Virus record (IMG/VR): IMGVR_UViG_3300030107_004238
Location: 1 to 64,000 of that record
Direction: 5' to 3' (one strand)
Source: a virus
Length of the DNA stretch: 64,000 nt
Shown: positions 1 to 64,000 of the stretch, piece after piece
How the letters are laid out: every line of letters starts with the position of its first letter
Position numbering within the stretch: position 1 is the first letter of the stretch
Translations under genes and position numbers: made by a program
Notes under the pieces: generated by a model
The model's input: the letters and a program-made list of their open reading frames with translations, nothing else
Told to the model about the DNA's origin: nothing
The model's database searches: none

Positions 1-2
1 GA

Positions 3-1415
3 GGTAAACCGGTCATAACAAAAGATGGTGTAACCGTGGCAGAAAGCGTAGTCTTATATGACCCGGTTGAAAATATGGGCGCAACCCTTATTAAAGAAGC
101 TGCTAAAAACACAGTAAGAGAAGCAGGTGATGGTACTACTACAGCTACCGTCCTTGCTGAATCTTTACTGAAAGAAATAAATAAAGATGAGAAATCATCT
201 ATTAGAGATATAAAAACCGGTATAAAATCCGGTCTTACTAAAGTAAATAATTACCTTGATAAGATTTCTGTCAAGATCGAGGGCGATATGCTGGAATCTG
301 TTAGTTCGATTAGTTGTAACAATGATAACGAACTAGGAAAGATTATAGCAGAAGCTTATACTAAAGTAGGTAAAGACGGTGTGGTATTAATGGAAGAGTC
401 TCCAACTGAACAGACATATGTCGAAGTTGTAGACGGCGTACAAATCGACTCAGGACTCACATCACCACATTTCGTTACTGATAAGGACAAGGAGTCATGT
501 GAACTCGATAATCCGTTAATACTTATAGTATCTTCAGAAATACCAAATATAAGAAAAATACAATCAATATTAGAGCACGTTATCAAAAATAAACGCTCTT
601 TATTAATAGTAGCTCCAGTAGAACAACAGGTTAAAGCTGCTCTTCTTATGAATAAGGTAAAAGGTAACATTAAAGTTAATATAGTTGATTTACCCGGATT
701 CGGGCCTACAAAGCAGGATACGGTAGCGGATCTTGCTTTTTTAGTTGGTGCTAAAGTTATAAACGAACAACTAGGAGATGATTTAGATCTTATGACAGTA
801 GATTGTTTAGGTGAAGCGCATACAGTTATAACAAACGATAATAACACGGTGTTAACAATAGATACTCCAGAGAAAGAATTAAAAGAGAGAATAAAGAGTA
901 TACAAAAACTAGTTGACAACGAAAAAGATAATCCTTTTATCAAAAAGAAGCATCAAAAAAGATTGGCTATGCTATCAGGTAGCGTTGGTATAATTAAAGT
1001 TGGTGCTGATTCAAAAGTAGAACTAAAGGAAAAGAAAGATAGAGTAGAAGATGCTATTTACGCTACAAAAGCGGCCCTGAAAGAAGGTATCGTGCCAGGT
1101 GGTGGAATTGCTCTTCTAAACGCCGCTCAAAAAATTACTACTAATGTAATAGGTGAAGAAATACTATTAAGAGCTATTAAAGCTCCATATAATACTATAT
1201 TAGATAATGCCGGTATATCTAAAGATACTAAAATAGAACTTAATGGTTATGGGATAAATGTAGTAACAGGAGAACATGTTGATATGATAGCTTCTGGTAT
1301 CATAGATCCTGTACTTGTAACTAAATCTGCTTTAAAAAATGCAATAAGTGTAGTTTCAACTATTGTATCTGCAGACTGTGTAATTTCAAATATTAGAGTA
1401 AATGAAAGCAGTTAA
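3..1415 (+). CDS. groEL: GroEL-family chaperonin (5' end outside window)
   Basis: This is a group I chaperonin, the ATP-driven folding chamber that works with a GroES lid; in phages it probably folds capsid or other abundant phage proteins. The reading frame is open from base 3, and the residues before the first GTG at 36 already match the family motif TKDGVTVAE, so the true start lies upstream of the window. Visible family features are the ATP-binding GDGTTTATVLA motif (about nt 126-158), the apical segment with IVDLPGFG (about 678-700), EKKDRVEDAI, the GIVPGGGIALL hinge/ATPase segment (about 1089-1120) and the terminal IIDPVLVTKSAL. The C-terminal GGM tail of bacterial GroEL is absent. The stop overlaps the groES start by 14 nt. 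The order is groEL then groES, the reverse of the usual bacterial operon. Confidence 0.95.
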   Translation, partial: GKPVITKDGVTVAESVVLYDPVENMGATLIKEAAKNTVREAGDGTTTATVLAESLLKEINKDEKSSIRDIKTGIKSGLTKVNNYLDKISVKIEGDMLESVSSISCNNDNELGKIIAEAYTKVGKDGVVLMEESPTEQTYVEVVDGVQIDSGLTSPHFVTDKDKESCELDNPLILIVSSEIPNIRKIQSILEHVIKNKRSLLIVAPVEQQVKAALLMNKVKGNIKVNIVDLPGFGPTKQDTVADLAFLVGAKVINEQLGDDLDLMTVDCLGEAHTVITNDNNTVLTIDTPEKELKERIKSIQKLVDNEKDNPFIKKKHQKRLAMLSGSVGIIKVGADSKVELKEKKDRVEDAIYATKAALKEGIVPGGGIALLNAAQKITTNVIGEEILLRAIKAPYNTILDNAGISKDTKIELNGYGINVVTGEHVDMIASGIIDPVLVTKSALKNAISVVSTIVSADCVISNIRVNESS

Positions 1416-1662
1416 TCACTATATAGTTGTAAAAAATATAAAAACAGGACCTAAGACGGTTGCTGGTCTAATTGTAACAGATAAAACTGATGTTGACAAT
1501 AGATACGTAAAGGCTGATGTTATCTCAATAGGTAACTTAGTTGAAGGAATAAAAGAAAAAGATATTGTATATTATGATAAGCACGCAGGTCACGATGTAC
1601 AATATAAAGATATATTATACCGCGTTATCCGTTCAGGTGACGTGGTACTAATTGATACCTAA
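1402..1662 (+). CDS. groES: GroES-like co-chaperonin
   Basis: An 86-residue protein of the Cpn10/GroES family, the heptameric lid of GroEL, comparable in role to T4 gp31. The sequence shows the N-terminal strand NHYIVVKN, a mobile-loop-like segment KTVAGLIVTDK with the hydrophobic GLIV contact, a central ADVISIGN strand, and a KEKDIVYYDKHAG segment that corresponds to VGDIVIFNDGYG of E. coli GroES. It is shorter than the usual 95-100 residues because the loop region is compact. It starts inside the end of groEL, so translation is probably coupled. The pairing with a phage GroEL suggests a dedicated chamber; a second, duplicated GroES-like gene lies at 6361-6951. Confidence 0.88.
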   Translation: MKAVNHYIVVKNIKTGPKTVAGLIVTDKTDVDNRYVKADVISIGNLVEGIKEKDIVYYDKHAGHDVQYKDILYRVIRSGDVVLIDT

Positions 1663-1690
1663 ACCTAAAACCTAAACCCTTAAACTTAAA
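1658..1690. repeat. CCTAAA-rich short tandem repeat in groES-downstream leader
   Basis: Just after the groES stop the DNA reads as degenerate tandem units of CCTAAA/CCTAAAA/CTTAAA, in the only noncoding gap of this gene cluster (1663-1731). No hairpin or T-tract is seen, so it is not an obvious terminator. It may be a leader element for the following gene or simple low-complexity sequence. Confidence 0.5.
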
Positions 1691-1710
1691 AACGAAAATT
1701 AACCTAATTA

Positions 1711-1720
1711 TTAACTAAAA
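1711..1720 (+). promoter_or_regulatory. TTAACTAAAA leader motif
   Basis: The decamer TTAACTAAAA lies 11 nt before the ATG at 1732. The same decamer lies 9 nt before three other starts in this window (5478 on the plus strand, 51030 and 51487 on the minus strand). It may be a translation enhancer or part of a promoter; the sequence alone does not decide which. Confidence 0.45.
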
Positions 1721-1731
1721 ACAAAAAAACA

Positions 1732-2091
1732 ATGAAAAAATTTTTGTATTTTGCTTCAGCAGCTGCTGATGGTACAGCTGCAACTGAAGAAGTAGTTTGT
1801 TTTCCTGCTGACCAGCTGTCTCACATGGAGATGGCAACAGCTACACAAATGAGAGTTTACTTTGAATCTAGTCAAGAAAATGACGCTGATTCAGGTATAG
1901 ATGCAGCTCACGCTGTACTTACTATTGACACTGGTAAACACAAAGAAGTTATGGAAGCTATCTCTGGTGCAGTAGCTAGTGCTAGCGCTATAAACAATCC
2001 AATGATTGTTGTAGCCGACAGTGAAAACTCTAAGTTTTTACATGCAAATATTACAGCTTGTGCTTCAATTGCAATAGTTGATGCATCGTAA
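1732..2091 (+). CDS. hypothetical protein, probable virion component
   Basis: A 119-residue protein of unknown function. It is rich in Ala, Ser and Thr, has an alternating polar/hydrophobic pattern suggesting a beta-rich fold, and lacks a signal peptide or membrane segment. It has its own 69-nt leader with the TTAACTAAAA motif, unlike its tightly packed neighbours, which suggests separate and perhaps high expression. It sits between the chaperonin genes and a winged-helix-like gene. Its small size and leader would fit a capsid decoration or other abundant particle protein, but no motif proves this. Confidence 0.65.
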   Translation: MKKFLYFASAAADGTAATEEVVCFPADQLSHMEMATATQMRVYFESSQENDADSGIDAAHAVLTIDTGKHKEVMEAISGAVASASAINNPMIVVADSENSKFLHANITACASIAIVDAS

Positions 2092-2094
2092 TAA

Positions 2095-2535
2095 ATGCGA
2101 TTAACCGCGCAAGATCTGCGTGAAATGAATATCCTTAAGTATTACAGGCTCACTAGAAAGTGGGTCTGTAAAACTTATGGGTTAAAAGATGCAGATTTAG
2201 AATTATTAATTTATTTAGATTGTAAAGGAAGATTTACACGAAAAGATTTCATGGACGGAGTATACACTTATTCATGGGATAAAAACAGATGGGAGAGATT
2301 AAGAAGAAATGGCTGGATAGATACTTGGAGACATCGTAATAGAACTACTATTATGTATTCTGTATTTAAAACCTCGTTTAAGTGCTCTCAAATGATAACT
2401 AGAATATATAGAATACTTCTAGGTGAGGAAGATCTTCCAACATCTGAAAGAAGTATATTTTTTAATAATAAATCATATACAGACAAAGTTTATAACAAAG
2501 CTATAGATGATATGATAAAAGATAAAGACAGATAA
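2095..2535 (+). CDS. winged-helix-like hypothetical protein
   Basis: A 146-residue basic protein. The segment from about residue 27 to 95 (GLKDADLELLIYLDCKGRF, then a helix, then RRNGWIDTWRHR and a TIMYSVF strand) resembles a MarR-type winged-helix domain: helices followed by a beta wing ending in a hydrophobic strand. Similar small winged-helix proteins occur in marine phages next to late genes, so a regulator or DNA-binding packaging accessory is plausible. It starts 3 nt after the preceding stop and ends 1 nt before the next start. The assignment rests on pattern only. Confidence 0.6.
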   Translation: MRLTAQDLREMNILKYYRLTRKWVCKTYGLKDADLELLIYLDCKGRFTRKDFMDGVYTYSWDKNRWERLRRNGWIDTWRHRNRTTIMYSVFKTSFKCSQMITRIYRILLGEEDLPTSERSIFFNNKSYTDKVYNKAIDDMIKDKDR

Positions 2536-2536
2536 T

Positions 2537-2842
2537 ATGGGTAGAAGCGTAAAACATATGTTTGGTATAAAGAGTGAAAGTGGTAAAAGAAGCAGTTTAA
2601 CTTCAGATCAAGTAAGAGAAATAAATTATAATCGTTTCGGTAAAAGATTTAACAAAGGTACTGGTAATAAAAATGTTACTGGTGTTGCTAGCGCTGTTAA
2701 AGGAGTAAAAAATAAACCAAAAACTTATAGTTTTAAAAAAGCTAAATACAGAGACGTTACTAAACAACCTAAACCTTCATTTATGGGACCGTTTACAATG
2801 AAATACGGTAAAGGTAAATCATCTTTTCCGTTTGGGGGGTGA
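2537..2842 (+). CDS. small basic hypothetical protein
   Basis: A 101-residue, strongly Lys/Arg- and Gly-rich protein with low predicted order. Its composition (many K, R, G, N, S) would suit nucleic-acid binding or an intrinsically disordered virion component, but no recognised domain is visible. The spacing from the upstream gene (1 nt) supports a shared operon. An antisense frame at 2725-2940 is a shadow. Confidence 0.6.
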   Translation: MGRSVKHMFGIKSESGKRSSLTSDQVREINYNRFGKRFNKGTGNKNVTGVASAVKGVKNKPKTYSFKKAKYRDVTKQPKPSFMGPFTMKYGKGKSSFPFGG

Positions 2843-2863
2843 TAAAAAATAAAACTTATAATT

Positions 2864-3283
2864 ATGACTTTTAAACTAGGAACAGGTAGACAACCATACG
2901 CAGTAAGCGGAGAAATAAAAAACAAATTCAAATTTAACAATGTTGAAAATGAAGATAGTCTTTCTGTACCTGGAAATAAAGTTGTAAGAGTACCATTACC
3001 AGACGGAGTTGCTGCAGAGGCAAATAGTGATGGTAATATATATTTAAATGAATTAATTGATCCAAACAGTGAAATCGCAAGAAAAGTAGTTATGCATGAA
3101 ATGAGACACGCTACTGATATGAAAATTGGTAAATTAAGTTATGAAGATGATCATATAAAGCACGATGGATATACATACCCAAGGCAAAATATAAATGGAA
3201 AAGATATGATTATGTTCGAGGGACAATGGGTTGAAGCGGGAGATGAGAAACTACCTTGGGAACATGAAGCAAATGGATTTTAA
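2864..3283 (+). CDS. small HExxH metalloprotease-like protein
   Basis: A 139-residue protein with a zincin motif VVMHEMRHATD: His78, Glu79 and His82 fit HExxH, with Glu79 as the catalytic base. Downstream Glu133 or Glu135 in PWEHEANGF could be the third zinc ligand, as in gluzincins. There is no signal peptide, so it would act in the cytoplasm or in the virion. The domain is much shorter than cellular metallopeptidases and looks like a minimal zincin. It lies between a basic protein gene and the holin. Possible roles are processing of a virion protein or of a host target; neither is shown by the sequence. Confidence 0.72.
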   Translation: MTFKLGTGRQPYAVSGEIKNKFKFNNVENEDSLSVPGNKVVRVPLPDGVAAEANSDGNIYLNELIDPNSEIARKVVMHEMRHATDMKIGKLSYEDDHIKHDGYTYPRQNINGKDMIMFEGQWVEAGDEKLPWEHEANGF

Positions 3284-3295
3284 AAAGAATTATAA

Positions 3296-3682
3296 ATGTT
3301 AAATAAAATATTATCAGCAGGAGCTGGAGAATTAATAAAAAATGTAGGTGGAGTTATAGATAATCTACATACATCAGCAGAAGAAAAACTAGAAGCTGAA
3401 CAAAAAATAAAACAACTTATTTCCAACTATGAAGTAGAAATGGAAAAACAAATAACCGAGAGATGGAGTATGGATATGAAATCTGATTCTTGGTTAAGTA
3501 AAAATATAAGACCACTAGTTTTAATATTTCTAGTAGTATCTACAGTGTTATTAGTATTTATCGATGCTGGAGTTATTGCATTTGAAGTTAAAGCTTCATG
3601 GGTGGATTTATTACAATTAGTATTAATAACTGTGATCGGTGCTTATTTTGGCGGTAGATCACTAGAAAAAGTAAAAAAATAA
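3296..3682 (+). CDS. holin, 3TM/GTA-type family
   Basis: A 128-residue membrane protein likely to act as the holin that permeabilises the inner membrane at lysis. An N-terminal amphipathic/coiled region (residues 1-65, many Glu and Lys) is followed by WLSKNIRPLVLIFLVV, two hydrophobic segments (about 70-92 and 100-120) and the ending GAYFGGRSLEKVKK. This layout, with the 'W..K..RP' lead-in and the terminal 'GgRs.EK', is that of the holin family named for gene-transfer-agent release (GTA_holin_3TM). The muralytic enzyme is far away at 49938-50393. A second two-TM candidate lies at 44450-44671. Confidence 0.8.
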   Translation: MLNKILSAGAGELIKNVGGVIDNLHTSAEEKLEAEQKIKQLISNYEVEMEKQITERWSMDMKSDSWLSKNIRPLVLIFLVVSTVLLVFIDAGVIAFEVKASWVDLLQLVLITVIGAYFGGRSLEKVKK

Positions 3683-3684
3683 AT

Positions 3685-4020
3685 ATGGCTCAAAACATGA
3701 ATCAAATAGATATAGGACAAGCTGGTGGAGCTTGGTTAGATGATGCAGGCGCTTTTGTACCACCAACTGGAAAAGTAGTTGTTGCTATTAATGTACACAC
3801 AGCGACTAAATTTGCGGTATTAACAGCAGCTAATGATGTTGGTAATTACTATCCAGGGGATGCTGTTACAGCTACGGCTGCTGGTAATGGAGTAAATGCT
3901 GAGGCTATTGCTGTTGGCGGTAGTGGAGATGAATTTGCTGCGGGACAATGGATATACGGTAGATGGTCTGCTGTAACTTTAAACGCTGGAAAAGTATTTT
4001 TATACTTCGCAGAGGCATAA
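3685..4020 (+). CDS. hypothetical small virion-type protein (paralogue A)
   Basis: A 111-residue Ala/Gly/Val-rich protein of unknown function. It shares a pattern with the next gene: a PPTGKVVVAI strand near residues 27-36, a middle variable part, an AGQWIYGRWSAV segment near residues 86-97 and a short C-terminal strand. The pair therefore arose by duplication. The compact beta-rich composition and late-operon position fit a decoration or fibre-associated protein, but no known domain is recognised. Confidence 0.65.
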   Translation: MAQNMNQIDIGQAGGAWLDDAGAFVPPTGKVVVAINVHTATKFAVLTAANDVGNYYPGDAVTATAAGNGVNAEAIAVGGSGDEFAAGQWIYGRWSAVTLNAGKVFLYFAEA

Positions 4021-4032
4021 AAAAATAAAATT

Positions 4033-4407
4033 ATGGCATATAGATCACATACAGATTACGCATTTGGACAATTAGGTAGTGGTTTCTTAGATGGAGCCAC
4101 GCTTGGTAATAGTTTAACTCCACCAACAGGTAAGGTTATTGTTGCTATATCTTTTTTAGCAACTACGCAGTTAGATGTATTAACACCAGCAACAGATGGT
4201 TTAAATAACGGAGCATCAACAGCTAGTGATCCAGGAGATCTTTCTTTTGGTATAACTACACCAGATGATGGTCATGGAGCTAATAGTGAGGCTATAAGTA
4301 CAGCGCAAAAATTTCCAGCAGGAATGACAATATATGGTAGATGGACTGCTGTTTCAATGCAAACCGCTGATGCTGATGGAGGAATGATTTGTTACTTTGG
4401 ATACTAA
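4033..4407 (+). CDS. hypothetical small virion-type protein (paralogue B)
   Basis: A 124-residue paralogue of the preceding gene. Both contain PPTGKV(V/I)VAI and AG-x2-IYGRW-x-AV at matching positions; this copy has a longer middle segment with Asp and Pro. No signal peptide or membrane segment is present. Its stop codon shares one base with the start of the following LamG-like gene (TAATG), so translation of the two is probably coupled. Function is unknown; a beta-sandwich virion protein is the simplest reading. Confidence 0.65.
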   Translation: MAYRSHTDYAFGQLGSGFLDGATLGNSLTPPTGKVIVAISFLATTQLDVLTPATDGLNNGASTASDPGDLSFGITTPDDGHGANSEAISTAQKFPAGMTIYGRWTAVSMQTADADGGMICYFGY

Positions 4408-5174
4408 TGCTAGGTAATGGATTGGTAAATGGCATGTACAATCCCGCTATGGTATGGTGTAGCGATAGATCTGCACATTGTGACGGAGTTAATGACCAGA
4501 TTGAAATAACTAATTTTGGTAATTTAAGCGCTGATCAAAGAACCGGGTTTTCTGTTAAAGGTGCTATAAGTTTTTGGGTATATCCCGATAACGCAGGAAC
4601 AAGTTGTCTTCTTAAAGCGACTTTTTCAAATAGTAAATATATGACAGTTCGTTATGATGATGATAATGAACAGGTTGTATTTATGGCTACTGCTGATGAT
4701 GGAGATCCCGAAACAGGATCAAGTATTCAATATGATTTTACGACTTCAGCTTATCAAGAATCAATGACACATATTGTTATAACCTGGGATCAGTTATCTT
4801 CTAATAGTATGAATATGTGGGTAAATGGTACTTTAAGTGGTGATCAATCTGATTTTCCAGAATGGAGCGAGTGCACTATAAATAGTATGGTGTTTGGTAG
4901 TAACGGATCGTCTTCTTTTTTCGCTGGAGAAATATCTGATATAGCTTTTTATTCAGATAGATTAAATGAACCTCTTGTAGCTCCAATGTATAATGATGGA
5001 GTACCTACAAACGAACAGTTTCGAAGAAAAATATTAATGTATTGGACTCTTGCAGAATCAGACTGGTCAGATAGCGTTAATCAAAATAGCACTCCTGTTT
5101 TAAACCAAGGCGCACCATCTATAGTAACACCTTTAACATATGTTGGCGCTCAAAATAAGTCGAAGCAAACATGA
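4407..5174 (+). CDS. LamG/concanavalin A-like lectin-fold protein
   Basis: A 255-residue protein when started at the ATG that overlaps the previous stop by one base (TAATG); an in-frame ATG at 4389 inside the upstream gene is less likely. Residues from about 20 to 200 read as a concanavalin A/laminin-G jelly roll: CDGVNDQIEI at the start, GAISFWVYPDN, THIVITWDQ, MNMWVNGTLSG and GEISDIAFYSDRLNEPLV at the end. Such domains bind glycans, so a virion protein that attaches to host surface polysaccharide is likely. It lacks a signal peptide, consistent with assembly inside the cell. Confidence 0.75.
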   Translation: MLGNGLVNGMYNPAMVWCSDRSAHCDGVNDQIEITNFGNLSADQRTGFSVKGAISFWVYPDNAGTSCLLKATFSNSKYMTVRYDDDNEQVVFMATADDGDPETGSSIQYDFTTSAYQESMTHIVITWDQLSSNSMNMWVNGTLSGDQSDFPEWSECTINSMVFGSNGSSSFFAGEISDIAFYSDRLNEPLVAPMYNDGVPTNEQFRRKILMYWTLAESDWSDSVNQNSTPVLNQGAPSIVTPLTYVGAQNKSKQT

Positions 5175-5458
5175 TAACGCAGAAAGCAAATTTTATAAAA
5201 GACGTAAGATATGTTATATTAAAACCTAGTTTAATAGATACATTAGACTTAAATAAAAAAAGAGGTAAACAAAAAGTATATTTATCAACAAGAAATTCTA
5301 TAAGATATAATACTAATAAATTCTTTTTTCAAACAAAAAAAGGAATAATAAAATTTATAGGAGAAACACCTGAAGAAATAAAAAATAAAAAACAATATAC
5401 CCACAAAGAGATATTAAAAAAAGTGAATTCTAGTTGGGGACAATGGAAACTTAAATAA
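5171..5458 (+). CDS. hypothetical protein
   Basis: A 95-residue basic protein, very rich in Lys and Asn. It overlaps the previous gene by 4 nt (ATGA), supporting that it is translated. No motif, membrane segment or signal peptide is visible. Its C-terminal half is predicted to be helical and charged. Function unknown. Confidence 0.6.
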   Translation: MITQKANFIKDVRYVILKPSLIDTLDLNKKRGKQKVYLSTRNSIRYNTNKFFFQTKKGIIKFIGETPEEIKNKKQYTHKEILKKVNSSWGQWKLK

Positions 5459-5468
5459 TTAACTAAAA
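5459..5468 (+). promoter_or_regulatory. TTAACTAAAA leader motif
   Basis: The decamer lies 9 nt before the ATG at 5478, identical to the motif before the genes starting at 1732, 51030 and 51487. The gap here is only 19 nt long, so a role at the RNA or ribosome level is easier to picture than a full promoter. Confidence 0.45.
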
Positions 5469-5477
5469 TTAAATAAA

Positions 5478-5768
5478 ATGGCAAAAAAAGAAAAGGTAGT
5501 AGATTTAACACCAAAACCAGAAAAAATATCTGAAGAACTTTTAGATAAGATAAAAGATTTAATAAAAGAAATAAATCTTATGCATCACGAGATAGGTGTT
5601 ATAGAATCTAAAAAACATAGTTTAATACATAACATGGCTTTAGAACAAAAGAAGATGTTTGAGCTACAAGAAGAACTTAAAGAAAAATACGGTACTGACA
5701 ATATAGACATAAATGATGGTACTATAAATTATCCAAAAGAAAATGGCGAAGTTAATAAGAAAGATTAG
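5478..5768 (+). CDS. coiled-coil hypothetical protein
   Basis: A 96-residue, highly charged protein. Residues from about 18 to 72 form a long heptad-like helix (leucines and isoleucines among Glu/Lys, including LLDKIKDLIKEINLMHHEIG), so it is probably a coiled-coil oligomer. The C-terminal tail is acidic and polar. It starts behind a TTAACTAAAA leader and overlaps the next gene by 26 nt. Coiled-coil proteins of this size in phage late operons can be scaffold or assembly helpers; this is inference. Confidence 0.6.
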   Translation: MAKKEKVVDLTPKPEKISEELLDKIKDLIKEINLMHHEIGVIESKKHSLIHNMALEQKKMFELQEELKEKYGTDNIDINDGTINYPKENGEVNKKD

Positions 5769-5964
5769 CGTAGGTAAAGATTATAAGAATGATGCGATGC
5801 ATTATTCTGTTGGTCAAGAGGTTTATGGGGGTCATACTATTTGTGATATTATTGAAGAAGAAAATAAATTTTCTATTTATATAAAAAAAGACAAAGATGT
5901 TATTCCTTGGAAAGACTTCAACAAGAATATGGCTGTTTCTGTTGAGTACAACTTGGAATACTAA
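5743..5964 (+). CDS. hypothetical protein
   Basis: A 73-residue protein with the pattern KISVGKDYKNDAMHYSVGQ and a second strand-rich half, suggesting a small beta-barrel-like fold. It overlaps the preceding coiled-coil gene by 26 nt, and its stop shares a base with the SET-domain gene start (TAATG). The coupled layout suggests that it works with one of these neighbours. Function unknown. Confidence 0.6.
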   Translation: MAKLIRKISVGKDYKNDAMHYSVGQEVYGGHTICDIIEEENKFSIYIKKDKDVIPWKDFNKNMAVSVEYNLEY

Positions 5965-6377
5965 TGAGTGATTACAAAGAAATGCTCGCCGATATCGGTA
6001 TGAGTCAAGAATTTTTCGATGATATTATTAAAATGGTTGATAAATTAGGTGTAGTAGAACCAAAGTCAGATATTTATTACAAAGGAGAATCTAAAATACA
6101 AGGAATAGGTATTTTCGCAGCTAAAAAGATAAAAGCAGATGATACTATAGGACTTGGAAGTGTTGATATTATTAATAATACTATTTTATCAAGATATACA
6201 AATCATTCAAATAATAAAAACGCAATGTTTTATTATTTAGCCAACGGTGATCAAATAATGGTTGCTACAAAAAATATTGATAAAGACGAAGAAATTCTTG
6301 TAGATTATAGAGATAATTTTTTAAATGCACTATCAAAACTATTAGCAAAAATATATAGAAATGAAAAGTGTATATAA
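5964..6377 (+). CDS. SET-domain protein (putative lysine methyltransferase)
   Basis: A 137-residue protein with the two hallmark SET motifs. SKIQGIGIFAAKKI (residues 43-56) matches the start of the domain, RYTNHSNNKNA (77-87) matches the AdoMet-binding RFxNHSCxPN motif, and DKDEEILVDYRDN (106-118) matches the GEEL-x2-DY motif with the catalytic-site Tyr115. SET proteins transfer methyl groups from AdoMet to lysine side chains. It is a compact domain without pre-SET or post-SET cysteines. The gene sits among late genes with single-base and 17-nt overlaps to its neighbours. The target could be a host protein or the phage's own histone-like protein (50565-50759); this is inference. Confidence 0.85.
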   Translation: MSDYKEMLADIGMSQEFFDDIIKMVDKLGVVEPKSDIYYKGESKIQGIGIFAAKKIKADDTIGLGSVDIINNTILSRYTNHSNNKNAMFYYLANGDQIMVATKNIDKDEEILVDYRDNFLNALSKLLAKIYRNEKCI

Positions 6378-6951
6378 TTTTGTTGTAAAACCAATAGGAG
6401 AAAGATACAACAATAAAAAGAAAATAGGAGACTCTGAATTAATATTAAATACAGAAATACATAATCATCAATATATAAATAGATTAGCTGAAGTTGTATC
6501 GACACCAATAGTTGGCGAGACAAACATATTACCAAAAGACGAAGTAATAATACATCATAATGTGTTTCGTAGATGGCACAACCAACATAGTGTTGAAAAG
6601 AATAGTAGGAGTTATTTTAATGAAGATACGTATTTAGTACAACCAGATCAAATATTTTTACACAAAACGTTAAAGGAATGGAAAACTCCAAAGGGTTATT
6701 GTTTTGTTCAACCAATAAAATCAAAAGATATGTTTGGTGTTGACAAGGAAAAACCTTTAATAGGTATTGTAAAATATTCAGATGGTACGGCCAATGTTGG
6801 TGATTTAGTTGGTTTTACACCTAATAGTGAATATGAGTTTATTATAGATAATAATAGATTATATAGAGTTTTATCAAATTTAATTACAATAAAATATGAA
6901 TATCAAGGAGACGAAGAAGCGTATAATCCAAGCTGGACACAAAGCGGTTGA
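6361..6951 (+). CDS. tandem GroES-like (double Cpn10) protein
   Basis: A 196-residue protein that reads as two GroES-like units in a row. The first (about residues 4-108) has NFVVKPIGER, a loop ending in SELILNTEI, AEVVSTP, LPKDEVIIHHNVF and DQIFLHK. The second (about 110-183) has KGYCFVQPI, IGIVKYSDG, NVGDLVGFTPNSEYEF and the very GroES-like ending DNNRLYRVLSNLITIKYE. A fused double Cpn10 is known in chloroplast Cpn20. This is separate from the conventional groES at 1402-1662, so the phage carries two kinds of co-chaperonin. It starts 17 nt before the end of the SET gene. Confidence 0.75.
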   Translation: MKSVYNFVVKPIGERYNNKKKIGDSELILNTEIHNHQYINRLAEVVSTPIVGETNILPKDEVIIHHNVFRRWHNQHSVEKNSRSYFNEDTYLVQPDQIFLHKTLKEWKTPKGYCFVQPIKSKDMFGVDKEKPLIGIVKYSDGTANVGDLVGFTPNSEYEFIIDNNRLYRVLSNLITIKYEYQGDEEAYNPSWTQSG

Positions 6952-7171
6952 TGAACTTATTAAAGTTGCGAAAGAAGCTATCGTTGATAGTGGAGATGAT
7001 ATTACTGCAGACAGACTTAAGAATGCTGCCGCTACCAAAAAACTCGCCATATTTGATGCTTTTGAAATACTTAATAGAATCCAAGAAGAAGAGAATATTC
7101 TCGAGGGTAAAGAACCTGAAGAGAAAAAAGAAAGAGTTTTTAAAGGATTCGCAGAAGGAAGATCAAAATGA
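6896..7171 (+). CDS. putative terminase small subunit
   Basis: A 91-residue charged, helical protein immediately upstream of the large terminase, with a 4-nt ATGA overlap. The segment AVDELIKVAKEAIVD and the following ADRLKNAAATKKLAIFDAF suggest a helical DNA-binding and oligomerisation domain, and the tail is very charged. Small terminases recognise the packaging site on the genome and are normally encoded here. The call rests on position, size and helical composition; no diagnostic motif exists. It begins 56 nt inside the preceding gene, in another frame. Confidence 0.6.
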   Translation: MNIKETKKRIIQAGHKAVDELIKVAKEAIVDSGDDITADRLKNAAATKKLAIFDAFEILNRIQEEENILEGKEPEEKKERVFKGFAEGRSK

Positions 7172-9384
7172 AGTACGAGCAAACATTAGTTAAAATAGTA
7201 GAACCTATTAAAAAAACTACGGTTACTAGAATGAATCGTGGTAAAAAATGGAAATATGGATATAATAAAGAACATGATATTGTTGTCATATCAAAAACTG
7301 GTAAAATTGGTGAAATATATGAAATCCAAAACTTTAGAATTGCTTTACCACCTGTGCCCGTGCAAATATGTAAACTGCGAAAAAATAAGTGGAAAAAAGT
7401 AGATCCTCCTAAAGAATTAAGTAGATTAAAAAATATATTTGATTGGAGAAACTATCCAGACGAAGCAAAAGAACAGTGGTTTGATTATATAGATGAAGAG
7501 TTTAAAAGAAGAGAAGAAGGATTTTGGTTTAACAATAATGGTAAACCAACATACTTAACAGGTACACACTATATGTATCTTCAATGGAGTAAAATTGACG
7601 TAGGCGCTCCTGATTTTAGAGAAGCAAATAGATTGTTTTATATATTTTGGGAAGCATGTAAAGCAGATAAAAGATGTTACGGTATGTGTTACCTTAAAAA
7701 TCGTCGTTCTGGATTTTCTTTCATGTCTTCTGCGGAAACAGTTAATTTAGCCACTCTTGCAAGTGATAGTAGATATGGTATCCTATCTAAAACAGGTGCA
7801 GATGCTAAGAAGATGTTTACTGATAAAGTAGTTCCTATAAGTATAAACTACCCATTCTTTTTCAAACCGATACAAGATGGTATGGATCGACCTAAATCAG
7901 AATTAGCATATAGAGTACCAGCTAGTAAGTTTACAAGAAAGAAAATGGCTGCTACTGATGGGATGGAGGATATACAAGGATTAGATACAACAATAGATTG
8001 GAAAAACACTGGAGATAATAGTTATGATGGTGAAAAATTATCTTTATTAGTTCATGATGAAAGTGGTAAATGGGAAAGACCCGATAATATATTAAATAAT
8101 TGGCGAGTTACAAAAACATGTTTACGATTAGGTAGTAAAATAGTTGGTAAATGTATGATGGGCTCGACCTCAAACGCATTAGATAAAGGTGGAGACAACT
8201 TTAAAAAACTTTACAACGCTTCCGATGTCACACAAAGAAATAGAAATGGTCAGACAAAATCTGGTCTATACTCTTTGTTTATCCCAATGGAATGGAACTA
8301 CGAAGGATTTATTGACGAGTTCGGATTTCCTGTATTTAATAACCCTGACACAGATGTCCTCGGGCCAGATGGTGAATTAATAGAGTATGGTATAATAGAT
8401 CATTGGAACAACGAGGCTGATGGTTTAAAAAGTGATCATGATGCTTTAAATGAGTTTTATAGACAGTTTCCAAGAACTACAGAACACGCGTTTAGAGATG
8501 AAGCATTAAATAGTATATTTAATCTAGTTAAGTTATATGAGCAAATAGATTATAACGAAGAAATGACTAGAACAATAGGGGTTTCTACTGGTAATTTTCA
8601 ATGGATAAACGGTATTAAAGATTCAACAGTAATATTTTATCCAGATCCAAAAGGTAGATTTAGAGTTAGTTGGGTGCCCCCGCAAAAAATGCAAAATAGG
8701 TATTATATTAAAAATGGTATAAAATATCCTTCTAATGATCATTTAGGAGCTTTTGGATGTGACTCGTATGATATATCAGGAACTGTAGATGGTAGAGGTT
8801 CTAAAGGAGCATTACACGGTTTAACTAAGTTTAGTATGGATGAAGCTCCAACTAATCAGTTCTTTTTAGAATATATAGCTAGACCACAAACCGCAGAGAT
8901 ATTTTTTGAAGATGTTTTAATGGCGTTAGTATTTTATGGAATGCCAATACTTGCAGAAAATAATAAACCTAGATTATTATACTATTTAAGAAGAAGAGGA
9001 TATAGAGGCTTTAGTATGAATAGACCAGATAAACTATGGAATAAATTATCTGTAGCGGAAAAAGAAATAGGTGGTATACCAAACTCTAGTGAAGATATAA
9101 AACAAGCTCATGCGGCGGCAATTGAAATGTATGTGCAAGATCACGTAGGTATGAAAGGAGACGGTTCTTTTGGTAATATGTATTTTAACAGAACGCTAAA
9201 TGATTGGGCTAAATTTGATATAAATAAAAGAACAAAATTTGATGCTACAATTAGTTCTGGTTTAGCAATAATGGCTTGTAATAGGCACTTATATAGACCC
9301 AATGCTCAAATAGAAAAACCTAAATTAAACATAAATATTGCCAAGTATAACAATCAAGGTAATACATCAATAATTAAAAAATAA
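7168..9384 (+). CDS. terminase large subunit
   Basis: A 738-residue DNA-packaging motor, with ATPase and nuclease, that fills the procapsid. The ATPase half shows KNRRSGFSFMS (near residue 177), a deviant Walker A of the terminase type, SLLVHDESGKW as Walker B with the catalytic Glu, and KCMMGSTSN as the coupling motif. The nuclease half, of RNase H fold, shows GAFGCDSYDISG with the first metal-binding Asp, followed by an acidic TAEIFFEDV segment. The length is somewhat above average owing to a roughly 120-residue N-terminal extension. It follows the putative small terminase (4-nt overlap) and precedes the portal by 2 nt, the canonical order. It could be a headful or cohesive-end type; the sequence does not say. 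Confidence 0.9.
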   Translation: MKYEQTLVKIVEPIKKTTVTRMNRGKKWKYGYNKEHDIVVISKTGKIGEIYEIQNFRIALPPVPVQICKLRKNKWKKVDPPKELSRLKNIFDWRNYPDEAKEQWFDYIDEEFKRREEGFWFNNNGKPTYLTGTHYMYLQWSKIDVGAPDFREANRLFYIFWEACKADKRCYGMCYLKNRRSGFSFMSSAETVNLATLASDSRYGILSKTGADAKKMFTDKVVPISINYPFFFKPIQDGMDRPKSELAYRVPASKFTRKKMAATDGMEDIQGLDTTIDWKNTGDNSYDGEKLSLLVHDESGKWERPDNILNNWRVTKTCLRLGSKIVGKCMMGSTSNALDKGGDNFKKLYNASDVTQRNRNGQTKSGLYSLFIPMEWNYEGFIDEFGFPVFNNPDTDVLGPDGELIEYGIIDHWNNEADGLKSDHDALNEFYRQFPRTTEHAFRDEALNSIFNLVKLYEQIDYNEEMTRTIGVSTGNFQWINGIKDSTVIFYPDPKGRFRVSWVPPQKMQNRYYIKNGIKYPSNDHLGAFGCDSYDISGTVDGRGSKGALHGLTKFSMDEAPTNQFFLEYIARPQTAEIFFEDVLMALVFYGMPILAENNKPRLLYYLRRRGYRGFSMNRPDKLWNKLSVAEKEIGGIPNSSEDIKQAHAAAIEMYVQDHVGMKGDGSFGNMYFNRTLNDWAKFDINKRTKFDATISSGLAIMACNRHLYRPNAQIEKPKLNINIAKYNNQGNTSIIKK

Positions 9385-9386
9385 AT

Positions 9387-11780
9387 ATGGCACAATCTGT
9401 TAACAGTTATTTTCCTAGTCAAGTTGTTAGCGACATCGAAAAGATGAGTTATGATTATGGATTAAAAATTGCGAAAGCTATAGAGGAAGAATGGTTTAAA
9501 AAAGATAATACCAGAAATAGATACGTAGCTAATAAAAACGACTTTCATAAATTAAGATTATATGCTAGAGGCGAACAATCTATTCAAAAATATAAAGATG
9601 AGTTATCTATAAATGGTGATTTATCTTATCTTAATTTAGATTGGAAACCAGTTCCTATTATTCCAAAATTTGTAGATATTGTGGTTAATGGAATGGCTGA
9701 AAGAACCTATGATATAAGAGCATATTCTCAAGATCCTTTTGGCGTAACTAAAAGAACTACTTATATGGAAAATATTTTAAGCGATATGCGTTTAAAAGAT
9801 TTTCATGAAATGGTTAATAATGAATATGGTATTGATTTATCAAAAGCTGATTCAGATGAAGAGCTTCCAGGTACAAAAGAAGAATTAGATTTACACATGC
9901 AGTTGAGTTATAAGCAAGCCGCAGAAATAGCTGAAGAACAAGCTTTGGAGATATTATTTAATGGAAATAACTATGATTTAATAAAAAAGAGGTTTTACTA
10001 TGATCTTACTGTTTTAGGTATTGGTGCTGTAAAAACCTCTTTTAATACTTCAGAAGGTGTAACAATAGATTATGTTGATCCTGCTAATCTAGTTTACTCT
10101 CACTCAGAATCACCTTATTTTGATGATTTATATTATGTTGGTGAGGTGAAAGAGATACCTATAAACGAATTAGTAAAAGAATTTCCACATTTAGAGCATA
10201 AAGAATTAGAAGAAATAGTAAAAACTGGTGATAATAACAGTGCTAGATATAGTAGTAATATAAAAGAAGACAACAATAAAATAAAAGTTTTATATTTTAA
10301 CTATAAAACTTATATGAACGAGGTTTACAAATTAAAAGAAAGTGGTACTGGTGGAGAGAAAATATTAGAAAAAGATGATCAATTTAATCCTCCAGAAGGA
10401 ATGGATGGAGAGTTTAGTAAATTGATGCGGTCAATAGAATGTTTATACGAAGGAGCCTATATATTGGGTACTAAAAAATTACTTAAATGGGAGATGGCTA
10501 AAAACATGATGCGTCCTAAAAGTAATTTTACAAAAGTAAAAATGAACTATGCTATTGTTGCTCCTAGAATGTACGAAGGTAGAATCGAATCTTTAGTAAA
10601 ACGTATAACAGGTTTTGCTGATATGATTCAATTAACGCATCTTAAGTTACAGCAAGTGTTGTCTAGAATGGTTCCTGATGGTGTTTTTTTAGATGCTGAT
10701 GGTTTAGCTGAGATCGATTTAGGTAATGGAACTAATTACAATCCACAAGAGGCGTTAAACATGTTTTTCCAAACTGGTAGTATCATTGGTAGATCAATGA
10801 CTCAAGATGGTGAAATGAACGCTGGAAAAGTACCTATCCAAGAAATATCTGGAGGTCAGGGTGCTGGTAATAAAATGCAAGCTCTTATAGGTAATTATAA
10901 TTATTACTTACAAATGATAAGAGATGTGACCGGATTAAACGAAGCTAGATCAGATTCTCCAGATCCAGATTCTCTTGTTGGTATACAGAAACTTGCCGCG
11001 GCTAATTCTAATACTGCTACAAGACATATATTACAAGCTGGTCTTTTTTTAACAACAGAAGTTGCAGAATGTTTATCTCTTAGAATATCTGATATTATTG
11101 AATATTCTCCAACTAAAGAAGCTTTTGTTCAGGCAATAGGTACACATAATGTTGCTACTTTAGAAGAAATGAATACATTGCATCTTTATGATTTTGGTAT
11201 ATTTTTAGATTTACAACCAGATGATGAAGAAAGACAGTTATTGGAGAATAATATCCAAATGGCTATTCAACAACAACTTATAGATCTTGAAGATGCTATT
11301 GATCTTAGAGAGATTAAAAATATAAAGTTAGCAAATCAACTTTTAAAAATACGTAGAAAAAAGAAGCAAGAAAAAGATCAGCAAATGCAGCAAGAGAATA
11401 TGCAGGCTCAAGCACAAGCCAATAGTCAAGCTCAACAAGCTGCCGCTCAAACTGAAGTTCAAAAAAACCAAGCTAAAACCCAAGCTGAAATACAACTAGA
11501 AACCGCTAGGGCTGAATTAGAAAAAAGTAAAAGTGAACATGATTTTTTATTGAAAAAAGAACTAATGAATCATGAGTTTGGACTGCAAATGCAGTTGAAA
11601 CAATTAGAGATAGGAGGAGCAAGTTGGAAAGAAAAAATGAAAGAAGATCGTAAAGACGAAAGAACAAAAATCCAAGCATCTCAACAAAGCGAACTTATAG
11701 ACCAAAGAAATAATAAAAAACCACCTAAAAATTTTGAAGAAACAGGTGATGATATATTAGGAACGGGTTTTAGTTTATAA
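9387..11780 (+). CDS. portal protein
   Basis: A 797-residue protein directly after the large terminase, where the portal is expected; the portal is the dodecameric DNA channel at one capsid vertex. Features include WKPVPIIPKFVDIVVNGM near residue 90, IDYVDPANLVYSHSESPYF near 230, a helical wing/stem region, and a C-terminal third (about 640-770) that is a long Gln/Lys/Glu-rich coiled coil, as in portals with an extended barrel. The DPANLVYS segment followed by a Tyr/Asp-rich stretch resembles portals of Bacteroidota podoviruses, including crAss-like phages. It carries no protease or nuclease motif. The function call is strong by position and architecture; the family is inferred. Confidence 0.85.
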   Translation: MAQSVNSYFPSQVVSDIEKMSYDYGLKIAKAIEEEWFKKDNTRNRYVANKNDFHKLRLYARGEQSIQKYKDELSINGDLSYLNLDWKPVPIIPKFVDIVVNGMAERTYDIRAYSQDPFGVTKRTTYMENILSDMRLKDFHEMVNNEYGIDLSKADSDEELPGTKEELDLHMQLSYKQAAEIAEEQALEILFNGNNYDLIKKRFYYDLTVLGIGAVKTSFNTSEGVTIDYVDPANLVYSHSESPYFDDLYYVGEVKEIPINELVKEFPHLEHKELEEIVKTGDNNSARYSSNIKEDNNKIKVLYFNYKTYMNEVYKLKESGTGGEKILEKDDQFNPPEGMDGEFSKLMRSIECLYEGAYILGTKKLLKWEMAKNMMRPKSNFTKVKMNYAIVAPRMYEGRIESLVKRITGFADMIQLTHLKLQQVLSRMVPDGVFLDADGLAEIDLGNGTNYNPQEALNMFFQTGSIIGRSMTQDGEMNAGKVPIQEISGGQGAGNKMQALIGNYNYYLQMIRDVTGLNEARSDSPDPDSLVGIQKLAAANSNTATRHILQAGLFLTTEVAECLSLRISDIIEYSPTKEAFVQAIGTHNVATLEEMNTLHLYDFGIFLDLQPDDEERQLLENNIQMAIQQQLIDLEDAIDLREIKNIKLANQLLKIRRKKKQEKDQQMQQENMQAQAQANSQAQQAAAQTEVQKNQAKTQAEIQLETARAELEKSKSEHDFLLKKELMNHEFGLQMQLKQLEIGGASWKEKMKEDRKDERTKIQASQQSELIDQRNNKKPPKNFEETGDDILGTGFSL

Positions 11781-11806
11781 ATTATTAATTATTATTATAT
11801 TATATC

Positions 11807-13075
11807 ATGGAAGAAAATAAAGAAAGCGTAATTGAAGAGATGGTTGACGAAACTACTTCTCAAGAGCAAAAAACAGAAACAACTGAAAAAGTTGAACAAC
11901 CAAAAACAGAACAGTCAAAAGATGAAAATATTACTAAAGTTGATTTTAGTAATTTCAAACCAAGAGAGGTAGAACAAACTGTTTATAAAGTAGATTTAAA
12001 TAAACCACAAAAACCAGAAGAAAATGAAACTAAAGAAGATAATACTAACGAAGGAGGAGTCGTTGAGGATGTTCAATCCGAGAACTCCGGGGCCACACAA
12101 GAACAAAAAGAAGTACAACCGGAAGCAGAAACACAAGAAACTCCAGTTGTAGAAGAGGTTACAGAAGAAGAAGAAAAAGCTGCTGACGCAATTGAAGAAC
12201 AAGCAGCAGAAGCAATAGCAGAATCTCAAGCTACTGGAAAGCCTTTACCAGAAAATATTCAAAAACTGGTTAACTTTATGGAAGAAACTGGTGGTGATTT
12301 AATTGATTATGTAAGATTAAATCAAGATTATAACAAGTTAGATGACTCGTCTGTATTGAGAGAATATTACAGACAAACAAAGAAACATTTAAATGATGAA
12401 GAAATTAACTTCCTTATGGAAGATTCGTTCTCTTATAATGAAGAAGAAGATGAAGAAAGAGATATACGAAGAAAAAAATTAGCGCTAAAAGAGCAAGTTG
12501 CCAGCGCTAGAGCCCATTTGGACGGGCAAAAGTCCAGGTATTATAAAGAATTAAAAGCTGGATCGAGACTCACTCAAGAGCAACAGAAAGCTGTTGATTT
12601 CTTTAATAGATACAAAGAAAACTCAGAAAAAACGCGTTTAAAAGGCGAAACACTGACTAATGTTTTTGAGAAAAAAACAAATGAATTTTTTGGAAACAAA
12701 TTCAAAGGTTTTGAATATAATGTTGGGGAAAAAAGATTTAGGTTTAATGTCAAAGACGCTAATAAAGTAAAAGAAACACAGAGTGATGCTGGTAATTTTG
12801 TTGGAAAGTTTCTAAACAAAAAAACTAATGCTTTAGAAGACGCTGCTGGTTATCATAAAGCTTTATTCACAGGGTTAAACGCTGACGCAATCGCTAAACA
12901 TTTTTATGAACAAGGTAAGGCAGATGCTATGAAAGATAGTGTTGCCAAAGCAAAGAACATCGATATGAAACCTAGACAATCACATGGACAGGCTCAAAAT
13001 ATTGGTGGTCCAAAGTTTAAAGTGTTAGGTGATAATTCTGCAGGTTTTAAATGGAAAATTAAAAACAATAAATAA
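11807..13075 (+). CDS. scaffolding-type head protein
   Basis: A 422-residue protein between portal and major capsid genes. The first 150 residues are extremely acidic and low-complexity (Glu, Gln, Thr, Val), followed by a helical charged middle (about 160-290) and a basic C-terminal tail. Acidic disordered N-terminus, helical body and basic C-terminus are typical of phage scaffolding proteins, which use the basic end to hold the coat protein. No protease motif is visible, so any prohead protease would have to be elsewhere. A head-associated structural role is an alternative. Confidence 0.75.
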   Translation: MEENKESVIEEMVDETTSQEQKTETTEKVEQPKTEQSKDENITKVDFSNFKPREVEQTVYKVDLNKPQKPEENETKEDNTNEGGVVEDVQSENSGATQEQKEVQPEAETQETPVVEEVTEEEEKAADAIEEQAAEAIAESQATGKPLPENIQKLVNFMEETGGDLIDYVRLNQDYNKLDDSSVLREYYRQTKKHLNDEEINFLMEDSFSYNEEEDEERDIRRKKLALKEQVASARAHLDGQKSRYYKELKAGSRLTQEQQKAVDFFNRYKENSEKTRLKGETLTNVFEKKTNEFFGNKFKGFEYNVGEKRFRFNVKDANKVKETQSDAGNFVGKFLNKKTNALEDAAGYHKALFTGLNADAIAKHFYEQGKADAMKDSVAKAKNIDMKPRQSHGQAQNIGGPKFKVLGDNSAGFKWKIKNNK

Positions 13076-13093
13076 CTTTAAAATAAATATAAA

Positions 13094-14578
13094 ATGGCAA
13101 TTACAGCAGGAGATAATTTGAATATAACGCCAGCAGCAAGACAAGCTACGTTATCTACAAATTATCTAGATTTTACGACAACTGATGGCTCAGGAGCTGA
13201 CGGTTGGGCACAACAGTATTTACCAGATTTAATGGAAAAAGAAGCTGAAGTCTTTGGAAAAAGAACTGTTTCTGGATTCTTATCTCAGGTAGGTGCAGAA
13301 GAGGCAATGTCCTCAGACCAAGTAGTTTGGTCAGAACAAGGTAGGTTACACTTAACTTTTACAGGTACAGTTGGTACTGCTAACATTAGTACTATTCAAC
13401 TAGATTTAGATGTTGATGGACAAGATGTTGGTACGGACCACGGTGTAAGAATTGGTGATACAGTTTTATTAGCTTCAAGCGCTGGAAAAACAGTTAGAGG
13501 TTATGTTTCAGTAATTGATTGTGTAGGCGCGGCGGACGCATCTGCACATACTTCTGCAACAGATTTTATCGTGGTAAGACCTTACAACTTCCAACACTTA
13601 GACGATGCAGGTTTTGGTGATTCAGATAATATTACTATGATGGTTTATGGTTCTGAATTCAAGAAAGGGGTTACTGGTTTTGATAGAGCTAACGAACCAT
13701 CTTTCAAATCTTATAGCAACAAACCAGTTATTATCAAAGACATGTACCAGGTTTCAGGATCTGATACTTCTGCGATTGGTTGGGTTGAAGTTACAGGTGA
13801 AGAAGGACAAACTGGATATCTTTGGTATTTAAAAGCTGAAGGTGATACTAGAGCACGTTTTACTGATCACTTAGAGATGACATGTATTGAAGGTCAAATG
13901 GCTAGCGGTAATTCAGATGTTGACGCTACTCTTTTCGCAGCTGGTAAACCAACAGGTACTGAAGGTTTATTCTCAGCTATAGAAGATAGAGGTAATAAAT
14001 CATCTGGTATTACTGGTATCAACGCTTCTACTGATTTAGCTGAATTTGATGCTATCTTAGCTGAGTTTGATAAGCAAGGTGCTATTGAAGAAAACATGAT
14101 GTTTGTTAACAGAGCAACTGCTCTTGCAATGGATGACATGTTAGCTTCAATGAATTCTTATGGTGCTGGTGGTACTTCTTACGGAGTATTCAACAATTCA
14201 GAAGATATGGCGCTTAACTTAGGATTCTCAGGTTTCCGAAGAGGTTCTTATGATTTCTATAAGACTGATTGGAAATACTTAAACGATGCTGGTACAAGAG
14301 GGGCGATTAACTCTAGAGATACTGTTAACGCAGTAAGAGGTGTTATGATTCCAGCTGGTGTATCTTCAGTTTATGATGAGATATTAGGTAAAAACCTTAA
14401 ACGACCATTCTTACACGTTCGTTATAGAGCTTCACAAATGGAAAGCAGAAAATTCAAAACTTGGATTACTGGTTCTGTTGGTGCTGCTACAAGCGACATT
14501 GATAAGATGCAAGTAAACTATTTATCTGAAAGATGTCTAGTTGTACAAGGTGCTAATAACTTCATGTTATTGAACTAA
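13094..14578 (+). CDS. major capsid protein
   Basis: A 494-residue protein in the major-capsid position after the scaffold, expected to form the HK97-fold shell. The N-terminal part is Thr/Ala-rich, and the middle (about 90-170) contains a beta-rich insertion-type domain (VWSEQGRLHLTFTG and following). The C-terminal half has KQGAIEENMMFVNRATAL followed by the NFMLLN end. Codon choice is noticeably more regular than in neighbours (many GCT, GGT, TCA), fitting very high expression. It is followed at once by a strong hairpin terminator at 14588-14623, again typical of the most abundant virion protein. No cysteine or metal motif stands out. Confidence 0.88.
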   Translation: MAITAGDNLNITPAARQATLSTNYLDFTTTDGSGADGWAQQYLPDLMEKEAEVFGKRTVSGFLSQVGAEEAMSSDQVVWSEQGRLHLTFTGTVGTANISTIQLDLDVDGQDVGTDHGVRIGDTVLLASSAGKTVRGYVSVIDCVGAADASAHTSATDFIVVRPYNFQHLDDAGFGDSDNITMMVYGSEFKKGVTGFDRANEPSFKSYSNKPVIIKDMYQVSGSDTSAIGWVEVTGEEGQTGYLWYLKAEGDTRARFTDHLEMTCIEGQMASGNSDVDATLFAAGKPTGTEGLFSAIEDRGNKSSGITGINASTDLAEFDAILAEFDKQGAIEENMMFVNRATALAMDDMLASMNSYGAGGTSYGVFNNSEDMALNLGFSGFRRGSYDFYKTDWKYLNDAGTRGAINSRDTVNAVRGVMIPAGVSSVYDEILGKNLKRPFLHVRYRASQMESRKFKTWITGSVGAATSDIDKMQVNYLSERCLVVQGANNFMLLN

Positions 14579-14587
14579 TCAATTTTT

Positions 14588-14623
14588 AAAAGAGAGTGGG
14601 GCTAGTCTCCACTCCCTTTTATT
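14588..14623 (+). terminator. intrinsic terminator after the capsid gene
   Basis: A hairpin with the core GAGTGGGG-CTAGT-CTCCACTC (8 pairs, one G-T), extended by outer AAAAG/CTTTT pairing with one mismatch, then a T-rich stretch. It starts 10 nt after the capsid stop. The outer A/T arms would let it work in both directions. It should limit readthrough into the next gene. Confidence 0.85.
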
Positions 14624-14650
14624 TTTATTAATTTTATTATATATTATATT

Positions 14651-15490
14651 ATGGCAAACGAAAGAATTAGGTTTAATGATAGTTCTAATACGAATCAATC
14701 ATCACCTAAACAAACAACAGGTTCTATACAAGAACCAAAACAAAAAGAAACTCCAAAACCTGAACAAAATTGGGTGATTAAAGATAGAATGTATTATTTA
14801 ACCGGTGGAAAAGCGCCTTTATCTCATATTATAAAAGCAGCAGATATTTTTTATTTTGATGAAGAAAGAGGTTATGAAAGAGAGTTGAAATATACTAGAA
14901 ATCAACAAACTCCTTTTGTAGATGAAATGAAAGGAGAGCATAGATTAGATCATATTATTTTTAGAAATGGATCTTTATTTGTTCCTAGAAATAAACAAGT
15001 GTTACAGAAATTATTATCTTTGTACCACCCTATGAGAGGTAAATTATTTTTAGAAGCAGATCCTGTTAAAAAAGCAGAAAATCAAATAGATGTAATTCAA
15101 TTAGAATTAGAAGCTTTAAATGCTGCTCAAATGCTAGATGTTGATATGGCGGAAGCTGTTATGCGTGTAGAGTTGGGTTCTAAAGTATCTACGATGAATT
15201 CTAAGGAGCTTAAACGTGATTTACTTATATATGCTAAGAAAAACCCTAAATTGTTCTTAGATTTAGTAAATGACGATAATGTTTTACTTAGAAACATGGG
15301 TATTCGAGCTTGTGAAAAAGGTATAATTAAACTTTCTCCTGATCAAAGAACTTTTAAATGGGGTTCTAACGACAGAAAATTAATGAGTGTTCCTTTTGAT
15401 GAACATCCTTATTCAGCTTTAGCTCAATGGTTTAAAACTGATGAAGGTATGGAGATTTACTCCAATATTGAAAAACGATTAAATTCGTAA
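14651..15490 (+). CDS. hypothetical head/connector-region protein
   Basis: A 279-residue protein. A disordered Ser/Pro/Gln/Lys N-terminus (about 1-40) leads into a domain with WVIKDRMYYLTGGKAPLSH, then LKYTRNQQTPFVDE, LFVPRNKQVLQKLLSLYHP (about 115-135) and a helical C-terminal half. The pattern of an aromatic 'RNQ.TPF.DE' followed by 'VP..N..LQ..L..HP' is, as I recall it, shared by many phage head-region proteins of unknown role. It is flanked by intrinsic terminators on both sides, so it forms its own short transcriptional unit or is expressed by partial readthrough from the capsid gene. Function unknown. Confidence 0.7.
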   Translation: MANERIRFNDSSNTNQSSPKQTTGSIQEPKQKETPKPEQNWVIKDRMYYLTGGKAPLSHIIKAADIFYFDEERGYERELKYTRNQQTPFVDEMKGEHRLDHIIFRNGSLFVPRNKQVLQKLLSLYHPMRGKLFLEADPVKKAENQIDVIQLELEALNAAQMLDVDMAEAVMRVELGSKVSTMNSKELKRDLLIYAKKNPKLFLDLVNDDNVLLRNMGIRACEKGIIKLSPDQRTFKWGSNDRKLMSVPFDEHPYSALAQWFKTDEGMEIYSNIEKRLNS

Positions 15491-15502
15491 CAACCCTAAT
15501 AG

Positions 15503-15533
15503 AGTAACCACTCTTCGGGGTGGTTACTTTATT
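15503..15533 (+). terminator. UUCG-tetraloop intrinsic terminator
   Basis: A perfect 11-bp stem (15503-15513 with 15518-15528, one T-G pair) closed by a C(TTCG)G tetraloop and followed by TTTATT. The C(UUCG)G loop is exceptionally stable. It lies 12 nt after the stop of the 14651-15490 gene and 14 nt before the next gene. Confidence 0.93.
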
Positions 15534-15547
15534 ATAATATAAAAAAT

Positions 15548-17296
15548 ATGGCAATAAGTATAGATACGGTATATCAAAAAGTTTTAGCAATTGCTAATAA
15601 AGAACAAAGAGGCTATATAAATCCTCAACAATTTAATCTATTTGCTAATCAAGCACAGATGGATATATTTGAAGATTATTTCTTTAAATTAAACCAAGTA
15701 GAGTTTGGTCAAAAAAATAGCACACAATATGCTGATATAAAAAATATATTGCTAGAAAAAATACAAAACTTCGAAAAACGAAGTGATCTTATATACTCTC
15801 AAACGGGTGAAAATCTTCACTCAACATTTACTTTCCCTTCAGATTTATATCGATTAGGTTCTGTTAAGTATTTAACAATAGGTTCTAATTTATGTACAGA
15901 TCCTAATTTTAACGATACTAGTGGTAATAACTTAATAACTGGTAATAGTAACGCATTTACTTTTAGTTCAGGTAGCGATCTTCAATCTAGTGGTCTTAGT
16001 ACTTCAACGTGGTATGCAACCGATCCGTCAATATCAATAAGTGGTGGAAAATTAACTTTTACAGATACTCATGAACCAAAAACCGCTTATATCGCTTATG
16101 ATTTTAATCCACATAAAACATATAAAATTACTCTTACATTAAGCAACTTTACAAAGGGTGGTTTAGGTTTTATTGTTAATCCAGGGGCTAGTTGGAATTA
16201 TACTATAGGTGGAGTTGAACTCGGTTATTTCGCCTCGTTAAACATTATGTCAGCTAACAATGTTACAATTGATCCTACCGAGGGAATAGTTAGAGGAAAT
16301 GGAACACATACTTTTATAGTAAAACCTAGTAAAGTATCGAGTGCTCCTTGGATTACAAGTCCATTAAACCAATCTACCAACGGTGTTTTTCATTTGAAAT
16401 CAACTAGTTGTACGTCTTCATCTGATGAGTTGTCATGCCAAGTTGATGATGTTAAAATCCAGGAAGTTGGTAATGAGTGGACTATAAGACCTGAAAATTC
16501 TTGGCAATTTGGAGATGGACACGATGCTCAAGGATTTCAAACGGAATATCCAGATCAAAACGGGAATCGCTTAAACAAAGCTTGGGGTAATGATGATTTA
16601 AGTGGTAATGCTTTAGAATCTGCGGGTTATATTGAAAACGCGATGTCATTAGTAGAAGGTAATACTTACTCTATAACATATACAGTAGATAATGCTACAG
16701 CTGGGAAATTATATTTAGGAAATCATTTAGCAGAATCTATTATAGGTAATGAGCTAGATGATGGTACAAATGATAATATGGTTTTATTCGATGCTAGTAA
16801 TATGGTAAATGGTAAATATACGAAATATTGGGTTCAAGGTAGTAGTAACACAACTAAGTTAAGTATATTTAGACAAAAAGCTTTTGATGGATCAATTACA
16901 GATATTATAGTTAGACAAGTTGCAGCTGAAACAGAAGGATGTGTTGTGGAACAAGTTAGAGGTAATGATATAACATATTTATTAAGTTCTAAATTAGCAA
17001 AACCAACATTAAAAAGACCTGTATATATAAAAGGAGAAAACGGTATAAACGTATACCCAAAATCAATACAAGATGGCATAAGTGCTAATTATATAAGAAA
17101 ACCTAACAAAGTAGAATGGAATTATACAGAAGTAAATAGTGTTGCATTATATAATAGTTCTACATCTACAGATTTTGAACTTCACGACTCAGAAGAAAAT
17201 ACTTTAGTAATAAAAATATTAGCATTAGCTGGTATAGGTATAAAAGACGGAGAATTACTACAAGTTGCGTTGGCTAAAGAAGCTGAAACTAAATAA
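15548..17296 (+). CDS. ring/connector-type protein with jelly-roll insertion
   Basis: A 582-residue protein after the head genes, probably one of the ring proteins that join portal to tail. The core is split. Residues 1-112 (MAISIDTVYQKVLAIANKEQ, NPQQFNLFANQAQMDIFEDY, PSDLYRLGSVKYL) and about 457-582 (CVVEQVRGNDITYLL, KRPVYIKGE, SANYIRKPNKVEWNY) look like one conserved domain. Between them lie about 340 residues of a different character: Thr/Ser/Asn/Gly-rich, with YKITLTLSNFTKGGLGF and NTYSITYTVDNATAGKLYLG, the pattern of carbohydrate-binding (CBM4/9-like) jelly rolls. Similar insertions occur in the next two genes. The core role is inferred from position. Confidence 0.75.
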   Translation: MAISIDTVYQKVLAIANKEQRGYINPQQFNLFANQAQMDIFEDYFFKLNQVEFGQKNSTQYADIKNILLEKIQNFEKRSDLIYSQTGENLHSTFTFPSDLYRLGSVKYLTIGSNLCTDPNFNDTSGNNLITGNSNAFTFSSGSDLQSSGLSTSTWYATDPSISISGGKLTFTDTHEPKTAYIAYDFNPHKTYKITLTLSNFTKGGLGFIVNPGASWNYTIGGVELGYFASLNIMSANNVTIDPTEGIVRGNGTHTFIVKPSKVSSAPWITSPLNQSTNGVFHLKSTSCTSSSDELSCQVDDVKIQEVGNEWTIRPENSWQFGDGHDAQGFQTEYPDQNGNRLNKAWGNDDLSGNALESAGYIENAMSLVEGNTYSITYTVDNATAGKLYLGNHLAESIIGNELDDGTNDNMVLFDASNMVNGKYTKYWVQGSSNTTKLSIFRQKAFDGSITDIIVRQVAAETEGCVVEQVRGNDITYLLSSKLAKPTLKRPVYIKGENGINVYPKSIQDGISANYIRKPNKVEWNYTEVNSVALYNSSTSTDFELHDSEENTLVIKILALAGIGIKDGELLQVALAKEAETK

Positions 17297-17305
17297 TAAA
17301 AAAAC

Positions 17306-18565
17306 ATGGGATTACTAGACAATTTAACACAAGAAGATTATTATAACGGAAGTGATTTTGGTAGCTATCAATTTATCTCTTTAGATGATATTATAAATAA
17401 CTTTATGATAGCTTATGTTGGAGAAGATAATTTAATACCAAAAGTAAAAATGCCTATTGTTGCTTTTCATGCACAAAGAGCTTTAGCTGAATTATCTTTT
17501 GATACTTTTAAATCTGTTAAATCTCAAGAAATAGAATTGCCATCATCTTTAACAATGACGCTACCGCATGATTATATTAATTACGTGAAATTATCTTGGA
17601 TGGACAGTGCTGGTATAGAGCATATAATATATCCAACAAGTAAAACATCTAATCCTAAGGCTATAGATCAAAACACAGACGGTTCTTATAAATCTTTTAC
17701 CGAAATGATAACGTATCCAGATCTAACAACATCTTGGGCTCACGGAACCACAAATATAACACAAAATACTTCTGCTGGTACAATTACGTTTCCCGCAGAC
17801 GATACGTATTCTTCGATATCTTTACCTACACTAACTAAGGGTAATAAATACGAAATAACTATAACTGTTGATTCTATCGCTGCTGGTGTTAATGTGTTTT
17901 TATCAAACGAACCAACAACTAATGCGGATAAATTAACTTATCCTAGTAACGGTTTAAATAAATGGTACAATCCAATAACATCTACAACTGGTACTCATAG
18001 TATAGAATTTATAGCAAATAAAACGAGTGTTACGTTATATTCGTCTCCTTATAGTGGCGCTGTGGTTTTATCAAGTGTTAAATTAGTTAGTACTGATTTA
18101 GAATATCAATCAGAATCTAATACTTGGGAAAAATATAAAGATAACACACCTGCTGAAAATCAAGAAAAGTATGATGACGATTATTATGTAACCGCCTTAG
18201 GACAAAGATATGGTTTAGAACCTTCCCATGCACAAGTTAATGGTTCTTATTATATAGATGACAATACAGGAAAAATACATTTTAGCTCTAATTTAAAAGG
18301 TGAAACAATCATATTAAAATATATAAGTGATAGTTTAGGGACAGATGGGGAAATGCAAGTGCATAAAATGGCAGAAGAAGCAATGTACAAATGGATAGCC
18401 TATGGAATATTATCAACTAGAGTTGGTATACCTGATAATGTTATTATGAGATTAAGAAGAGATAGAACTGCTGAAACTAGAAAAGCTAAATTAAGATTGT
18501 CTAACATAAAATTAGAAGAAATTACTCAGACATTAAGAAACATGTCAAAACACATAAAACACTAA
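17306..18565 (+). CDS. ring/connector-type protein with jelly-roll insertion
   Basis: A 419-residue protein, the second connector candidate. The core halves are residues 1-130 (SYQFISLDDIINNFMIAYVG, VAFHAQRALAELSFDTFKS, IELPSSLTMTLPHDYINYVK, IIYPTSKTSNPK) and about 268-419 (KYDDDYYVTALGQRYGLEP, HAQVNGSYYIDD, MAEEAMYKWIAYGILSTR, ETRKAKLRLSNIKLEE). The break between residues about 130 and 268 holds one beta-rich module (SLPTLTKGNKYEITITVDSI and a GAVVLSSVKLV end) of the same jelly-roll type as in its neighbours. The C-terminal helical, basic end would suit ring assembly. It follows the previous gene by 9 nt and precedes the giant gene by 3 nt. Confidence 0.75.
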   Translation: MGLLDNLTQEDYYNGSDFGSYQFISLDDIINNFMIAYVGEDNLIPKVKMPIVAFHAQRALAELSFDTFKSVKSQEIELPSSLTMTLPHDYINYVKLSWMDSAGIEHIIYPTSKTSNPKAIDQNTDGSYKSFTEMITYPDLTTSWAHGTTNITQNTSAGTITFPADDTYSSISLPTLTKGNKYEITITVDSIAAGVNVFLSNEPTTNADKLTYPSNGLNKWYNPITSTTGTHSIEFIANKTSVTLYSSPYSGAVVLSSVKLVSTDLEYQSESNTWEKYKDNTPAENQEKYDDDYYVTALGQRYGLEPSHAQVNGSYYIDDNTGKIHFSSNLKGETIILKYISDSLGTDGEMQVHKMAEEAMYKWIAYGILSTRVGIPDNVIMRLRRDRTAETRKAKLRLSNIKLEEITQTLRNMSKHIKH

Positions 18566-18568
18566 TAC

Positions 18569-21500
18569 ATGCCTGAAATCAAAAATACTTTTTTAGGTGG
18601 TAAAATGAATAAAGATCTCGATGAGAGACTTTTGCCTAAAAACGAATATAGAGATGCTTTAAACGTAGAGGTTTCAACATCACAAGGTGATGATGTTGGG
18701 GCGCTGCAAAATACTTGGGGAAACACGGTTCAGTCCAATTTAAGTGATATTATCTCAGGTGGTAAATGTATTGGTTCTATTGTTAGTAAAGAAAAGGACA
18801 AAATATATTGGTTTATAAAAGGCGATGATGTTGATGCTATTGCTGAATATGATATAAAATTAAGAAATGTTTCTCCAGTTTTAGTAGATTATGGTATGGA
18901 AGATACCTATATACAAAGTTTCACATCTACTACTTTAAACCCAAACGCCATAGGGAGTGGAGCCCCTGTATGGAATGAGATTACAATTTGGGATTCACAA
19001 GGTGGTTGGAGTAACGCCTCACCAGAATCACATGGTACAGAAGGTAAATCTTGGGATATTACAGGTGGCAACGCTACTGCTGTTTGGGGTAGAGCTGGTA
19101 ATATGAGGTTATTTGTGGATGAAATAAATCTTATAGAAGGCTACGAGTATGAAATAGAATATGAAGTTACTATTTTAAGATCAGATCAAGAGAGTGGTGT
19201 ATATTTAACTAATCATGGGCCAAAAGGGGAGAACGTAAGATTAGATGTTGAATCTTCTGGTGTTAAAAAAACACGTTGGGTACAAGGCGATTATGTTGGT
19301 GGCTCGGGTCACCAAAGAGATAATGCAGTGTGGATACACCACAATTCTTTAACCGCTAATAACAGTGCCTTTTCTATAGATAATATTAGAATAAGACAAG
19401 TTAATAGATTTTTAAACTTTGAAGACGTAGAGTATATAACCGGTATCAATATTTTGGACGGAATGTTATTTTGGACAGATGGACAAAACGAACCTAAAAA
19501 AATCAATATAGAAAGATGTAAAGCTGGTTCCTATGATATAACTAATTTTAGTACTACAACTTTCGTAGGACCTGAACTTGTCAATAATGGTTCTTTTACT
19601 GGAAACGCTAATGGATGGACGAATTCTGTTGGCACTAGCTTGCCAAATGCGGGATGGGATTATAATTCTAATAATATTATAGCGGTCAGTGTAACCTCAG
19701 GGAAAGCAATTCACGATAGAAATGCTAATATCAAGCGTGGTAAAACATATCAAATAACTTTTGATATTTCTAGTTGGACAGGTGGAGCAATTAAACCTGT
19801 TTTAGTAGACGAATATAGTTCTCGTACTATAATGAATACCTCGATCAGTGATGGTGTTGATGGTACAAAAACATTTATAATAACAACAGGACTTACTAAC
19901 GACACGCACACTGTGTATAATCTACACACTGCTTATACGTATGCAAGTGGTTTTTATTTAATTTGTGATTGGGGTCCTTTGAATTGTATAATAGATAATA
20001 TATCTGTTAAAGAAATTGCTTTTGATTGGAATCGAACTACTAAAGTAAAAGATGCTACAGGGTCTTATACAAGAAATATAACTGAGGAAGATATTACTTT
20101 AATAAAAAAATATCCATTAAACGCTCCTAACATGAGGTTGTTTTCAACCACTAAACCAGAGGGTAGTGTAATTGATAGTTTTTGTGAAACAACATATAAT
20201 ACAACGTATAATTATGGCACACCTATGCTTGATGGAAGTGGTGATACTATACGTTGGATGCAAGCCATACAATTCACTTTAGCTAAAGATGCTATTGGTC
20301 ATACCCATACAAAAGGTATAACACCAAGCCAAGTTGATCAATTGGTACAGATTGATATTTCCAATGCTATGCTCGCGAGTTTAGATTCAAACACGCTTGG
20401 CTCTACCGTTCAACACCCTTTATATCTTGATGATAAATATAATCCAGCTGATCCAACTAGATGGAAAACTGGTAATTCATTATACGTTGATAATAGTTTT
20501 ACTAATCAAGAAGATTATCATAAACATGCTTGGCAAATGTGGTGTAGTATAAACGAGCATTTTCCACATCACGTTTGGCTTATTAGAGAAAGTGGGGGTC
20601 TTGATAGTGGATATTTAGTGAATCAAGATAAAATAGGTGGAAGACTTTACGTGAGAATGAGTACTAATCGGCATACTTTTGATGATCAAATGCATGATTT
20701 TAAGAAAGGATCTAGAATTACTGTAGGTTCTTGGGGTTATAATAACAACGCTTCTTTTTGGACATATAAAAACGAAGATGACGAGATAGTAGTAAAACCA
20801 CCTGGTACAAAAGCTGTAGAATATAATCACGGGCCAGACGGTAAAATAATCACTGATTCTCAAGGGACATTATTTGAACCATCTATAATCAATCCAGAAG
20901 ACCATTATACTAATTCAGTTGGAAAGTTTGGTAGTGGTTGGTCAGGTGATGGAAATCGTTATATAGGTAACATATCAACAACAACAACAACGCAACACGG
21001 GGCAATCTACCCATCACCAGGAGTTGCTCTAAATGTTAATGGTAGTGGTACTGACGGTTATCAATATTTACACGATGTTGTTCAAGGATTACAAAAAGGT
21101 TATACATATACAGTTAGAGCTAAATTTACAATAATAGATGATCAATTAAATGATACTACCAGACCTGCCGCAGGTTTTTCTCACTTAAACGCGAGAGATA
21201 GTGAGCAAATGTCGACTACAAATTTACAATTAAGCCACACTGCGTCTCACGGTGGTTCTACTAATATATATATTATTAATAAAAATTTTGAGGCACGAAG
21301 TACGGGTACGTTATCACTTTTCAAACGTAACGGCGTTAGTGTTATTGTAAGTGAATTACAATGTAGAGCGGTTTATTCTAATCCTATAAGAATAAATCCA
21401 TTGGTATTTTCTCCAAAACCTGATTATGAAGTTGGTGATCTTGTTAAAATGACTAATGTTAAAAAAGCACCTAATGGAGATGATATAAATGTTGTTGTTA

Positions 21501-24500
21501 AATTAAATAAAGAAATTAATAACGCTTTTCAAAATATTGGAACTACAGATCAAGATATAAAAAGTTGGAAACATAAAACTGATACTCAACCCGGTGGTGG
21601 TGGTAATTGGGTTACGGATGATGGCGAAAGAGCAGCTTATCCTGAAACCTGGGCAGATGGACATGCTCATTCAACAACATGGTCTGGAACTGAAAATTGT
21701 AAAATCAATGACCCTGATTTTAGAGTAAGTACTAGTAGTTATCTAACTGCCATACAAGGTGGGGATGGAGGAGATTTATCTTTTTCTGGCGGTACCACTG
21801 ATTTAAATGATGGTTCTACTAATACTGCTGATTGGACTACTGGATTACAAATGATAAAAAATGGTAGTTTTAATTCTGCTGAACCAAGTGATTCTAATAA
21901 ACTATCTTACTGGTACGAAGTATATAGCGACGCTAGTGGTAGCGAGGATCTTGGAAGCTGGGAATGGAACCAAAGCGGTGAAGTACAAATAAATAACCCG
22001 TCCGCAAGTTCAACTGTAGGGAGTGGACCAGCCAAGCAGTGGGCGAATATACAGCAAATTAATTTTGGAGACGACACTACAGACAGATCATCTAATGATA
22101 GATTATTTTTTGAACCAGGTGGTGAATACAAATATCGATTTACAGTAAGTAATGTAACTGGTACGAGTGGTGCGGGAATGTTTATTCGATTATATAACAA
22201 TTGGGGCTACGCACAAACTGCTACTACTAATACTGGTACTAAACCAGGTTGGAGCGTTGGTGATGGAAGCAGTGATGATCAATATGGCGTAATAACGTTT
22301 CGAGATTGGGTTAGTAGCGGTGAAAATGTTCCGGCTGGTTGGAAAGAGAGCGCTTTAGATGATGGTATAAATAGAAACAAAGTGATATTTCATGTAAATA
22401 ATCCACATCAAAACGATACAAGTCACGCCGATCACGAAAGATTAGATACTTGTACGTTAGCACGTGTTTACGTGTGGGCTAATAATAATATTAATAGAGT
22501 AAATTGGGGAACTAACGTGGGTGGTGGAATGGACGTTATAACCGGTACAACCGCTCAAATAGTTTCTTATCCAGCTAGAGCAGACGGTGTTAGAGGCGCG
22601 GGTACTGGAACGTTTAAGTTGGTAGAGGGTAATTATTATAGAATGGATTATAAAATATCTAGTACTAACTACGTGTCATGTGGTTTTAATATTGCTAACC
22701 CAGTTGATGAAAGCTTATCAGGTTCTGGCTGTTATATAGCGCTTTGGAAGCATTGTGCTCACGCTATGCATAATTTATTAGGTAATTACAAACAAGAAGG
22801 ACTTACTTATTTAGACGTAGAAAACGGGACACACACAGTATATTGGCAGCAAGATAAAGATGCAAATCAATTAAGTATTTTATTAGGACGTGGTTTCGCT
22901 GGTAACATAGACGATATTGAGGTATATGATGTTACTGTGACTAAAACAGATATGGGTAAAGCTGGTAGCAATGATATTAGAAAAATGTTTAACGCTGAGA
23001 TAGTCTCAATAGATAGTAGTTTAGCACAGTTACCACCTGAAGATCATACTAAGTGGGAGTGTGAGTTGCTAGACGAAGAACCTATATTTAAAAAAGTATT
23101 TCCTAGATTTGCTTATAGATGGAAATATAAAGATGGTGAATATTCCGCTATATCAGCTTTTACAGAGGTTGCTTTTGTACCTGATAATGATTATAAATAT
23201 GATGCTAAAGATGGTTATAATTTAGCTATGGAAAACCAAGTTAGACGTGTAATATTAGATGATTTTGACACTATGCCCCACGATGTTGTTGAATTAGATA
23301 TTCTCTATAAAGAATCTAATAGCAATAGTATATATACTTTCACTACAATAAAAGGATCAGATTTAGATAATTTTAGTAAATACGAAATTACTAAAGAAAA
23401 ATACCACGCCTTAGTTGAAAGCAAGCAGTTATTACGTCCTTATGATAATATACCTAGAAAAGCTAAAGCACAAGAGATTTCTGCAAATAGAATTATATTT
23501 GGAAACTATACTCAGCAATACGATATAACACCTTCAGATGAACCAACTATAGAAGCATCGTTAATATCACAAGGAGTGCAATCAGCTATTCAATCTAGAA
23601 AAACAATTAAATCTATAAGAGAATATCAAGTCGGTATTAGTTATCTAGATAAATATGGTAGACAATCCCCGGTTTTTTCTTCTGAAAATGGTTTAATACA
23701 GATTGATCAAAAGAATGCTAAAGATGCTAATTCTATTATCGCTGGTATAAATAATTTTCCTCCAGACTGGGTTACACATTATAAATACTATATAAAAGAC
23801 AACGCGGCTTCTTATTACAATATATCTTTAGATAGATTTTGGCAAGCAGAAGAAAGTAACCACGTGTGGTTGTCTTTTCCTTCTAGTGATTTTAACAAAT
23901 TATCTGTTGATGATTATTTAATATTAAAAAAAGGTCATGATACTGATAAAGCTTTAGCGCCTTTAAGAACAGCTAAATATAAAATTTTAGCCAAACAAGG
24001 TAACGCCCCAGAGTTTATAAAAATGGTTAGAAAATCTATTGGTGGTAGAATATACAACACCGATGGAAAAGGATTACATTTTTTCACACAAACTAGTTAC
24101 AATGGTAATTCAGGATTTTATCCTAGTAAAAATAAAACTACTTTTAGATTAAAAGGTAGTGTTGTACACGCTAACAATGCTTTTAAGGAAGCTGTTATAG
24201 ATGATCAAACAGGTAGATATATAAGAATAGGTAAACAAAGCGGTGGTAGAGCAAGTTATTTTTCTAAATACTACGAAATACTACATATATCACGTACAAT
24301 GTCTCCAACGGCAGACTCTTCAACTGCTGACGTTTGGAATCAAGATGACGCATATTATGAGTTTACTTTAGTAGAACCTTTTGATGATGATATTAGCTTT
24401 GTTGGCACTTCTTATACTGCTAGTAGAAAACTATTTATAGAATATTATAGAGAAGAAATTATTGATTTTGATAACGCGTATGAAGGTAAGTTTTTTGTTA

Positions 24501-27500
24501 AAATTGCAAAAGACGCGGCGTTTGACACGCATGTTGGTCAAAAGCAGAAAATTGAAGATTCTGGATATAATATAATAAATGCACAAGACGCGTATTGGGC
24601 GCATGTTTATGAAAACAGCGCTAATAATACAAACGCTGATAAAGGGCAAGATACTGATGATTGGTTATGGATAAGAAGAGTTTGGGGTACTGATGCTAAT
24701 GGTGACCCTGAACTTCAAGCGGGAAATTTTGATTTCCACGTAAGTTCAGATGGTGCAGGTTATGATGCTACAACTTTAGATGGTGCTTACAACGGTAGCG
24801 ATGTAGCTGAGTTCCCTGCCGTGTTAGCTAAAACAATAGATATAACTGCTTCTGGAGCTTCTTCTGCTACAACTTGGGACAACCCATATACACAGGATTG
24901 GACGGGTACTTGGAGAAAAGAAGATTGGGGGAAACAAATTGATGGAAGTGTACCGCAAAGATTTTGTATTGATCAAAGTTGGTCTTGGAATTGGTCTACT
25001 GGTAACGACGCATATAATGGTTATAAAGCTACAGAGTTTAACAGCAGGATAGGTCATGGGTTCATAATAGGTAATTCTTGGTGTTCGTTTAAATTCGCTG
25101 GTATTGGAGAGATAGATGAAGGTACTGATAATACCGCAGGTAGTGCTACTGATGGTGGTACAAATACCGAACCAGATCCAAGCTCTAGCGATATAGATAC
25201 AAACACTTGGAATGATGCTGGTGATGGAGAATTATCTGCCCAATGGTTTGATAATCACCCTTTATTACAATCTTTAATAACAGAAGGAACGCAATTCAAA
25301 TGGCAAGACGATCCTTCAGAAACAGTGTATACAATTCTAGAAGTAAAAAACAAAGGAATTATTCAAAATTATGATCATAAACTACCAAATGGACGTAAAT
25401 ATGGTACTTCTATAGACGGTTATATATTAGATAAAAGCAAAGAGAACTTTGGTTATAGAATAGATTTAATTTTAAACAAAACAATTGTTTGGAGTCCAAC
25501 CGCGACGATTGGAAATGGTACTGGTTATAATACTGATGGTACACATTCACCATTAACTGCCTTTACTGATAGCGCTGCTGGTACAACTTCACAAATTCAA
25601 ATAGTAGAAAAAAGACCTAGTGAAAAAGCTTATACAAGTTTTAATCCAGCGGTTTTTGAAATAGAACCAAAAGAAAGAGTTGATTTAAATCTTTATTACG
25701 AAACTCCAGAAACTGGAATGGTATTACAAGATGGAATGTATATAGAAGCACTTAATAACACATCTGTTAATGACGAGGCTTACAATGTTGCTGGTGGTAA
25801 TTATTTTTCTGATGTAAACGCTGGAACTATATACAAACCAGGTGGTAGTTACGCTTTGCCTTATGCTAAAATTTTTGGTGATGAAATGTTAGATAACTCT
25901 GATTTTGCAACAGCTGATTCAGGTACTAATACAGGAGCGGCTAAGTGGACTATTAATGACACGCCAAACATAACAGCAACACATGACGCTACTAATCATA
26001 GGTTAGAAGTTATAAAACCTAACGGCGCCAGCGGAAGTTTTAATAATTTACAGTACGATGGCGATGGTACTTCGGGTGGTGATCTTATTACTTTTCAAGA
26101 TGGAGCAACATATGAAATACTACTTGATATAGAACATTTAGACAATGATGAAAATAATTACGGAGGTACTCCAGAGTCAACCAAGTTGATAGTTAGAGGT
26201 CATGATGGTAGTGCTTGGACATCATACTATCCACTTAATCCTGGCGTTAATTGGCAAGCTGTCCCACCCTCTACATCACCAACAAAACACACATTCCAAT
26301 TCACGTGGGATAGTTCACAAACAGGTGCATCTGGTAACCAAGCAAAAATATTTATAGAACTTACAGATAGCACTACTAATTACAAAAAGAAATTAATATT
26401 AAATAACTTTTCTCTTAAAAAGGTTGAATATGACGAAACAAAACCGGTGTGTAGAATTATACATGGAGAGGGTTATGATTGGATGAATAGTAGTTCGAGA
26501 ATATTTAGAATAAACAAAAACACTTGGGACGATGCGCCTCTTTTTCCAGAGATATACACACCTGGTCAAGATCTACCTTTAGGTATAACGATTAGACTCT
26601 CTAAAAGAGATCAATCTGGTAGAATCAAATATTATAAAGATTACTTGTTACCTACAGAACAGTTTGTAGCAGATAATCCTGAAAATATATTTATACCTTT
26701 GGAAACTTTAAAATGGCACAACGCTTTTGCTTTTGGAAATGGTGTTGAATCTAATAGACTAAGAGATGATTTTAATGCGGTTACAATAGATAAAGGCCCT
26801 AGAGTTTCTACAACTTTAGAAGAAACATATAAAGAAGAGTATTTAGGTAGTGGTTTAATATTTTCAGGAATATATAACTCAACAAGTTCTGTAAACAAAC
26901 TTAATCAATTTATTGCCGCTGAAAGTATAACAAAAAGTTTAAATCCAGAATACGGAAGTATACAAAAACTATTTACTAGAAATACTAATATAGTTGCTTT
27001 TTGTGAAGATAAAATTTTAAAAGTTTTAGCAAATAAAGATGCTCTATATAACGCAGATGGTTCGGTACAAATGACAGCTACAGACAAAGTCTTGGGACAA
27101 GCTATACCTTTTGTTGGTGAGTATGGTATATCAAGAAATCCAGAATCATTTGCAAATTTCGGTTATAGAGTTTATTTTACCGATAGAGATAGGGGCGCGG
27201 TGTTAAGATTATCCGCTGATGGGTTAACACCAATATCTGATAAAGATATGATTAGTTACTTTAAATATAATCTACCAAACAACAATACAATGATTGGTAG
27301 TTATGATGAAAATAGAGATACTTATAATTTAACTTTAGACGAGACAACTGTAAGTTTCTCTGAAAAAGTAAATGGGTGGACAAGTTTCAAATCTTTCTTA
27401 GCTGAATCTGGTACTTCTATAAACGGAGAATATTATACATTTAAAAATGGTGATATATGGAAACATCACACAAATGCTTTAAGAAACAATTTTTACAATA

Positions 27501-28759
27501 CACAATATGAAAGTACTGTTAAGTTTATGTTTAATGATTTAGTTGATGAAATTAAAAACTTTAACACTATTAATTATGAAGGTAGTACATCTAGATTATA
27601 TGAAAAAGAAACTGGTCAAGAAAATCAACTGTTAAAATCAGGTTGGTATACTGACTCTATAATTACCGATTTAGAATCTGCTGAAGTTGCTAGTTTTAAA
27701 GAGAGAGAGGGTAAATGGTTTAACAATATAACAGGTATAACAAAAACAGAAACAGATATAGATATTAAAGATTTTACATCGCAAGGACTGGGTGTATTAC
27801 TTGGTATATCAACTAGTCATGCGAACTATAAAACTCTATCTATAAAAGCGATTACACCGAGTTCTGAACCAGAAGTCGATGCTGTTACTAGTGGTAGTGG
27901 TGTTAATTATAATCCTGGCAGTGGAACAGTTGTTGATTTTAACTATCCTGAAGATACTGTTTATTTAGAAGATACTATAAATAACACAACAGGTATTACT
28001 GTTGAAAACGCAACACAAATATCATGGATTGAACACACTGCAAATACACCTCAAGATACAGATGGACCTGGTTTATATTATATAACTAATATTATTGGTG
28101 GGTTACAAAGAGGTAATAGATACTATATAGAAGCTGAAATAGAAAACTACTCTGGTAGCGCTACATCTGGTTTTTATGGGGCTAATATGGTTGATGGTAG
28201 TGCAATTAACACTGCAGAAAGAAATGATAATGGAAAAATTTATCGATATTTTACATATAACGATAATAAGTATTCTCAAGGAACGTTTGGTGAGCAAGGT
28301 GAAGGTATACATTTTTATAAAAGCGCTGAAACTAGTGGTACGGTTAAAAATATAAAATGTATAAATATAACACCTAAGGTTGATGATGTTACTTTTGTGG
28401 TAAACACATCTTCAACGGATAGAACACAAACAACTACTGAGATAAAAACAAATAAAGAGGTTGGTTCAACAGGTCTAGTGGCAACAACCCATGATTTTTA
28501 TATACATAGTCAAACTGTTAACGGTTTAAAGTATGCTGTAGCAGCTAGTCAGTTTCAGGTTAGAAGCTCAAACGACATGGTAGAAGTTGGAACAATTACA
28601 GATTTAGGAGCGGGAACATCAGGGTCGGGTTACTATGCTAATGTTGTTAAAATACCTATTACCGTGAACTATGGTGTTTCATCAGATCCGTTTCCAGATT
28701 TTAATATAGAATCTTATTTAAATATAATTGGCGAACCAACTTTAGCAATAGATCAATAA
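18569..28759 (+). CDS. giant tail-stabilisation-type protein with several carbohydrate-binding-like modules
   Basis: A 3396-residue virion protein. The N-terminus (NTFLGGKMNKDLDERLLPKN, EYRDALNVEVSTSQGDD) and the segments around residues 290-330 and 485-520 belong to a conserved core seen in tail stabilisation or 'muzzle' type proteins of marine podoviruses. The later core (about 1490-2090 and 2650-3080) includes FKKVFPRFAYRWKYKDGEYS and RIIFGNYTQQYDI. At least seven modules interrupt it, near residues 114-280, 333-484, 768-939, 1092-1210, 1319-1460, 2436-2620 and 3114-3270. Each has a 'GW' or NGSF start, a KG.TY.I-type strand and an IDNI.V- or GNIDDIEVYDV-type end, like CBM4/9 jelly rolls. 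It is likely exposed on the particle and could bind host polysaccharide. No signal peptide or enzyme motif is seen. Confidence 0.8.
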   Translation: MPEIKNTFLGGKMNKDLDERLLPKNEYRDALNVEVSTSQGDDVGALQNTWGNTVQSNLSDIISGGKCIGSIVSKEKDKIYWFIKGDDVDAIAEYDIKLRNVSPVLVDYGMEDTYIQSFTSTTLNPNAIGSGAPVWNEITIWDSQGGWSNASPESHGTEGKSWDITGGNATAVWGRAGNMRLFVDEINLIEGYEYEIEYEVTILRSDQESGVYLTNHGPKGENVRLDVESSGVKKTRWVQGDYVGGSGHQRDNAVWIHHNSLTANNSAFSIDNIRIRQVNRFLNFEDVEYITGINILDGMLFWTDGQNEPKKINIERCKAGSYDITNFSTTTFVGPELVNNGSFTGNANGWTNSVGTSLPNAGWDYNSNNIIAVSVTSGKAIHDRNANIKRGKTYQITFDISSWTGGAIKPVLVDEYSSRTIMNTSISDGVDGTKTFIITTGLTNDTHTVYNLHTAYTYASGFYLICDWGPLNCIIDNISVKEIAFDWNRTTKVKDATGSYTRNITEEDITLIKKYPLNAPNMRLFSTTKPEGSVIDSFCETTYNTTYNYGTPMLDGSGDTIRWMQAIQFTLAKDAIGHTHTKGITPSQVDQLVQIDISNAMLASLDSNTLGSTVQHPLYLDDKYNPADPTRWKTGNSLYVDNSFTNQEDYHKHAWQMWCSINEHFPHHVWLIRESGGLDSGYLVNQDKIGGRLYVRMSTNRHTFDDQMHDFKKGSRITVGSWGYNNNASFWTYKNEDDEIVVKPPGTKAVEYNHGPDGKIITDSQGTLFEPSIINPEDHYTNSVGKFGSGWSGDGNRYIGNISTTTTTQHGAIYPSPGVALNVNGSGTDGYQYLHDVVQGLQKGYTYTVRAKFTIIDDQLNDTTRPAAGFSHLNARDSEQMSTTNLQLSHTASHGGSTNIYIINKNFEARSTGTLSLFKRNGVSVIVSELQCRAVYSNPIRINPLVFSPKPDYEVGDLVKMTNVKKAPNGDDINVVVKLNKEINNAFQNIGTTDQDIKSWKHKTDTQPGGGGNWVTDDGERAAYPETWADGHAHSTTWSGTENCKINDPDFRVSTSSYLTAIQGGDGGDLSFSGGTTDLNDGSTNTADWTTGLQMIKNGSFNSAEPSDSNKLSYWYEVYSDASGSEDLGSWEWNQSGEVQINNPSASSTVGSGPAKQWANIQQINFGDDTTDRSSNDRLFFEPGGEYKYRFTVSNVTGTSGAGMFIRLYNNWGYAQTATTNTGTKPGWSVGDGSSDDQYGVITFRDWVSSGENVPAGWKESALDDGINRNKVIFHVNNPHQNDTSHADHERLDTCTLARVYVWANNNINRVNWGTNVGGGMDVITGTTAQIVSYPARADGVRGAGTGTFKLVEGNYYRMDYKISSTNYVSCGFNIANPVDESLSGSGCYIALWKHCAHAMHNLLGNYKQEGLTYLDVENGTHTVYWQQDKDANQLSILLGRGFAGNIDDIEVYDVTVTKTDMGKAGSNDIRKMFNAEIVSIDSSLAQLPPEDHTKWECELLDEEPIFKKVFPRFAYRWKYKDGEYSAISAFTEVAFVPDNDYKYDAKDGYNLAMENQVRRVILDDFDTMPHDVVELDILYKESNSNSIYTFTTIKGSDLDNFSKYEITKEKYHALVESKQLLRPYDNIPRKAKAQEISANRIIFGNYTQQYDITPSDEPTIEASLISQGVQSAIQSRKTIKSIREYQVGISYLDKYGRQSPVFSSENGLIQIDQKNAKDANSIIAGINNFPPDWVTHYKYYIKDNAASYYNISLDRFWQAEESNHVWLSFPSSDFNKLSVDDYLILKKGHDTDKALAPLRTAKYKILAKQGNAPEFIKMVRKSIGGRIYNTDGKGLHFFTQTSYNGNSGFYPSKNKTTFRLKGSVVHANNAFKEAVIDDQTGRYIRIGKQSGGRASYFSKYYEILHISRTMSPTADSSTADVWNQDDAYYEFTLVEPFDDDISFVGTSYTASRKLFIEYYREEIIDFDNAYEGKFFVKIAKDAAFDTHVGQKQKIEDSGYNIINAQDAYWAHVYENSANNTNADKGQDTDDWLWIRRVWGTDANGDPELQAGNFDFHVSSDGAGYDATTLDGAYNGSDVAEFPAVLAKTIDITASGASSATTWDNPYTQDWTGTWRKEDWGKQIDGSVPQRFCIDQSWSWNWSTGNDAYNGYKATEFNSRIGHGFIIGNSWCSFKFAGIGEIDEGTDNTAGSATDGGTNTEPDPSSSDIDTNTWNDAGDGELSAQWFDNHPLLQSLITEGTQFKWQDDPSETVYTILEVKNKGIIQNYDHKLPNGRKYGTSIDGYILDKSKENFGYRIDLILNKTIVWSPTATIGNGTGYNTDGTHSPLTAFTDSAAGTTSQIQIVEKRPSEKAYTSFNPAVFEIEPKERVDLNLYYETPETGMVLQDGMYIEALNNTSVNDEAYNVAGGNYFSDVNAGTIYKPGGSYALPYAKIFGDEMLDNSDFATADSGTNTGAAKWTINDTPNITATHDATNHRLEVIKPNGASGSFNNLQYDGDGTSGGDLITFQDGATYEILLDIEHLDNDENNYGGTPESTKLIVRGHDGSAWTSYYPLNPGVNWQAVPPSTSPTKHTFQFTWDSSQTGASGNQAKIFIELTDSTTNYKKKLILNNFSLKKVEYDETKPVCRIIHGEGYDWMNSSSRIFRINKNTWDDAPLFPEIYTPGQDLPLGITIRLSKRDQSGRIKYYKDYLLPTEQFVADNPENIFIPLETLKWHNAFAFGNGVESNRLRDDFNAVTIDKGPRVSTTLEETYKEEYLGSGLIFSGIYNSTSSVNKLNQFIAAESITKSLNPEYGSIQKLFTRNTNIVAFCEDKILKVLANKDALYNADGSVQMTATDKVLGQAIPFVGEYGISRNPESFANFGYRVYFTDRDRGAVLRLSADGLTPISDKDMISYFKYNLPNNNTMIGSYDENRDTYNLTLDETTVSFSEKVNGWTSFKSFLAESGTSINGEYYTFKNGDIWKHHTNALRNNFYNTQYESTVKFMFNDLVDEIKNFNTINYEGSTSRLYEKETGQENQLLKSGWYTDSIITDLESAEVASFKEREGKWFNNITGITKTETDIDIKDFTSQGLGVLLGISTSHANYKTLSIKAITPSSEPEVDAVTSGSGVNYNPGSGTVVDFNYPEDTVYLEDTINNTTGITVENATQISWIEHTANTPQDTDGPGLYYITNIIGGLQRGNRYYIEAEIENYSGSATSGFYGANMVDGSAINTAERNDNGKIYRYFTYNDNKYSQGTFGEQGEGIHFYKSAETSGTVKNIKCINITPKVDDVTFVVNTSSTDRTQTTTEIKTNKEVGSTGLVATTHDFYIHSQTVNGLKYAVAASQFQVRSSNDMVEVGTITDLGAGTSGSGYYANVVKIPITVNYGVSSDPFPDFNIESYLNIIGEPTLAIDQ

Positions 28760-28760
28760 T

Positions 28761-29822
28761 ATGGCGAACGTAACAATAAAAACAAATCTTCTTAATATAA
28801 CGGATAGTCAAAGTTCTACTACTTCAGTATCTTTAGACGGTGTTCCAAATACTAGCTCTGCTATAATAACTAGTAGAAAGTTTACACCTAATACTGATTG
28901 TGTTTTTAGTAAAGTACCAGTTATTAGTTTTCAAAAAACTAGTGAACCAAATAATTATAACTATACTTTAGCTAAAGACACTGTAGATAATTCATATACA
29001 TTTACTGTAAATTATAGAAGACCATTAACAACATTACCAACAACAGATGTTATCGAGTTTTTTGCCGAGGCAGTAAATAGTAAAGTGGTTACAACTGGTA
29101 AAATTTATAGTTATAAAATGAATATCTCTGATATACGTCCAAAAGGAGAGTCTAGATTATTACAGGTTTTTGGAGATCATAATACTAAATTTAAACTAGC
29201 TGTTACTACACATCCTAGATTGTCGCCTGAAGCTAGAGCTCAATTTATACAAAAAGAAGAGATAGCTACTATACCATTAAATGGTAAATTCGAAAAAGCA
29301 ATAAAATTTCCAGAATCATCATTAACTCTTGAATATAGAATTTTACTAAGTGAATTTAAAAGTGGTACTTTTAGTGGCCAACTTACAAAAACACCAACAA
29401 CTATATTTATAGATCAATGGCCGTTACAACAAACTAAATTAGAAATAATAGAAACCAGTGACACTAGTTGGACTTTACCAGCTAATACTGTTACAAATAA
29501 ATATTATTATTTTTCTAACACTAGAGGAGCTACTACACATAAAGCAGCTTTTTCGTTCTCGTGTTCACATTCTAATGCTATATCTGCTGACGGAACTTTT
29601 ACAGCAGATGATTTTACACAGGTTACAGGTCAAAGTTCAACAAACACTGATCCAACAGTAGCTTCTATAGTGTCATATGATAATTTAACGTATACTATAG
29701 ATAATAGTCCTAGCCCAAAAACAGTTGTAATATCAGGAGAGATTACAATAAAGCACGGTTATGATGCTGGTGGACATACGTATATAACTTTAAATATTAA
29801 TGATATTTTAAACCACGCATAA
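28761..29822 (+). CDS. hypothetical structural protein, beta-rich
   Basis: A 353-residue Thr/Ser-rich protein starting 1 nt after the giant gene. Alternating hydrophobic strands throughout suggest two or three beta-sandwich domains: residues about 1-120, 120-235 (ISDIRPKGESRLLQVFGD and following) and a C-terminal domain (about 235-353) ending in HTYITLNINDILNHA. It has no signal peptide, transmembrane segment or catalytic motif. Position in the tail block suggests a tail or fibre-base component. Function unknown. Confidence 0.68.
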   Translation: MANVTIKTNLLNITDSQSSTTSVSLDGVPNTSSAIITSRKFTPNTDCVFSKVPVISFQKTSEPNNYNYTLAKDTVDNSYTFTVNYRRPLTTLPTTDVIEFFAEAVNSKVVTTGKIYSYKMNISDIRPKGESRLLQVFGDHNTKFKLAVTTHPRLSPEARAQFIQKEEIATIPLNGKFEKAIKFPESSLTLEYRILLSEFKSGTFSGQLTKTPTTIFIDQWPLQQTKLEIIETSDTSWTLPANTVTNKYYYFSNTRGATTHKAAFSFSCSHSNAISADGTFTADDFTQVTGQSSTNTDPTVASIVSYDNLTYTIDNSPSPKTVVISGEITIKHGYDAGGHTYITLNINDILNHA

Positions 29823-29823
29823 T

Positions 29824-30225
29824 ATGGCAACAGCAACTTTAACATTACCAAATCCAATAAACGTGTCATTACAAGCTAAACCAACAAATGTTGCTAACAA
29901 TACAACTAACATTGATAACGGTGCTTGGGATATTATATATTTCGTTAGAATTGACCCTATAACACAAAAACAAACTGGAGATATATATAGATTTGGTAAA
30001 TGTATTAGTTTGTCTAAGGGGGCAAAACATTACACCATTGTGGTTGATATTGACGCGGAAGCGCAAACACCAAATGGTGGGGACTATGTGTTTTTTGGTA
30101 AAGAGAATAAAATAAATATATCTGGCGTTAGGGGTTATTATGCTGAAGTTGAAATGAAAAATGATTCCACATCAAGAGCTGAATTGTTTTCTGTGGGTTG
30201 CGAAATGTCTCCTAGTAGTAAATAA
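29824..30225 (+). CDS. hypothetical small structural protein
   Basis: A 133-residue beta-rich protein, one base after its upstream neighbour. It alternates short hydrophobic strands with polar turns (YFVRIDPITQKQTGDIYRFG, HYTIVVDIDAEAQT). It is probably a small tail or baseplate component, but no family is recognised. It is the last gene before a promoter-like motif at 30231-30253, so it may end this transcription unit. Confidence 0.65.
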   Translation: MATATLTLPNPINVSLQAKPTNVANNTTNIDNGAWDIIYFVRIDPITQKQTGDIYRFGKCISLSKGAKHYTIVVDIDAEAQTPNGGDYVFFGKENKINISGVRGYYAEVEMKNDSTSRAELFSVGCEMSPSSK

Positions 30226-30230
30226 TACTC

Positions 30231-30253
30231 AAAAAGTGTAACTATATATATAC
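30231..30253 (+). promoter_or_regulatory. putative phage promoter, GTGTAA-Y-TATATATATAC motif
   Basis: In the 51-nt gap before the GNAT gene, the sequence AAAAAGTGTAAC followed by TATATATATAC lies 24 nt before the ATG at 30277. A near-identical 22-nt motif occurs on the minus strand at 59516-59538, upstream of the ERF gene, differing only at the base after AAAA and at the C/T position. Two intergenic copies oriented towards genes suggest a promoter, perhaps for the phage sigma factor (59571-60329). It does not match the Bacteroidota housekeeping -7 consensus TAnnTTTG. Confidence 0.6.
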
Positions 30254-30276
30254 TAAATTATATAAAATTAAATAAA

Positions 30277-30711
30277 ATGGAAAAAAATTATATTATTCGC
30301 CCCGTGCGAGTAGAAGACTATCCCACTTTAATTAAATGGTGGGAATATTATAAAGATATTGAAGTTCCTGATTCTGGATTATTACCAAACAAAGGATTAG
30401 GAGGGTTTGTAGTTGAGAAAGAAGGTAAAATAATAGCCGCAGCATACGTATATTTAACAAATTCAGATATAGGATATGTTGATTATTTAATTTCAGATCC
30501 AGATTACAAGAACAGAGATAGATACGAAATGATTATCGATTTAATCCAAACATGTTCTGAAGTAGCCTTGGAAGAAGGTTGTAGAATGGTTTGGGCGATG
30601 ACAACATATAAAGGTGTTGTTAGTAGATGCCAAGAGTTAGGGTATAATGTATTACCTGAAAAATACCATCTTATATACACACATCACAAAGCTTATGAAA
30701 AACTAAAATAA
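30277..30711 (+). CDS. GNAT-family acetyltransferase
   Basis: A 144-residue protein with the GNAT layout: an N-terminal IIRPVRVEDYPTLIKWWEYY strand-helix, a beta-hairpin GGFVVEKEGKIIAAAYVYL, a GYVDYLISDPDYKNRDR segment in the acetyl-CoA-binding motif A position (with an atypical loop), and the terminal CQELGYNVLPEKYHLIY strand. GNAT enzymes transfer acetyl groups from acetyl-CoA to amines on proteins or small molecules. The gene stands at the head of the internal-virion-protein operon behind a promoter-like motif. A GNAT inside a late operon may modify a virion protein or a host target; neither is shown. Confidence 0.8.
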   Translation: MEKNYIIRPVRVEDYPTLIKWWEYYKDIEVPDSGLLPNKGLGGFVVEKEGKIIAAAYVYLTNSDIGYVDYLISDPDYKNRDRYEMIIDLIQTCSEVALEEGCRMVWAMTTYKGVVSRCQELGYNVLPEKYHLIYTHHKAYEKLK

Positions 30712-30718
30712 AAATAAT

Positions 30719-32641
30719 ATGGGTAGCAAAAAGAAACCATCAACTCCAAAATCAAGTTTAGGATCTGGAACAGTCGCGAAATACGAAGATATGTATATGA
30801 AGCAAAAGTATGAAAACCCATACTTAAATCTTCAAAATACAATGGAAGGCGTGGTTAATCCATTTGCTAGCGCTACTAATGTATACGCTGGCATGGAAAA
30901 CACAATGGCTGATAGAGCAAATCCTTATGCTGGCATGGAAAATCCTTATGCTGATAGAGCAAATCCTTATGCCGGTATGACAAACGAATATGCAAATGTA
31001 GCTAATGCTTACGAAGGTATGGGTAATGTATATAGTGACATGGAGAATCAATTCGAGGGAATGGAAAATGTATTCGCTGATCAACAAAACGTATTTGCTG
31101 GTGCTCAAAATCAATACCAAGGAATGAAAGAGCAATATGCTGATATGAAAAACGAATATACCGGTATGGAAAATCAGTATGCTAATTTAAAAAATCAATA
31201 TGCTGGTATGGAAAACCAAATGGAAGAGCTTGGTGTTTCAACAGAAGCCGCGGAATTTGCTGCTCAAAAACAATCTCAAGCAAGAGCGGATATAATGGAT
31301 GCTCTGTCTGGTTCTGCTGGTGGATCTGGTATAGCTGGTTTAGCACAAACATTAGCAAATCAAGCTTCAGAAGACGCTAGATCACAATCTGTAGACATAG
31401 CAAGACAAGAGGTTGATAATGAAAAAATGAGAAAACAAGAAGCTACTAGAATTGACATGTTACAAAGAGGTGAAGCCGCTAAACTTGATCAATTAAGAGC
31501 TGGAGAACAAGCTAGATTAGAACAAATGGAAGCTGGTGAAGCAGCGAGAATAGAAGGATTAAAACGATCGGAAAGAGGTGATATAGACAGATTAACAAGG
31601 GGTGAAGCCTCTAGATTAGACACTATGAGAATGCAAGAGGAATCGCAAATGCAAACTAGAGAGTTACAAGAAAAAGCGAGACTTGGAACGTTAAGCGCTA
31701 CAGAAGCATCTAGATTAGATCAACTTGAAAGAGGTTATGCTGGTGATATGGATAGATTAGTAAGAGGTGAAACAGCTAAATTAGATTTAATGACAGCTGA
31801 TAAAGCAATGCAATTAGACGCGATGAAGAGAGATTGGGCCGATCAAGATGATTTAAGAACAAGAGATTGGGCTGGAGCACAAGATTTAAGACAGAGAGAT
31901 TGGGCTGACCAAGCAGATAGAGACGCAAGGATAACCGCAATGGATTTAGATAGACAGCAAAGAGATTATGCTGGACAATTACAACAGCAATATTTAGGCA
32001 CAGAGCTTAGTCTTGATTTAGCTACAAGAGGTATGGATCACGAATTACAAATGAAGGAAAGAGAGGGTGATATATATGTACAACAATTGGAGCAAGATAG
32101 AATATCTACATTGTTACAAGCTTCATTAGGTGGTGCCGCTGCTAGCAAACAAGCTTCAGCAACAAGATCTGCTGGTAGAAGTCAGATGGTAAGTACTATT
32201 GTAACTAAAGTGATAAAAAAATGTTTACCTAAAGGAACTCTTATAGATACATTAGAATCACCTATAGCAATAGAAAATATAAAACCTGGAGATATTATTA
32301 TTGGCTACGAAGGAATACCAGTAAAAGTTTTACAAAAACATGAATACTTAGAAGACCCTACTTCAAAAAGATTTTATGAAATTACAATTAAAGATAAAGA
32401 CACGGTAAGAAAAGTTAATTGTTGTGACATGCATAAGGTTAGTGGAATAAGGGCTAAAGATATAAAAGAAACCGATGTTGTTAGTGTTAGAGTGTATAAT
32501 GGAGTTGAGTTTAGTTATGATCTATTAACTCAAGATATGGGTTACAGAATAAACGGCGTGCCAGTCAATAGTATGATTCCAGAAATGAAAGAAGACGTTG
32601 TTAAACTTCAGAAAAAATTAAAATCAATAAATAATAATTAA
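30719..32641 (+). CDS. repeat-rich internal virion-type protein with C-terminal Hint domain
   Basis: A 640-residue protein in three parts. Residues about 45-170 are heptad-like repeats of the type N-x-YAGME/N-x-YADxx, and residues about 230-430 are long helical repeats (GEAARLDQLxxG and RDWADQDDL types), both suited to rods or coiled coils. From Cys502 to the end lies a Hint (hedgehog/intein) domain. It begins CLPKGTLIDTLESPIAIEN, continues with IKPGDIIIGYEG and VRKVNCCDMHKVSG as the block-B-like His region, and ends GYRINGVPVNSMIPEM, resembling the intein C-terminal strand but without the HN-C/S/T splice site. Self-cleavage at Cys502 is possible; splicing is not expected. The protein overlaps the next gene by one base. 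Confidence 0.78.
   Translation: MGSKKKPSTPKSSLGSGTVAKYEDMYMKQKYENPYLNLQNTMEGVVNPFASATNVYAGMENTMADRANPYAGMENPYADRANPYAGMTNEYANVANAYEGMGNVYSDMENQFEGMENVFADQQNVFAGAQNQYQGMKEQYADMKNEYTGMENQYANLKNQYAGMENQMEELGVSTEAAEFAAQKQSQARADIMDALSGSAGGSGIAGLAQTLANQASEDARSQSVDIARQEVDNEKMRKQEATRIDMLQRGEAAKLDQLRAGEQARLEQMEAGEAARIEGLKRSERGDIDRLTRGEASRLDTMRMQEESQMQTRELQEKARLGTLSATEASRLDQLERGYAGDMDRLVRGETAKLDLMTADKAMQLDAMKRDWADQDDLRTRDWAGAQDLRQRDWADQADRDARITAMDLDRQQRDYAGQLQQQYLGTELSLDLATRGMDHELQMKEREGDIYVQQLEQDRISTLLQASLGGAAASKQASATRSAGRSQMVSTIVTKVIKKCLPKGTLIDTLESPIAIENIKPGDIIIGYEGIPVKVLQKHEYLEDPTSKRFYEITIKDKDTVRKVNCCDMHKVSGIRAKDIKETDVVSVRVYNGVEFSYDLLTQDMGYRINGVPVNSMIPEMKEDVVKLQKKLKSINNN
30876..31221 (+). repeat. 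heptad-type coding repeats (N-x-YAGME / N-x-YADxx)
   Basis: Inside the 640-residue protein gene about sixteen 7-residue units follow one another, each of the form Asn-x-(Tyr/Phe/Met)-Ala/Glu-Gly/Asp-Met-x. Some pairs are nearly identical in DNA, for example the AATCCTTATGC segments at about 30920-30990. The regular spacing suggests expansion by slippage or recombination and an elongated protein structure. Confidence 0.7.
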
Positions 32642-33999
32642 TGGCAGATCAAGGAATAGTAAACGCATATAATAGATATTTTCAAGCACAGGAACAGGCT
32701 GATTTAATGTCTGATCCGTTTTACCAATTTACAATTATAGCTACCCAAGCAGCTCAAGAATGGATGCAACATAAGGTTAAATTAGAAGAAAAAGCTGGTA
32801 AATATGCCGCGCGTTATGAAGAAGGAGCTGAAACAGCTTTGATAAACGCAATGGATGGATTAAATCCACAGGCTTCTCAAGTTGTTAATGATGTATTAGG
32901 ACAGTTAAATACTCAAATGGATGTAGCAAAGCAACAAGGTGATAAAAATAAAATACGAGCTTTATATTCAGATGCTCAAAGATTAGCTAGTCAATTAAAA
33001 AAAGTAAATGGACTTACTACAGAGCATTTAAAAGCTATTAAAGCCGGTACATATTCTAAAGGTGCAGATAGAACAAAACTAGATCAATTAGTTGATAAAG
33101 ACAACGAGTTGTCTTACGAATTGTTTGTCGAAAGTAATCCAGAAAATGAAGGGTATTTAAATCCAGTAATTAGATTAAAAGATGCCAACGGGGCTGTAAC
33201 AACTGTTGGATTAGATGAATTAGACGAAGGTAATGTTATGAGAGCTGATGCTGTTGCTGATAATTGGGATAATGCTATAAACACTAGCGTTAAAGCAGCG
33301 CTTGAAAGTGGTGATCATAAATTTGATGAGGCAAAATATAGAAGAACAATTGATAAATTGTTAGCTAATAAAGACACTTTAATTTCAGCCGCTCACGATG
33401 ATTTATTTGGGCAAGACAAAACTATTGCCGAAATGTGGAGAGAAAGTCATAAAGGTAAAAATGATAGTTGGATGAATGTGTGGCAGAAACACGACTCAAT
33501 TGATGGCGCTGTAACTGGTATGGACGAAGCTGGTGGTTTTAACGAAACCGAGTTAAGAGAATATGTGTCTGGTAAAATGATGCAATTTGCTAAAGAAGAT
33601 TATCAATCTCAATTAAACTCGAGATTAAAGAAAATGAGAGCTGGTAAAAATAATGGTGGTAGCAATAGCGTACAAGTTGGCGCTCATAGATATATGGATA
33701 AAGAGGTTGTTAGTACTATTAAAAACAATATACAAAATAGAACAAAAATAGATTTAGGCGGGGGACAACAATATATACCTCAATCAAACGGCACTTGGCT
33801 TATTGAAGGTGGAGAGAATAATGGAGATGTTATAGGAATGGATCCAAATGGAAATGTATTACCAGAACATAGAATAATGCAATCATTAATAGCTACCTTA
33901 GCAAGTTTTGAAGAAATGCCGTTTATACAATTAAAACCATCATTAGGTTTTACACAATTATACGCTCCAAATAACACACAATATAACTCAAATAGATAA
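32641..33999 (+). CDS. hypothetical internal virion-type protein
   Basis: A 452-residue helical protein, overlapping the previous stop by one base. Residues 1-230 are charged helices with many Gln, Ala, Lys and Asp (LNTQMDVAKQQGDKNKIRAL), the middle contains FGQDKTIAEMWRESHKGKND, and the tail is Asn/Gly-rich. It has no signal peptide or membrane segment. Its place between the Hint protein and the 2893-residue protein suggests an internal or ejected virion protein of the podovirus type. No motif identifies an activity. Confidence 0.65.
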   Translation: MADQGIVNAYNRYFQAQEQADLMSDPFYQFTIIATQAAQEWMQHKVKLEEKAGKYAARYEEGAETALINAMDGLNPQASQVVNDVLGQLNTQMDVAKQQGDKNKIRALYSDAQRLASQLKKVNGLTTEHLKAIKAGTYSKGADRTKLDQLVDKDNELSYELFVESNPENEGYLNPVIRLKDANGAVTTVGLDELDEGNVMRADAVADNWDNAINTSVKAALESGDHKFDEAKYRRTIDKLLANKDTLISAAHDDLFGQDKTIAEMWRESHKGKNDSWMNVWQKHDSIDGAVTGMDEAGGFNETELREYVSGKMMQFAKEDYQSQLNSRLKKMRAGKNNGGSNSVQVGAHRYMDKEVVSTIKNNIQNRTKIDLGGGQQYIPQSNGTWLIEGGENNGDVIGMDPNGNVLPEHRIMQSLIATLASFEEMPFIQLKPSLGFTQLYAPNNTQYNSNR

Positions 34000-34004
34000 A
34001 TAAT

Positions 34005-37000
34005 ATGTTTGAAATTTACGAGGTCAATGGACAACGATATGAAGTTAGTCCTGATCAACTAGAAAAATTCTTTAAAGATTTTCCCAATGCTACTAAAGTG
34101 GGAAAGACAAGCGACTCTGCAAGTGCGGACCCGACTGCGGAGTCAAGCGATATGGGGTCCATATTGGAAAATGGTTCTTTGGCATTACCAGAAGCGAAAG
34201 ACAGCAAGGATATAGTAAGAAATTTACCTCTAATAGATGATGCTGTAACTTATGACAAAGATCCAGTTTTAAAAGAGAATATCTTAAATAGTTTTTTTAA
34301 TACAGACAATCTATTTAGACCTAGAGCTATTGACGAAACTCAAGCACCCGTAACCTTTAGCGGTATTGATAGACCTAGTTATGGTATACATAGTAATATA
34401 ACAGTACAAGGCACAGATACTGAATACAAAAACACAGAAGAAGAAGATTTAATAAATTATTTTGGAAAAGACAAATATAATTTATACAAAAAATATTTAG
34501 AAACTGGAGATTTAAAAACAGAAGATATACCAGAAAATCTTTCAAAAGGTTTTGAGGATATTAAAAATGAAGAAACGTCTAAAAGATCTAGTCGTCTAAA
34601 AAAACTATACTTAGACCAAAATGACCATATTAAAATCGGTGATAGTTTTTATGATGGTGTTGCTATGGATGAGGACGAAAGGGGATTATATTCAACTGAT
34701 TTTATAGATTTATACGGCGAACAGGAAGATCTAGCAAAAGAACTAACTAGCGGATGGAGAGATCACAGAGGTTATACAAGTAACAAAACTGTTTTCCAAA
34801 CACAGAAACAAAAGAAAGGTATTGCTGAGAAAACTGTTAAAATGCAAAATCAATACTTAACAGATTTATCTACTGTTTTAGAAGAAGATTATGCTGCTTA
34901 TGAAGAATATTTGAAAAGCTTAAATATTAAATCAGTTGATGATTTATCAACATTTATTAACGATCCCAATATAGATATAAATACTAGAAAAGAAGTTTTG
35001 GCTAAAAATAGAGTTATGTCAAAACGTTTAAATGATTTTAAAACAATGGCTACTAAGTTTGACGATAGAGTAGCTGCGCTAAGCGCTTTAGATAAAAGTT
35101 ACGATTGGGGTTATAGAGTAGGTTTATCTATTGAAAGAGATATATTTGGAGAGCTTTTTGGAGCTGGTAAGGCTATAGTAGCACTAGGCGCTCAAGAAAC
35201 ACTTGGTAAAGATTCTGAAATTTCAAAATATTTAAAAGATAGTTATGTTTCACATATAGATTATGTAGAAAGTTTAAAACAGAAAAAGGAAGCTAATTTA
35301 CCACAGGATACTAAATTTGAAGATATTAACAGTTGGAATAGTTTCGGTGATTTTGTTGGAGAACAGCTTGGAAATAATATACTTAGTGTATCAACAGCTG
35401 GTGCATATGGTTTAGCAGTTAAGACCGGTAGTAAGCAAGCTGCTAAATGGGCGGGGAGAGCGGTGTTAGGTACTTTCTTTGGCGTTGAAGGAATGGGAAA
35501 GGTATCTGAAATGGAAATCGCTCAAAAACATGCTGCGGAAAACATAAAGTTTATAGATGAGGCTTTAGCTGATGAGAACACAACTCCAGATGTTAGAATA
35601 AGGTTGGAGGAGCAAAAAGAATTTAATGAAAAAGCTTTAAACTATAGTCAAGCAGAAAGAGCTTTTATGGGGATGACGTATGGTGGTATTGCCGCTGTTG
35701 CAGAAAGAATGGGTACTATGCGTTGGATTGAAGATTTATATGGCACATCTAAAGTAGTAGGTCCGTTAACGTTTAAATCAGGTTTACATCGTGCTAAAAA
35801 CTTTATATTAAAAGTGCCTGGTACAGAGATGCTAGAGGAAACTGCAACGCAGGTCGGTCATAACTTAATGGACGTTTTGATATTAAAAGAAAATAAGAGT
35901 TTAATAGAAGGGCTTGATCCAGATTTCTTCGCTAGTGTCTTTGTAACATCTATGGCTATAGGTGGACCTGGTGTTGCTGGGGGAGTTCGTAATGCTTTTA
36001 GAGGCGCTCTTCAAACAAGAGAAGAAACTAAAAAATTTAGAGATTTAAAAAGCGAATATGCAGAAAATCATTTTATACTAAACCAAAGTCACAATAGATC
36101 ACAGGGAGGTATAAATAAAAAACAAGCTGATGTTATTAAAGCTAGACAAGCAGAAATACTAAAAGAAATTGAAGTACACGACATAAGTAGTTTTAATAAA
36201 ATAGCAGATCTTGACAGTAAACAAGTAGAAAATCTTTTTGAAGTAGATAGAAAGCAAAGAGAAATATGGAAAAGAAATGCTCAATTAGGAGCTATTGGAA
36301 AAGAAAATAAGTCTATACTAAGAGAATCGAAAAAACTAAATAAAGAATATAACGATTTGCAATCTGAAAAAGACGCTATATTAGAGTCTCCAGCTAGAAA
36401 AAGAGAAGACAAACTAAAAGAAACCGCTAAAGAACAAGGATTAGAAGAAAGCGCCGCGATGAAACAAGCTTGGAATTATGGTAGAGCCGCTTATTATGAC
36501 AATTTAGTTAAAGGGTTAGGTAGTAAAGTAAAGCGATTTGATGGCGAAAACATGGAACAAGATCTAAATAAGTATTTAGACGAGGCAATCAAATCTGGTA
36601 AGTTAAAAGATAAAAAGTTAAAAGACGGAACTGTTATTACGGCTGAGATGCAAAAGAAACAAATAATAGAATCTGCAAAAACAAAAAAGAATTTAGATGG
36701 TAGCTTAAATATTGGTGCTAATGGAACGTTTGTTGGTAATGATATTATAACTTTTGAAAATAATAGAAGGCTTAACATGCTTTATGGTAATGATTTGGAA
36801 AAAGCTGACGCTATGCAAGTTGCTATCCATGAATTGCAGCACAAGTATGATATAAATAAGGGATTGGTTAAAGACGGTAAAGTTGTTGCTTCTCATAAAC
36901 CTCTAGTAACAGCACTAAAACAACACGTGAAAGAGCTATATAAAAGAGGTGATATTGATAAGAAAACATATAACCAATTTAAACAAAGAGTAGATCAATA

Positions 37001-40000
37001 CAGTGATAAAGTAAATAAAAATAAAGTTGTTGATCAAACAGAATTATTAACATTATTAGGTACAATGAAACGTGCTGGAATGTTAAAAGAAGAAAAATCA
37101 TCTCCCTTGTACGCTGCTAAATCTTTTATAAATAAAGTAAGAGCAATGGTTCATGGTGATAACCATACGTTGTTAGATATGAATACAACTAAAGATGTGT
37201 TAAGATATATAGACACGTTTAACAAAAGAGTTGAGCAAGGTAAAAAAGTAGCAGCCACAATACCTGAGGAAGAAGCAATAAGTAAATTATCTAAAGGTAT
37301 GACTAATAAAGCCGCTTCTGACAATGTTCAGCGTATATACGAAGAACAAGGTGAAGGTGGCGCTATGGATATTATAGAACAGTTTAAACCTATTACGAGT
37401 AGAATAGCGGAAAGAAGAAGAGAGGCTCCTAATTATGATAAGGAACTTTTAATGAGTGAAATTGAAATAGGTGAAAGAGGTATATTGGATTTAATTAGGG
37501 AATACAAACCAGAATCAGGAGTGCCGTTAGCTGCTTATATAAATAAGTTTTTACCAGCGAGAGCTATTGAGGCATCAAAAAGAGTATTGGGTGAAGAGTT
37601 TATCGAAGATATATCAGAAAGAGTTGATATAGCAGCTGAAGAAGTTACACAGGAGGTTAAAACAAAACCTAAGAAAAAGAAAATAGTTTTAGCAGATAGA
37701 TTAGGTGTTACAGAAGAAGTCGCAAAAGCTATTAAGAAAATAATGCCTAAAATAGATTTTAATAAAGAGACTTTTAAAACTTTAAAAAATCAAATTCCTG
37801 AGATAACAGGCGAGATGTTTGGTATAGCTCCTAAAAAAATAAAAAACCTAGCTAATTTAACAAAAAAAGAGTTACAATCAGCCCAAATGTTTATTAATAA
37901 AAACGCAAATTTATTAATCAATATGTTACCAGAGGGTGCTACAGCCGGTGGTACAGCCACAGGTGTTCCCAATACTTTATTAAAAGCGTTTTATACTAAA
38001 ACTGATAGAGCTAAAATGGTTAAAACTGGTAGTAAAGCTGGTTTAGCAGTACAGCAAAAAAATAAAATAGATAAAAAAGAGTTTTTAGAAACATTTGGTA
38101 TTATAGATGGTAAACCTATCCGTACAGATAGAAACACATCAGCTAGAGTATTAGCATTAGCTAATTTAACTGGTAAAATGATAACCAACCAAGCTGTTAG
38201 ACAATCGTTAATTAGCGGCGGTAAAACCGTAGGTGAGGTAACTTCTTTGTCAGACGGTAAGTCTGTGACCATGTTTAGTTTAGGTAGCAGAATAAAAGTA
38301 ACTGGTCCAATCTCTGAACAAGCGCAAAGATTAGCAGATCAAATAGGTAAAAAAGCCACGTATGATAATATGGTTAAAGCTGCTGGTTTAGATATAGATA
38401 CTGGCGAGTTAAAATTAAAACCTATAGATTTAACAACTGAAAAAGGACGGCAAGAATATATTGGTTTTATTGTAGAGGTATTAGCACCTGTGTTTCCTAA
38501 AGATATTTTACTTGCAATGTCTGGTTCTTTTGCTAGAGGGGATAGTGCAATTGAAAAAGCTAATAAAAATAAGTTTTTATTCCAAAACAAAGAGCAGTTT
38601 GAAATATTTTTAGAGACGCTAGAAGCAACGGGTGTTGTTTTTGGACAAGATATGACGGTAGAAGATAGAAATGATATATTAAACGCTATTAAACGTGAAG
38701 GTTATGGCAAAGCTACTAGTAAAACGCAAAATAAAAAAATGAAGGATGAAGATCTTAAAGCTAGTAAAAAAAGAGGCTTTAAGTTAATATGGAAAAGTAT
38801 ACAAGATAATATTCAAAATGATCAACGTACTATACCTGGCTTTGCACTTATGCTTTCTTCTTCTAGTAGGTTCCAAGGACATTTTACTAGAACTGGCGCT
38901 ATTATTGATTTTGTTAATAGTTTAACTGGAAAAAATAGAGAAGAACACACGTCCCCCATAACAGCTCTTGGTAAATATTTGTTTTTGCACGCAATAACTG
39001 GTGATTTATTTACAGGTGGAAAAAATAGCATATTTGAAAACGCAACTAAATCTTACTTTCAAGGTTCTTTACCAGTTTTTATGGATAATAGATTAAAACT
39101 AAAAGGTAGTTATGATTACTCATCATTACCACCAATAGAACATTTAGAAGGTATATTAAAAGGTGATATATCAATATGGGCTAGATACTTTCATCCTAAT
39201 GTAAATAATAATTTTAATACAGATCTTGACTCGATGTCTAAAGAAGATATTGCAAATGAGTTACATAAAATAGGTGGTATAAATCCTAACGTTATATACT
39301 TAGCAAATGGAAACACTATAGCTCAAGAGTTTGGTGTTGATGTAAACGTTAAAATAACACCACAAATAGTGGCGGCACAGCAAGATTTAATATACAGGAT
39401 GGCCATTGGAGAAAAAATTAGCAAAAGCAAAATAAAATCAGTTCTTGATTCTGCTGTTAATTTAAAAATTGAAAAAAATTTAAAAGAAAATAAAACATTA
39501 AATGATGCCGCTGTTCAAGGTAGAAAAATCATTAAGGAATCTAAAGGTATTACTGTTTTAGATTTTGATGATACACTAGCAACAACTAAGTCTGGTGTTA
39601 GAGCAACTATACCTAATTTAGATGGAACACCGAAACCTGGTAGAAAAGCTATACTATTAGCTGGTGGGGCTGGTAGTGGTAAATCAAATGTTGTTAAACA
39701 GTTAGGTTTAGTTAAAGATGGTTTTAAAGTTGTTAATCAAGATATAGCCTTAGAATGGTTAAAGAAAAACGCTGGTATACCTACAGATATGAGAGATTTA
39801 ACTAGGGAACAACTATCTACACTTGGTAAACTAAGTTGGGAAGCTAGAAAAATTGCAAAAAGAAAGTATGGTAAATTTAAAGGTCAAGGAGATGGGGTTG
39901 TAATTGATGGTACCGGAGGATCTGTTAAAAACATTCAAACACAGAAAGCAGAATTAGAAGCTGCAGGTTACGATGTTCAAATGTTATTTGTAGAAACATC

Positions 40001-42686
40001 ACTGGATGTAGCTTTAGAAAGAAATAAACTTAGAAAAGAAAGATCATTAAGAGATAGTATTGTAAAAAGAAACCACGAAGCGGTACAAAAAAATAAATCT
40101 GAATTTAAAGAAATATTTGGCAAAGGATTTACAGAGATTAATACAGATAACTTAAAACAAAACGATCCAATACCAGCTAATGTATCAAATAAGATAAATG
40201 AATTTGTTACTGGCTATGAAAAAAGAAGATTAGATGCTGAAGAATTCGCTAGAGAAGGAGCTGACTTACTAGCGCAGGGAGCTAAGTTTGATTTTTCAGA
40301 ATTTAACGTTGTCATGGAAGGACAAACAGCACCATTGTTTAACAAGGCAATGAAATTACAAGATAAGTTTGGTAGTAAAGATATGTTCGTGTTAACAGCT
40401 AGACCAGCAGAATCAGCGCCACATATACATGAATTTTTAAAAGCTAATGGTTTAAATATACCATTAAAAAACATAACTGGTCTTGCTAATTCTACTGCAG
40501 AAGCTAAAGCGCTTTGGATAGCTGATAAAGTTGGTGAAGGTTATAATGATTTTTATTTTGCTGATGATGCTTTGCAAAACGTTCAAGCTGTACAAAACAT
40601 GTTAGATCAATTCGATGTTAAGTCTAAAGTCCAACAAGCTAAGATTAATTTTAGCAAAGGAGCTAAAGTACAGTTTAATGATATAATGCAAGACGTAACT
40701 GGCATTGATTCTAATAAAAGATTTTCATTGGCAAAAGCTAGAAAACGTGGAGAAAAGAAAGGAAGATTTAGACCTTTTATTCCACCATCACATGAGGATT
40801 TTATAGGGTTATTATACAACTTTATAGGTAAAGGAGAAAAAGGTAATCAACATAGAGACTTCTTTGAAAAGAACTTAATAAAACCATTGAATAGAGCTTA
40901 TAATGAATTGAATGCTGCTAAACAAGTTATATCTAATGATTATAAAAACTTGATAAAGAAGTTTCCTGATACTCGTAAAAAATTAACAAAGAAAACTCCA
41001 GATGGTGATTATACTTATGGTGACGCTTTGAGAGTATATCTTTGGGATAAGGCTGGGTTTGAAATACCGGGTATGTCTAAAACAGATGTAAAAGAATTAA
41101 CTGATTTAGTAAAGTCAGATCCTAGTTTACAATCATTTGCGGATGCAGTTGGTTTAATATCTAGACAGAAAGAAGGGTATACAAAACCAAAAGAAGAGTG
41201 GGAAGTAGGTGATATAAGAACAGATTTAGCGGATGCTACTATGGACACTGGTAGACAAAAGTTTTTTGGAGAGTTTATAGAAAATGCAGATATAATTTTT
41301 GATAAAGAAAATTTAAATAAAATAGAAGCTGCTTTTGGAAGAGACTTTAGAGAAGCTTTAGAAGATATGTTATACAGAATTAAGAATGGTAGAAAGAGGC
41401 CAACTGGTAACAACAAACTTGTAAATAGATTTACTGAATGGATAAACGGAGCTGTTGGATCAACAATGTTTATAAACACTAGATCAGCCGTATTACAGCA
41501 ATTATCTATGGTTAACTTTTTAAATTTTGAAGACAACAATATATTTACAGCTGCCAAAGCTTTTGCAAATCAAAAACAATTTTGGAAAGATTATGCTAAA
41601 ATATTTAATTCAGATTTCCTAAAACAAAGACGGTCAGGTATAGCTTTTGATGTAAACGGCGCTGAATTAGCTCAGGCAGTATCTAAGTCTAAAGAGCCTT
41701 TTAGAGCCGCTATAAGACATTTATTACAAAAAGGTTTTATATTAACCCAGTTAGGTGATAGTAATGCGATAGCTATGGGTGGTGCTACATTTTATAGAAA
41801 TAGAGTTAATAAATATTTAAAAGATGGTTTAAGTCAGAAGGAAGCCGAGACAAGAGCTTGGGATGATTTTGTTGCGATAGCTGAAACCACGCAGCAATCA
41901 GCTAGAGCTGATATGACATCGGGACAGCAAAATTCACCTCTTGGTAAATTTATATTAGCTTTTCAAAATGTTACTTCTCAGTATAACAGAATAATGAAAA
42001 AAGCTGGTTTGGATTTAATCAATAGAAGAAAATCACCACCTTATACTAGCCAAGTAAAAAGTGATATGGCTAATATTTCTAAAATAATATATTACGGGGC
42101 TATACAAAACGCTGTGTTCTATGGGTTACAAACAGCTTTATTTGCAATGATGTTTAGTGATGATGAAAAAGACGAAGAATTCTTTAAAAAGAAAAGAGAT
42201 CGGGTGATTCATGGTAGTATAGATAGTATACTAAGAGGTATGGGTGTTGGTGGAGCTATAATCTCTACGCTTATAAACACAGCTATGAAATTTGCAGCTG
42301 AACAAAATAAAGATTGGAATAGTTCAACTAGCATCTTAATGAATGAATTACTTCAATTATCACCACCTCTTGGTATTAAAGCTAGAAAACTAACTAGTGC
42401 TGAAAAAACACTAAAATATAATAAGAAGACTATTGAAAAAATGGATACGTTTGATTTAGAAAACCCGCTTTGGGAAGCTACATCAAACATTGTTGAGGGC
42501 ACAACAAACGCTCCAGTTAACAGATTGCATAGATTAGTTACAAATACTGGAGAAGCTCTTAACGCTGAAAATGAATGGTGGCAAAGATTAGCATTGGGCT
42601 TAGGATGGAGCACTTGGGATGTTGGTATAAATACAAAGGAAAAATTGAAGAAGAAAAAGAGTAAAAGAAAAATTAGATTAAATTAA
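34005..42686 (+). CDS. giant internal virion protein with zincin motif and kinase-in-phosphatase domain
   Basis: A 2893-residue multidomain protein, probably ejected with the DNA. Recognisable parts in order follow. A possible amphipathic/membrane region lies about residues 470-680. A zincin motif IHELQHKYD has His942, Glu943 and His946. A conserved segment at about 1125-1210 contains GERGILDLIREY and GVPLAAYINKFLPARAIEAS. HAD motif I is DFDDTLA (Asp1853, Asp1855). A P-loop kinase of zeta-toxin/polynucleotide-kinase type follows, with GGAGSGKS (Lys1893) and VVIDGTGG. The HAD fold then resumes with FDFSEFN, VLTARP (Thr2131) and FYFADDALQNV (Asp2187, Asp2188). The C-terminal helical region includes PLGKFILAFQNVTSQYNRIM near residue 2650. 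Splitting of the HAD by a kinase would give a 5'-kinase/3'-phosphatase-like pair. Function of the rest is unknown. Confidence 0.8.
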   Translation: MFEIYEVNGQRYEVSPDQLEKFFKDFPNATKVGKTSDSASADPTAESSDMGSILENGSLALPEAKDSKDIVRNLPLIDDAVTYDKDPVLKENILNSFFNTDNLFRPRAIDETQAPVTFSGIDRPSYGIHSNITVQGTDTEYKNTEEEDLINYFGKDKYNLYKKYLETGDLKTEDIPENLSKGFEDIKNEETSKRSSRLKKLYLDQNDHIKIGDSFYDGVAMDEDERGLYSTDFIDLYGEQEDLAKELTSGWRDHRGYTSNKTVFQTQKQKKGIAEKTVKMQNQYLTDLSTVLEEDYAAYEEYLKSLNIKSVDDLSTFINDPNIDINTRKEVLAKNRVMSKRLNDFKTMATKFDDRVAALSALDKSYDWGYRVGLSIERDIFGELFGAGKAIVALGAQETLGKDSEISKYLKDSYVSHIDYVESLKQKKEANLPQDTKFEDINSWNSFGDFVGEQLGNNILSVSTAGAYGLAVKTGSKQAAKWAGRAVLGTFFGVEGMGKVSEMEIAQKHAAENIKFIDEALADENTTPDVRIRLEEQKEFNEKALNYSQAERAFMGMTYGGIAAVAERMGTMRWIEDLYGTSKVVGPLTFKSGLHRAKNFILKVPGTEMLEETATQVGHNLMDVLILKENKSLIEGLDPDFFASVFVTSMAIGGPGVAGGVRNAFRGALQTREETKKFRDLKSEYAENHFILNQSHNRSQGGINKKQADVIKARQAEILKEIEVHDISSFNKIADLDSKQVENLFEVDRKQREIWKRNAQLGAIGKENKSILRESKKLNKEYNDLQSEKDAILESPARKREDKLKETAKEQGLEESAAMKQAWNYGRAAYYDNLVKGLGSKVKRFDGENMEQDLNKYLDEAIKSGKLKDKKLKDGTVITAEMQKKQIIESAKTKKNLDGSLNIGANGTFVGNDIITFENNRRLNMLYGNDLEKADAMQVAIHELQHKYDINKGLVKDGKVVASHKPLVTALKQHVKELYKRGDIDKKTYNQFKQRVDQYSDKVNKNKVVDQTELLTLLGTMKRAGMLKEEKSSPLYAAKSFINKVRAMVHGDNHTLLDMNTTKDVLRYIDTFNKRVEQGKKVAATIPEEEAISKLSKGMTNKAASDNVQRIYEEQGEGGAMDIIEQFKPITSRIAERRREAPNYDKELLMSEIEIGERGILDLIREYKPESGVPLAAYINKFLPARAIEASKRVLGEEFIEDISERVDIAAEEVTQEVKTKPKKKKIVLADRLGVTEEVAKAIKKIMPKIDFNKETFKTLKNQIPEITGEMFGIAPKKIKNLANLTKKELQSAQMFINKNANLLINMLPEGATAGGTATGVPNTLLKAFYTKTDRAKMVKTGSKAGLAVQQKNKIDKKEFLETFGIIDGKPIRTDRNTSARVLALANLTGKMITNQAVRQSLISGGKTVGEVTSLSDGKSVTMFSLGSRIKVTGPISEQAQRLADQIGKKATYDNMVKAAGLDIDTGELKLKPIDLTTEKGRQEYIGFIVEVLAPVFPKDILLAMSGSFARGDSAIEKANKNKFLFQNKEQFEIFLETLEATGVVFGQDMTVEDRNDILNAIKREGYGKATSKTQNKKMKDEDLKASKKRGFKLIWKSIQDNIQNDQRTIPGFALMLSSSSRFQGHFTRTGAIIDFVNSLTGKNREEHTSPITALGKYLFLHAITGDLFTGGKNSIFENATKSYFQGSLPVFMDNRLKLKGSYDYSSLPPIEHLEGILKGDISIWARYFHPNVNNNFNTDLDSMSKEDIANELHKIGGINPNVIYLANGNTIAQEFGVDVNVKITPQIVAAQQDLIYRMAIGEKISKSKIKSVLDSAVNLKIEKNLKENKTLNDAAVQGRKIIKESKGITVLDFDDTLATTKSGVRATIPNLDGTPKPGRKAILLAGGAGSGKSNVVKQLGLVKDGFKVVNQDIALEWLKKNAGIPTDMRDLTREQLSTLGKLSWEARKIAKRKYGKFKGQGDGVVIDGTGGSVKNIQTQKAELEAAGYDVQMLFVETSLDVALERNKLRKERSLRDSIVKRNHEAVQKNKSEFKEIFGKGFTEINTDNLKQNDPIPANVSNKINEFVTGYEKRRLDAEEFAREGADLLAQGAKFDFSEFNVVMEGQTAPLFNKAMKLQDKFGSKDMFVLTARPAESAPHIHEFLKANGLNIPLKNITGLANSTAEAKALWIADKVGEGYNDFYFADDALQNVQAVQNMLDQFDVKSKVQQAKINFSKGAKVQFNDIMQDVTGIDSNKRFSLAKARKRGEKKGRFRPFIPPSHEDFIGLLYNFIGKGEKGNQHRDFFEKNLIKPLNRAYNELNAAKQVISNDYKNLIKKFPDTRKKLTKKTPDGDYTYGDALRVYLWDKAGFEIPGMSKTDVKELTDLVKSDPSLQSFADAVGLISRQKEGYTKPKEEWEVGDIRTDLADATMDTGRQKFFGEFIENADIIFDKENLNKIEAAFGRDFREALEDMLYRIKNGRKRPTGNNKLVNRFTEWINGAVGSTMFINTRSAVLQQLSMVNFLNFEDNNIFTAAKAFANQKQFWKDYAKIFNSDFLKQRRSGIAFDVNGAELAQAVSKSKEPFRAAIRHLLQKGFILTQLGDSNAIAMGGATFYRNRVNKYLKDGLSQKEAETRAWDDFVAIAETTQQSARADMTSGQQNSPLGKFILAFQNVTSQYNRIMKKAGLDLINRRKSPPYTSQVKSDMANISKIIYYGAIQNAVFYGLQTALFAMMFSDDEKDEEFFKKKRDRVIHGSIDSILRGMGVGGAIISTLINTAMKFAAEQNKDWNSSTSILMNELLQLSPPLGIKARKLTSAEKTLKYNKKTIEKMDTFDLENPLWEATSNIVEGTTNAPVNRLHRLVTNTGEALNAENEWWQRLALGLGWSTWDVGINTKEKLKKKKSKRKIRLN

Positions 42687-42687
42687 T

Positions 42688-43770
42688 ATGAAAAATATAA
42701 TATCTATTTTATTAATGTGTATAGCATTTTCATCTAGTGCGCAAAAATGGGATTACAATAGTTGGTTTAAAAAGACCACTAAGTTTTCAACTTTATATGC
42801 TGCTGTTAATGGAGGTACCTCTTTATCAGATGTAAATGTGTTTTCTGTAGATAACGGCCTGTCAACACAAACCATAGAAACACCTTATGATTATAACTTA
42901 ACACTAGGTGTTCGTAAAATTGCAAGATTTGGTTATGAAAATAAAGCTAAAGCTTTTTACGATGGTACTGAAACAAATTATAGTGATGCTGCTAGTGTTG
43001 GTAAAGTAAAAGGATTAGAATATTTATTTGAAATAGATATTAAACGTCAAGAGGGTGTAGACTATTTAGATCAACATCATTTTATTAGATATAGCTCTGA
43101 TGATAATTGTGATGGTCCTTTTTGTGTAAGTCATTTTTCTATGAAAGTTGAGTACTTGCAAGATGGTTTTGCTGATGTAGAGTATTTTGAAGCTTCAGAG
43201 AGATATAGATATAAATATAGTGGTGATTTAGCTTTTAGTATAGGATTAACACAAAGGTTAGCAGAACCGTATGGTTATGATCCTTTAGCGGAGTGGATAT
43301 TGGACAATGGAAACATACACTATACTTATTTGGCTTTACAAGAGGGTTATAATGTAGACGTATATAATTCTATTTATACAGACCCCTCTGGTGAGGTAGT
43401 AGCTACAAGCCCAGAAGTTTGGGAAGCTGTTGTGATACCACAAATGTTATCTAATTATGTAGATAAAAAAAGAAACTCTTTAAGCAGAATAATGCAACAA
43501 TCTTTAGTTTTAGGATTTGATTATTACAAGTATACTAAAAATAGATGGTTACACGCTTGGGGAAGTGTCATGCCCTTACACTATAATGACGGGAGAGAGT
43601 TTATGTATCATAACTACGTGGGAGGACAATGGAACGACTTCGCTGGCGGTATAATATTTGGACAAAAAATGAGCAAACAATTAGGTGTATTTATTGAAGG
43701 AAAGTATAATAAATATTGGAATCGTGAATGGTATGATTTTAAGTGTGGAATAAATTATGTAATCTTTTAA
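42688..43770 (+). CDS. exported outer-membrane-type beta-barrel protein
   Basis: A 360-residue protein with a clear Sec signal peptide (MKNIISILLMCIAFSSSAQ, cleavage after SSA). The mature part alternates aromatic and polar residues in strands (GVRKIARFGYEN, GGIIFGQKMSKQLGVFIEG) and ends in the aromatic-terminated strand CGINYVIF, the classic outer-membrane barrel signature. It would be inserted into the host outer membrane during infection, perhaps altering the surface or blocking superinfection. It begins the envelope-directed set 42688-47847. The signal peptide makes a virion role less likely, though not excluded. Confidence 0.72.
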   Translation: MKNIISILLMCIAFSSSAQKWDYNSWFKKTTKFSTLYAAVNGGTSLSDVNVFSVDNGLSTQTIETPYDYNLTLGVRKIARFGYENKAKAFYDGTETNYSDAASVGKVKGLEYLFEIDIKRQEGVDYLDQHHFIRYSSDDNCDGPFCVSHFSMKVEYLQDGFADVEYFEASERYRYKYSGDLAFSIGLTQRLAEPYGYDPLAEWILDNGNIHYTYLALQEGYNVDVYNSIYTDPSGEVVATSPEVWEAVVIPQMLSNYVDKKRNSLSRIMQQSLVLGFDYYKYTKNRWLHAWGSVMPLHYNDGREFMYHNYVGGQWNDFAGGIIFGQKMSKQLGVFIEGKYNKYWNREWYDFKCGINYVIF

Positions 43771-43789
43771 ACTATAATAAAGTATAAAA

Positions 43790-44068
43790 ATGGCAAAAGA
43801 ATTAAATGAAGACACAGGGTTTACAATAAGTGTAAAAACCTTAATAGCAATAGGGTTTGCTATGGCAAGTATAATAGGTATGTGGTTTATGTTACAAGCT
43901 GATATAGCTGAAGCAAGAGAATTACCAGTCATACCTCCTGATGAGGTTACTCGTATGGAATTTGATATGAAAGATCAAATGATACGTCAAACTATTATGA
44001 CCACTCAAGAAGACGTTAAAGACATAAAAAAATCTATAGAGAAAATAGAAGATAAACTTTATAAATAA
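43790..44068 (+). CDS. single-TM coiled-coil membrane protein
   Basis: A 92-residue protein with one transmembrane helix (about residues 16-37, TLIAIGFAMASIIGMWFML) followed by a charged coiled-coil tail with VKDIKKSIEKIEDKL. N-in topology would place the coil in the periplasm. Such proteins in phage lysis or envelope clusters can be spanin-like or holin regulators. Its neighbours are an exported barrel protein and an exported thioredoxin-like protein. No family is certain. Confidence 0.65.
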   Translation: MAKELNEDTGFTISVKTLIAIGFAMASIIGMWFMLQADIAEARELPVIPPDEVTRMEFDMKDQMIRQTIMTTQEDVKDIKKSIEKIEDKLYK

Positions 44069-44079
44069 AATTAAATTAA

Positions 44080-44448
44080 ATGAAAACAATAGGTACTACT
44101 TGGAGAATTTTTAGTTTGTACATGTTAATTATTATCGCTATGATGATCATAAGCGCAACACCTGTTAACGCACAGATCAAAGTAATACAGTTTAACGCTG
44201 AGTGGAACAAAGCGAACGGTGTTGATTGGATACAAAGTTTAACCGATTGCAACACTATAGCTTATGTAGATGTTGGTAAAGACAAAGAGGCTCAAACAAA
44301 ATATAAAATAGCGGTTTTACCTACTGTTATAATATTTAAAGACAACGAAGAAGTTGCTAGATTCCAAGCTGATTTATCATTTAAAATGGTAGCAACAAAA
44401 GAGGAGATACAGGAAGAAATAGATAATCAATTAATGAGTGACTTTTAG
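44080..44448 (+). CDS. exported thioredoxin-fold protein lacking the CxxC motif
   Basis: A 122-residue protein with an N-terminal signal/anchor helix (about residues 10-30, ending PVNA-Q) and a thioredoxin-like domain: KVIQFNAEWN, a helix, TIAYVDVGKDKEAQTKYKI, the cis-proline segment VLPTVIIFKDNEEVARF and a C-terminal helix. The usual WCGPC is replaced by EWNKANG, with no cysteine pair, so disulfide exchange is not expected. It may act as a scaffold, chaperone or host-interacting domain in the periplasm. The only cysteine in the domain is in LTDCNT. Confidence 0.75.
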   Translation: MKTIGTTWRIFSLYMLIIIAMMIISATPVNAQIKVIQFNAEWNKANGVDWIQSLTDCNTIAYVDVGKDKEAQTKYKIAVLPTVIIFKDNEEVARFQADLSFKMVATKEEIQEEIDNQLMSDF

Positions 44449-44449
44449 T

Positions 44450-44671
44450 ATGTGGAAATTATTTCAAGACAAAAACGATATAAATGAAAAGAATATAATT
44501 GGCTTTATATCTTTTGGAGTAATGGTGTTATTTGCAATTACAGATCTTATAACTAGTTTCATATATGAGAACGGAACGTTAGTGATTAATGATACAATAT
44601 ATAATTCTTTTGTTCTTGTAACACTAGGGTGTTTTGGCATTAGTACATTTGAAAAAATTAAAACAAAATAA
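44450..44671 (+). CDS. small two-TM membrane protein, holin-like
   Basis: A 73-residue protein from the ATG at 44450, two bases after the upstream stop; an in-frame ATG at 44438 would overlap the upstream gene by 11 nt. Two hydrophobic segments (about residues 16-37 and 49-66) with a short polar turn and charged ends fit a class II holin or a small envelope protein. It shares one base with the next start. A better holin candidate is at 3296-3682, so this could be an antiholin or unrelated. Confidence 0.6.
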   Translation: MWKLFQDKNDINEKNIIGFISFGVMVLFAITDLITSFIYENGTLVINDTIYNSFVLVTLGCFGISTFEKIKTK

Positions 44672-47600
44672 TGAAAAAGATTTTATATTTACTAGGATTA
44701 ATAATATTAATATCGTGTAGCGCACAAAAAAAATGTTGTGCACAGGTAAACACCTTTCCATGGGTGTATGACTTTGAGAGTATTATAGGATTGGAACAAG
44801 AAGTGAATGATGATGGTGATTGGTGGTTAATGCAAGGTCCAACAACTTCTGTTAACACTGGTCCTCCAGGAGATCACACTTATGGCAATGGTATTTATTA
44901 TTATGTAGAATCTTCTTCGCCTAACTTCCCTAACAAAACGTTTGTGGCGTATACACCTAAATTTGATGTATCACAAACACCAGGTAAAGTGTTATCTTTC
45001 TGGTACCATATGTATGGCGCTGCTATGGGTGATTTGGAGGTTGGTTATATAGATAATGGTGGTTATACAAGTTTAGGTGTTATATCTGGGAATCAAGGGA
45101 ATCAATGGAAATTCGCTTACTACCCTATAGCCGCTACAGATTCTTTTACAATAGCTTTTACAGCTGTAACTGGTTCTAGTTATACTAGTGATATAGCTAT
45201 AGATGATATAATGGTTAGCGATCCGTTTAACGTTGTGTTTGGTTGTACTGATATTGTTTCTTCTAACTACGATTCAACAGCTACGCATGATAATGGTAGT
45301 TGTATTTATTATTTTGGGTGTATAGATCCTACAGCAACTAATTATAATCCTTGGGCAAATGTTGATGATGGTAGTTGTGTGCAAAACGTTTCTTGTGACA
45401 CAACCCAATCTTTAATTGATGTGGCTATAAAATTAGACAATTGGCCTAGTGAAACTTCTTGGGAAGTAGTAGCTAATGGTAGCGTGATATATTCTGTTCC
45501 AACTGGTACTTATGATTACACACAAACAGGACAAACAGTACACACGCAGGTTTGTATACCTATAAGTGATACAATAGTATTTACGATTAACGATACTTAT
45601 GGTGATGGTATTGGAGGTGGTTCTGTAGTTGGTAGTTGTTTAGTAACTAACTTAGATTGTGAAGACACATTATTCTTATTAAGTCCACCAAATTTTGGAT
45701 ATACAGCGTCGTCTAACCCATATATATCTGATACTTGTAACAATGATAGTATTGTATTTGGCTGCACAACTCCTAGTTATTTAGAATATGATTCTTTAGC
45801 TACACACGATGATGGAAGTTGTATGACATTAGCTACTTATGGCTGTACAGATCCAGCTGCATTTAATTATGATCCAGCAGCTGATAGAATGCTGTTGACA
45901 TCGCCTTGTACTTACGATTTAATACTGTATGATGATGGTGGTGATTCATGGGGAGCTTGTTGGTTAGGTGTTGAGCAGGGGGATTCTTTATGGCAATTTA
46001 AAATAGATCAAAATGGAGTTTATTCTGATACGTTTGCATTAACACTTAATTCTAACGACGAGGTGTATTTTTACTACTTTGAAATACCTACACCTCAACA
46101 GAATCCACAACAGCTAGATATACAAACAATACAAAACTCTTTTAAAGTAGAAAACAATTATGGAGTTATAATACACGAAGGTAATAATCCTTGGCCTGGT
46201 CCAAATGAAAATAAATTAAGAAATTATAGAAACGCTCTAGATATATATGAAGCGCAACCATTCTGTGGGGTCGAATGTATACCTGTTGTTGTAGGTTGTA
46301 TGGATAGTGTAGCTTACAACTATAATGATTTAGCTAATACCAACGACACTTGTTATTACAACCCCGGTTGTACTAACCCAGGGTACTTAGAATATTATAC
46401 ACAAAATTATACAGCAGATATAGATGATGGGAGTTGTTTAACCTTAGCAATATTTGGTTGCACAGATTCCACTGCTTTTAATTATAATAATACAGCCAAT
46501 GTAGACAATGGTGGGTGTATCGCGATAGTACTAGGGTGTATGAATTCTTTAGCTTTTAATTACAATCCTCAAGCTAATACACCTGATACTTGCATACCAG
46601 TTATATATGGCTGTACTTCCCCTATCGCTTTTAACTATGATAGCTTAGCTAATACAGATGATGGTAGTTGTATAGGGGTGGTTTATGGGTGTACTGATAG
46701 CACAATGTGGAATTTTATGCCTAGTGCGAATGTTGATGATTCTAGCTGTATACCATTTATCTATGGTTGTATGGATCCTACTATGTTTAATTATGATCCA
46801 AGTGCTAATACAGACAACGGGGCGTGTATACCATTTGTTTATGGGTGTATTGATTCTACAATGTTTAATTACGATCCATTAGCGAATACCGATAATGGAA
46901 GTTGTATTCCATTTATTTATGGATGTACTAATCCAATAGCATTGAATTACGATCCTTTAGCTAATACCGATGATTTCTCTTGTGTGTTACCTATATATGG
47001 ATGTATGGATTCTACAGCGTTTAATTATAACCCACTTGCTAATGTAGATAACGGAAGTTGTATTCCTATTATATTAGGATGCACGGATCCAACGGCGTTA
47101 AACTATTGTGATAGTTGTAATACAGATGATTTTAGTTGTATACTTCCTATATATGGATGTACAGATAGCACTATGTTTAATTATAATCCTTTAGCAAATG
47201 TTGATAACAATTCCTGTATCCCTTATATTTATGGCTGTACTGACCCTAGTATGCTTAATTACAACCCTAACGCTAACACCGAAGACTTCAGTTGTGTTCC
47301 TTATATTTATGGGTGTACTGATAGTATTGCTCTTAATTATGATTCACTTGCTAATACTGACAATGGCTCGTGCATTTCTATTGTTGAAGGATGCATGGAC
47401 CCTTCAGCGTGGAATTATGATATACTAGCTAACGTTAACGATTCTAACTCTTGTTTGTATAACGCCGGTTGTGTTACTGGCGCAGGAAACCCTTATTGGT
47501 TAAATGATCCTTGCTACGCTTGGGTTATTTCAGTAGATGATTACTGTTGTGAAAACGAATGGGATACAATATGCCAAGCTACTTATAATTATTGTGAAGG

Positions 47601-47847
47601 AAGCTGGTTAGGGCCAATACCAACTAGATTAAGTTTAGAAGATTTAATTGTTTACCCAAATCCAACTAGCGATAAAATAAATATAAACAAAAAAGTTGAC
47701 ATTAGATTAATTAATACCTTAGGGGATGTGATTATATTAAAAAACAATATAAACGTCTTAGACGTGTCCTATTTAAGTCCTGGAATGTATACAATACAAA
47801 TAATGTATAAAAATAAATCTTTTGTAAAAAGAATTATTAAAGAATGA
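44671..47847 (+). CDS. secreted MAM-domain protein with GCTD repeats and T9SS sorting domain
   Basis: A 1058-residue surface protein. The N-terminus MKKILYLLGLIILISCSAQ is an export signal with a lipobox-like LISC. Residues about 27-190 read as a MAM-type domain (PWVYDFESIIG, KVLSFWYHMYG). About nineteen Cys-containing repeats of roughly 26 residues follow, of type YGCTD-x2-AFNYNP-x-AN-x-DNGSCIP, two pairs of which are separated by larger beta domains. The last 70 residues (IVYPNPTSDKININ ... LSPGMYTIQIMYKNKSFVKRIIKE, in pieces) are a type A T9SS C-terminal sorting domain, which directs Bacteroidota proteins across the outer membrane. A phage gene using the host T9SS is unusual. It was probably acquired from a flavobacterial host. 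It may coat or remodel the infected cell's surface. Confidence 0.85.
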   Translation: MKKILYLLGLIILISCSAQKKCCAQVNTFPWVYDFESIIGLEQEVNDDGDWWLMQGPTTSVNTGPPGDHTYGNGIYYYVESSSPNFPNKTFVAYTPKFDVSQTPGKVLSFWYHMYGAAMGDLEVGYIDNGGYTSLGVISGNQGNQWKFAYYPIAATDSFTIAFTAVTGSSYTSDIAIDDIMVSDPFNVVFGCTDIVSSNYDSTATHDNGSCIYYFGCIDPTATNYNPWANVDDGSCVQNVSCDTTQSLIDVAIKLDNWPSETSWEVVANGSVIYSVPTGTYDYTQTGQTVHTQVCIPISDTIVFTINDTYGDGIGGGSVVGSCLVTNLDCEDTLFLLSPPNFGYTASSNPYISDTCNNDSIVFGCTTPSYLEYDSLATHDDGSCMTLATYGCTDPAAFNYDPAADRMLLTSPCTYDLILYDDGGDSWGACWLGVEQGDSLWQFKIDQNGVYSDTFALTLNSNDEVYFYYFEIPTPQQNPQQLDIQTIQNSFKVENNYGVIIHEGNNPWPGPNENKLRNYRNALDIYEAQPFCGVECIPVVVGCMDSVAYNYNDLANTNDTCYYNPGCTNPGYLEYYTQNYTADIDDGSCLTLAIFGCTDSTAFNYNNTANVDNGGCIAIVLGCMNSLAFNYNPQANTPDTCIPVIYGCTSPIAFNYDSLANTDDGSCIGVVYGCTDSTMWNFMPSANVDDSSCIPFIYGCMDPTMFNYDPSANTDNGACIPFVYGCIDSTMFNYDPLANTDNGSCIPFIYGCTNPIALNYDPLANTDDFSCVLPIYGCMDSTAFNYNPLANVDNGSCIPIILGCTDPTALNYCDSCNTDDFSCILPIYGCTDSTMFNYNPLANVDNNSCIPYIYGCTDPSMLNYNPNANTEDFSCVPYIYGCTDSIALNYDSLANTDNGSCISIVEGCMDPSAWNYDILANVNDSNSCLYNAGCVTGAGNPYWLNDPCYAWVISVDDYCCENEWDTICQATYNYCEGSWLGPIPTRLSLEDLIVYPNPTSDKININKKVDIRLINTLGDVIILKNNINVLDVSYLSPGMYTIQIMYKNKSFVKRIIKE
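46453..47460 (+). repeat. tandem GCTD coding repeats
   Basis: Thirteen contiguous copies of a unit of about 78 nt within the T9SS-sorted protein gene, each encoding Gly-Cys, an (F/L)NY core, Ala-Asn and a C-terminal Ser/Asn-Cys pair. DNA of adjacent copies has diverged, so the array is old rather than a fresh expansion. Translated in other frames it yields the shadow ORFs at 46685-46882 and 47198-47428. Confidence 0.85.
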
Positions 47848-49109
47848 AATGGTTAGGTGCTCACGTATGGACATTAATAACTAAGTTTTACGGTCCTGTA
47901 CATCTTCCAGGTATAGAAGAAGAGGAAGATGATGGTAAATACTTACACATAGCTGATGGTTACAAACTTGGTTGGATGAGTGCTACTAGTTTTAAAGCTG
48001 CGCTAGGTATTTCAGATAATGAAATTATAGATTGGACCGTTGATCAAGGGGCTACTAATATACATGCTAATAATTATACAAATACCACATATTCAGCTGG
48101 TGATTTATTAGATTTAGATACAACAACCTTTAACGTTGATTTATCCGAGTTAACGGATGGTACAGCAGATGTTGTTGGTAGTACTGATGAATTAGTTTAC
48201 TTAGATAATGGTGTTCAAAAACGAAAGCAAATAGATGAAATTAAACTAGGGCAATTTAATAATGATCAAGGTTGGACCTCTAGCACCGGAGATATAACAC
48301 GTGTTTCTATCTCGGCAGATGACGAAAATAATGTTTTAGTAAATTCTGGTAATGCAGATTTTCCTCTACTTGGTGGGGAAGGTATAACTACCTCTATAGA
48401 CAGTACAGATGTAGTAATATCCGCGGAACTTGCCACAACAAGTAACAAGGGTGTAGCTAGTTTTGATACTAATGATTTTAGCGTGAGCAGTGGAGCTGTT
48501 AGTTTAAGAGATTTATCAACGTCTCATATAGCGGCAGGTACATTGGTAATTGAATCAGAAGGAATAGGTAGTAATGATAATGATACTACCATACCAACTT
48601 CAGCAGCTGTAAAAGATTACGCTGATACAAATAGAAAAACTAGTAGAATAAGATTTGTTACCGCTAACTTTAAAGATGACATGGGAACAACTGAAACGTT
48701 TATACCATTAGCGGCTGTACCAGAGGAAAAAACAACACTTACAAATGAGCAATCTGCTATAATAATGCCCACAAGTGGATATGTAAAAGAAGTTATAGTA
48801 AGAGCACATTATCCATCTGGATATACTTCAGAAAATATAGTGATCAAAGTATATAATAGACCTAAAAATAAAAAAATGAACAGTGCAACTCAAATTGGTA
48901 GCGATATAACTATAGCCGCTCCACTTCAAGCAACAACTGATGACGATAACACTAGAAGTACTGGCGATTTAGGAACATCTTATCCTTGGAGCAAATGGGA
49001 CGCTTTAGGTATGAGTTTTACATGGCAAAGCACTGGTCCTACAGGTTCTACAGATAAAACATATATTACAGTGGTATTACAAGAAAACATAACCGATTTA
49101 GGTTATTAA
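47844..49109 (+). CDS. tail fibre-like protein
   Basis: A 421-residue protein overlapping the previous stop by 4 nt (ATGA). Composition and repeats are fibre-like: Thr/Asp/Ser-rich short strands such as YSAGDLLDLDTTTFNVDLSE, GDITRVSISADDENNVLVNS and LATTSNKGVASFDTNDFSVS. The last two resemble collar and shaft segments of phage tail fibres. The C-terminal part (about 270-421) is a compact beta domain likely to carry binding or trimerisation. It is the probable receptor-binding fibre, in the same late block as two small companion genes. Confidence 0.75.
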   Translation: MKWLGAHVWTLITKFYGPVHLPGIEEEEDDGKYLHIADGYKLGWMSATSFKAALGISDNEIIDWTVDQGATNIHANNYTNTTYSAGDLLDLDTTTFNVDLSELTDGTADVVGSTDELVYLDNGVQKRKQIDEIKLGQFNNDQGWTSSTGDITRVSISADDENNVLVNSGNADFPLLGGEGITTSIDSTDVVISAELATTSNKGVASFDTNDFSVSSGAVSLRDLSTSHIAAGTLVIESEGIGSNDNDTTIPTSAAVKDYADTNRKTSRIRFVTANFKDDMGTTETFIPLAAVPEEKTTLTNEQSAIIMPTSGYVKEVIVRAHYPSGYTSENIVIKVYNRPKNKKMNSATQIGSDITIAAPLQATTDDDNTRSTGDLGTSYPWSKWDALGMSFTWQSTGPTGSTDKTYITVVLQENITDLGY

Positions 49110-49110
49110 T

Positions 49111-49137
49111 AATAAATAAATAAATAAATAAATAAAT
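49111..49137 (+). repeat. TAAA tetranucleotide repeat before a start codon
   Basis: Six or more perfect TAAA units run from 49113 to 49136 directly before the ATG at 49139. In Bacteroidota the A-rich region before the start is important for translation, so slippage here could change expression of the following gene. It is the longest microsatellite in the intergenic DNA of the window. Confidence 0.8.
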
Positions 49138-49138
49138 T

Positions 49139-49501
49139 ATGGCAACATTAACAGCAAAATTAACATTAACAAGTAGTGATACTGGTACATCTGCTTTAGA
49201 CGCTTCTACAACTAGCGTTTTAACGGTTACACTACCATCTTCAAATATTTCTAGACAAAGTATTGCAACTGGTAGCGCGCAATCAATAATAGCGTCTAAC
49301 AGTTCGTTTTCTTATGTTTATCTAAAGAATGTTTCTGGAACAGGTTCAGATCCATGGGTACAGATAAAACTAGGTGGAGATGCTAAAATAAAACTTAGAG
49401 TAGGTGAATTCGTTTTTCTACCTTTATACAGCTCTCAAGTAGTAGAAGGTGAAGCTCAAGTAGGTGCTTGTACAGTTGAATACGGATATTGGACAGTGTA
49501 A
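49139..49501 (+). CDS. small fibre/virion-type protein
   Basis: A 120-residue Thr/Ser-rich beta protein with the segments FSYVYLKNVSGTGSDPWVQIK and LRVGEFVFLPLYSS. Patterns of this sort occur in small phage head or tail decoration proteins. It starts after a TAAA repeat and is followed 3 nt later by another small beta protein. No catalytic or binding motif is visible. It may act with the fibre. Confidence 0.65.
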   Translation: MATLTAKLTLTSSDTGTSALDASTTSVLTVTLPSSNISRQSIATGSAQSIIASNSSFSYVYLKNVSGTGSDPWVQIKLGGDAKIKLRVGEFVFLPLYSSQVVEGEAQVGACTVEYGYWTV

Positions 49502-49504
49502 TAA

Positions 49505-49933
49505 ATGGCTAGGTCTATAAGAGATTACGAAGCTTCTGACGCTTTTAGAAGGGCGAAAACAACAAGTATAAGAGAGCAAATTGAAAACCCTATATTAAGC
49601 CAGACTTCAGGAAAAACAACTTACACAGCTATATCTGGTACTAGTTTAACAACAATATCAAAAAGATATGTAGCTAAATCCATGTTGATATGTAACACGG
49701 GTACCGTGGATACACAGGTCACATTATATTTAAATAGACCCGGTGGTAGTCCAGATCATACAGCTATATTATTTAAAACATGGTTACCAACTGGTACTTC
49801 TATTGCGTTAAACTCAAGCGAATTAGCTTTTGATGACACAGAAGAAGCTAATGCTGACGTAATGAATTATTACAGTATCAAATTAGATGTAGCTGCCGGT
49901 ACTCCAACAATAGACATAACAACAAGAATTTAA
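49505..49933 (+). CDS. small virion-type protein
   Basis: A 142-residue protein. The first 40 residues are charged and probably helical (RDYEASDAFRRAKTTS), and the rest is a beta domain with SKRYVAKSMLICNTGTVDT and VTLYLNRPGG. The latter resembles small beta-sandwich virion proteins with a 'NTG' turn, as in the preceding gene's domain. An N-terminal helix plus beta head suggests a short fibre or tail adaptor. Function unknown. Confidence 0.65.
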   Translation: MARSIRDYEASDAFRRAKTTSIREQIENPILSQTSGKTTYTAISGTSLTTISKRYVAKSMLICNTGTVDTQVTLYLNRPGGSPDHTAILFKTWLPTGTSIALNSSELAFDDTEEANADVMNYYSIKLDVAAGTPTIDITTRI

Positions 49934-49937
49934 TAAG

Positions 49938-50393
49938 ATGATAAGTAAACATATTTCGTATAAAGAAGGTGTGTATAGCAGAACAGCGACGCGCAGGGGA
50001 ATTGACAATGTTCCAAATGATGAGCAATTAGCAAACATGGAATTAGTTGCCAAAGAAGTGTTTGAACCACTTAGAGCTTATGTCAATGGGCCAATAAAAA
50101 TAAATAGTTTTTTTAGATGTCCAGAGCTTAATAAAGCTATTGGTGGATCTAAAACATCTCAACATTGTAAAGGTCAAGCTATGGATATAGACGATACTTT
50201 CGGTAGAATGACTAATGCCGAAATGTATCATTTTATAAAAGAGCATTTAGATTTTGATCAAATGATATGGGAGTTTGGAGATGATGATAATCCTGATTGG
50301 GTACATGTTAGTTATGTATCTCCTGAAGCCAACAGAAATAGATGTTTAAAGGCTTACCGTAAAAATGGTAAAACTAAATATATGGTAATTTAA
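49938..50393 (+). CDS. M15-family peptidase endolysin
   Basis: A 151-residue enzyme of the peptidase M15 family (VanY/M15_3 type), which cleaves peptidoglycan cross-link peptides. The zinc-binding motif H-x6-D is in SQHCKGQAMDID (His76, Asp83) and the third ligand is His123 in PDWVHVSY. The preceding SFFRCPELNKAIGG is the typical substrate-side segment. It has no signal peptide, so it depends on a holin (3296-3682 or 44450-44671) to reach the wall. It is the last sizeable gene of the rightward block. Confidence 0.9.
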   Translation: MISKHISYKEGVYSRTATRRGIDNVPNDEQLANMELVAKEVFEPLRAYVNGPIKINSFFRCPELNKAIGGSKTSQHCKGQAMDIDDTFGRMTNAEMYHFIKEHLDFDQMIWEFGDDDNPDWVHVSYVSPEANRNRCLKAYRKNGKTKYMVI

Positions 50394-50450
50394 CAATTAT
50401 TTAATATAGAAACATATAAGTTACATGAATTGTGATGTAATTACAATATC

Positions 50451-50528
50451 ATGGAAACACACAAAATAGATATTAGTCCTATTATATATATAGCGCTAAT
50501 GATCACTATCTTTATGGTAGCAATATAA
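50451..50528 (+). CDS. 25-residue transmembrane peptide
   Basis: A 25-codon frame, METHKIDIS followed by a hydrophobic stretch PIIYIALMITIFMVAI and a stop. One transmembrane helix fills the C-terminal half. It lies between the endolysin and the convergent terminator, with no other gene in the 170-nt gap. A small membrane peptide beside an endolysin could aid lysis. Only size, hydrophobicity and position support it. Confidence 0.45.
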   Translation: METHKIDISPIIYIALMITIFMVAI

Positions 50529-50560
50529 AAAAAGGGAGTAACTTTCGTTACCCCCTTTTG
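50527..50560. terminator. bidirectional intrinsic terminator between the convergent blocks
   Basis: A hairpin GGGAGTAAC-TTTC-GTTACCCCC (one A-C mismatch) flanked by AAAAAA on the left and TTTTG on the right, so it reads as a terminator on both strands. It separates the rightward endolysin end from the leftward histone-like gene. Confidence 0.9.
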
Positions 50561-50564
50561 TTAT

Positions 50565-50759
50565 TTAGAACTGTTTGTTCTTCTGTGATTGGACCTCTAT
50601 TCTGATCTCTTGTGCTAGTTCTTTAATAAGCTGCATGGCTTTTCTAACCCGCGTTCCAGCGGAATTATTTCCATCAACAAATTTTGTAACATCACCTTGA
50701 GTATCATTAATAACATTTTGTAGGTTATCATAAAGGCCGTCTAATTGATTAAACGCCAT
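50565..50759 (-). CDS. histone H1-like protein of Bacteroidota type
   Basis: A 64-residue DNA-binding protein. The segment KFVDGNNSAGTRVRKAMQLIKELAQEIRIEVQ (residues about 26-57, given here in parts: GNNSAGTRVRKAM, LIKELAQEIRIEVQ) matches the short histone H1-like (Hc1) proteins common in Bacteroidota genomes. Those are small, with a GN-x-AG-x-RARK signature. Here the usual long Lys/Ala tail is missing. It would bind and compact DNA. It is the last gene of the leftward block, ahead of the terminator. Confidence 0.78.
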   Translation of the reverse strand: MAFNQLDGLYDNLQNVINDTQGDVTKFVDGNNSAGTRVRKAMQLIKELAQEIRIEVQSQKNKQF

Positions 50760-50790
50760 AATTTAATTTGATTTAAGTTATTATATTTAA

Positions 50791-51030
50791 TTACTTTTTA
50801 ACGCATTTATCGCATAAGAAAAAATACATAATAAATACTAAAGCTAATAGTCCTGAAAATCCAGCACCACCAATTCCGTTTACTAAATTTATAAAATTAG
50901 TAATTATATCCATATTAAATACTTTAACTCCTGTTAATAATTGCCATAAAATTGTTACTGGTACAAAAGCCATCATGATAGATACTAATCCACCGAAAAA
51001 CTCTGTACAATACTTCATTACTTTTTCCAT
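50791..51030 (-). CDS. two-TM small membrane protein
   Basis: A 79-residue protein with transmembrane segments at about residues 14-34 and 51-71 joined by a hydrophilic hinge. The second helix contains GIGGAGFSGLLALVFIMYFF, and the protein ends with a cysteine-flanked basic tail CDKCVKK. A small inner-membrane protein is certain by composition; holin, superinfection exclusion and regulator roles are all open. It has the TTAACTAAAA leader 9 nt before its start. Confidence 0.65.
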   Translation of the reverse strand: MEKVMKYCTEFFGGLVSIMMAFVPVTILWQLLTGVKVFNMDIITNFINLVNGIGGAGFSGLLALVFIMYFFLCDKCVKK

Positions 51031-51039
51031 TTTGTTATG

Positions 51040-51049
51040 TTTTAGTTAA
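51040..51049 (-). promoter_or_regulatory. TTAACTAAAA leader motif
   Basis: On the minus strand the decamer TTAACTAAAA lies 9 nt before the ATG at 51030, the same spacing as at 5459-5468 and 51497-51506. Confidence 0.45.
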
Positions 51050-51052
51050 TAC

Positions 51053-51487
51053 TTAAAATTTATAAGATAGTCCTAAATTAAATTTACCCTCTCTATCACC
51101 ATCTGCATTTTCTTTCATAGACATTACATAGTAAGGGTCAATTGAAAGACTTTTCCAAACGTTAAAAGAATAACCTAATCCTAGTTCCATTTTATCCATC
51201 ATTTTATCTTCAGACTCAGATACATAATTATATACACAAGTAGCCCAAGCTCCTGATTTGTGTATTATATATCTACCTAACAACTCGTAGTTTTCCTCAC
51301 CATCTCTAGTAAGTCCAACAGTTAGTTTGTCATTAACTTGATAAAGAACACCGATTTTATCTGTGAAATTATAAGTAGTTTCACCTACGGTATCTGTAAC
51401 CTCGTTAACAGTAGTTGTTACTGAAAACTGTGCTGATGCAATAGTAGTAATTAAAGCACACAACGTAGTTAAAAATAATTTTGTCAT
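51053..51487 (-). CDS. exported small outer-membrane beta-barrel protein
   Basis: A 144-residue protein with a Sec signal peptide (MTKLFLTTLCALITTIASA-Q) and a mature part of about eight alternating strands (VLYQVNDKLTVGLTR, WATCVYNYVSESEDK, MELGLGYSFNVWKSLSIDPY). It ends in FNLGLSYKF, the aromatic C-terminal residue of barrel proteins. It should fold as a small OmpA/OmpX-like barrel in the host outer membrane. It lies in the leftward, probably early block, so the surface may be altered soon after infection. It has a TTAACTAAAA leader. Confidence 0.78.
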   Translation of the reverse strand: MTKLFLTTLCALITTIASAQFSVTTTVNEVTDTVGETTYNFTDKIGVLYQVNDKLTVGLTRDGEENYELLGRYIIHKSGAWATCVYNYVSESEDKMMDKMELGLGYSFNVWKSLSIDPYYVMSMKENADGDREGKFNLGLSYKF

Positions 51488-51496
51488 AATTAATTG

Positions 51497-51506
51497 TTTT
51501 AGTTAA
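51497..51506 (-). promoter_or_regulatory. TTAACTAAAA leader motif
   Basis: On the minus strand the decamer lies 9 nt before the ATG at 51487. It overlaps the stop codon of the ribonucleotide reductase gene, so it must serve both as coding end and as leader. Confidence 0.45.
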
Positions 51507-53377
51507 AGGCTTGTTATTTCGCATGATCCACCGGCACAAGCCAATTCGCCTGATAGATCGGTATTGTCAGCATCTTCTATTACATTTTCTAAACTTATGT
51601 TATGTAATTTAGAAACTAATTTATCAAACTCTTTTTTAGTTATATCTTCAAAAGGAGCTTGAGTATATGTTCCACCATCATAAGGTAAAACAGATAAACC
51701 ATTGTAACACTCTCTATTATCCCACATCCATTTACCAGCTTTATTCCACTCATCTTTTCTTAAGCTAATTGTAGCAGATACATTATGGGTATTTGAACCA
51801 ATCCTATGACCAGTTTTAACCCATTCAGTAGCAACTCTTTTAACTCTTTTCAACAAGTCAAAAGCAGATTCAGTTCTTAATATAGAACCTTTAGGCGCTG
51901 ATTGTGGTATTTCGATAACAGCCGTGTCGTGTGGTCTAAAATATTCATCTTGTACTAATTCTGGATGGTGTATAGCAAGATATTTATATATAGCCTCGTT
52001 TTTACCTACACGAAGTCTTCTAATATAATAATCGTTGTGCCAAGCATGAATACCTGAAGATGTTCCAAGCACAAGAGATGTTGTCCCTGCTGGTTTAACA
52101 CATGTTGTTCTAGCAGCTTTATTTATCCCTATTAGTTTTGCTACTCTCGTGTTTTCTCTTTTTACGATACTTGCAGCGGCCTTCATATCCAGCGGGAGCA
52201 CAGCGGCACTCGCGATTCCTGTCATTGACACACCTATAAGTGCGTCTTTCTCTGTTGTTTCTTGCCATATTTCTCTTAGATAGTGGAATTCCGTATAACC
52301 TGCTTGAAGCGTTCCAATGAAGGCTGCAGCTTTAACTCGATCATTCAGGTCTTCTTGGTCTGTGACGTCACTTACATTAACTTCACACAGATTACAGAAC
52401 TGATAAGGCCTTAGTGCTATTTCACAGCAAGGATTAGTTCCCCAATCCTTATCATGGTTGAAATATATTCCTGGTTCACCAGCCCCGGATAATTCAATAC
52501 GTTTCCACAAATCTAAGAAAAATTCTTTAGTAACTTTGTGTCGCATTAGTACAGCAGAGTTATTTGCTCTACCTCTTTGTGGGTTTTTTTCCCACCAACT
52601 TCCAGATTTACACGAAATCATTTCTTCATCATATGCTGAAAACAAACTTATTAACGCTGCTCGTCTGATACCACCAGCGAGTACAGCATCAGCAATATGA
52701 CAAATAATATCATGGACTTCAAGAGTAGTAAGTTGTGTTCCATCTTGTTTTGATTCTAGTATTCCTTTTATTTTTACAATACATTCTTTTAAAGGTTGAG
52801 GTCCTGGTGCTTTTCCACCTGAGGTCACAAGCATAGCTCCCTTTGGTCTAATATCAGAATAATCAAATTTTATCTTAGATGATCTCTTAGAGCCTAAATA
52901 AGACTTAATTAAAACTTTTATTGCATCTGACCAACCCTCAATACTATCTCCAATAACAAATCTTCTAGTTCTACCTTGAAATGGTTTTGTTATATGTGGA
53001 AGAGAGGTAATATGATGTCTTTGAACACTATAACCAACACCGCAACCAGATAGCAAAAGGAACATACACTCACTAAAGCTATCGACATGATCGATAGGTA
53101 AGTAACTACAGTTATATAATCTATTCGGACTGATTTCAATTGGCTTACCACTAAACTGAAGCGAACGCATACTTGGTAAAACTTTTTTCTTATAGACATA
53201 TCTATATACTTCTTCTATTTGATTAAATAATTTTGGATATTTTTTTTGGTGCATTTCCTTGTTTCTTGAGACTAGTTCTTCCCATGTTTCTCTTCTATTG
53301 AGTTCTGGAAGATACTTAGCATACTTCATGTAGATTGTTAAATCTGAAAGTATTTTTTTATTAAGATCTTTATCCAT
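51503..53377 (-). CDS. nrdJ: class II (adenosylcobalamin-dependent) ribonucleotide reductase
   Basis: A 624-residue monomeric class II reductase of the triphosphate-reductase type, which makes dNTPs using a B12-derived radical. Active-site residues match the Lactobacillus-type enzyme: Cys90 (RLYNCSYL), Asn315-Cys317-Glu319 (NPCCE), Cys328 (FCNLCEVNV) eleven residues after Cys317, TTCVKPAGTTSLVLGTSSG, and the C-terminal CAGGSC (Cys614, Cys619) that re-reduces the active site. It needs oxygen-independent B12 rather than a separate NrdB, so it suits a host that makes or imports cobalamin. It is somewhat short (about 740 residues is usual). Its start overlaps the upstream 45-residue gene by 8 nt (ATGGATAA). 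Confidence 0.93.
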   Translation of the reverse strand: MDKDLNKKILSDLTIYMKYAKYLPELNRRETWEELVSRNKEMHQKKYPKLFNQIEEVYRYVYKKKVLPSMRSLQFSGKPIEISPNRLYNCSYLPIDHVDSFSECMFLLLSGCGVGYSVQRHHITSLPHITKPFQGRTRRFVIGDSIEGWSDAIKVLIKSYLGSKRSSKIKFDYSDIRPKGAMLVTSGGKAPGPQPLKECIVKIKGILESKQDGTQLTTLEVHDIICHIADAVLAGGIRRAALISLFSAYDEEMISCKSGSWWEKNPQRGRANNSAVLMRHKVTKEFFLDLWKRIELSGAGEPGIYFNHDKDWGTNPCCEIALRPYQFCNLCEVNVSDVTDQEDLNDRVKAAAFIGTLQAGYTEFHYLREIWQETTEKDALIGVSMTGIASAAVLPLDMKAAASIVKRENTRVAKLIGINKAARTTCVKPAGTTSLVLGTSSGIHAWHNDYYIRRLRVGKNEAIYKYLAIHHPELVQDEYFRPHDTAVIEIPQSAPKGSILRTESAFDLLKRVKRVATEWVKTGHRIGSNTHNVSATISLRKDEWNKAGKWMWDNRECYNGLSVLPYDGGTYTQAPFEDITKKEFDKLVSKLHNISLENVIEDADNTDLSGELACAGGSCEITSL

Positions 53378-53507
53378 GCCAAATTGTAATACAAAGATCT
53401 ATAAAAGGAAAATATAAAACGTGATTTGTTTTGGACTTTTCTTTGTATGACCTGAATCCTATTAATATCCCAGGGTAAAACCCTAAACTAAATTCCCAAT
53501 CTTTCAT
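53370..53507 (-). CDS. 45-residue conserved-looking hypothetical protein
   Basis: A 45-residue frame beginning MKDWEFSLGFYPGILIGFR and ending FIDLCITIWHG. The arrangement of an aromatic 'GFYPG-x-L-x-G-x-R' start and a 'LYFPFIDLCI' end is one I associate with small proteins of marine phages. It overlaps the nrdJ start by 8 nt (ATGGATAA) and lies 5 nt after the upstream nuclease gene. A TAACTAAAA segment is 13 nt before its start. A small membrane-associated helix is possible. Function unknown. Confidence 0.65.
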   Translation of the reverse strand: MKDWEFSLGFYPGILIGFRSYKEKSKTNHVLYFPFIDLCITIWHG

Positions 53508-53512
53508 TTAAT

Positions 53513-53965
53513 TTAATTTTTTTTAGTTATTAATTTAATTACTTCGTCACATTCTTTTTGATTCTGAGGTTTATATAAGGTTACATGTTTTAAATTATCA
53601 TTAACATATTTTTTAAACATTTTCCATCGAATTGGAAAACTTTCATTTGCTCTACCCTTACATTCTATTATAAACGAGTCACTTACAAAGTCTGGTGTGT
53701 ATTTAATGGGAAGTACTTTTTTGCTACCTCTATTTACCAAATCACCCTTACCATTACTTTGTCTTTCATAACTTTCGTTTTTAAACTCAAAACCTTCTTG
53801 AACAATATATGTTTGGCCTTCGTACTTAGCTTTTATTTTAGCTTTTTTTAAAGCCATATACATATATTTTTCTAAACCAGAAGCAAACTTGATCCCGTCG
53901 AATGTGACTTTCTTTGCTCTGACGGGACCACGTTTTCTTTTATACTTCTTTTTCATTTGACACAA
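53513..53965 (-). CDS. DUF1064-type PD-(D/E)XK nuclease (endonuclease-like)
   Basis: A 150-residue basic protein with the phage nuclease pattern: SGLEKYMYMALKKA (Glu near residue 31), YTPDFVSDS (catalytic Asp) and FIIECKGRANESFPIRWKMF (E-x-K and following). This is the PD-(D/E)XK layout of DUF1064/T7 endonuclease I-like proteins, which resolve branched DNA or cut during replication and packaging. The start could also be the internal ATG at 53956, nine bases later. It overlaps the upstream gene by 26 nt. Confidence 0.78.
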   Translation of the reverse strand: MCQMKKKYKRKRGPVRAKKVTFDGIKFASGLEKYMYMALKKAKIKAKYEGQTYIVQEGFEFKNESYERQSNGKGDLVNRGSKKVLPIKYTPDFVSDSFIIECKGRANESFPIRWKMFKKYVNDNLKHVTLYKPQNQKECDEVIKLITKKN

Positions 53966-54245
53966 ACGGGTTTTTCATTGACTTTAGCTCTTCTATTTCT
54001 TCTCGAGCAGTTTGTATGTATAGCACAGCGTCCATAAGTTCTTCTTGTATATCTGTTAAATATCCATACAAATCTTTCATTTTAAACCTACGCTCGTCAT
54101 CTAATGTTGATCCATATTTTTCATAACCAACGTCTGATCTTGATACAAATTTATCAACTACATTTTTAACAACTGGATCACGGAAGCCATAAGACTCTCT
54201 ACATGTGATACCGTTTTTACCATCCATTATTTCTCTATCACTCAT
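53940..54245 (-). CDS. MazG-like nucleotide pyrophosphohydrolase-type protein
   Basis: A 101-residue helical protein from the ATG at 54245, just past the upstream stop (TAATATG); an earlier in-frame ATG at 54269 lies inside the upstream gene. The segment RSDVGYEKYGSTLDDERRF and the following LTDIQEELMDAVLYIQTARE resemble small all-alpha MazG-like enzymes, where a Glu/Asp cluster (QEELMDA) binds Mg. Such proteins hydrolyse NTPs or dNTPs to monophosphates. It follows a second MazG-type gene, so the phage has two candidates with different architecture. Confidence 0.65.
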   Translation of the reverse strand: MSDREIMDGKNGITCRESYGFRDPVVKNVVDKFVSRSDVGYEKYGSTLDDERRFKMKDLYGYLTDIQEELMDAVLYIQTAREEIEELKSMKNPFVSNEKEV

Positions 54246-54246
54246 A

Positions 54247-55125
54247 TTAATCTTTTTTAAATGTTCCATTATCCATTTTACCCGTTCTGTCTTTGATTTC
54301 GTTATAAGCTTTAACTATGCACTCTTCAATAGACACACCCATCAATTCGGAGAAATTAGTTAATACAACAACCATATCACCAACAGCATCTATACCTTGT
54401 TCTAAATCCTCTTTTAATATAGCTCTACCTAATTCTCCAGCTTCTTCCATTAATTTAATATACTGTGTTTTTGGGTCTCCTTTTTCATACAAACCTCTTT
54501 CATCAGCCCAAGCTCTAATTAAATCAAAATAGTTTGAATCAGATTCTTTTTTATGTTTAGCTTGTACGCCTGTTGGAGATAATGCTCCAGATATAGTTTT
54601 TCCATCATACATATCTTTAGGTTTTTCTTCTTGCTTAACGATTGGTTCTATATTACTATAAGGATCATTATTATCATAATATCTAGCAAAAGCTTTATTA
54701 TATATATAACATCTATCTCTATTATACATTGATTGCTTAGCATTTGACATTATCCAATTGATAGTGTTTTGTGTTAAAACAAATGACCCATGTTCTGTTT
54801 CCCATGTCATATCTAAATTATCCATGAGTTGTCCTTTTAATTTGTCAACGGGACACGGGAACGTTGTAGTTTGTTCTGTTATGTTTATATTCATTTTGTG
54901 TTTATTTTTATTAAAATTAAGTTTATTATAAGGGATATCATCTACTCTATACTTATAAAATTTTTGCATTATTCTCTCACCTTCAGATATAAAATCTATA
55001 TCATCAGATGTTTCTATTATTTCGTATTCACCAGGATAATATCCTTGTTGTTTGTGAACACGCTCTTCAAGGTTAGTTGTTACGCCAATCTTTTTTCCTG
55101 GTATGTGATATAAGTAATATGTCAT
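54247..55125 (-). CDS. GIY-YIG-like/MazG fusion protein
   Basis: A 292-residue fusion. Residues 1-60 (YYLYHIPGKKIGVTTNLEER, VHKQQGY) resemble a GIY-YIG nuclease domain with the catalytic-type Arg22 and a Glu at 48 or 50. Residues about 195-285 form a MazG domain with YIKLMEEAGEL (Glu227, Glu228, Glu231), AVGDMVVVLTNF (Asp246, Asp250) and a helix with EECIVKAYNEIKDR. MazG domains hydrolyse non-canonical or excess nucleoside triphosphates. An in-frame ATG at 54894, preceded by AAAATAAACACAAA, could start a shorter form without the nuclease domain. The middle is unassigned. It overlaps the HMase-like gene by 4 nt. Confidence 0.75.
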   Translation of the reverse strand: MTYYLYHIPGKKIGVTTNLEERVHKQQGYYPGEYEIIETSDDIDFISEGERIMQKFYKYRVDDIPYNKLNFNKNKHKMNINITEQTTTFPCPVDKLKGQLMDNLDMTWETEHGSFVLTQNTINWIMSNAKQSMYNRDRCYIYNKAFARYYDNNDPYSNIEPIVKQEEKPKDMYDGKTISGALSPTGVQAKHKKESDSNYFDLIRAWADERGLYEKGDPKTQYIKLMEEAGELGRAILKEDLEQGIDAVGDMVVVLTNFSELMGVSIEECIVKAYNEIKDRTGKMDNGTFKKD

Positions 55126-55793
55126 ATTTTATCGTTATATAAATGCATATTATGTGCAAAATGATAATATACGCCTGGTTCAATATTTAATTCATTAGAG
55201 ATCATCTTTTGCAGCTTAGAGAAACAATATTGATCATTACAAAAACCATACCAAAGATCATTACTGCGCATTGTTACACACATGTCTAGTCTACCATGTA
55301 ATATTGTGAATTGTATCGCGTAAGTACAAGGCGTATCTTTTTCATATTGCTCATGTTCTTTACCATCATATATAGATATAGTAGCATGTCTAGTATCTTT
55401 ATTGTTTTTTAGTTTTTCTACAATATAATCTATTTGTGATTTTTCAGCATAATCTCTACGTTGCCATTGCCAACCATAATTAGAATTAACTTTACCAGCA
55501 TCATTAGCCATACGTTTCCATATTTCGGGTACCTTACCATATATTTTACCAAGTTCAAAAACGTAAGGTATTCCTGTTAAATACCATTGCCATTCAGCTT
55601 CGGCATAATCTAATTTCCAATTACGCTCTTTATTTATTATCTTATTATCTTGTGAGTCTGTAATATAAAACCCAACATTAAACAAGGCTTTAGTATCTGC
55701 AAAATCTATACCTTCTTGTATTATACGATCATGTAAGTATTCGTATGCTTCATTCGCGTTTCTAAAGACTTTATTATTTATTGTATTTATCAT
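55122..55793 (-). CDS. dCMP hydroxymethylase-like enzyme (thymidylate synthase family)
   Basis: A 223-residue protein (in-frame ATG at 55814 gives 230). It is a thymidylate synthase family enzyme with SNYGWQWQ, DTRHATISIYD, nucleophile Cys156 in TPCTYAIQF, and TMRSNDLWYGFCND. In thymidylate synthase the residue at the latter position is Asn (PFN); here it is Asp187 (CND). T4 gp42, a dCMP hydroxymethylase, has the same RSND, FGFRND pattern and also the Asp. This favours cytosine over uracil as substrate, producing 5-hydroxymethyl-dCMP. A thymidylate synthase or another pyrimidine hydroxymethylase remain alternatives. It lies beside MazG genes, as expected for a dNTP-pool module. Confidence 0.8.
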   Translation of the reverse strand: MINTINNKVFRNANEAYEYLHDRIIQEGIDFADTKALFNVGFYITDSQDNKIINKERNWKLDYAEAEWQWYLTGIPYVFELGKIYGKVPEIWKRMANDAGKVNSNYGWQWQRRDYAEKSQIDYIVEKLKNNKDTRHATISIYDGKEHEQYEKDTPCTYAIQFTILHGRLDMCVTMRSNDLWYGFCNDQYCFSKLQKMISNELNIEPGVYYHFAHNMHLYNDKI

Positions 55794-56046
55794 AATAATA
55801 TTTATAGTATTCATTAACTTTTTCGTGTACTTTTTCGTCTTCGTATGTATTTGGATCTTCGTGAATATTACCGTTTATATTTATATGTACTTTCCATTTA
55901 CTCATATCGTTTTTCCAATCAGGAATAATACCCACACCTATTTTAGCGTGTGTTAAACACCAACCTATAATTTTCATTTCTTCTTTCGACCACGTTTTAT
56001 CTGGCGGTTTTCTACTAGGTGATTTATACCATTTTTTAAATGCCAT
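55774..56046 (-). CDS. hypothetical protein
   Basis: A 90-residue protein from the ATG at 56046, which overlaps the primase-helicase stop by one base (TAATG); the earlier ATG at 56058 lies inside that gene. It has a basic N-terminus KKWYKSPSRKPPD and a Trp/Lys-rich middle, with an acidic Tyr-rich tail (NEYYKYYYDKYNK). No known domain is visible. It overlaps the HMase-like gene, whose start lies 20 or 41 nt upstream of its stop. Function unknown. Confidence 0.62.
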   Translation of the reverse strand: MAFKKWYKSPSRKPPDKTWSKEEMKIIGWCLTHAKIGVGIIPDWKNDMSKWKVHININGNIHEDPNTYEDEKVHEKVNEYYKYYYDKYNK

Positions 56047-57761
56047 TATGCTTCCCAAGGCATTGGTCCACCATCTTCAACTATTGATTCATATGGAATA
56101 AAAGAGCCAGAGCGTGGTTCCCAAGTAAAATGAGATTCAGCACCATTTTCACCAAGATTTTGGAATTTAACCTTAAGTACTTTAACTTTAGTAGTTTTAG
56201 CATCATAATCTCGATGTACTAAAAGTCCATGGTAACTAGCATCATACCATTCACCTCCACCTTTAATATTATACATAGTAGGTTCTTCAATTTTCCCGTC
56301 TTGTCCTTTATACATTTTAGTTGGGTGTGCTACGATAAAAACTAATACATCATACTTTTTACAAAAAGTTTCAATCTTAGCTAAATAATCCATTGTGTAA
56401 CGGTTAACATCATCTGACACCGCGTTTGCGTCTCTTATCTTGTTAAATGGATCAATAACCAAACATTTAATACCTTTACGTTTAACTAATTCAGCACCTT
56501 TACGTAATACAGATTCTAAACTATATTTATCCATATCAATAAAAAAGTAATTATCGTTTACGTGATCTGCTACTTCTTTCCATTTACCACCACCTATATC
56601 TCCTGCTGATGGCATATCTTGCCATGTTTTCCTCATTAATTTATGGGCATGGAGATATACTGGTTGATTTTCTGGACTAGCATACGCAGTTTTCCAGCCA
56701 TAGTTATTATTGTAACCAACAACCATTTGATCAACAAAGTCAGACTTACCGCTACTAGGGATACCAGTAACAGTAATAAACTGCCCAGTGTAAGTACTAA
56801 AAATCTCATCAAAGTTTTTAAGTCCAATTTGGAAACCGGGTTTAAAACCGTTTTTAACAAAGTCTCTAAGCTCATCTTCAACATCTTTTAAAGTTGACAC
56901 ATTTTCTAATGGTACCGGTCGTGAGTTGTGTATAGCACTTCTCAACGCATCAGCACCGTGTTCCAACAAAAAATCATTCGCATCTTTATTACCGTTGAAA
57001 TCTATAAGATAACATACTTCTGCTCCTAAACGCCTAACAAGTTCTCGTTGTAACATTTGACCAGGTTCGTCCTGATCTACAGCTAATATAATTCTAGTTT
57101 TGTCATCAAAATAATCAATACAATTATCTAAGTAATCTAAATTGTTATTATTTAATGTAGCTCCATTTGGTACTGATATTGCGTTTGGTATTCCAGCTTC
57201 ATGTAATGCTAGTACATCCATTTCACCTTCAACTATAACACAGGTATCATAACCTATAATACTATTGATATTATAAAATACTTTTTCAGCTCCTTTGTAA
57301 AGCTTAAAGTTTTTTCTACCATCTCTATATTTCACATTAATCAATTGATCACCTATGAAATAATTAAATTGAATAGTATTTTCTTTTTTACCTGTTTGAG
57401 GCATAAACTCAGGACCTTCAGCAACCTGAAGATCTCTAAGTGTTTGCTTTGATATACCTCTTGTTCCAAACCATGTTTCAACATTCGTACTTACCTCGTT
57501 AAAGTTGGCTGGCGTATCCGGTCTAACATAGACTCGTTCGCTACTGCCTTTGCGTTGATAAGTATGAAGTTGAAACGTTTTGTTACAGTTGTGACAGGTA
57601 CCGAGACCACGTTCCCAATCATAAGAAGAACATTGTGCCTTCTGATTTTTAGGTTTCCTAGTGTGAGAGCACAAGGGACAAGTCCCTTGCGTAGCTCCCT
57701 CTTTTAGGCCGTGTTGATTGAATACATCAATAACAAATCCATTGATCTCTTCTCTATTCAT
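56046..57761 (-). CDS. T7 gp4-type primase-helicase
   Basis: A 571-residue replicative primase-helicase fusion. The N-terminal zinc finger has Cys28, Cys31, Cys56 and Cys59. The TOPRIM primase core shows VIVEGEMDVLALHEAG (near residue 172) and IILAVDQDEPG. The C-terminal RecA-like helicase shows FITVTGIPSSGKSD (Walker A near residue 336), CLVIDPFNKI (Walker B) and VFIVAHPTK (motif 3, His). It makes RNA primers and unwinds the fork at the lagging strand. No DNA polymerase is seen in the window, so the polymerase must be elsewhere. It starts at the base next to the SSB-like gene stop. Confidence 0.92.
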   Translation of the reverse strand: MNREEINGFVIDVFNQHGLKEGATQGTCPLCSHTRKPKNQKAQCSSYDWERGLGTCHNCNKTFQLHTYQRKGSSERVYVRPDTPANFNEVSTNVETWFGTRGISKQTLRDLQVAEGPEFMPQTGKKENTIQFNYFIGDQLINVKYRDGRKNFKLYKGAEKVFYNINSIIGYDTCVIVEGEMDVLALHEAGIPNAISVPNGATLNNNNLDYLDNCIDYFDDKTRIILAVDQDEPGQMLQRELVRRLGAEVCYLIDFNGNKDANDFLLEHGADALRSAIHNSRPVPLENVSTLKDVEDELRDFVKNGFKPGFQIGLKNFDEIFSTYTGQFITVTGIPSSGKSDFVDQMVVGYNNNYGWKTAYASPENQPVYLHAHKLMRKTWQDMPSAGDIGGGKWKEVADHVNDNYFFIDMDKYSLESVLRKGAELVKRKGIKCLVIDPFNKIRDANAVSDDVNRYTMDYLAKIETFCKKYDVLVFIVAHPTKMYKGQDGKIEEPTMYNIKGGGEWYDASYHGLLVHRDYDAKTTKVKVLKVKFQNLGENGAESHFTWEPRSGSFIPYESIVEDGGPMPWEA

Positions 57762-58070
57762 CTAAAACGGTAGATCTTCTTCAGTCGCAGCAGGAGCAGA
57801 CGCTGGGGCTGATTGATTATCTCTTGGGGCAACTTCAACATTGTTTCCATTAGTCCAAACTACCTTTACATTACCAAGATAAGTTTTAGCTGCTTTCGCA
57901 TCTCTTTCTTCCTTAGTTTGCTCTACAACTACAGGGCCTTGATTACCAAACTGATCTGTTTCGTCATTCAAAGTAATTGTAATTGGTAAGTATTTACCCT
58001 TTTTACCTACAAAGATTTTATCTTTAGGTATACTATTAAGGTTAATACTTGTTTTAATAATACTTGCCAT
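57762..58070 (-). CDS. single-stranded DNA-binding-like protein
   Basis: A 102-residue protein with a small beta-rich domain (residues 1-80: KDKIFVGKKGKYLPITITL, GNVKVVWTN) and a disordered Ala/Ser/Pro tail ending EEDLPF. That acidic, Phe-terminated tip is the SSB protein-interaction signature (DDDIPF in E. coli). It should coat single strands and recruit replication proteins such as the adjacent primase-helicase. It is shorter than bacterial SSB and the OB-fold part is only inferred. Confidence 0.8.
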   Translation of the reverse strand: MASIIKTSINLNSIPKDKIFVGKKGKYLPITITLNDETDQFGNQGPVVVEQTKEERDAKAAKTYLGNVKVVWTNGNNVEVAPRDNQSAPASAPAATEEDLPF

Positions 58071-58072
58071 AA

Positions 58073-58240
58073 TTAATAATTATTTATTTGGTTAAACATT
58101 CTGGTTAATTGCTCTTTAGTAGCACCAGTGTTTCTTCTTAAATTATCTACAGCTTTTACATGGTTCTGATTCGCGTAGAAATTATTAACACTAGTTTTAA
58201 CACCACTAACAGTGCATATTCTTGATTTAGTTCTTGCCAT
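58073..58240 (-). CDS. 55-residue basic protein
   Basis: A 55-residue frame, MARTKSRICTVSGVKTSVNN and following, ending in RMFNQINNY and stop. It fits exactly between the exonuclease (58251) and SSB-like (58070) genes, filling the only gap there. It is basic and Asn-rich with possible helical segments at VKAVDNLRR and TKEQLTRMFNQI. It may be a small accessory of the recombination-replication proteins. Function unknown; conservation of the frame in relatives would confirm it. Confidence 0.6.
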   Translation of the reverse strand: MARTKSRICTVSGVKTSVNNFYANQNHVKAVDNLRRNTGATKEQLTRMFNQINNY

Positions 58241-58250
58241 GATTTTTGGT

Positions 58251-58982
58251 TTAAAGGGTTTTGCTTATGAAATACTGTTTAGGATCAAAATCCTTGGTCT
58301 TATAAAACAAGTCATAAGCTTCACTTGCTTTACGTACCTTATCTTCTCCTTTTTCATAAAACTGAGGAGAACAATCAAACATACCAATTTGATGGGTATT
58401 CTTATCGATAACTATAAATAAAAACTCATATCCGAATAATTTACTATAAATATAAGCTTGTGAGTCATAGTTAAATTTAGACGCTGACCATTGAAACTTC
58501 TCAATGTCTGCTGTTGTTTTTAAATCAATGATTAGTTTTTCATCATGATTAACAATATCTGCTTTACCTTTCCATTTATTATTAAATAATTCTGTAACCA
58601 TAGGTACTTCATACTCAACATTACCTAATTGTATAAGATCTCTACATATATCGTTAGCCATAACTTTATCTCTCATTAATTCAATTGTATCTACTTCGTG
58701 TTGTAGTAGACAAAGCTCACCACCTGCAACGTCTTTATATTGTTTGGTATTTCTAGTTGTAGATTTAACAACCTTAAACTTCTCGAGTTTATCTGGCTCT
58801 AATATACAAGTGTGGAAATATCCACCAACTAAAAATGCTGGAGATGGTTTACTTGGTTCAAAAGCTCTTAATGGATCTTTTAATAATCTACCAACGTGTG
58901 AGTTAGACAAAAACTGATTACCAAATTCTCCATAATAATCTTCATCGTTTTTAAGCTTTTGTAATATCTTTTCTTTGTTCAT
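58251..58982 (-). CDS. PD-(D/E)XK exonuclease (RecE/RecB-like)
   Basis: A 243-residue nuclease with GGYFHTCILEP (His-containing motif), KGKADIVNHDEKLIIDLKTT (Asp then E/D-x-K, the catalytic core) and NYDSQAYIYSKLFG (Gln-x-x-x-Tyr motif). This is the Cas4/RecB/RecE-type fold, probably a 5'-3' exonuclease that pairs with the ERF annealing protein encoded next to it. Together they make a phage recombination module. It begins 32 nt inside the end of the ERF gene. Confidence 0.85.
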   Translation of the reverse strand: MNKEKILQKLKNDEDYYGEFGNQFLSNSHVGRLLKDPLRAFEPSKPSPAFLVGGYFHTCILEPDKLEKFKVVKSTTRNTKQYKDVAGGELCLLQHEVDTIELMRDKVMANDICRDLIQLGNVEYEVPMVTELFNNKWKGKADIVNHDEKLIIDLKTTADIEKFQWSASKFNYDSQAYIYSKLFGYEFLFIVIDKNTHQIGMFDCSPQFYEKGEDKVRKASEAYDLFYKTKDFDPKQYFISKTL

Positions 58983-59499
58983 CTGTTATTTTATATTTAG
59001 ATTCAATAGCTTCTATTTTACCACCAGCAGCTATATATTCTTTAGCTTTTTTAATTTGTTCTTTTGTTATAGTTGGTTTAGCAGCTTGTTTAATCTTATC
59101 AATAGCTTTAGATGGTTTTTGAGAATCAGCATCTTCTGTATCATCAATAAGTAATAGATTACCTAAAGCATATTTCTTACCATAAGTTGACGCGGCACCA
59201 AACTGCTGAGCGGTTTGCATACCTTTCTGATTAAGGTCTACACCTACTAGAGCGGTCGCGTGTATAGCATTCTCGCCATCTGATATTGTTGCTGTTGATT
59301 TCATTGTTGGAACAGGGTCAACTGAGATTATTTCTTCATTTATTGTAACAGTAACGCCTTGTTCAATTAAGAAAGGCTTTATAGCCTCTAAGATATCTTC
59401 TGATTTTCGGAAATAATATTTACCGAATGAATTATACGAAGACTTTTTTGCTTTTAGCTTTGTTTGTATGATAGCTAATTTTTGGTTTAATTCTTTCAT
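58951..59499 (-). CDS. ERF-family single-strand annealing protein
   Basis: A 182-residue recombinase of the ERF family. NSFGKYYFRKSEDILEAIKP (residues about 23-42) and FGAASTYGKKYALGNLLLID (about 99-118) are the family landmarks. The C-terminal half is a Lys-rich helix region (AKPTITKEQIKKAKEYIAAG). ERF proteins anneal complementary single strands and work with an exonuclease, here the overlapping 58251-58982 gene. A promoter-like motif at 59516-59538 is upstream. Confidence 0.88.
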   Translation of the reverse strand: MKELNQKLAIIQTKLKAKKSSYNSFGKYYFRKSEDILEAIKPFLIEQGVTVTINEEIISVDPVPTMKSTATISDGENAIHATALVGVDLNQKGMQTAQQFGAASTYGKKYALGNLLLIDDTEDADSQKPSKAIDKIKQAAKPTITKEQIKKAKEYIAAGGKIEAIESKYKITDEQRKDITKA

Positions 59500-59515
59500 A
59501 TTTTTGGTCTTTGGT

Positions 59516-59538
59516 GTATATATATAATTACACGTTTT
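59516..59538 (-). promoter_or_regulatory. putative phage promoter, GTGTAA-Y-TATATATATAC motif
   Basis: On the minus strand AAAACGTGTAATT is followed by ATATATATACAC, 16 nt upstream of the ERF ATG (59499). It matches the motif at 30231-30253 at nearly all positions over 22 nt. Both lie in gaps that precede operons. It may mark a promoter of the phage sigma factor. Confidence 0.6.
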
Positions 59539-59570
59539 TATTCACTTTTACATTTATCACCTCACTTAAC

Positions 59571-60329
59571 TTACAGGTAATCAAGCACTTGCGAGTGATC
59601 TACATTTTCTATTAATTTATCTACTGCTTGCTTTTTTAATTGTGAAACTCTAACATAAGAACTGTTGCCTTCAATACCTATTTTATTAGCTATCTCTGTA
59701 GCGGAATGTTTTTCGCAATCAAGTCCATAACTTAATCTTAACACCTCAAACTCTTTATCTGTTAAGTGTTGTTTTAATAAACTTGTTAGATATAAATTCA
59801 ATAAAGTCATATTATATGGTTCACTTTCGTCTGGTATTTGATATATCATATTAGAATCATCGTTTGGTCCTTCATCTATACTTAAAAAGATAGAGTTAAA
59901 AAACATAGCTACCATCTTTTTGTTTTTACCAAAGTTCTTACGTATTTCATTATACATATGTTCTGGTATTCTAATATCGCCTCTATTAATATCTATACCT
60001 CTTCTAATTGCTCCTTTAATTCTTTTAGAAAAGAAAGACTTTAAAGTTTTTTCTATATCATCAGATTTTTCCAATACTTCTCTATCTAATCTATCTACTG
60101 CTTTTTTTAATCCTACACTTCCTTCTTGTATCAAGTCTAATATACTCATAACTCCCGATGCTTGTTGTGATGTTGAGAATTTTCTAGCTATATTTTCTAC
60201 AAGTGGCAGAAAAATTATTACTAATTCTTCTTTTGTGTATTCATTCCATTCTTTTTTACCTATTCTTTTTATAGATGCTTCTACATCATTTTTATATCTA
60301 ATATAATTTTGTATATTATAGTTCTTCAT
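59571..60329 (-). CDS. sigma-70-family RNA polymerase sigma factor
   Basis: A 252-residue sigma factor. Region 2 is seen in FLPLVENIARKF, SILDLIQEGSVGLKKAVDRL and SFFSKRIKGAIRRG, and region 4 in LTDKEFEVLRLSYGLD with the HTH SATEIANKIGIEGNSSYVRV. It would redirect host RNA polymerase to phage promoters, probably the late operons. The gene overlaps the preceding nucleotidase gene by 14 nt. The repeated GTGTAA-Y-TATATATATAC motif (30231, 59516) is a candidate recognition site, which is inference. Between regions 2 and 4 there is a region-3-like stretch. Confidence 0.88.
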   Translation of the reverse strand: MKNYNIQNYIRYKNDVEASIKRIGKKEWNEYTKEELVIIFLPLVENIARKFSTSQQASGVMSILDLIQEGSVGLKKAVDRLDREVLEKSDDIEKTLKSFFSKRIKGAIRRGIDINRGDIRIPEHMYNEIRKNFGKNKKMVAMFFNSIFLSIDEGPNDDSNMIYQIPDESEPYNMTLLNLYLTSLLKQHLTDKEFEVLRLSYGLDCEKHSATEIANKIGIEGNSSYVRVSQLKKQAVDKLIENVDHSQVLDYL

Positions 60330-60762
60330 TTTTGTGTTTTTTATAGATCAATTCTAATGTTGACGGCCAATCTAAACATCTTTGAGCTGTGCCAAACCAA
60401 AGCCATGTGCCTTTAAAATCTGGTTGTCCTCTCCATCTACTATCATCAATTAAAATATCTCCGATTAATAAATCTTTTCTATGTGTTAATATTAGTTTTC
60501 GTTTTAACCATGGGAAATGTTCTGCTAACCACTCTCTTTTAGCTCCCCATTCTGATGGTCTATCCCATGGTGGTGTTGATGCTATAAATATATCGAAATC
60601 TTTATTTAATTTTATTAGTGCATCTTGTGCGCCAGGTATTATTTCTAAATTTCTATAATCTACATGTTTATCTGGTCTGTGTTTCCAACCACCTTCATCT
60701 GCTGCTTTTTTAAAGTTAGCTATAACACCATCCATATCTATAAATATTATTTTTTTACTCAT
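60316..60762 (-). CDS. 5'(3')-deoxyribonucleotidase (HAD family)
   Basis: A 148-residue HAD phosphatase of the NT5C/deoxyribonucleotidase type, which dephosphorylates dNMPs. HAD motif I is FIDMDGVIANF, motif II IFIASTPPWDRPSEW and motif III/IV LILTHRKDLLIGDILIDDS. It belongs with the dNTP-pool genes (NrdJ, MazG, HMase-like) and could remove unmodified dCMP or other unwanted nucleotides. It starts 8 nt (ATGAGTAA) inside the end of the HTH gene. Confidence 0.85.
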   Translation of the reverse strand: MSKKIIFIDMDGVIANFKKAADEGGWKHRPDKHVDYRNLEIIPGAQDALIKLNKDFDIFIASTPPWDRPSEWGAKREWLAEHFPWLKRKLILTHRKDLLIGDILIDDSRWRGQPDFKGTWLWFGTAQRCLDWPSTLELIYKKHKNEEL

Positions 60763-61381
60763 TTAATTGTTGGTTTAATAATTCTTTTTCTCGTTTTAAT
60801 TCTGTACACATATTTCTATGTATTGTTCTAGTAGAACAGTCTAATAATCCAGCTACTCTACTTATAGTAATCTTCTTACTTGATTCGTTTAAATCTATCA
60901 TGCATTGATAAATATCATCTGGATGTATCTTTTTAGATCTACCTATCAACTCTCCTACGATACGTAGTTTCTCTTCTTTACTAATTCTAGTAAATGGTTT
61001 GAATATAACTTTACGTAGTTTATTTTTAGGTGGTTCATCTAAGTCTAACATACTAACCTCATATACTATCTTACGTAGTAGTTCAACGTGTATAGCAAAA
61101 GAAATAAAACCATTAGGTTTATGACATATTACCTCTGCTAGTTTCATAAAATCATCTTGATCTAGTTGTGGGTTAAGATACCAAAGAACAAGCAGATGCC
61201 ACTTGAGAGATTTATACGTAGTTATTTTGGCGGAAGATCTGAATAGCTCATAGCATTCATGAGTGCCATTTAGATAAAACATATATACTTCGTTCTCTTG
61301 ATCTGGTATATCTGTTATTGGTTTTCTACGGTATACGATGCGACGATCGTTTAGGTATTTAAGGTTTCTCTCGTGTGACAT
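60755..61381 (-). CDS. HTH-containing hypothetical protein (possible regulator)
   Basis: A 208-residue basic protein. The C-terminal SSKKITISRVAGLLDCSTRT with IHRNMCTELKREKELL (residues about 164-200) reads as a helix-turn-helix with a following helix, so it may bind DNA. The N-terminal 130 residues are unassigned, with several Trp and aromatic residues (KSLKWHLLVLWYLNPQL). It sits before the nucleotidase and sigma factor genes. An early regulator or replication initiator is plausible. Confidence 0.65.
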   Translation of the reverse strand: MSHERNLKYLNDRRIVYRRKPITDIPDQENEVYMFYLNGTHECYELFRSSAKITTYKSLKWHLLVLWYLNPQLDQDDFMKLAEVICHKPNGFISFAIHVELLRKIVYEVSMLDLDEPPKNKLRKVIFKPFTRISKEEKLRIVGELIGRSKKIHPDDIYQCMIDLNESSKKITISRVAGLLDCSTRTIHRNMCTELKREKELLNQQLNE

Positions 61382-61388
61382 TAGCCTA

Positions 61389-61523
61389 TTACTTATTATA
61401 TTTAGGGGCTGTTGTCACAGTCCCCTTTGGTTTCAATGTTGCAATAATTATCCTTGTTTCGTTATCATTAGGATATTTTATTTTATTCCAATTATCTATT
61501 CGTTTGATTAATTCTTTATTCAT
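61389..61523 (-). CDS. 44-residue hypothetical microprotein
   Basis: A 44-residue basic frame, MNKELIKRIDNWNKIKYPND and following, ending TTAPKYNK. Its start overlaps the upstream 35-residue gene by ATGAATAA (8 nt). It contains an NKELIKRIDNW helix and IIIATLKPKG. It has no signal or membrane segment. Support comes from precise coupling and gap-free packing. Confidence 0.6.
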   Translation of the reverse strand: MNKELIKRIDNWNKIKYPNDNETRIIIATLKPKGTVTTAPKYNK

Positions 61524-61623
61524 TTTGATATTTAATTATCTTTTCTAATACTTTTACTAATTTAGTTAAGGCTTTAGTTAAGTCGCTAATGTCCCTATAC
61601 ATTTGTTGTTGATTCTTATTCAT
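61516..61623 (-). CDS. 35-residue helical microprotein
   Basis: A 35-residue frame MNKNQQQMYRDISDLTKALT and following, with a leucine/valine heptad pattern over residues 12-30 (DLTKALTKLVKVLEKIIKY). It would be a single amphipathic helix, perhaps a coiled coil. It is linked to both neighbours by identical ATGAATAA overlaps. Function unknown; regulation or membrane binding is possible. Confidence 0.6.
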   Translation of the reverse strand: MNKNQQQMYRDISDLTKALTKLVKVLEKIIKYQNE

Positions 61624-61750
61624 TTTCTTTTTCTTTAGTTGAATACCATCTTATTTCTTTATCACCATCCCACTCTGTAATTACGTGTACCCTATTACTA
61701 CAAGAAGATAATACAACCAACAATATCGCTATTTTAATTATTTTATTCAT
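61616..61750 (-). CDS. small lipoprotein
   Basis: A 44-residue precursor, MNKIIKIAILLVVLSSCSNR, with a typical signal II sequence and lipobox LSSC (Cys17), followed by a short mature part (VHVITEWDGDKEIRWYSTKE). It would be anchored to a membrane in the periplasm or on the cell surface. It starts 8 nt inside the DNA ligase gene (ATGAATAA). A phage lipoprotein of this size could block superinfection, as known small lipoproteins of some phages do; this is inference. Confidence 0.72.
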   Translation of the reverse strand: MNKIIKIAILLVVLSSCSNRVHVITEWDGDKEIRWYSTKEKENE

Positions 61751-62624
61751 AATTTCTAATACATTTAAATAATGGATGTCTATAACTACCAGCTTTTGTA
61801 CGTTCAAAGAAAGTAAAGGTAGCACGTTGGCCAATATAATCGCTTATATTATCGAGCATATCAGCAAGATCCTTGTAGGTATACCCCTTGCCCGGTGGAC
61901 AACCGAACTCTATACCTTCGTCATCTTGCATTATGAACTTACCAAGCGTGCCAGTCCTTTTTCCTTTACCATCTAAATAACCAATGATTGTAGCTTCGGC
62001 ATCGCTGAAGTCTTTGAATTTACGTAGATTGTGAGAACGTTTGCATTTATAAGTACCGTTGGTACGTACAATAGAGCCTTCGTAACCTGTATTTAAATTC
62101 ATTTGATGAATAGCTCTAGCTTGATCTTCGCTACATATATTTTTAGTAGTAGACACATGCTTAATACAGTGATTGCGTGGTACAACTTGAGTAATAAATC
62201 TATTACGCTCTTCAAATGTCATAGTTTCATCTATTATATCATAACAATGAAATTGTACATTCTCAGCTGATATAGATCTATCCTCGTCTGTTGGTTTTGT
62301 TTTTCTGACCATAGATATGATAGATTCAAAATCGTCTCTAAAATCGTGATTATACAACTCACCATCAAGTATAACATTAGGGTATTTAAAAAAGAAAGGT
62401 TTTAATTGTTCTAATATATGATCTATATTTTTCCATTCTTTACCTGTGCGTGAGTATGCTGTTACTCTGACGCCAGGTATAGGATAACCAGAACTTGAGT
62501 AATCTGGCTCAGCCTGTATCACACATCTAACACCATCTAATTTTGGTTGTATAAATACTGGTTTATCATAATCTATTGGTTTATCGCTTACTGGATAAGC
62601 TAACATTGGTTTTTTTCTCATCAT
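61743..62624 (-). CDS. ATP-dependent DNA ligase
   Basis: A 293-residue ligase of T7-like size that seals nicks in replicating DNA. The adenylation lysine is Lys28 in IQPKLDGVRC (motif I). VILDGELYNH is motif III, YEGSIVRTNG motif IV and LRKFKDFSDAEATIIGY the motif V region. The C-terminal OB-fold domain (about 215-293) holds TGTLGKFIMQ and RATFTFFERTKAGSYRHP. It has no BRCT or zinc-finger domain. Its stop overlaps the lipoprotein start. Confidence 0.92.
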   Translation of the reverse strand: MMRKKPMLAYPVSDKPIDYDKPVFIQPKLDGVRCVIQAEPDYSSSGYPIPGVRVTAYSRTGKEWKNIDHILEQLKPFFFKYPNVILDGELYNHDFRDDFESIISMVRKTKPTDEDRSISAENVQFHCYDIIDETMTFEERNRFITQVVPRNHCIKHVSTTKNICSEDQARAIHQMNLNTGYEGSIVRTNGTYKCKRSHNLRKFKDFSDAEATIIGYLDGKGKRTGTLGKFIMQDDEGIEFGCPPGKGYTYKDLADMLDNISDYIGQRATFTFFERTKAGSYRHPLFKCIRNYE

Positions 62625-62962
62625 TATTTATATTTTTTAAGTATTTTATTTACTTGATCCATTCTGTTTTTGATAATAGCACATTTTTCATATTCTTCAT
62701 CTTGTTTGCATATATCCATTAGTGTTAATAATTTAGCTGCTTCGCCTAAAGCCTCTATTTCTTCTGACAACTCTAAATCTTTATATGGTTGCCAAGAGGT
62801 TTCAGTACGGTTAACGTGATTAAACCAATCTTCCATAGATTTTAACTTAACCATTCGGCTAACTATTTTAACAGCTAAAGCGTTTAATCCAGCATCATCT
62901 AATTTTGAATCTTCTAATGCTTTTAATATTTGTTTGTTTGTTACCCTTTTATTATCCGTCAT
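62624..62962 (-). CDS. hypothetical protein with UVR-like motif
   Basis: A 112-residue helical protein. Its C-terminal EEYEKCAIIKNRMDQVNKIL resembles the UVR/UvrBC-type helical hairpin found in UvrB, UvrC and Clp proteins, which mediates binding to a partner. The rest is charged helix. It shares one base with the ligase start and overlaps the upstream gene by 11 nt. Function unknown; a DNA-repair link is only suggested by the motif. Confidence 0.6.
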   Translation of the reverse strand: MTDNKRVTNKQILKALEDSKLDDAGLNALAVKIVSRMVKLKSMEDWFNHVNRTETSWQPYKDLELSEEIEALGEAAKLLTLMDICKQDEEYEKCAIIKNRMDQVNKILKKYK

Positions 62963-63347
62963 AATTCGTATTTTGTTTGTATTTTTCTATTAATTTATCT
63001 GGTCTCCCTACAAAGATACATTTATCTTCATCTTTTCCAATATATTGATTGCAATCTTTACAATATCTTGGAAAACTTACTTCAAATATACTTATCCAAG
63101 CGCCGGCATCTGGTTTTTGCCACACATAATATATATATTCTAGATCACCGTGTTTTGTATCTAAATCTTCTATTTCCCACCTATTTATTTTACCGTAATT
63201 AGTAAAACATTCAGCTATTTCTACTCCCAATCCCTCAGGATAACCATCACTATGCACGTAAAACTGTGCGTGAATTTTTTCTGGATGCTCGTTAAACGTT
63301 ACTCCTTCTTCACGTGTAGCGAATCTAACTTGTGCTCTTGTACTCAT
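62952..63347 (-). CDS. hypothetical protein with Cys cluster
   Basis: A 131-residue protein starting MSTRAQVRFATREEGV, with AQFYVHSDGYPEGLGVEIAE in the first third and a possible zinc site CKDCNQYIGKDEDKC near residues 95-110. Its N-terminal pattern is one I associate with small proteins of marine phages of unknown function. It belongs to the early leftward operon, overlapping the next gene by 11 nt. No enzymatic motif is recognised. Confidence 0.62.
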   Translation of the reverse strand: MSTRAQVRFATREEGVTFNEHPEKIHAQFYVHSDGYPEGLGVEIAECFTNYGKINRWEIEDLDTKHGDLEYIYYVWQKPDAGAWISIFEVSFPRYCKDCNQYIGKDEDKCIFVGRPDKLIEKYKQNTNYDG

Positions 63348-63349
63348 AT

Positions 63350-63985
63350 TTATTTTGTTATTATATTTTCTATATAGTTCATAAAATCATCAAATATTGT
63401 TATTCCTTTTATATAACTATTATTATTATCTTTTATTTTTCCGTTTGTTATCTTACCATTTCTTTTTAAATCTTTTATAGCTAATTTAACGTCTTTTGGA
63501 TTATGAGAGTTATAAAAATAATAATCTCTATTAAAATTTAACTTTTTCATATGTTTAAATGGACACCAACGTTGTTCTATTTGTTTTACAGCATTTAACA
63601 TTCTTAGAATAGGTAATATATTTAATAATATGTTATCTTTTTCTTTATAATCTTTTATTTTGTTTAATATAGGATTTAAATATATATCTTCACAAATTAA
63701 ATTAGAATAATGCTTATGTTCTATAAAAAAAGGCTCATATAAATCTAACCATTCTTCAAGTAACAATGGAGTTTTTAATTTAGATATTTTATTCTCATCA
63801 TTACTAATTTCTAAAATTGTATCATAAAATATTTCCATTCCACCATTACAGATACTACACCAATCACAACCTATTTTATTATCTCCATCTACAAACCTAG
63901 TAAATGAAATGTAATTATATATATCTCCTTTTTTAAACTGCTTTAAGGTTTTCATTGTTCTAACTACTTCTAATATTAATTCCAT
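63350..63985 (-). CDS. hypothetical protein
   Basis: A 211-residue protein rich in Ile, Asn, Lys and Asp, with Cys residues in CDWCSICNGGMEIF (about 40-53). The start could instead be the ATG at 63955 (MKTLKQFKKGDIYN), ten codons later. No known fold or motif is recognised. It is the most upstream gene of the leftward block visible here; its promoter lies beyond the window. An AT-rich stretch precedes it. Confidence 0.55.
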   Translation of the reverse strand: MELILEVVRTMKTLKQFKKGDIYNYISFTRFVDGDNKIGCDWCSICNGGMEIFYDTILEISNDENKISKLKTPLLLEEWLDLYEPFFIEHKHYSNLICEDIYLNPILNKIKDYKEKDNILLNILPILRMLNAVKQIEQRWCPFKHMKKLNFNRDYYFYNSHNPKDVKLAIKDLKRNGKITNGKIKDNNNSYIKGITIFDDFMNYIENIITK

Positions 63986-64000
63986 ATTAAAATAATTAAA

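Follow-up and report, generated by a model that had tools for sequence, protein, structure and literature searches.

The window analysed here comprises the first 64,000 nucleotides of the IMG/VR virus record IMGVR_UViG_3300030107_004238 (71,968 bases), and one of its genes is a giant open reading frame of 2893 residues (34005..42686) on the plus strand, as are all features of its product described below. The N-terminal two thirds of this protein are mosaic: in the conservation profile, residues 1-1200 are matched by just 2-58 of 323 related loci, and the mosaic part (window 34005-39400, residues 1-1800) is common to few relatives. The C-terminal third, which starts with a HAD phosphatase domain, is conserved, with residues 2101-2893 matched by 266-315 of the same loci; the conserved region behind the HAD domain (40647..42683) carries no Pfam or PHROG match. 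The mosaic part contains the sequence HELQH (residues 942-946, 36828..36842) with an aspartate three residues on, a zincin-type motif of the kind found in phage polyvalent proteins, with which HELQHKYD agrees as a motif only; it is present in only 11 of 177 long homologues of the giant protein. All of these homologues are metagenomic and derive from uncultured marine phages.

The giant gene is among the last large genes, downstream of the terminase, portal and virion structural genes. The terminase is 65% identical to that of the uncultured Manatee Spring podovirus and 46% identical to those of the Flavobacterium elemo phages, while the portal shows 53% and 43% identity to the same phages and 47% to Maribacter phage Panino. 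Giant genes occupy the same position in the elemo phages (3694 aa, annotated as a structural protein), in Panino (1829 aa) and in the Manatee Spring phage (3859 aa). None of the three has significant sequence similarity to the giant ORF, and comparing them at profile level with its conserved C-terminal region likewise yielded nothing significant (best E 0.029, for the Manatee gene, with a collinear match). Gene order and synteny nevertheless make it plausible that the product is a virion protein. The host is likely a flavobacterial member of Bacteroidota; a look-up in the genome collection returned MAG contigs only and thus no reliable host. Other genes of the window deserve a brief record. 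A 1058-aa protein adjoining the structural genes (44671-47847) combines a MAM domain with a Por_Secre_tail sorting domain (PF18962, E 7e-10). A 3396-aa protein of the structural region (18569-28759) carries the C-terminal domain of a crAss-type muzzle (PF25729, E 3.7e-7); by its terminase and portal, the phage itself matches podoviruses of flavobacteria. The opposite strand encodes a putative ribonucleotide reductase (51503-53377; PF02867, PF21995), which includes a class II insertion domain.

The HAD domain is split in two. Its N-terminal half (residues 1849-1868, 39549..39608) contains motif I, DFDDT with Asp1853 and Asp1855, and the first flap strand, and its C-terminal half (residues 2075-2214, 40227..40646) contains the second flap strand and motifs II-IV. 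The motifs named in the first-pass annotation lie where it had placed them: DFDDTLA from residue 1853, VLTARP at 2129-2134 with the motif II triplet TAR at 2131-2133 (Thr2131), and FADDALQNV from 2185 with the motif IV pair Asp2187-Asp2188; motif III is supplied by Lys2168 or Lys2175. The domain scores below the Pfam cut-offs, the hand-joined empty form of the HAD found no match in 50,697 phage records, and a sequence search of the PDB with the single window protein produced only chance matches to BCL6. The assignment is secure despite the sub-cut-off score, with DxDxT, the TAR threonine, the motif III lysine and the DD pair retained in practically all of 267 HAD homologues, with and without inserts, and with the Rossmann-like core strands of a HAD formed in an AlphaFold2 model. 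The apparent exceptions among the motifs are FTDD and FVDD variants, truncated contigs and one kinase-bearing allele, L003. In the latter some 12 residues at motif IV are missing, aspartates included (near 9900-10044), which is either a real loss or a sequencing error.

Between the two halves, in place of a hairpin loop of 6-8 residues, lies a cassette of residues 1869-2074 (39609..40226), its borders set by the profile of empty alleles. It is a P-loop kinase, scoring above the Pfam cut-offs for both AAA_33 (E 4.5e-8, 33.9 bits against 27) and Zeta_toxin (E 3.9e-7, 30.1 bits against 22.3). The Walker A sequence GGAGSGKS (residues 1887-1894, 39663..39686) has its glycines and its lysine, Lys1893, invariant in 38 kinase alleles. 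It is followed by VNQD (Asn1911 and Asp1913, 39732..39743), the asparagine and aspartate of which are invariant in stand-alone homologues too; by analogy with the Pnkp and zeta families, this segment is a candidate to provide the general base. Asp1968, Thr1970 and Gly1971 of VVIDGTGG (residues 1965-1972, 39897..39920) are invariant in A3, and the lid segment RNKLRKER (Arg2006, Arg2010, Arg2013; 40020..40043) aligns with RNKNRTDR of Clostridium thermocellum Pnkp. The AlphaFold2 model of the segment, built with 38 aligned sequences, contains both folds at a mean pLDDT of 86.4, and the kinase is flanked by the paired flap strands of the HAD (model residues 28-33 and 234-239); the pTM of 0.69 leaves the relative placement of kinase and HAD uncertain. 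Because the flanking strands are those of the flap, the kinase sits at its hairpin turn, which we take to be the classical C1 cap site in the nomenclature of the HAD superfamily. The domain architecture described from the sequence at first reading, a kinase placed between HAD motif I and the later motifs, is therefore real, and it is unusual.

What kind of kinase is it? A profile search against solved structures puts C. thermocellum Pnkp (E 1.5e-7), zeta toxin (2e-7) and T4 Pnkp (3e-6) on a par, with adenylate kinases behind them, and Foldseek agrees, its top match being the C. thermocellum Pnkp kinase (4gp7, TM 0.72 by target). The fold is thus of the Pnkp type, though zeta toxins and adenylate kinases match as well. 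The lid pattern RN..R..R aligns with Pnkp, the DGTG segment with the 'EGTG' of zeta toxins. We would place the enzyme in the Pnkp/zeta/AAA_33 group, within which neither sequence nor predicted fold clearly favours Pnkp over zeta toxin or the reverse. Among kinases encoded on their own, the nearest are the products (about 220 aa, 34% identity) of unnamed genes in pelagiphage HTVC008M and in Methylophilales phage Melnitz; Agrobacterium phage Atu_ph07 has another homologous kinase within a protein of 778 aa. Further members of the family occur among the uncultured viral proteins of BFVD, and one is named UDP-N-acetylglucosamine kinase, presumably by similarity.

When the 359-aa region was used as a query, loci matched across its whole range at either about 1075 nt or about 480 nt, and the shorter ones proved to encode this HAD (75-82% identity) but no kinase. 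Using a profile built on empty alleles, we extracted the HADs from all fetched IMG/VR loci and measured the length between the two halves, obtaining 267 distinct domains. The socket is empty in 202 of these, being closed by a turn of 6-8 residues, typically MPDGTTG. A kinase occupies it in 42 (40 found by profile, plus L010 and L021), a helical piece of 53-54 aa in seven, an ART-PolyVal-like domain of 138-146 aa in five, and a 191-aa domain with a YYHGTS motif in three; the remainder are single inserts of 74 and 154 aa, four loops of 14-29 aa and two unreadable cases. Querying with kinase or ART sequences biases the collection towards filled sockets. In a sample drawn by a DNA pattern outside the insert, 93 of 106 alleles were empty, and filled sockets are therefore a minority. 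At the DNA level the cassette stands in place of the DGTxG-turn codons, and the sequence around it can still be aligned, as between L249 and L267, the flanks of which are 87-90% identical. The insertion is beyond chance, because dozens of independent contigs share it and many sister contigs possess the exact empty site. An assembly chimera or a mis-binned contig might be suspected where all sequences are metagenomic, yet the same joint recurs in dozens of contigs from different samples, with the frame open through both joints, and the independent contigs refute this reading.

The occupants other than the kinase are less easily named. The ART-PolyVal profile reaches at best 20.3 bits on the ART1 alleles, below its cut-off of 31.2; an LPD14 match in relatives is likewise below cut-off, and the PHROG matches of the inserts are weak. 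When an ART-like allele was modelled, pLDDT exceeded 90 over most of the HAD, and part of the insert was poorly predicted; Foldseek found no ART fold in this model, the best matches being HADs with E >= 5e-3. Judging by these sequence resemblances, the occupant in some relatives is probably an ADP-ribosyltransferase.

Across 236 alleles, neither the HAD nor the ~420 residues that follow it contain another insertion of at least 30 aa, with the exception of a second place directly after the HAD. This place is empty in the window (about 40600-40660) and holds inserts of 160-500 aa in 11 of the 236 alleles (L067, L106, L116, L121, L130, L150, L155, L216, L242, L016 and L043). Most of these inserts close with a degenerate version of the HAD terminus (AVKxVLDxxDVKSxxQ), and one of the domains resembles the family of the 154-aa insert found in the first socket of L219.

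The occupancy pattern bears directly on the function that the first-pass annotation had proposed, namely an enzyme that combines 5'-kinase and 3'-phosphatase activities to heal nucleic-acid ends, its kinase lying within the HAD and not in tandem with it. The conserved active sites of both domains, the Pnkp-like lid, and the leading place of Pnkp in the profile and fold searches are all consistent with such an enzyme, and T4 Pnkp aligns over both domains in Foldseek. That superposition, however, has an rmsd of about 25 A, and the domain arrangement therefore differs; zeta toxin scores as high as Pnkp, and solved structures yielded no match to the HAD profile. More damaging, kinase and phosphatase are not conserved as one unit: three quarters of the HADs (202/267) do without the kinase, unrelated domains take its place in the same socket of other alleles, and the kinase occurs without this HAD in other phages. 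We consider end healing an improbable function of this pair, and the cassette pattern would better fit the annotation's second option, a kinase that phosphorylates a host molecule.

A more specific version of the latter proposition is that the kinase is a zeta-type enzyme phosphorylating UDP-N-acetyl sugars and thereby weakening the host wall or metabolism at entry. The Zeta_toxin match above cut-off and the zeta profile match point in this direction, as does the annotation of the database neighbour, and there is precedent in the zeta-like domains of polyvalent proteins, which have been proposed to act during entry (PMC5512222). Pnkp fits equally well, however, and the UDP-N-acetylglucosamine kinase annotation was made by similarity only, so that this substrate is a possibility to be entertained with some doubt.

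The inserts appear to have been exchanged repeatedly. On an unrooted tree of 167 tips, built from 520 aa of C-terminal flank without the insert, at least 28 switches of insert class are required (14 for the presence of the kinase, 8 for that of the ART-like domain), gains and losses not being separated and flank recombination possibly inflating the count. Many sister pairs with different insert states are well supported (SH-aLRT 95-100), examples being joined with an SH-aLRT of 100 (L058/L070, L225/L066, L252/L111, L028/L268, L037/L095) or 99 (L023/L092, L309/L258), and the window groups with two empty relatives at 97. Kinase alleles partly cluster on this tree, which indicates some vertical inheritance. 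Individual comparisons display the exchange more directly. The ART2 inserts of L249 and L252 are 92.8% identical in nucleotides, with a plateau of 98% mid-insert, between flanks of 58-71% on both sides, and the tract of high identity stops at the socket edges. The flanks of L037 and L095 are 91-93% identical, while the former carries a kinase and the latter the helical piece; the L037 kinase is 84-89% identical to kinases of a distant clade, and its tract of high identity takes in parts of the HAD. The kinases of L004 and L005 are 91% identical against 61% downstream. As judged from such alignments, the cassette is transferred independently of the rest of the giant protein, and the conserved HAD halves may serve as recombination arms.

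The absence of the insert from most alleles (93 of 106 in the pattern-based sample) implies that it is dispensable, which could suggest a neutral or decaying passenger tolerated in the HAD loop. The kinase does not evolve like one. The Walker A, VNxD, DGTG and RNxxR motifs are intact in all 40 inserts found by profile and invariant among alleles only about 40-60% identical, and dN/dS lies far below 1, at 0.02-0.17 for most close pairs and 0.30 for the window against L002, indicative of purifying selection. Moreover, different folded domains have been acquired repeatedly. We regard the passenger interpretation as highly unlikely; the conserved active sites predict both HAD and kinase to be active.

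By sequence comparison, then, the locus displays an insertion, an exact empty site, several alternative occupants and two conserved active sites. We hypothesize that the HAD domain is a conserved socket for exchangeable enzyme cassettes in a polyvalent-type giant phage protein rather than an obligate 5'-kinase/3'-phosphatase, and we hold this to be the probable explanation. The giant protein would be packaged and enter the host with the DNA; the HAD would dephosphorylate, and the kinase phosphorylate, a host or host-defence molecule; and recombination would swap the cassettes, allowing the phage to change its effector with the conserved C-terminal part untouched. A bolder extension, which we think rather unlikely, is that the socket HAD also regulates the enzyme plugged into it: since the cassette lies above the phosphatase active site, where a cap would be, catalytic turnover or ligand occupancy of the HAD might switch the kinase or ART on after delivery, and recombination at the one loop would draw on a shared effector pool. 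Under the socket hypothesis itself, effector turnover in polyvalent-type phage proteins would be possible through whole-domain swaps confined to a single loop of a conserved enzyme. Alleles that are naturally empty, kinase-bearing or ART-like and differ little near the site make the role of delivered phage effectors directly testable, and the socket offers a search handle, as any sequence flanked by the DFDDTL and TAEEFA strands is a candidate effector domain.

How does this arrangement compare with known systems? T4 Pnkp likewise unites a P-loop kinase and a HAD phosphatase in one chain, and the Pnkp kinases of C. thermocellum and T4 are the closest solved folds to the window kinase; in T4 Pnkp, however, the domains stand in tandem, whereas the window kinase lies inside the flap of a HAD that most relatives possess without it. 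Zeta toxins (PF06414, e.g. 1gvn) share the kinase core, the P-loop and the GTG motif, but only the family core matches, and no antitoxin gene was recognised here in a non-systematic look for one. C1-capped HAD hydrolases also bear an insertion at the flap hairpin, but here the 'cap' is an independent putative catalytic domain, polymorphic between close relatives. The cassettes of polymorphic toxins (PMC3482391) resemble the socket in pairing a constant carrier with exchangeable effector domains spread by recombination; their variable part is C-terminal, whereas here it is internal, and no immunity gene was recognised.

The closest parallel is offered by the polyvalent proteins (Iyer et al. 2017, PMC5512222), which include zincin peptidases (phage members with an aspartate three residues after HExxH), ARTs and zeta-like kinases. 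The giant ORF resembles them as a very large multidomain phage protein with a mosaic N-terminal part, in which disparate activities (HAD, kinase and HExxHxxD) are gathered in one polypeptide, and in the placement of its gene where the structural genes end. Of their repertoire, the zeta-like kinase scores above cut-off, a zincin is suggested by its motif only, and the ART-PolyVal and LPD14 matches in relatives fall below cut-off. The words 'phosphatase', 'inserted' and 'insertion' are absent from the text of PMC5512222, where 'had', among the matches listed, is the verb, and a search of open-licence papers found no description of such a HAD socket, for which reasons this variant of polyvalent-protein modularity appears to be undescribed. 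Its distinguishing feature with respect to the polyvalent proteins is that the putative effectors are inserted at one exact loop of a carrier enzyme domain.

Follow-up and report, generated by a model that had tools for sequence, protein, structure and literature searches.

Phages gain accessory genes at insertion sites (morons), with boundary sequences at the joints between modules, and genes inserted in the manner of morons carry a promoter and a terminator of their own. Neighbouring genes may also be linked through their translation. A distance of −8 to +10 nt between the stop of one gene and the start of the next is held to predict coupling, which is less strong at −8 than with shorter overlaps (PMC10666635); overlaps of 4 nt and 1 nt make up about 45% and 15% of all, respectively (PMC3887535). 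In Bacteroidetes, Shine-Dalgarno sequences do not seem to be used at overlaps (PMC6728339), and starts favour an A at −3 and have few stray AUGs nearby (PMC6847099). In the viral DNA described here, the end of a DNA ligase gene appears to be a fixed docking start for translation, used in turn by exchangeable microgenes through termination-reinitiation, a reading to which we assign a probability of roughly three in four.

The slot between the ligase and HTH genes

The window, i.e., the whole stretch of DNA analysed, comprises 64,000 of the 71,968 bases of an IMG/VR virus record. The terminase closest to the one encoded here is that of the unclassified phage MW202828 (64.6% identity); those of Flavobacterium and Cellulophaga phages are less than 60% identical (45.8% for the Flavobacterium elemo phages). 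Judged by these phage relatives, the hosts are probably Flavobacteriales. Neither the DNA of positions 60300–62700 nor the HTH protein described below found a match among 50,697 phage records.

All features of the locus lie on the minus strand. The ATP-dependent DNA ligase gene (61743–62624; PHROG 114, E = 1.7e-74; Pfam DNA_ligase_A_M and OB_2) ends in Asn-Tyr-Glu-stop (TAT GAA TAA), a sequence that holds an out-of-frame ATG. From this ATG opens an orphan, lipoprotein-like microgene of 44 codons (61616–61750; LSSC), which scores 17 bits against LPAM_1 (E = 0.0079), below the cut-off of 20. It is followed by a helical microgene of 35 codons (61516–61623) and by a second 44-codon microgene (61389–61523), the product of which has a single short predicted helix (residues 3–14) and is otherwise coil. 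The C-terminal codons of the latter overlap a conserved cis element, the inverted repeat TGTGACAAnAGCC...GGCTAATGTCACA (61374–61419), which lies over the start of an HTH-like protein gene and closes the slot. This last gene (60755–61381, 208 aa) forms the downstream border; its HTH_23 and HTH_11 similarities are weak (E = 0.03, below cut-off). The protein model (pLDDT 90.5) matches one nameless viral model (E = 1.4e-12); at E 0.001, none of the PDB folds matches it.

The ligase and the HTH gene were each used to scan for relatives, giving 80 and 60 loci, respectively; from these came 80 distinct regions, the window counted in, that hold the two genes in this order. The interval between them ranges from 93 to 2719 nt and carries one to eight genes. 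Unrelated genes thus sit between the same two conserved genes, as in an accessory-gene insertion slot. Two contigs carry two divergent ligase-HTH regions each (L020 and L098; L023 and L034), near opposite ends, and are either chimeras or cases of real duplication.

Tyrosine codon and gene start at the ligase end

Every ligase in the 80 regions ends in Tyr-Glu-stop, preceded by Asn or Asp. The Tyr codon is TAT in 67 regions and TAC in 13. TAT supplies an ATG that is one base out of frame and overlaps the ligase stop by 8 nt (−8), and an A stands at −3 of this ATG position in all 80 ends. Open reading frames of at least 28 codons (28–96) begin at the −8 ATG in 65 of the 67 TAT regions, while in all 13 TAC regions the next gene begins elsewhere, at −1, −4, +1 or other places. 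The TAC half of this pattern is forced, as TAC cannot give ATG, so the informative comparison is that of the Tyr wobble base with the presence of an open frame of at least 25 codons. Such a frame is present in 65 TAT regions and absent from two, against two and 11 TAC regions, respectively (Fisher test, 5.5e-10), and on the ligase tree seven of eight independent pairs agree with the link (sign test, p = 0.016). The overlap at the ligase end behaves as a functional start, the TAT codon being linked to an open frame across the relatives.

Elsewhere in these ligases, the Tyr codons show little preference (TAT 628, TAC 549, or about 53% TAT). Among the 15 regions that do not use the ATG, 13 have TAC, compared to 549 of 1177 at the other ligase Tyr codons (p = 0.0017). 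The start is kept when it is used, and is lost by a synonymous change in 13/15 of the cases in which it is not. Nine further ligase ends from outside the 80 regions (matches cut off before the end of the ligase being excluded) comprise seven with TAT, six of which open a frame of at least 28 codons, and two with TAC; the latter are undocked and are followed by the same type of gene (MNIFYL start) at −1 or −4.

Five loci depart from the rule, and count against a docking start: two TAT regions do not use their ATG (L027 and L078), the seventh of the additional TAT ends opens only seven codons (L009), and in two TAC regions the frame is open since it is also that of the next gene (L030 and L034). 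The last 50 bases of L009 contain a tandem 20 nt duplication of the docked start just behind the ligase, at the contig end, and this may be an assembly artefact or a real duplication.

The genes that begin at −8 are diverse. Single linkage gives 20 docked families, a count that is approximate in both directions for such short proteins, with two families merged and others perhaps split. When genes were called without regard to offset, the next gene was at −8 behind 64 of the 80 ligases and in 21 of 25 next families, compared to 11/26, 5/19 and 4/16 families at the commonest offset of other gene ends with many neighbour families. At the other junctions of the same loci, −8 occurs in 53 of 1244 cases (4%). 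On the ligase tree, the docked family must have changed at least 30 times, and at least 12 changes between the docked and undocked states are required, nine of them forced by well supported branches. The end of the HTH gene keeps an offset of −4 in 40/75 cases and 9/11 next families, and may be a further docking start on a smaller scale; the corresponding joint of the window (60755–60762) is at −8, unlike the −4 of its relatives.

A docking start would operate as follows. Whichever small gene currently adjoins the ligase would take the ATG in the ligase end as its own start, and a ribosome that finishes the ligase could restart at once on the microgene. The docked gene would change often while the start stays, and where the neighbour brings its own start the ligase would use the synonymous TAC, which abolishes the ATG. 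The docked gene of the window would be the lipoprotein-like one, with two more microgenes following by the same type of joint. The 8 nt overlap found in 65/80 regions lies within the very short stop-to-start distances of termination-reinitiation, although reinitiation is described as more efficient at shorter overlaps than at −8 (PMC10666635). Tyr-Glu is kept with TAC too, which argues that this end exists for the ligase and that the start is borrowed. Recombination inside the ligase may also swap downstream blocks, in which case the joint would be inherited rather than made anew.

Could the overlap have arisen by codon bias only, with no role of its own? A-rich starts (MNK, MSK) meeting an obligatory Tyr-Glu-stop would yield ATGAATAA, and in the phase of the −8 joints no shorter overlap can exist (PMC10666635). 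The frequency of the octamer agrees with this. As reported by the first-pass annotation, ATGAATAA forms exact 8 nt stop/start overlaps on the minus strand at 61743–61750, 61616–61623 and 61516–61523, in each of which the ATG opens the next frame and the TAA closes the previous one, and the same geometry is found between called genes at 60755–60762 (ATGAGTAA) and 53370–53377 (ATGGATAA). Yet ATGAATAA is not enriched in the window (six observed, 9.2 expected), nor is ATGRRTAA (22 observed, 22.0 expected), so the signal is one of position, not of number. Among the window junctions, 5/24 on the minus strand and 0/38 on the plus strand are at −8. In relatives, ATGAATAA is the commonest form of the −8 joint, both at the ligase (31/65) and at later joints of the slot (8/16). 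A special meaning of the identical octamer was rejected, ATGAATAA being the commonest form given a −8 joint; the identity of the three copies mostly reflects codon bias and carries little weight. Codon bias accounts for that identity, but not for the TAT/TAC switch, and leaves unexplained the long open frames of 65/67 TAT regions and the presence of 21/25 neighbour families at one offset. It is already disfavoured as a full explanation, and we consider it unlikely.

The microgenes, their joints and the inverted repeat

The microgene sizes given by the first-pass annotation (44, 35 and 44 codons) are correct, whereas its view that such genes are too short for standard gene callers is doubtful: the frames are 108–135 nt long, above the 90 nt that we take to be the minimum gene length of a common caller. 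Two of the three are under purifying selection. Homologues of the helical gene (pN/pS 0.31, n = 14) and of the second 44-codon gene (0.52, n = 47) recur in many relatives, compared to a pN/pS of 0.37 (n = 44) for the HTH gene; all of these values are pooled over sequences picked by motif, and the cis element in the tail of the 44-codon gene influences the value for that gene. For the lipoprotein-like frame, no homologue was found in the fetched loci, nor by peptide pattern, and the pattern matches that did appear were rejected, having only 7–14 residues in common with it. Selection is thus seen on two of the three frames, and the refuting condition set by the first-pass annotation, homologous phages that lack the frames, holds for the third. 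A conserved chain of three microgenes was rejected: the lipoprotein-like gene is an orphan, gene order differs among relatives, and the joints between microgenes differ in almost every one. Of the 80 regions, two have three −8 joints in succession, namely the window and L011, and the genes involved are not the same.

Comparison with close relatives indicates how the chain of the window may have been assembled. In L002 (82% ligase identity) and L006, the ligase is joined to the helical gene by ATGAATAG, without the lipoprotein-like gene, and both flanks align with the window, where that gene sits exactly between two copies of the octamer. In L100 this position is taken by an unrelated gene, again with the octamer on both sides, and L117 is arranged in the same way. 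Microgenes therefore appear to come and go at the octamer; the lipoprotein-like gene may have been gained by the window or lost by its relatives.

These arrangements, an extra gene between two octamer copies in the window and both flanks kept in L002 and L006, are also what would be seen if the octamer were primarily a recombination joint, with short ATGAATAR homologies at gene borders allowing clean insertion or loss of microgenes and the overlap left as a trace. Eight bases are short for homologous recombination, however, and the joints show no longer shared homology. In most relatives the later joints have other offsets or octamers, and a recombination joint gives no account of why undocked ligase ends lack the ATG through use of TAC. 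We regard this explanation as rather improbable, though better placed than codon bias.

The downstream border of the slot carries a different kind of signal. Upstream of the HTH gene lies TGTGACAAnAGCC, with a GAC-to-ATG distance of 34–37 nt, and then ARTAAYAGGCTAATGTCAYA. In a search anchored on ATGTCA near the HTH start, this hexamer was present in 80/80 regions, and neither GAC nor ATGTCA varies among 77 distinct sequences. The upstream half of the repeat is translated in one frame in 53 regions and in another in 22, and falls outside called genes in five; in 7/80 regions, the ATG and the HTH gene are in different frames. Since the repeat spans differing frames, it is conserved as a signal and not as protein. 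In a further 20 HTH loci, 15 match, two have ATGTCG, and three distant ones are without the element; TGTGACAAnAGCC...GGCTAATGTCACA has a single exact copy in the window. In seven regions (L010, L011, L012, L018, L021, L041 and L048) the ATGTCACA start opens an out-of-frame leader of 3–11 codons, and the HTH gene begins 8–20 nt later.

A long-range hairpin hiding the HTH start was rejected: 92.9% of cells are paired, with no covariation beyond shuffles, and an RNA stem is unsupported. An inverted repeat bound by protein would fit equally well, and the element is possibly an operator for the HTH protein (autoregulatory) or a site of translational or RNA control. In many relatives, a GGGGaCUGU-gaca-ACAGCCCC hairpin, both arms of which show changes, could fold in the tail of the 44-codon gene (61395–61425, minus strand). 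Double changes occur in 48 cells, compared to 26.3 in shuffles, with only 65.6% of cells able to pair, and this hairpin would compete with the longer inverted repeat.

That the tail of the 44-codon gene carries a conserved element independent of frame might suggest that the microgenes are untranslated and the region conserved as RNA or DNA. The pN/pS values of two microgenes speak against this, as do the lack of Rfam matches in 60000–63500 and the extent of the element, which covers the tail of one gene only. We judge it very improbable.

Comparison with known systems

The docking reading may, tentatively, be extended to a standing socket in a phage core gene, where any incoming microgene takes over the start and a synonymous change switches it off. 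New small genes would then be expressed at once, with neither promoter nor ribosome site, and the octamer would be both restart signal and joint for gene addition; this extended form is possible, but well short of probable. Genes in the socket might perhaps serve host takeover or counter-defence. Borrowing a start inside the end of a neighbour's protein would be one answer to how tiny new genes are expressed on arrival. Given the synonymous TAT/TAC switch, sequence data suffice to test the docking claim, and other gene ends and other phages can be examined in the same way, which may reveal further sockets and unannotated microgenes.

A shared docking start of this kind was not named in the open-access literature searched, and the locus has points in common with three described systems. 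As in the avoidance of stray AUGs in Bacteroidetes, which the TAC switch fits, the ATG is removed by TAC in 13/15 regions that use another start, and the A at −3 in 80/80 ligase ends is like that of the non-Shine-Dalgarno starts of this group (PMC6847099). The trend described there is a bacterial, genome-wide one, whereas here a single codon is switched in a phage gene, with Flavobacteriales as likely hosts. Like termination-reinitiation pairs (ATGA, TAATG and the −8 class), the start lies inside the end of the preceding gene, within −8 to +10 nt (PMC10666635). The known cases are fixed gene pairs, whereas about 20 unrelated genes are found on one start here, and the rule at this ligase end is −8, not −4 or −1. 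Like morons, small genes rotate between two conserved genes; unlike morons, it is the slot itself that supplies the start codon.
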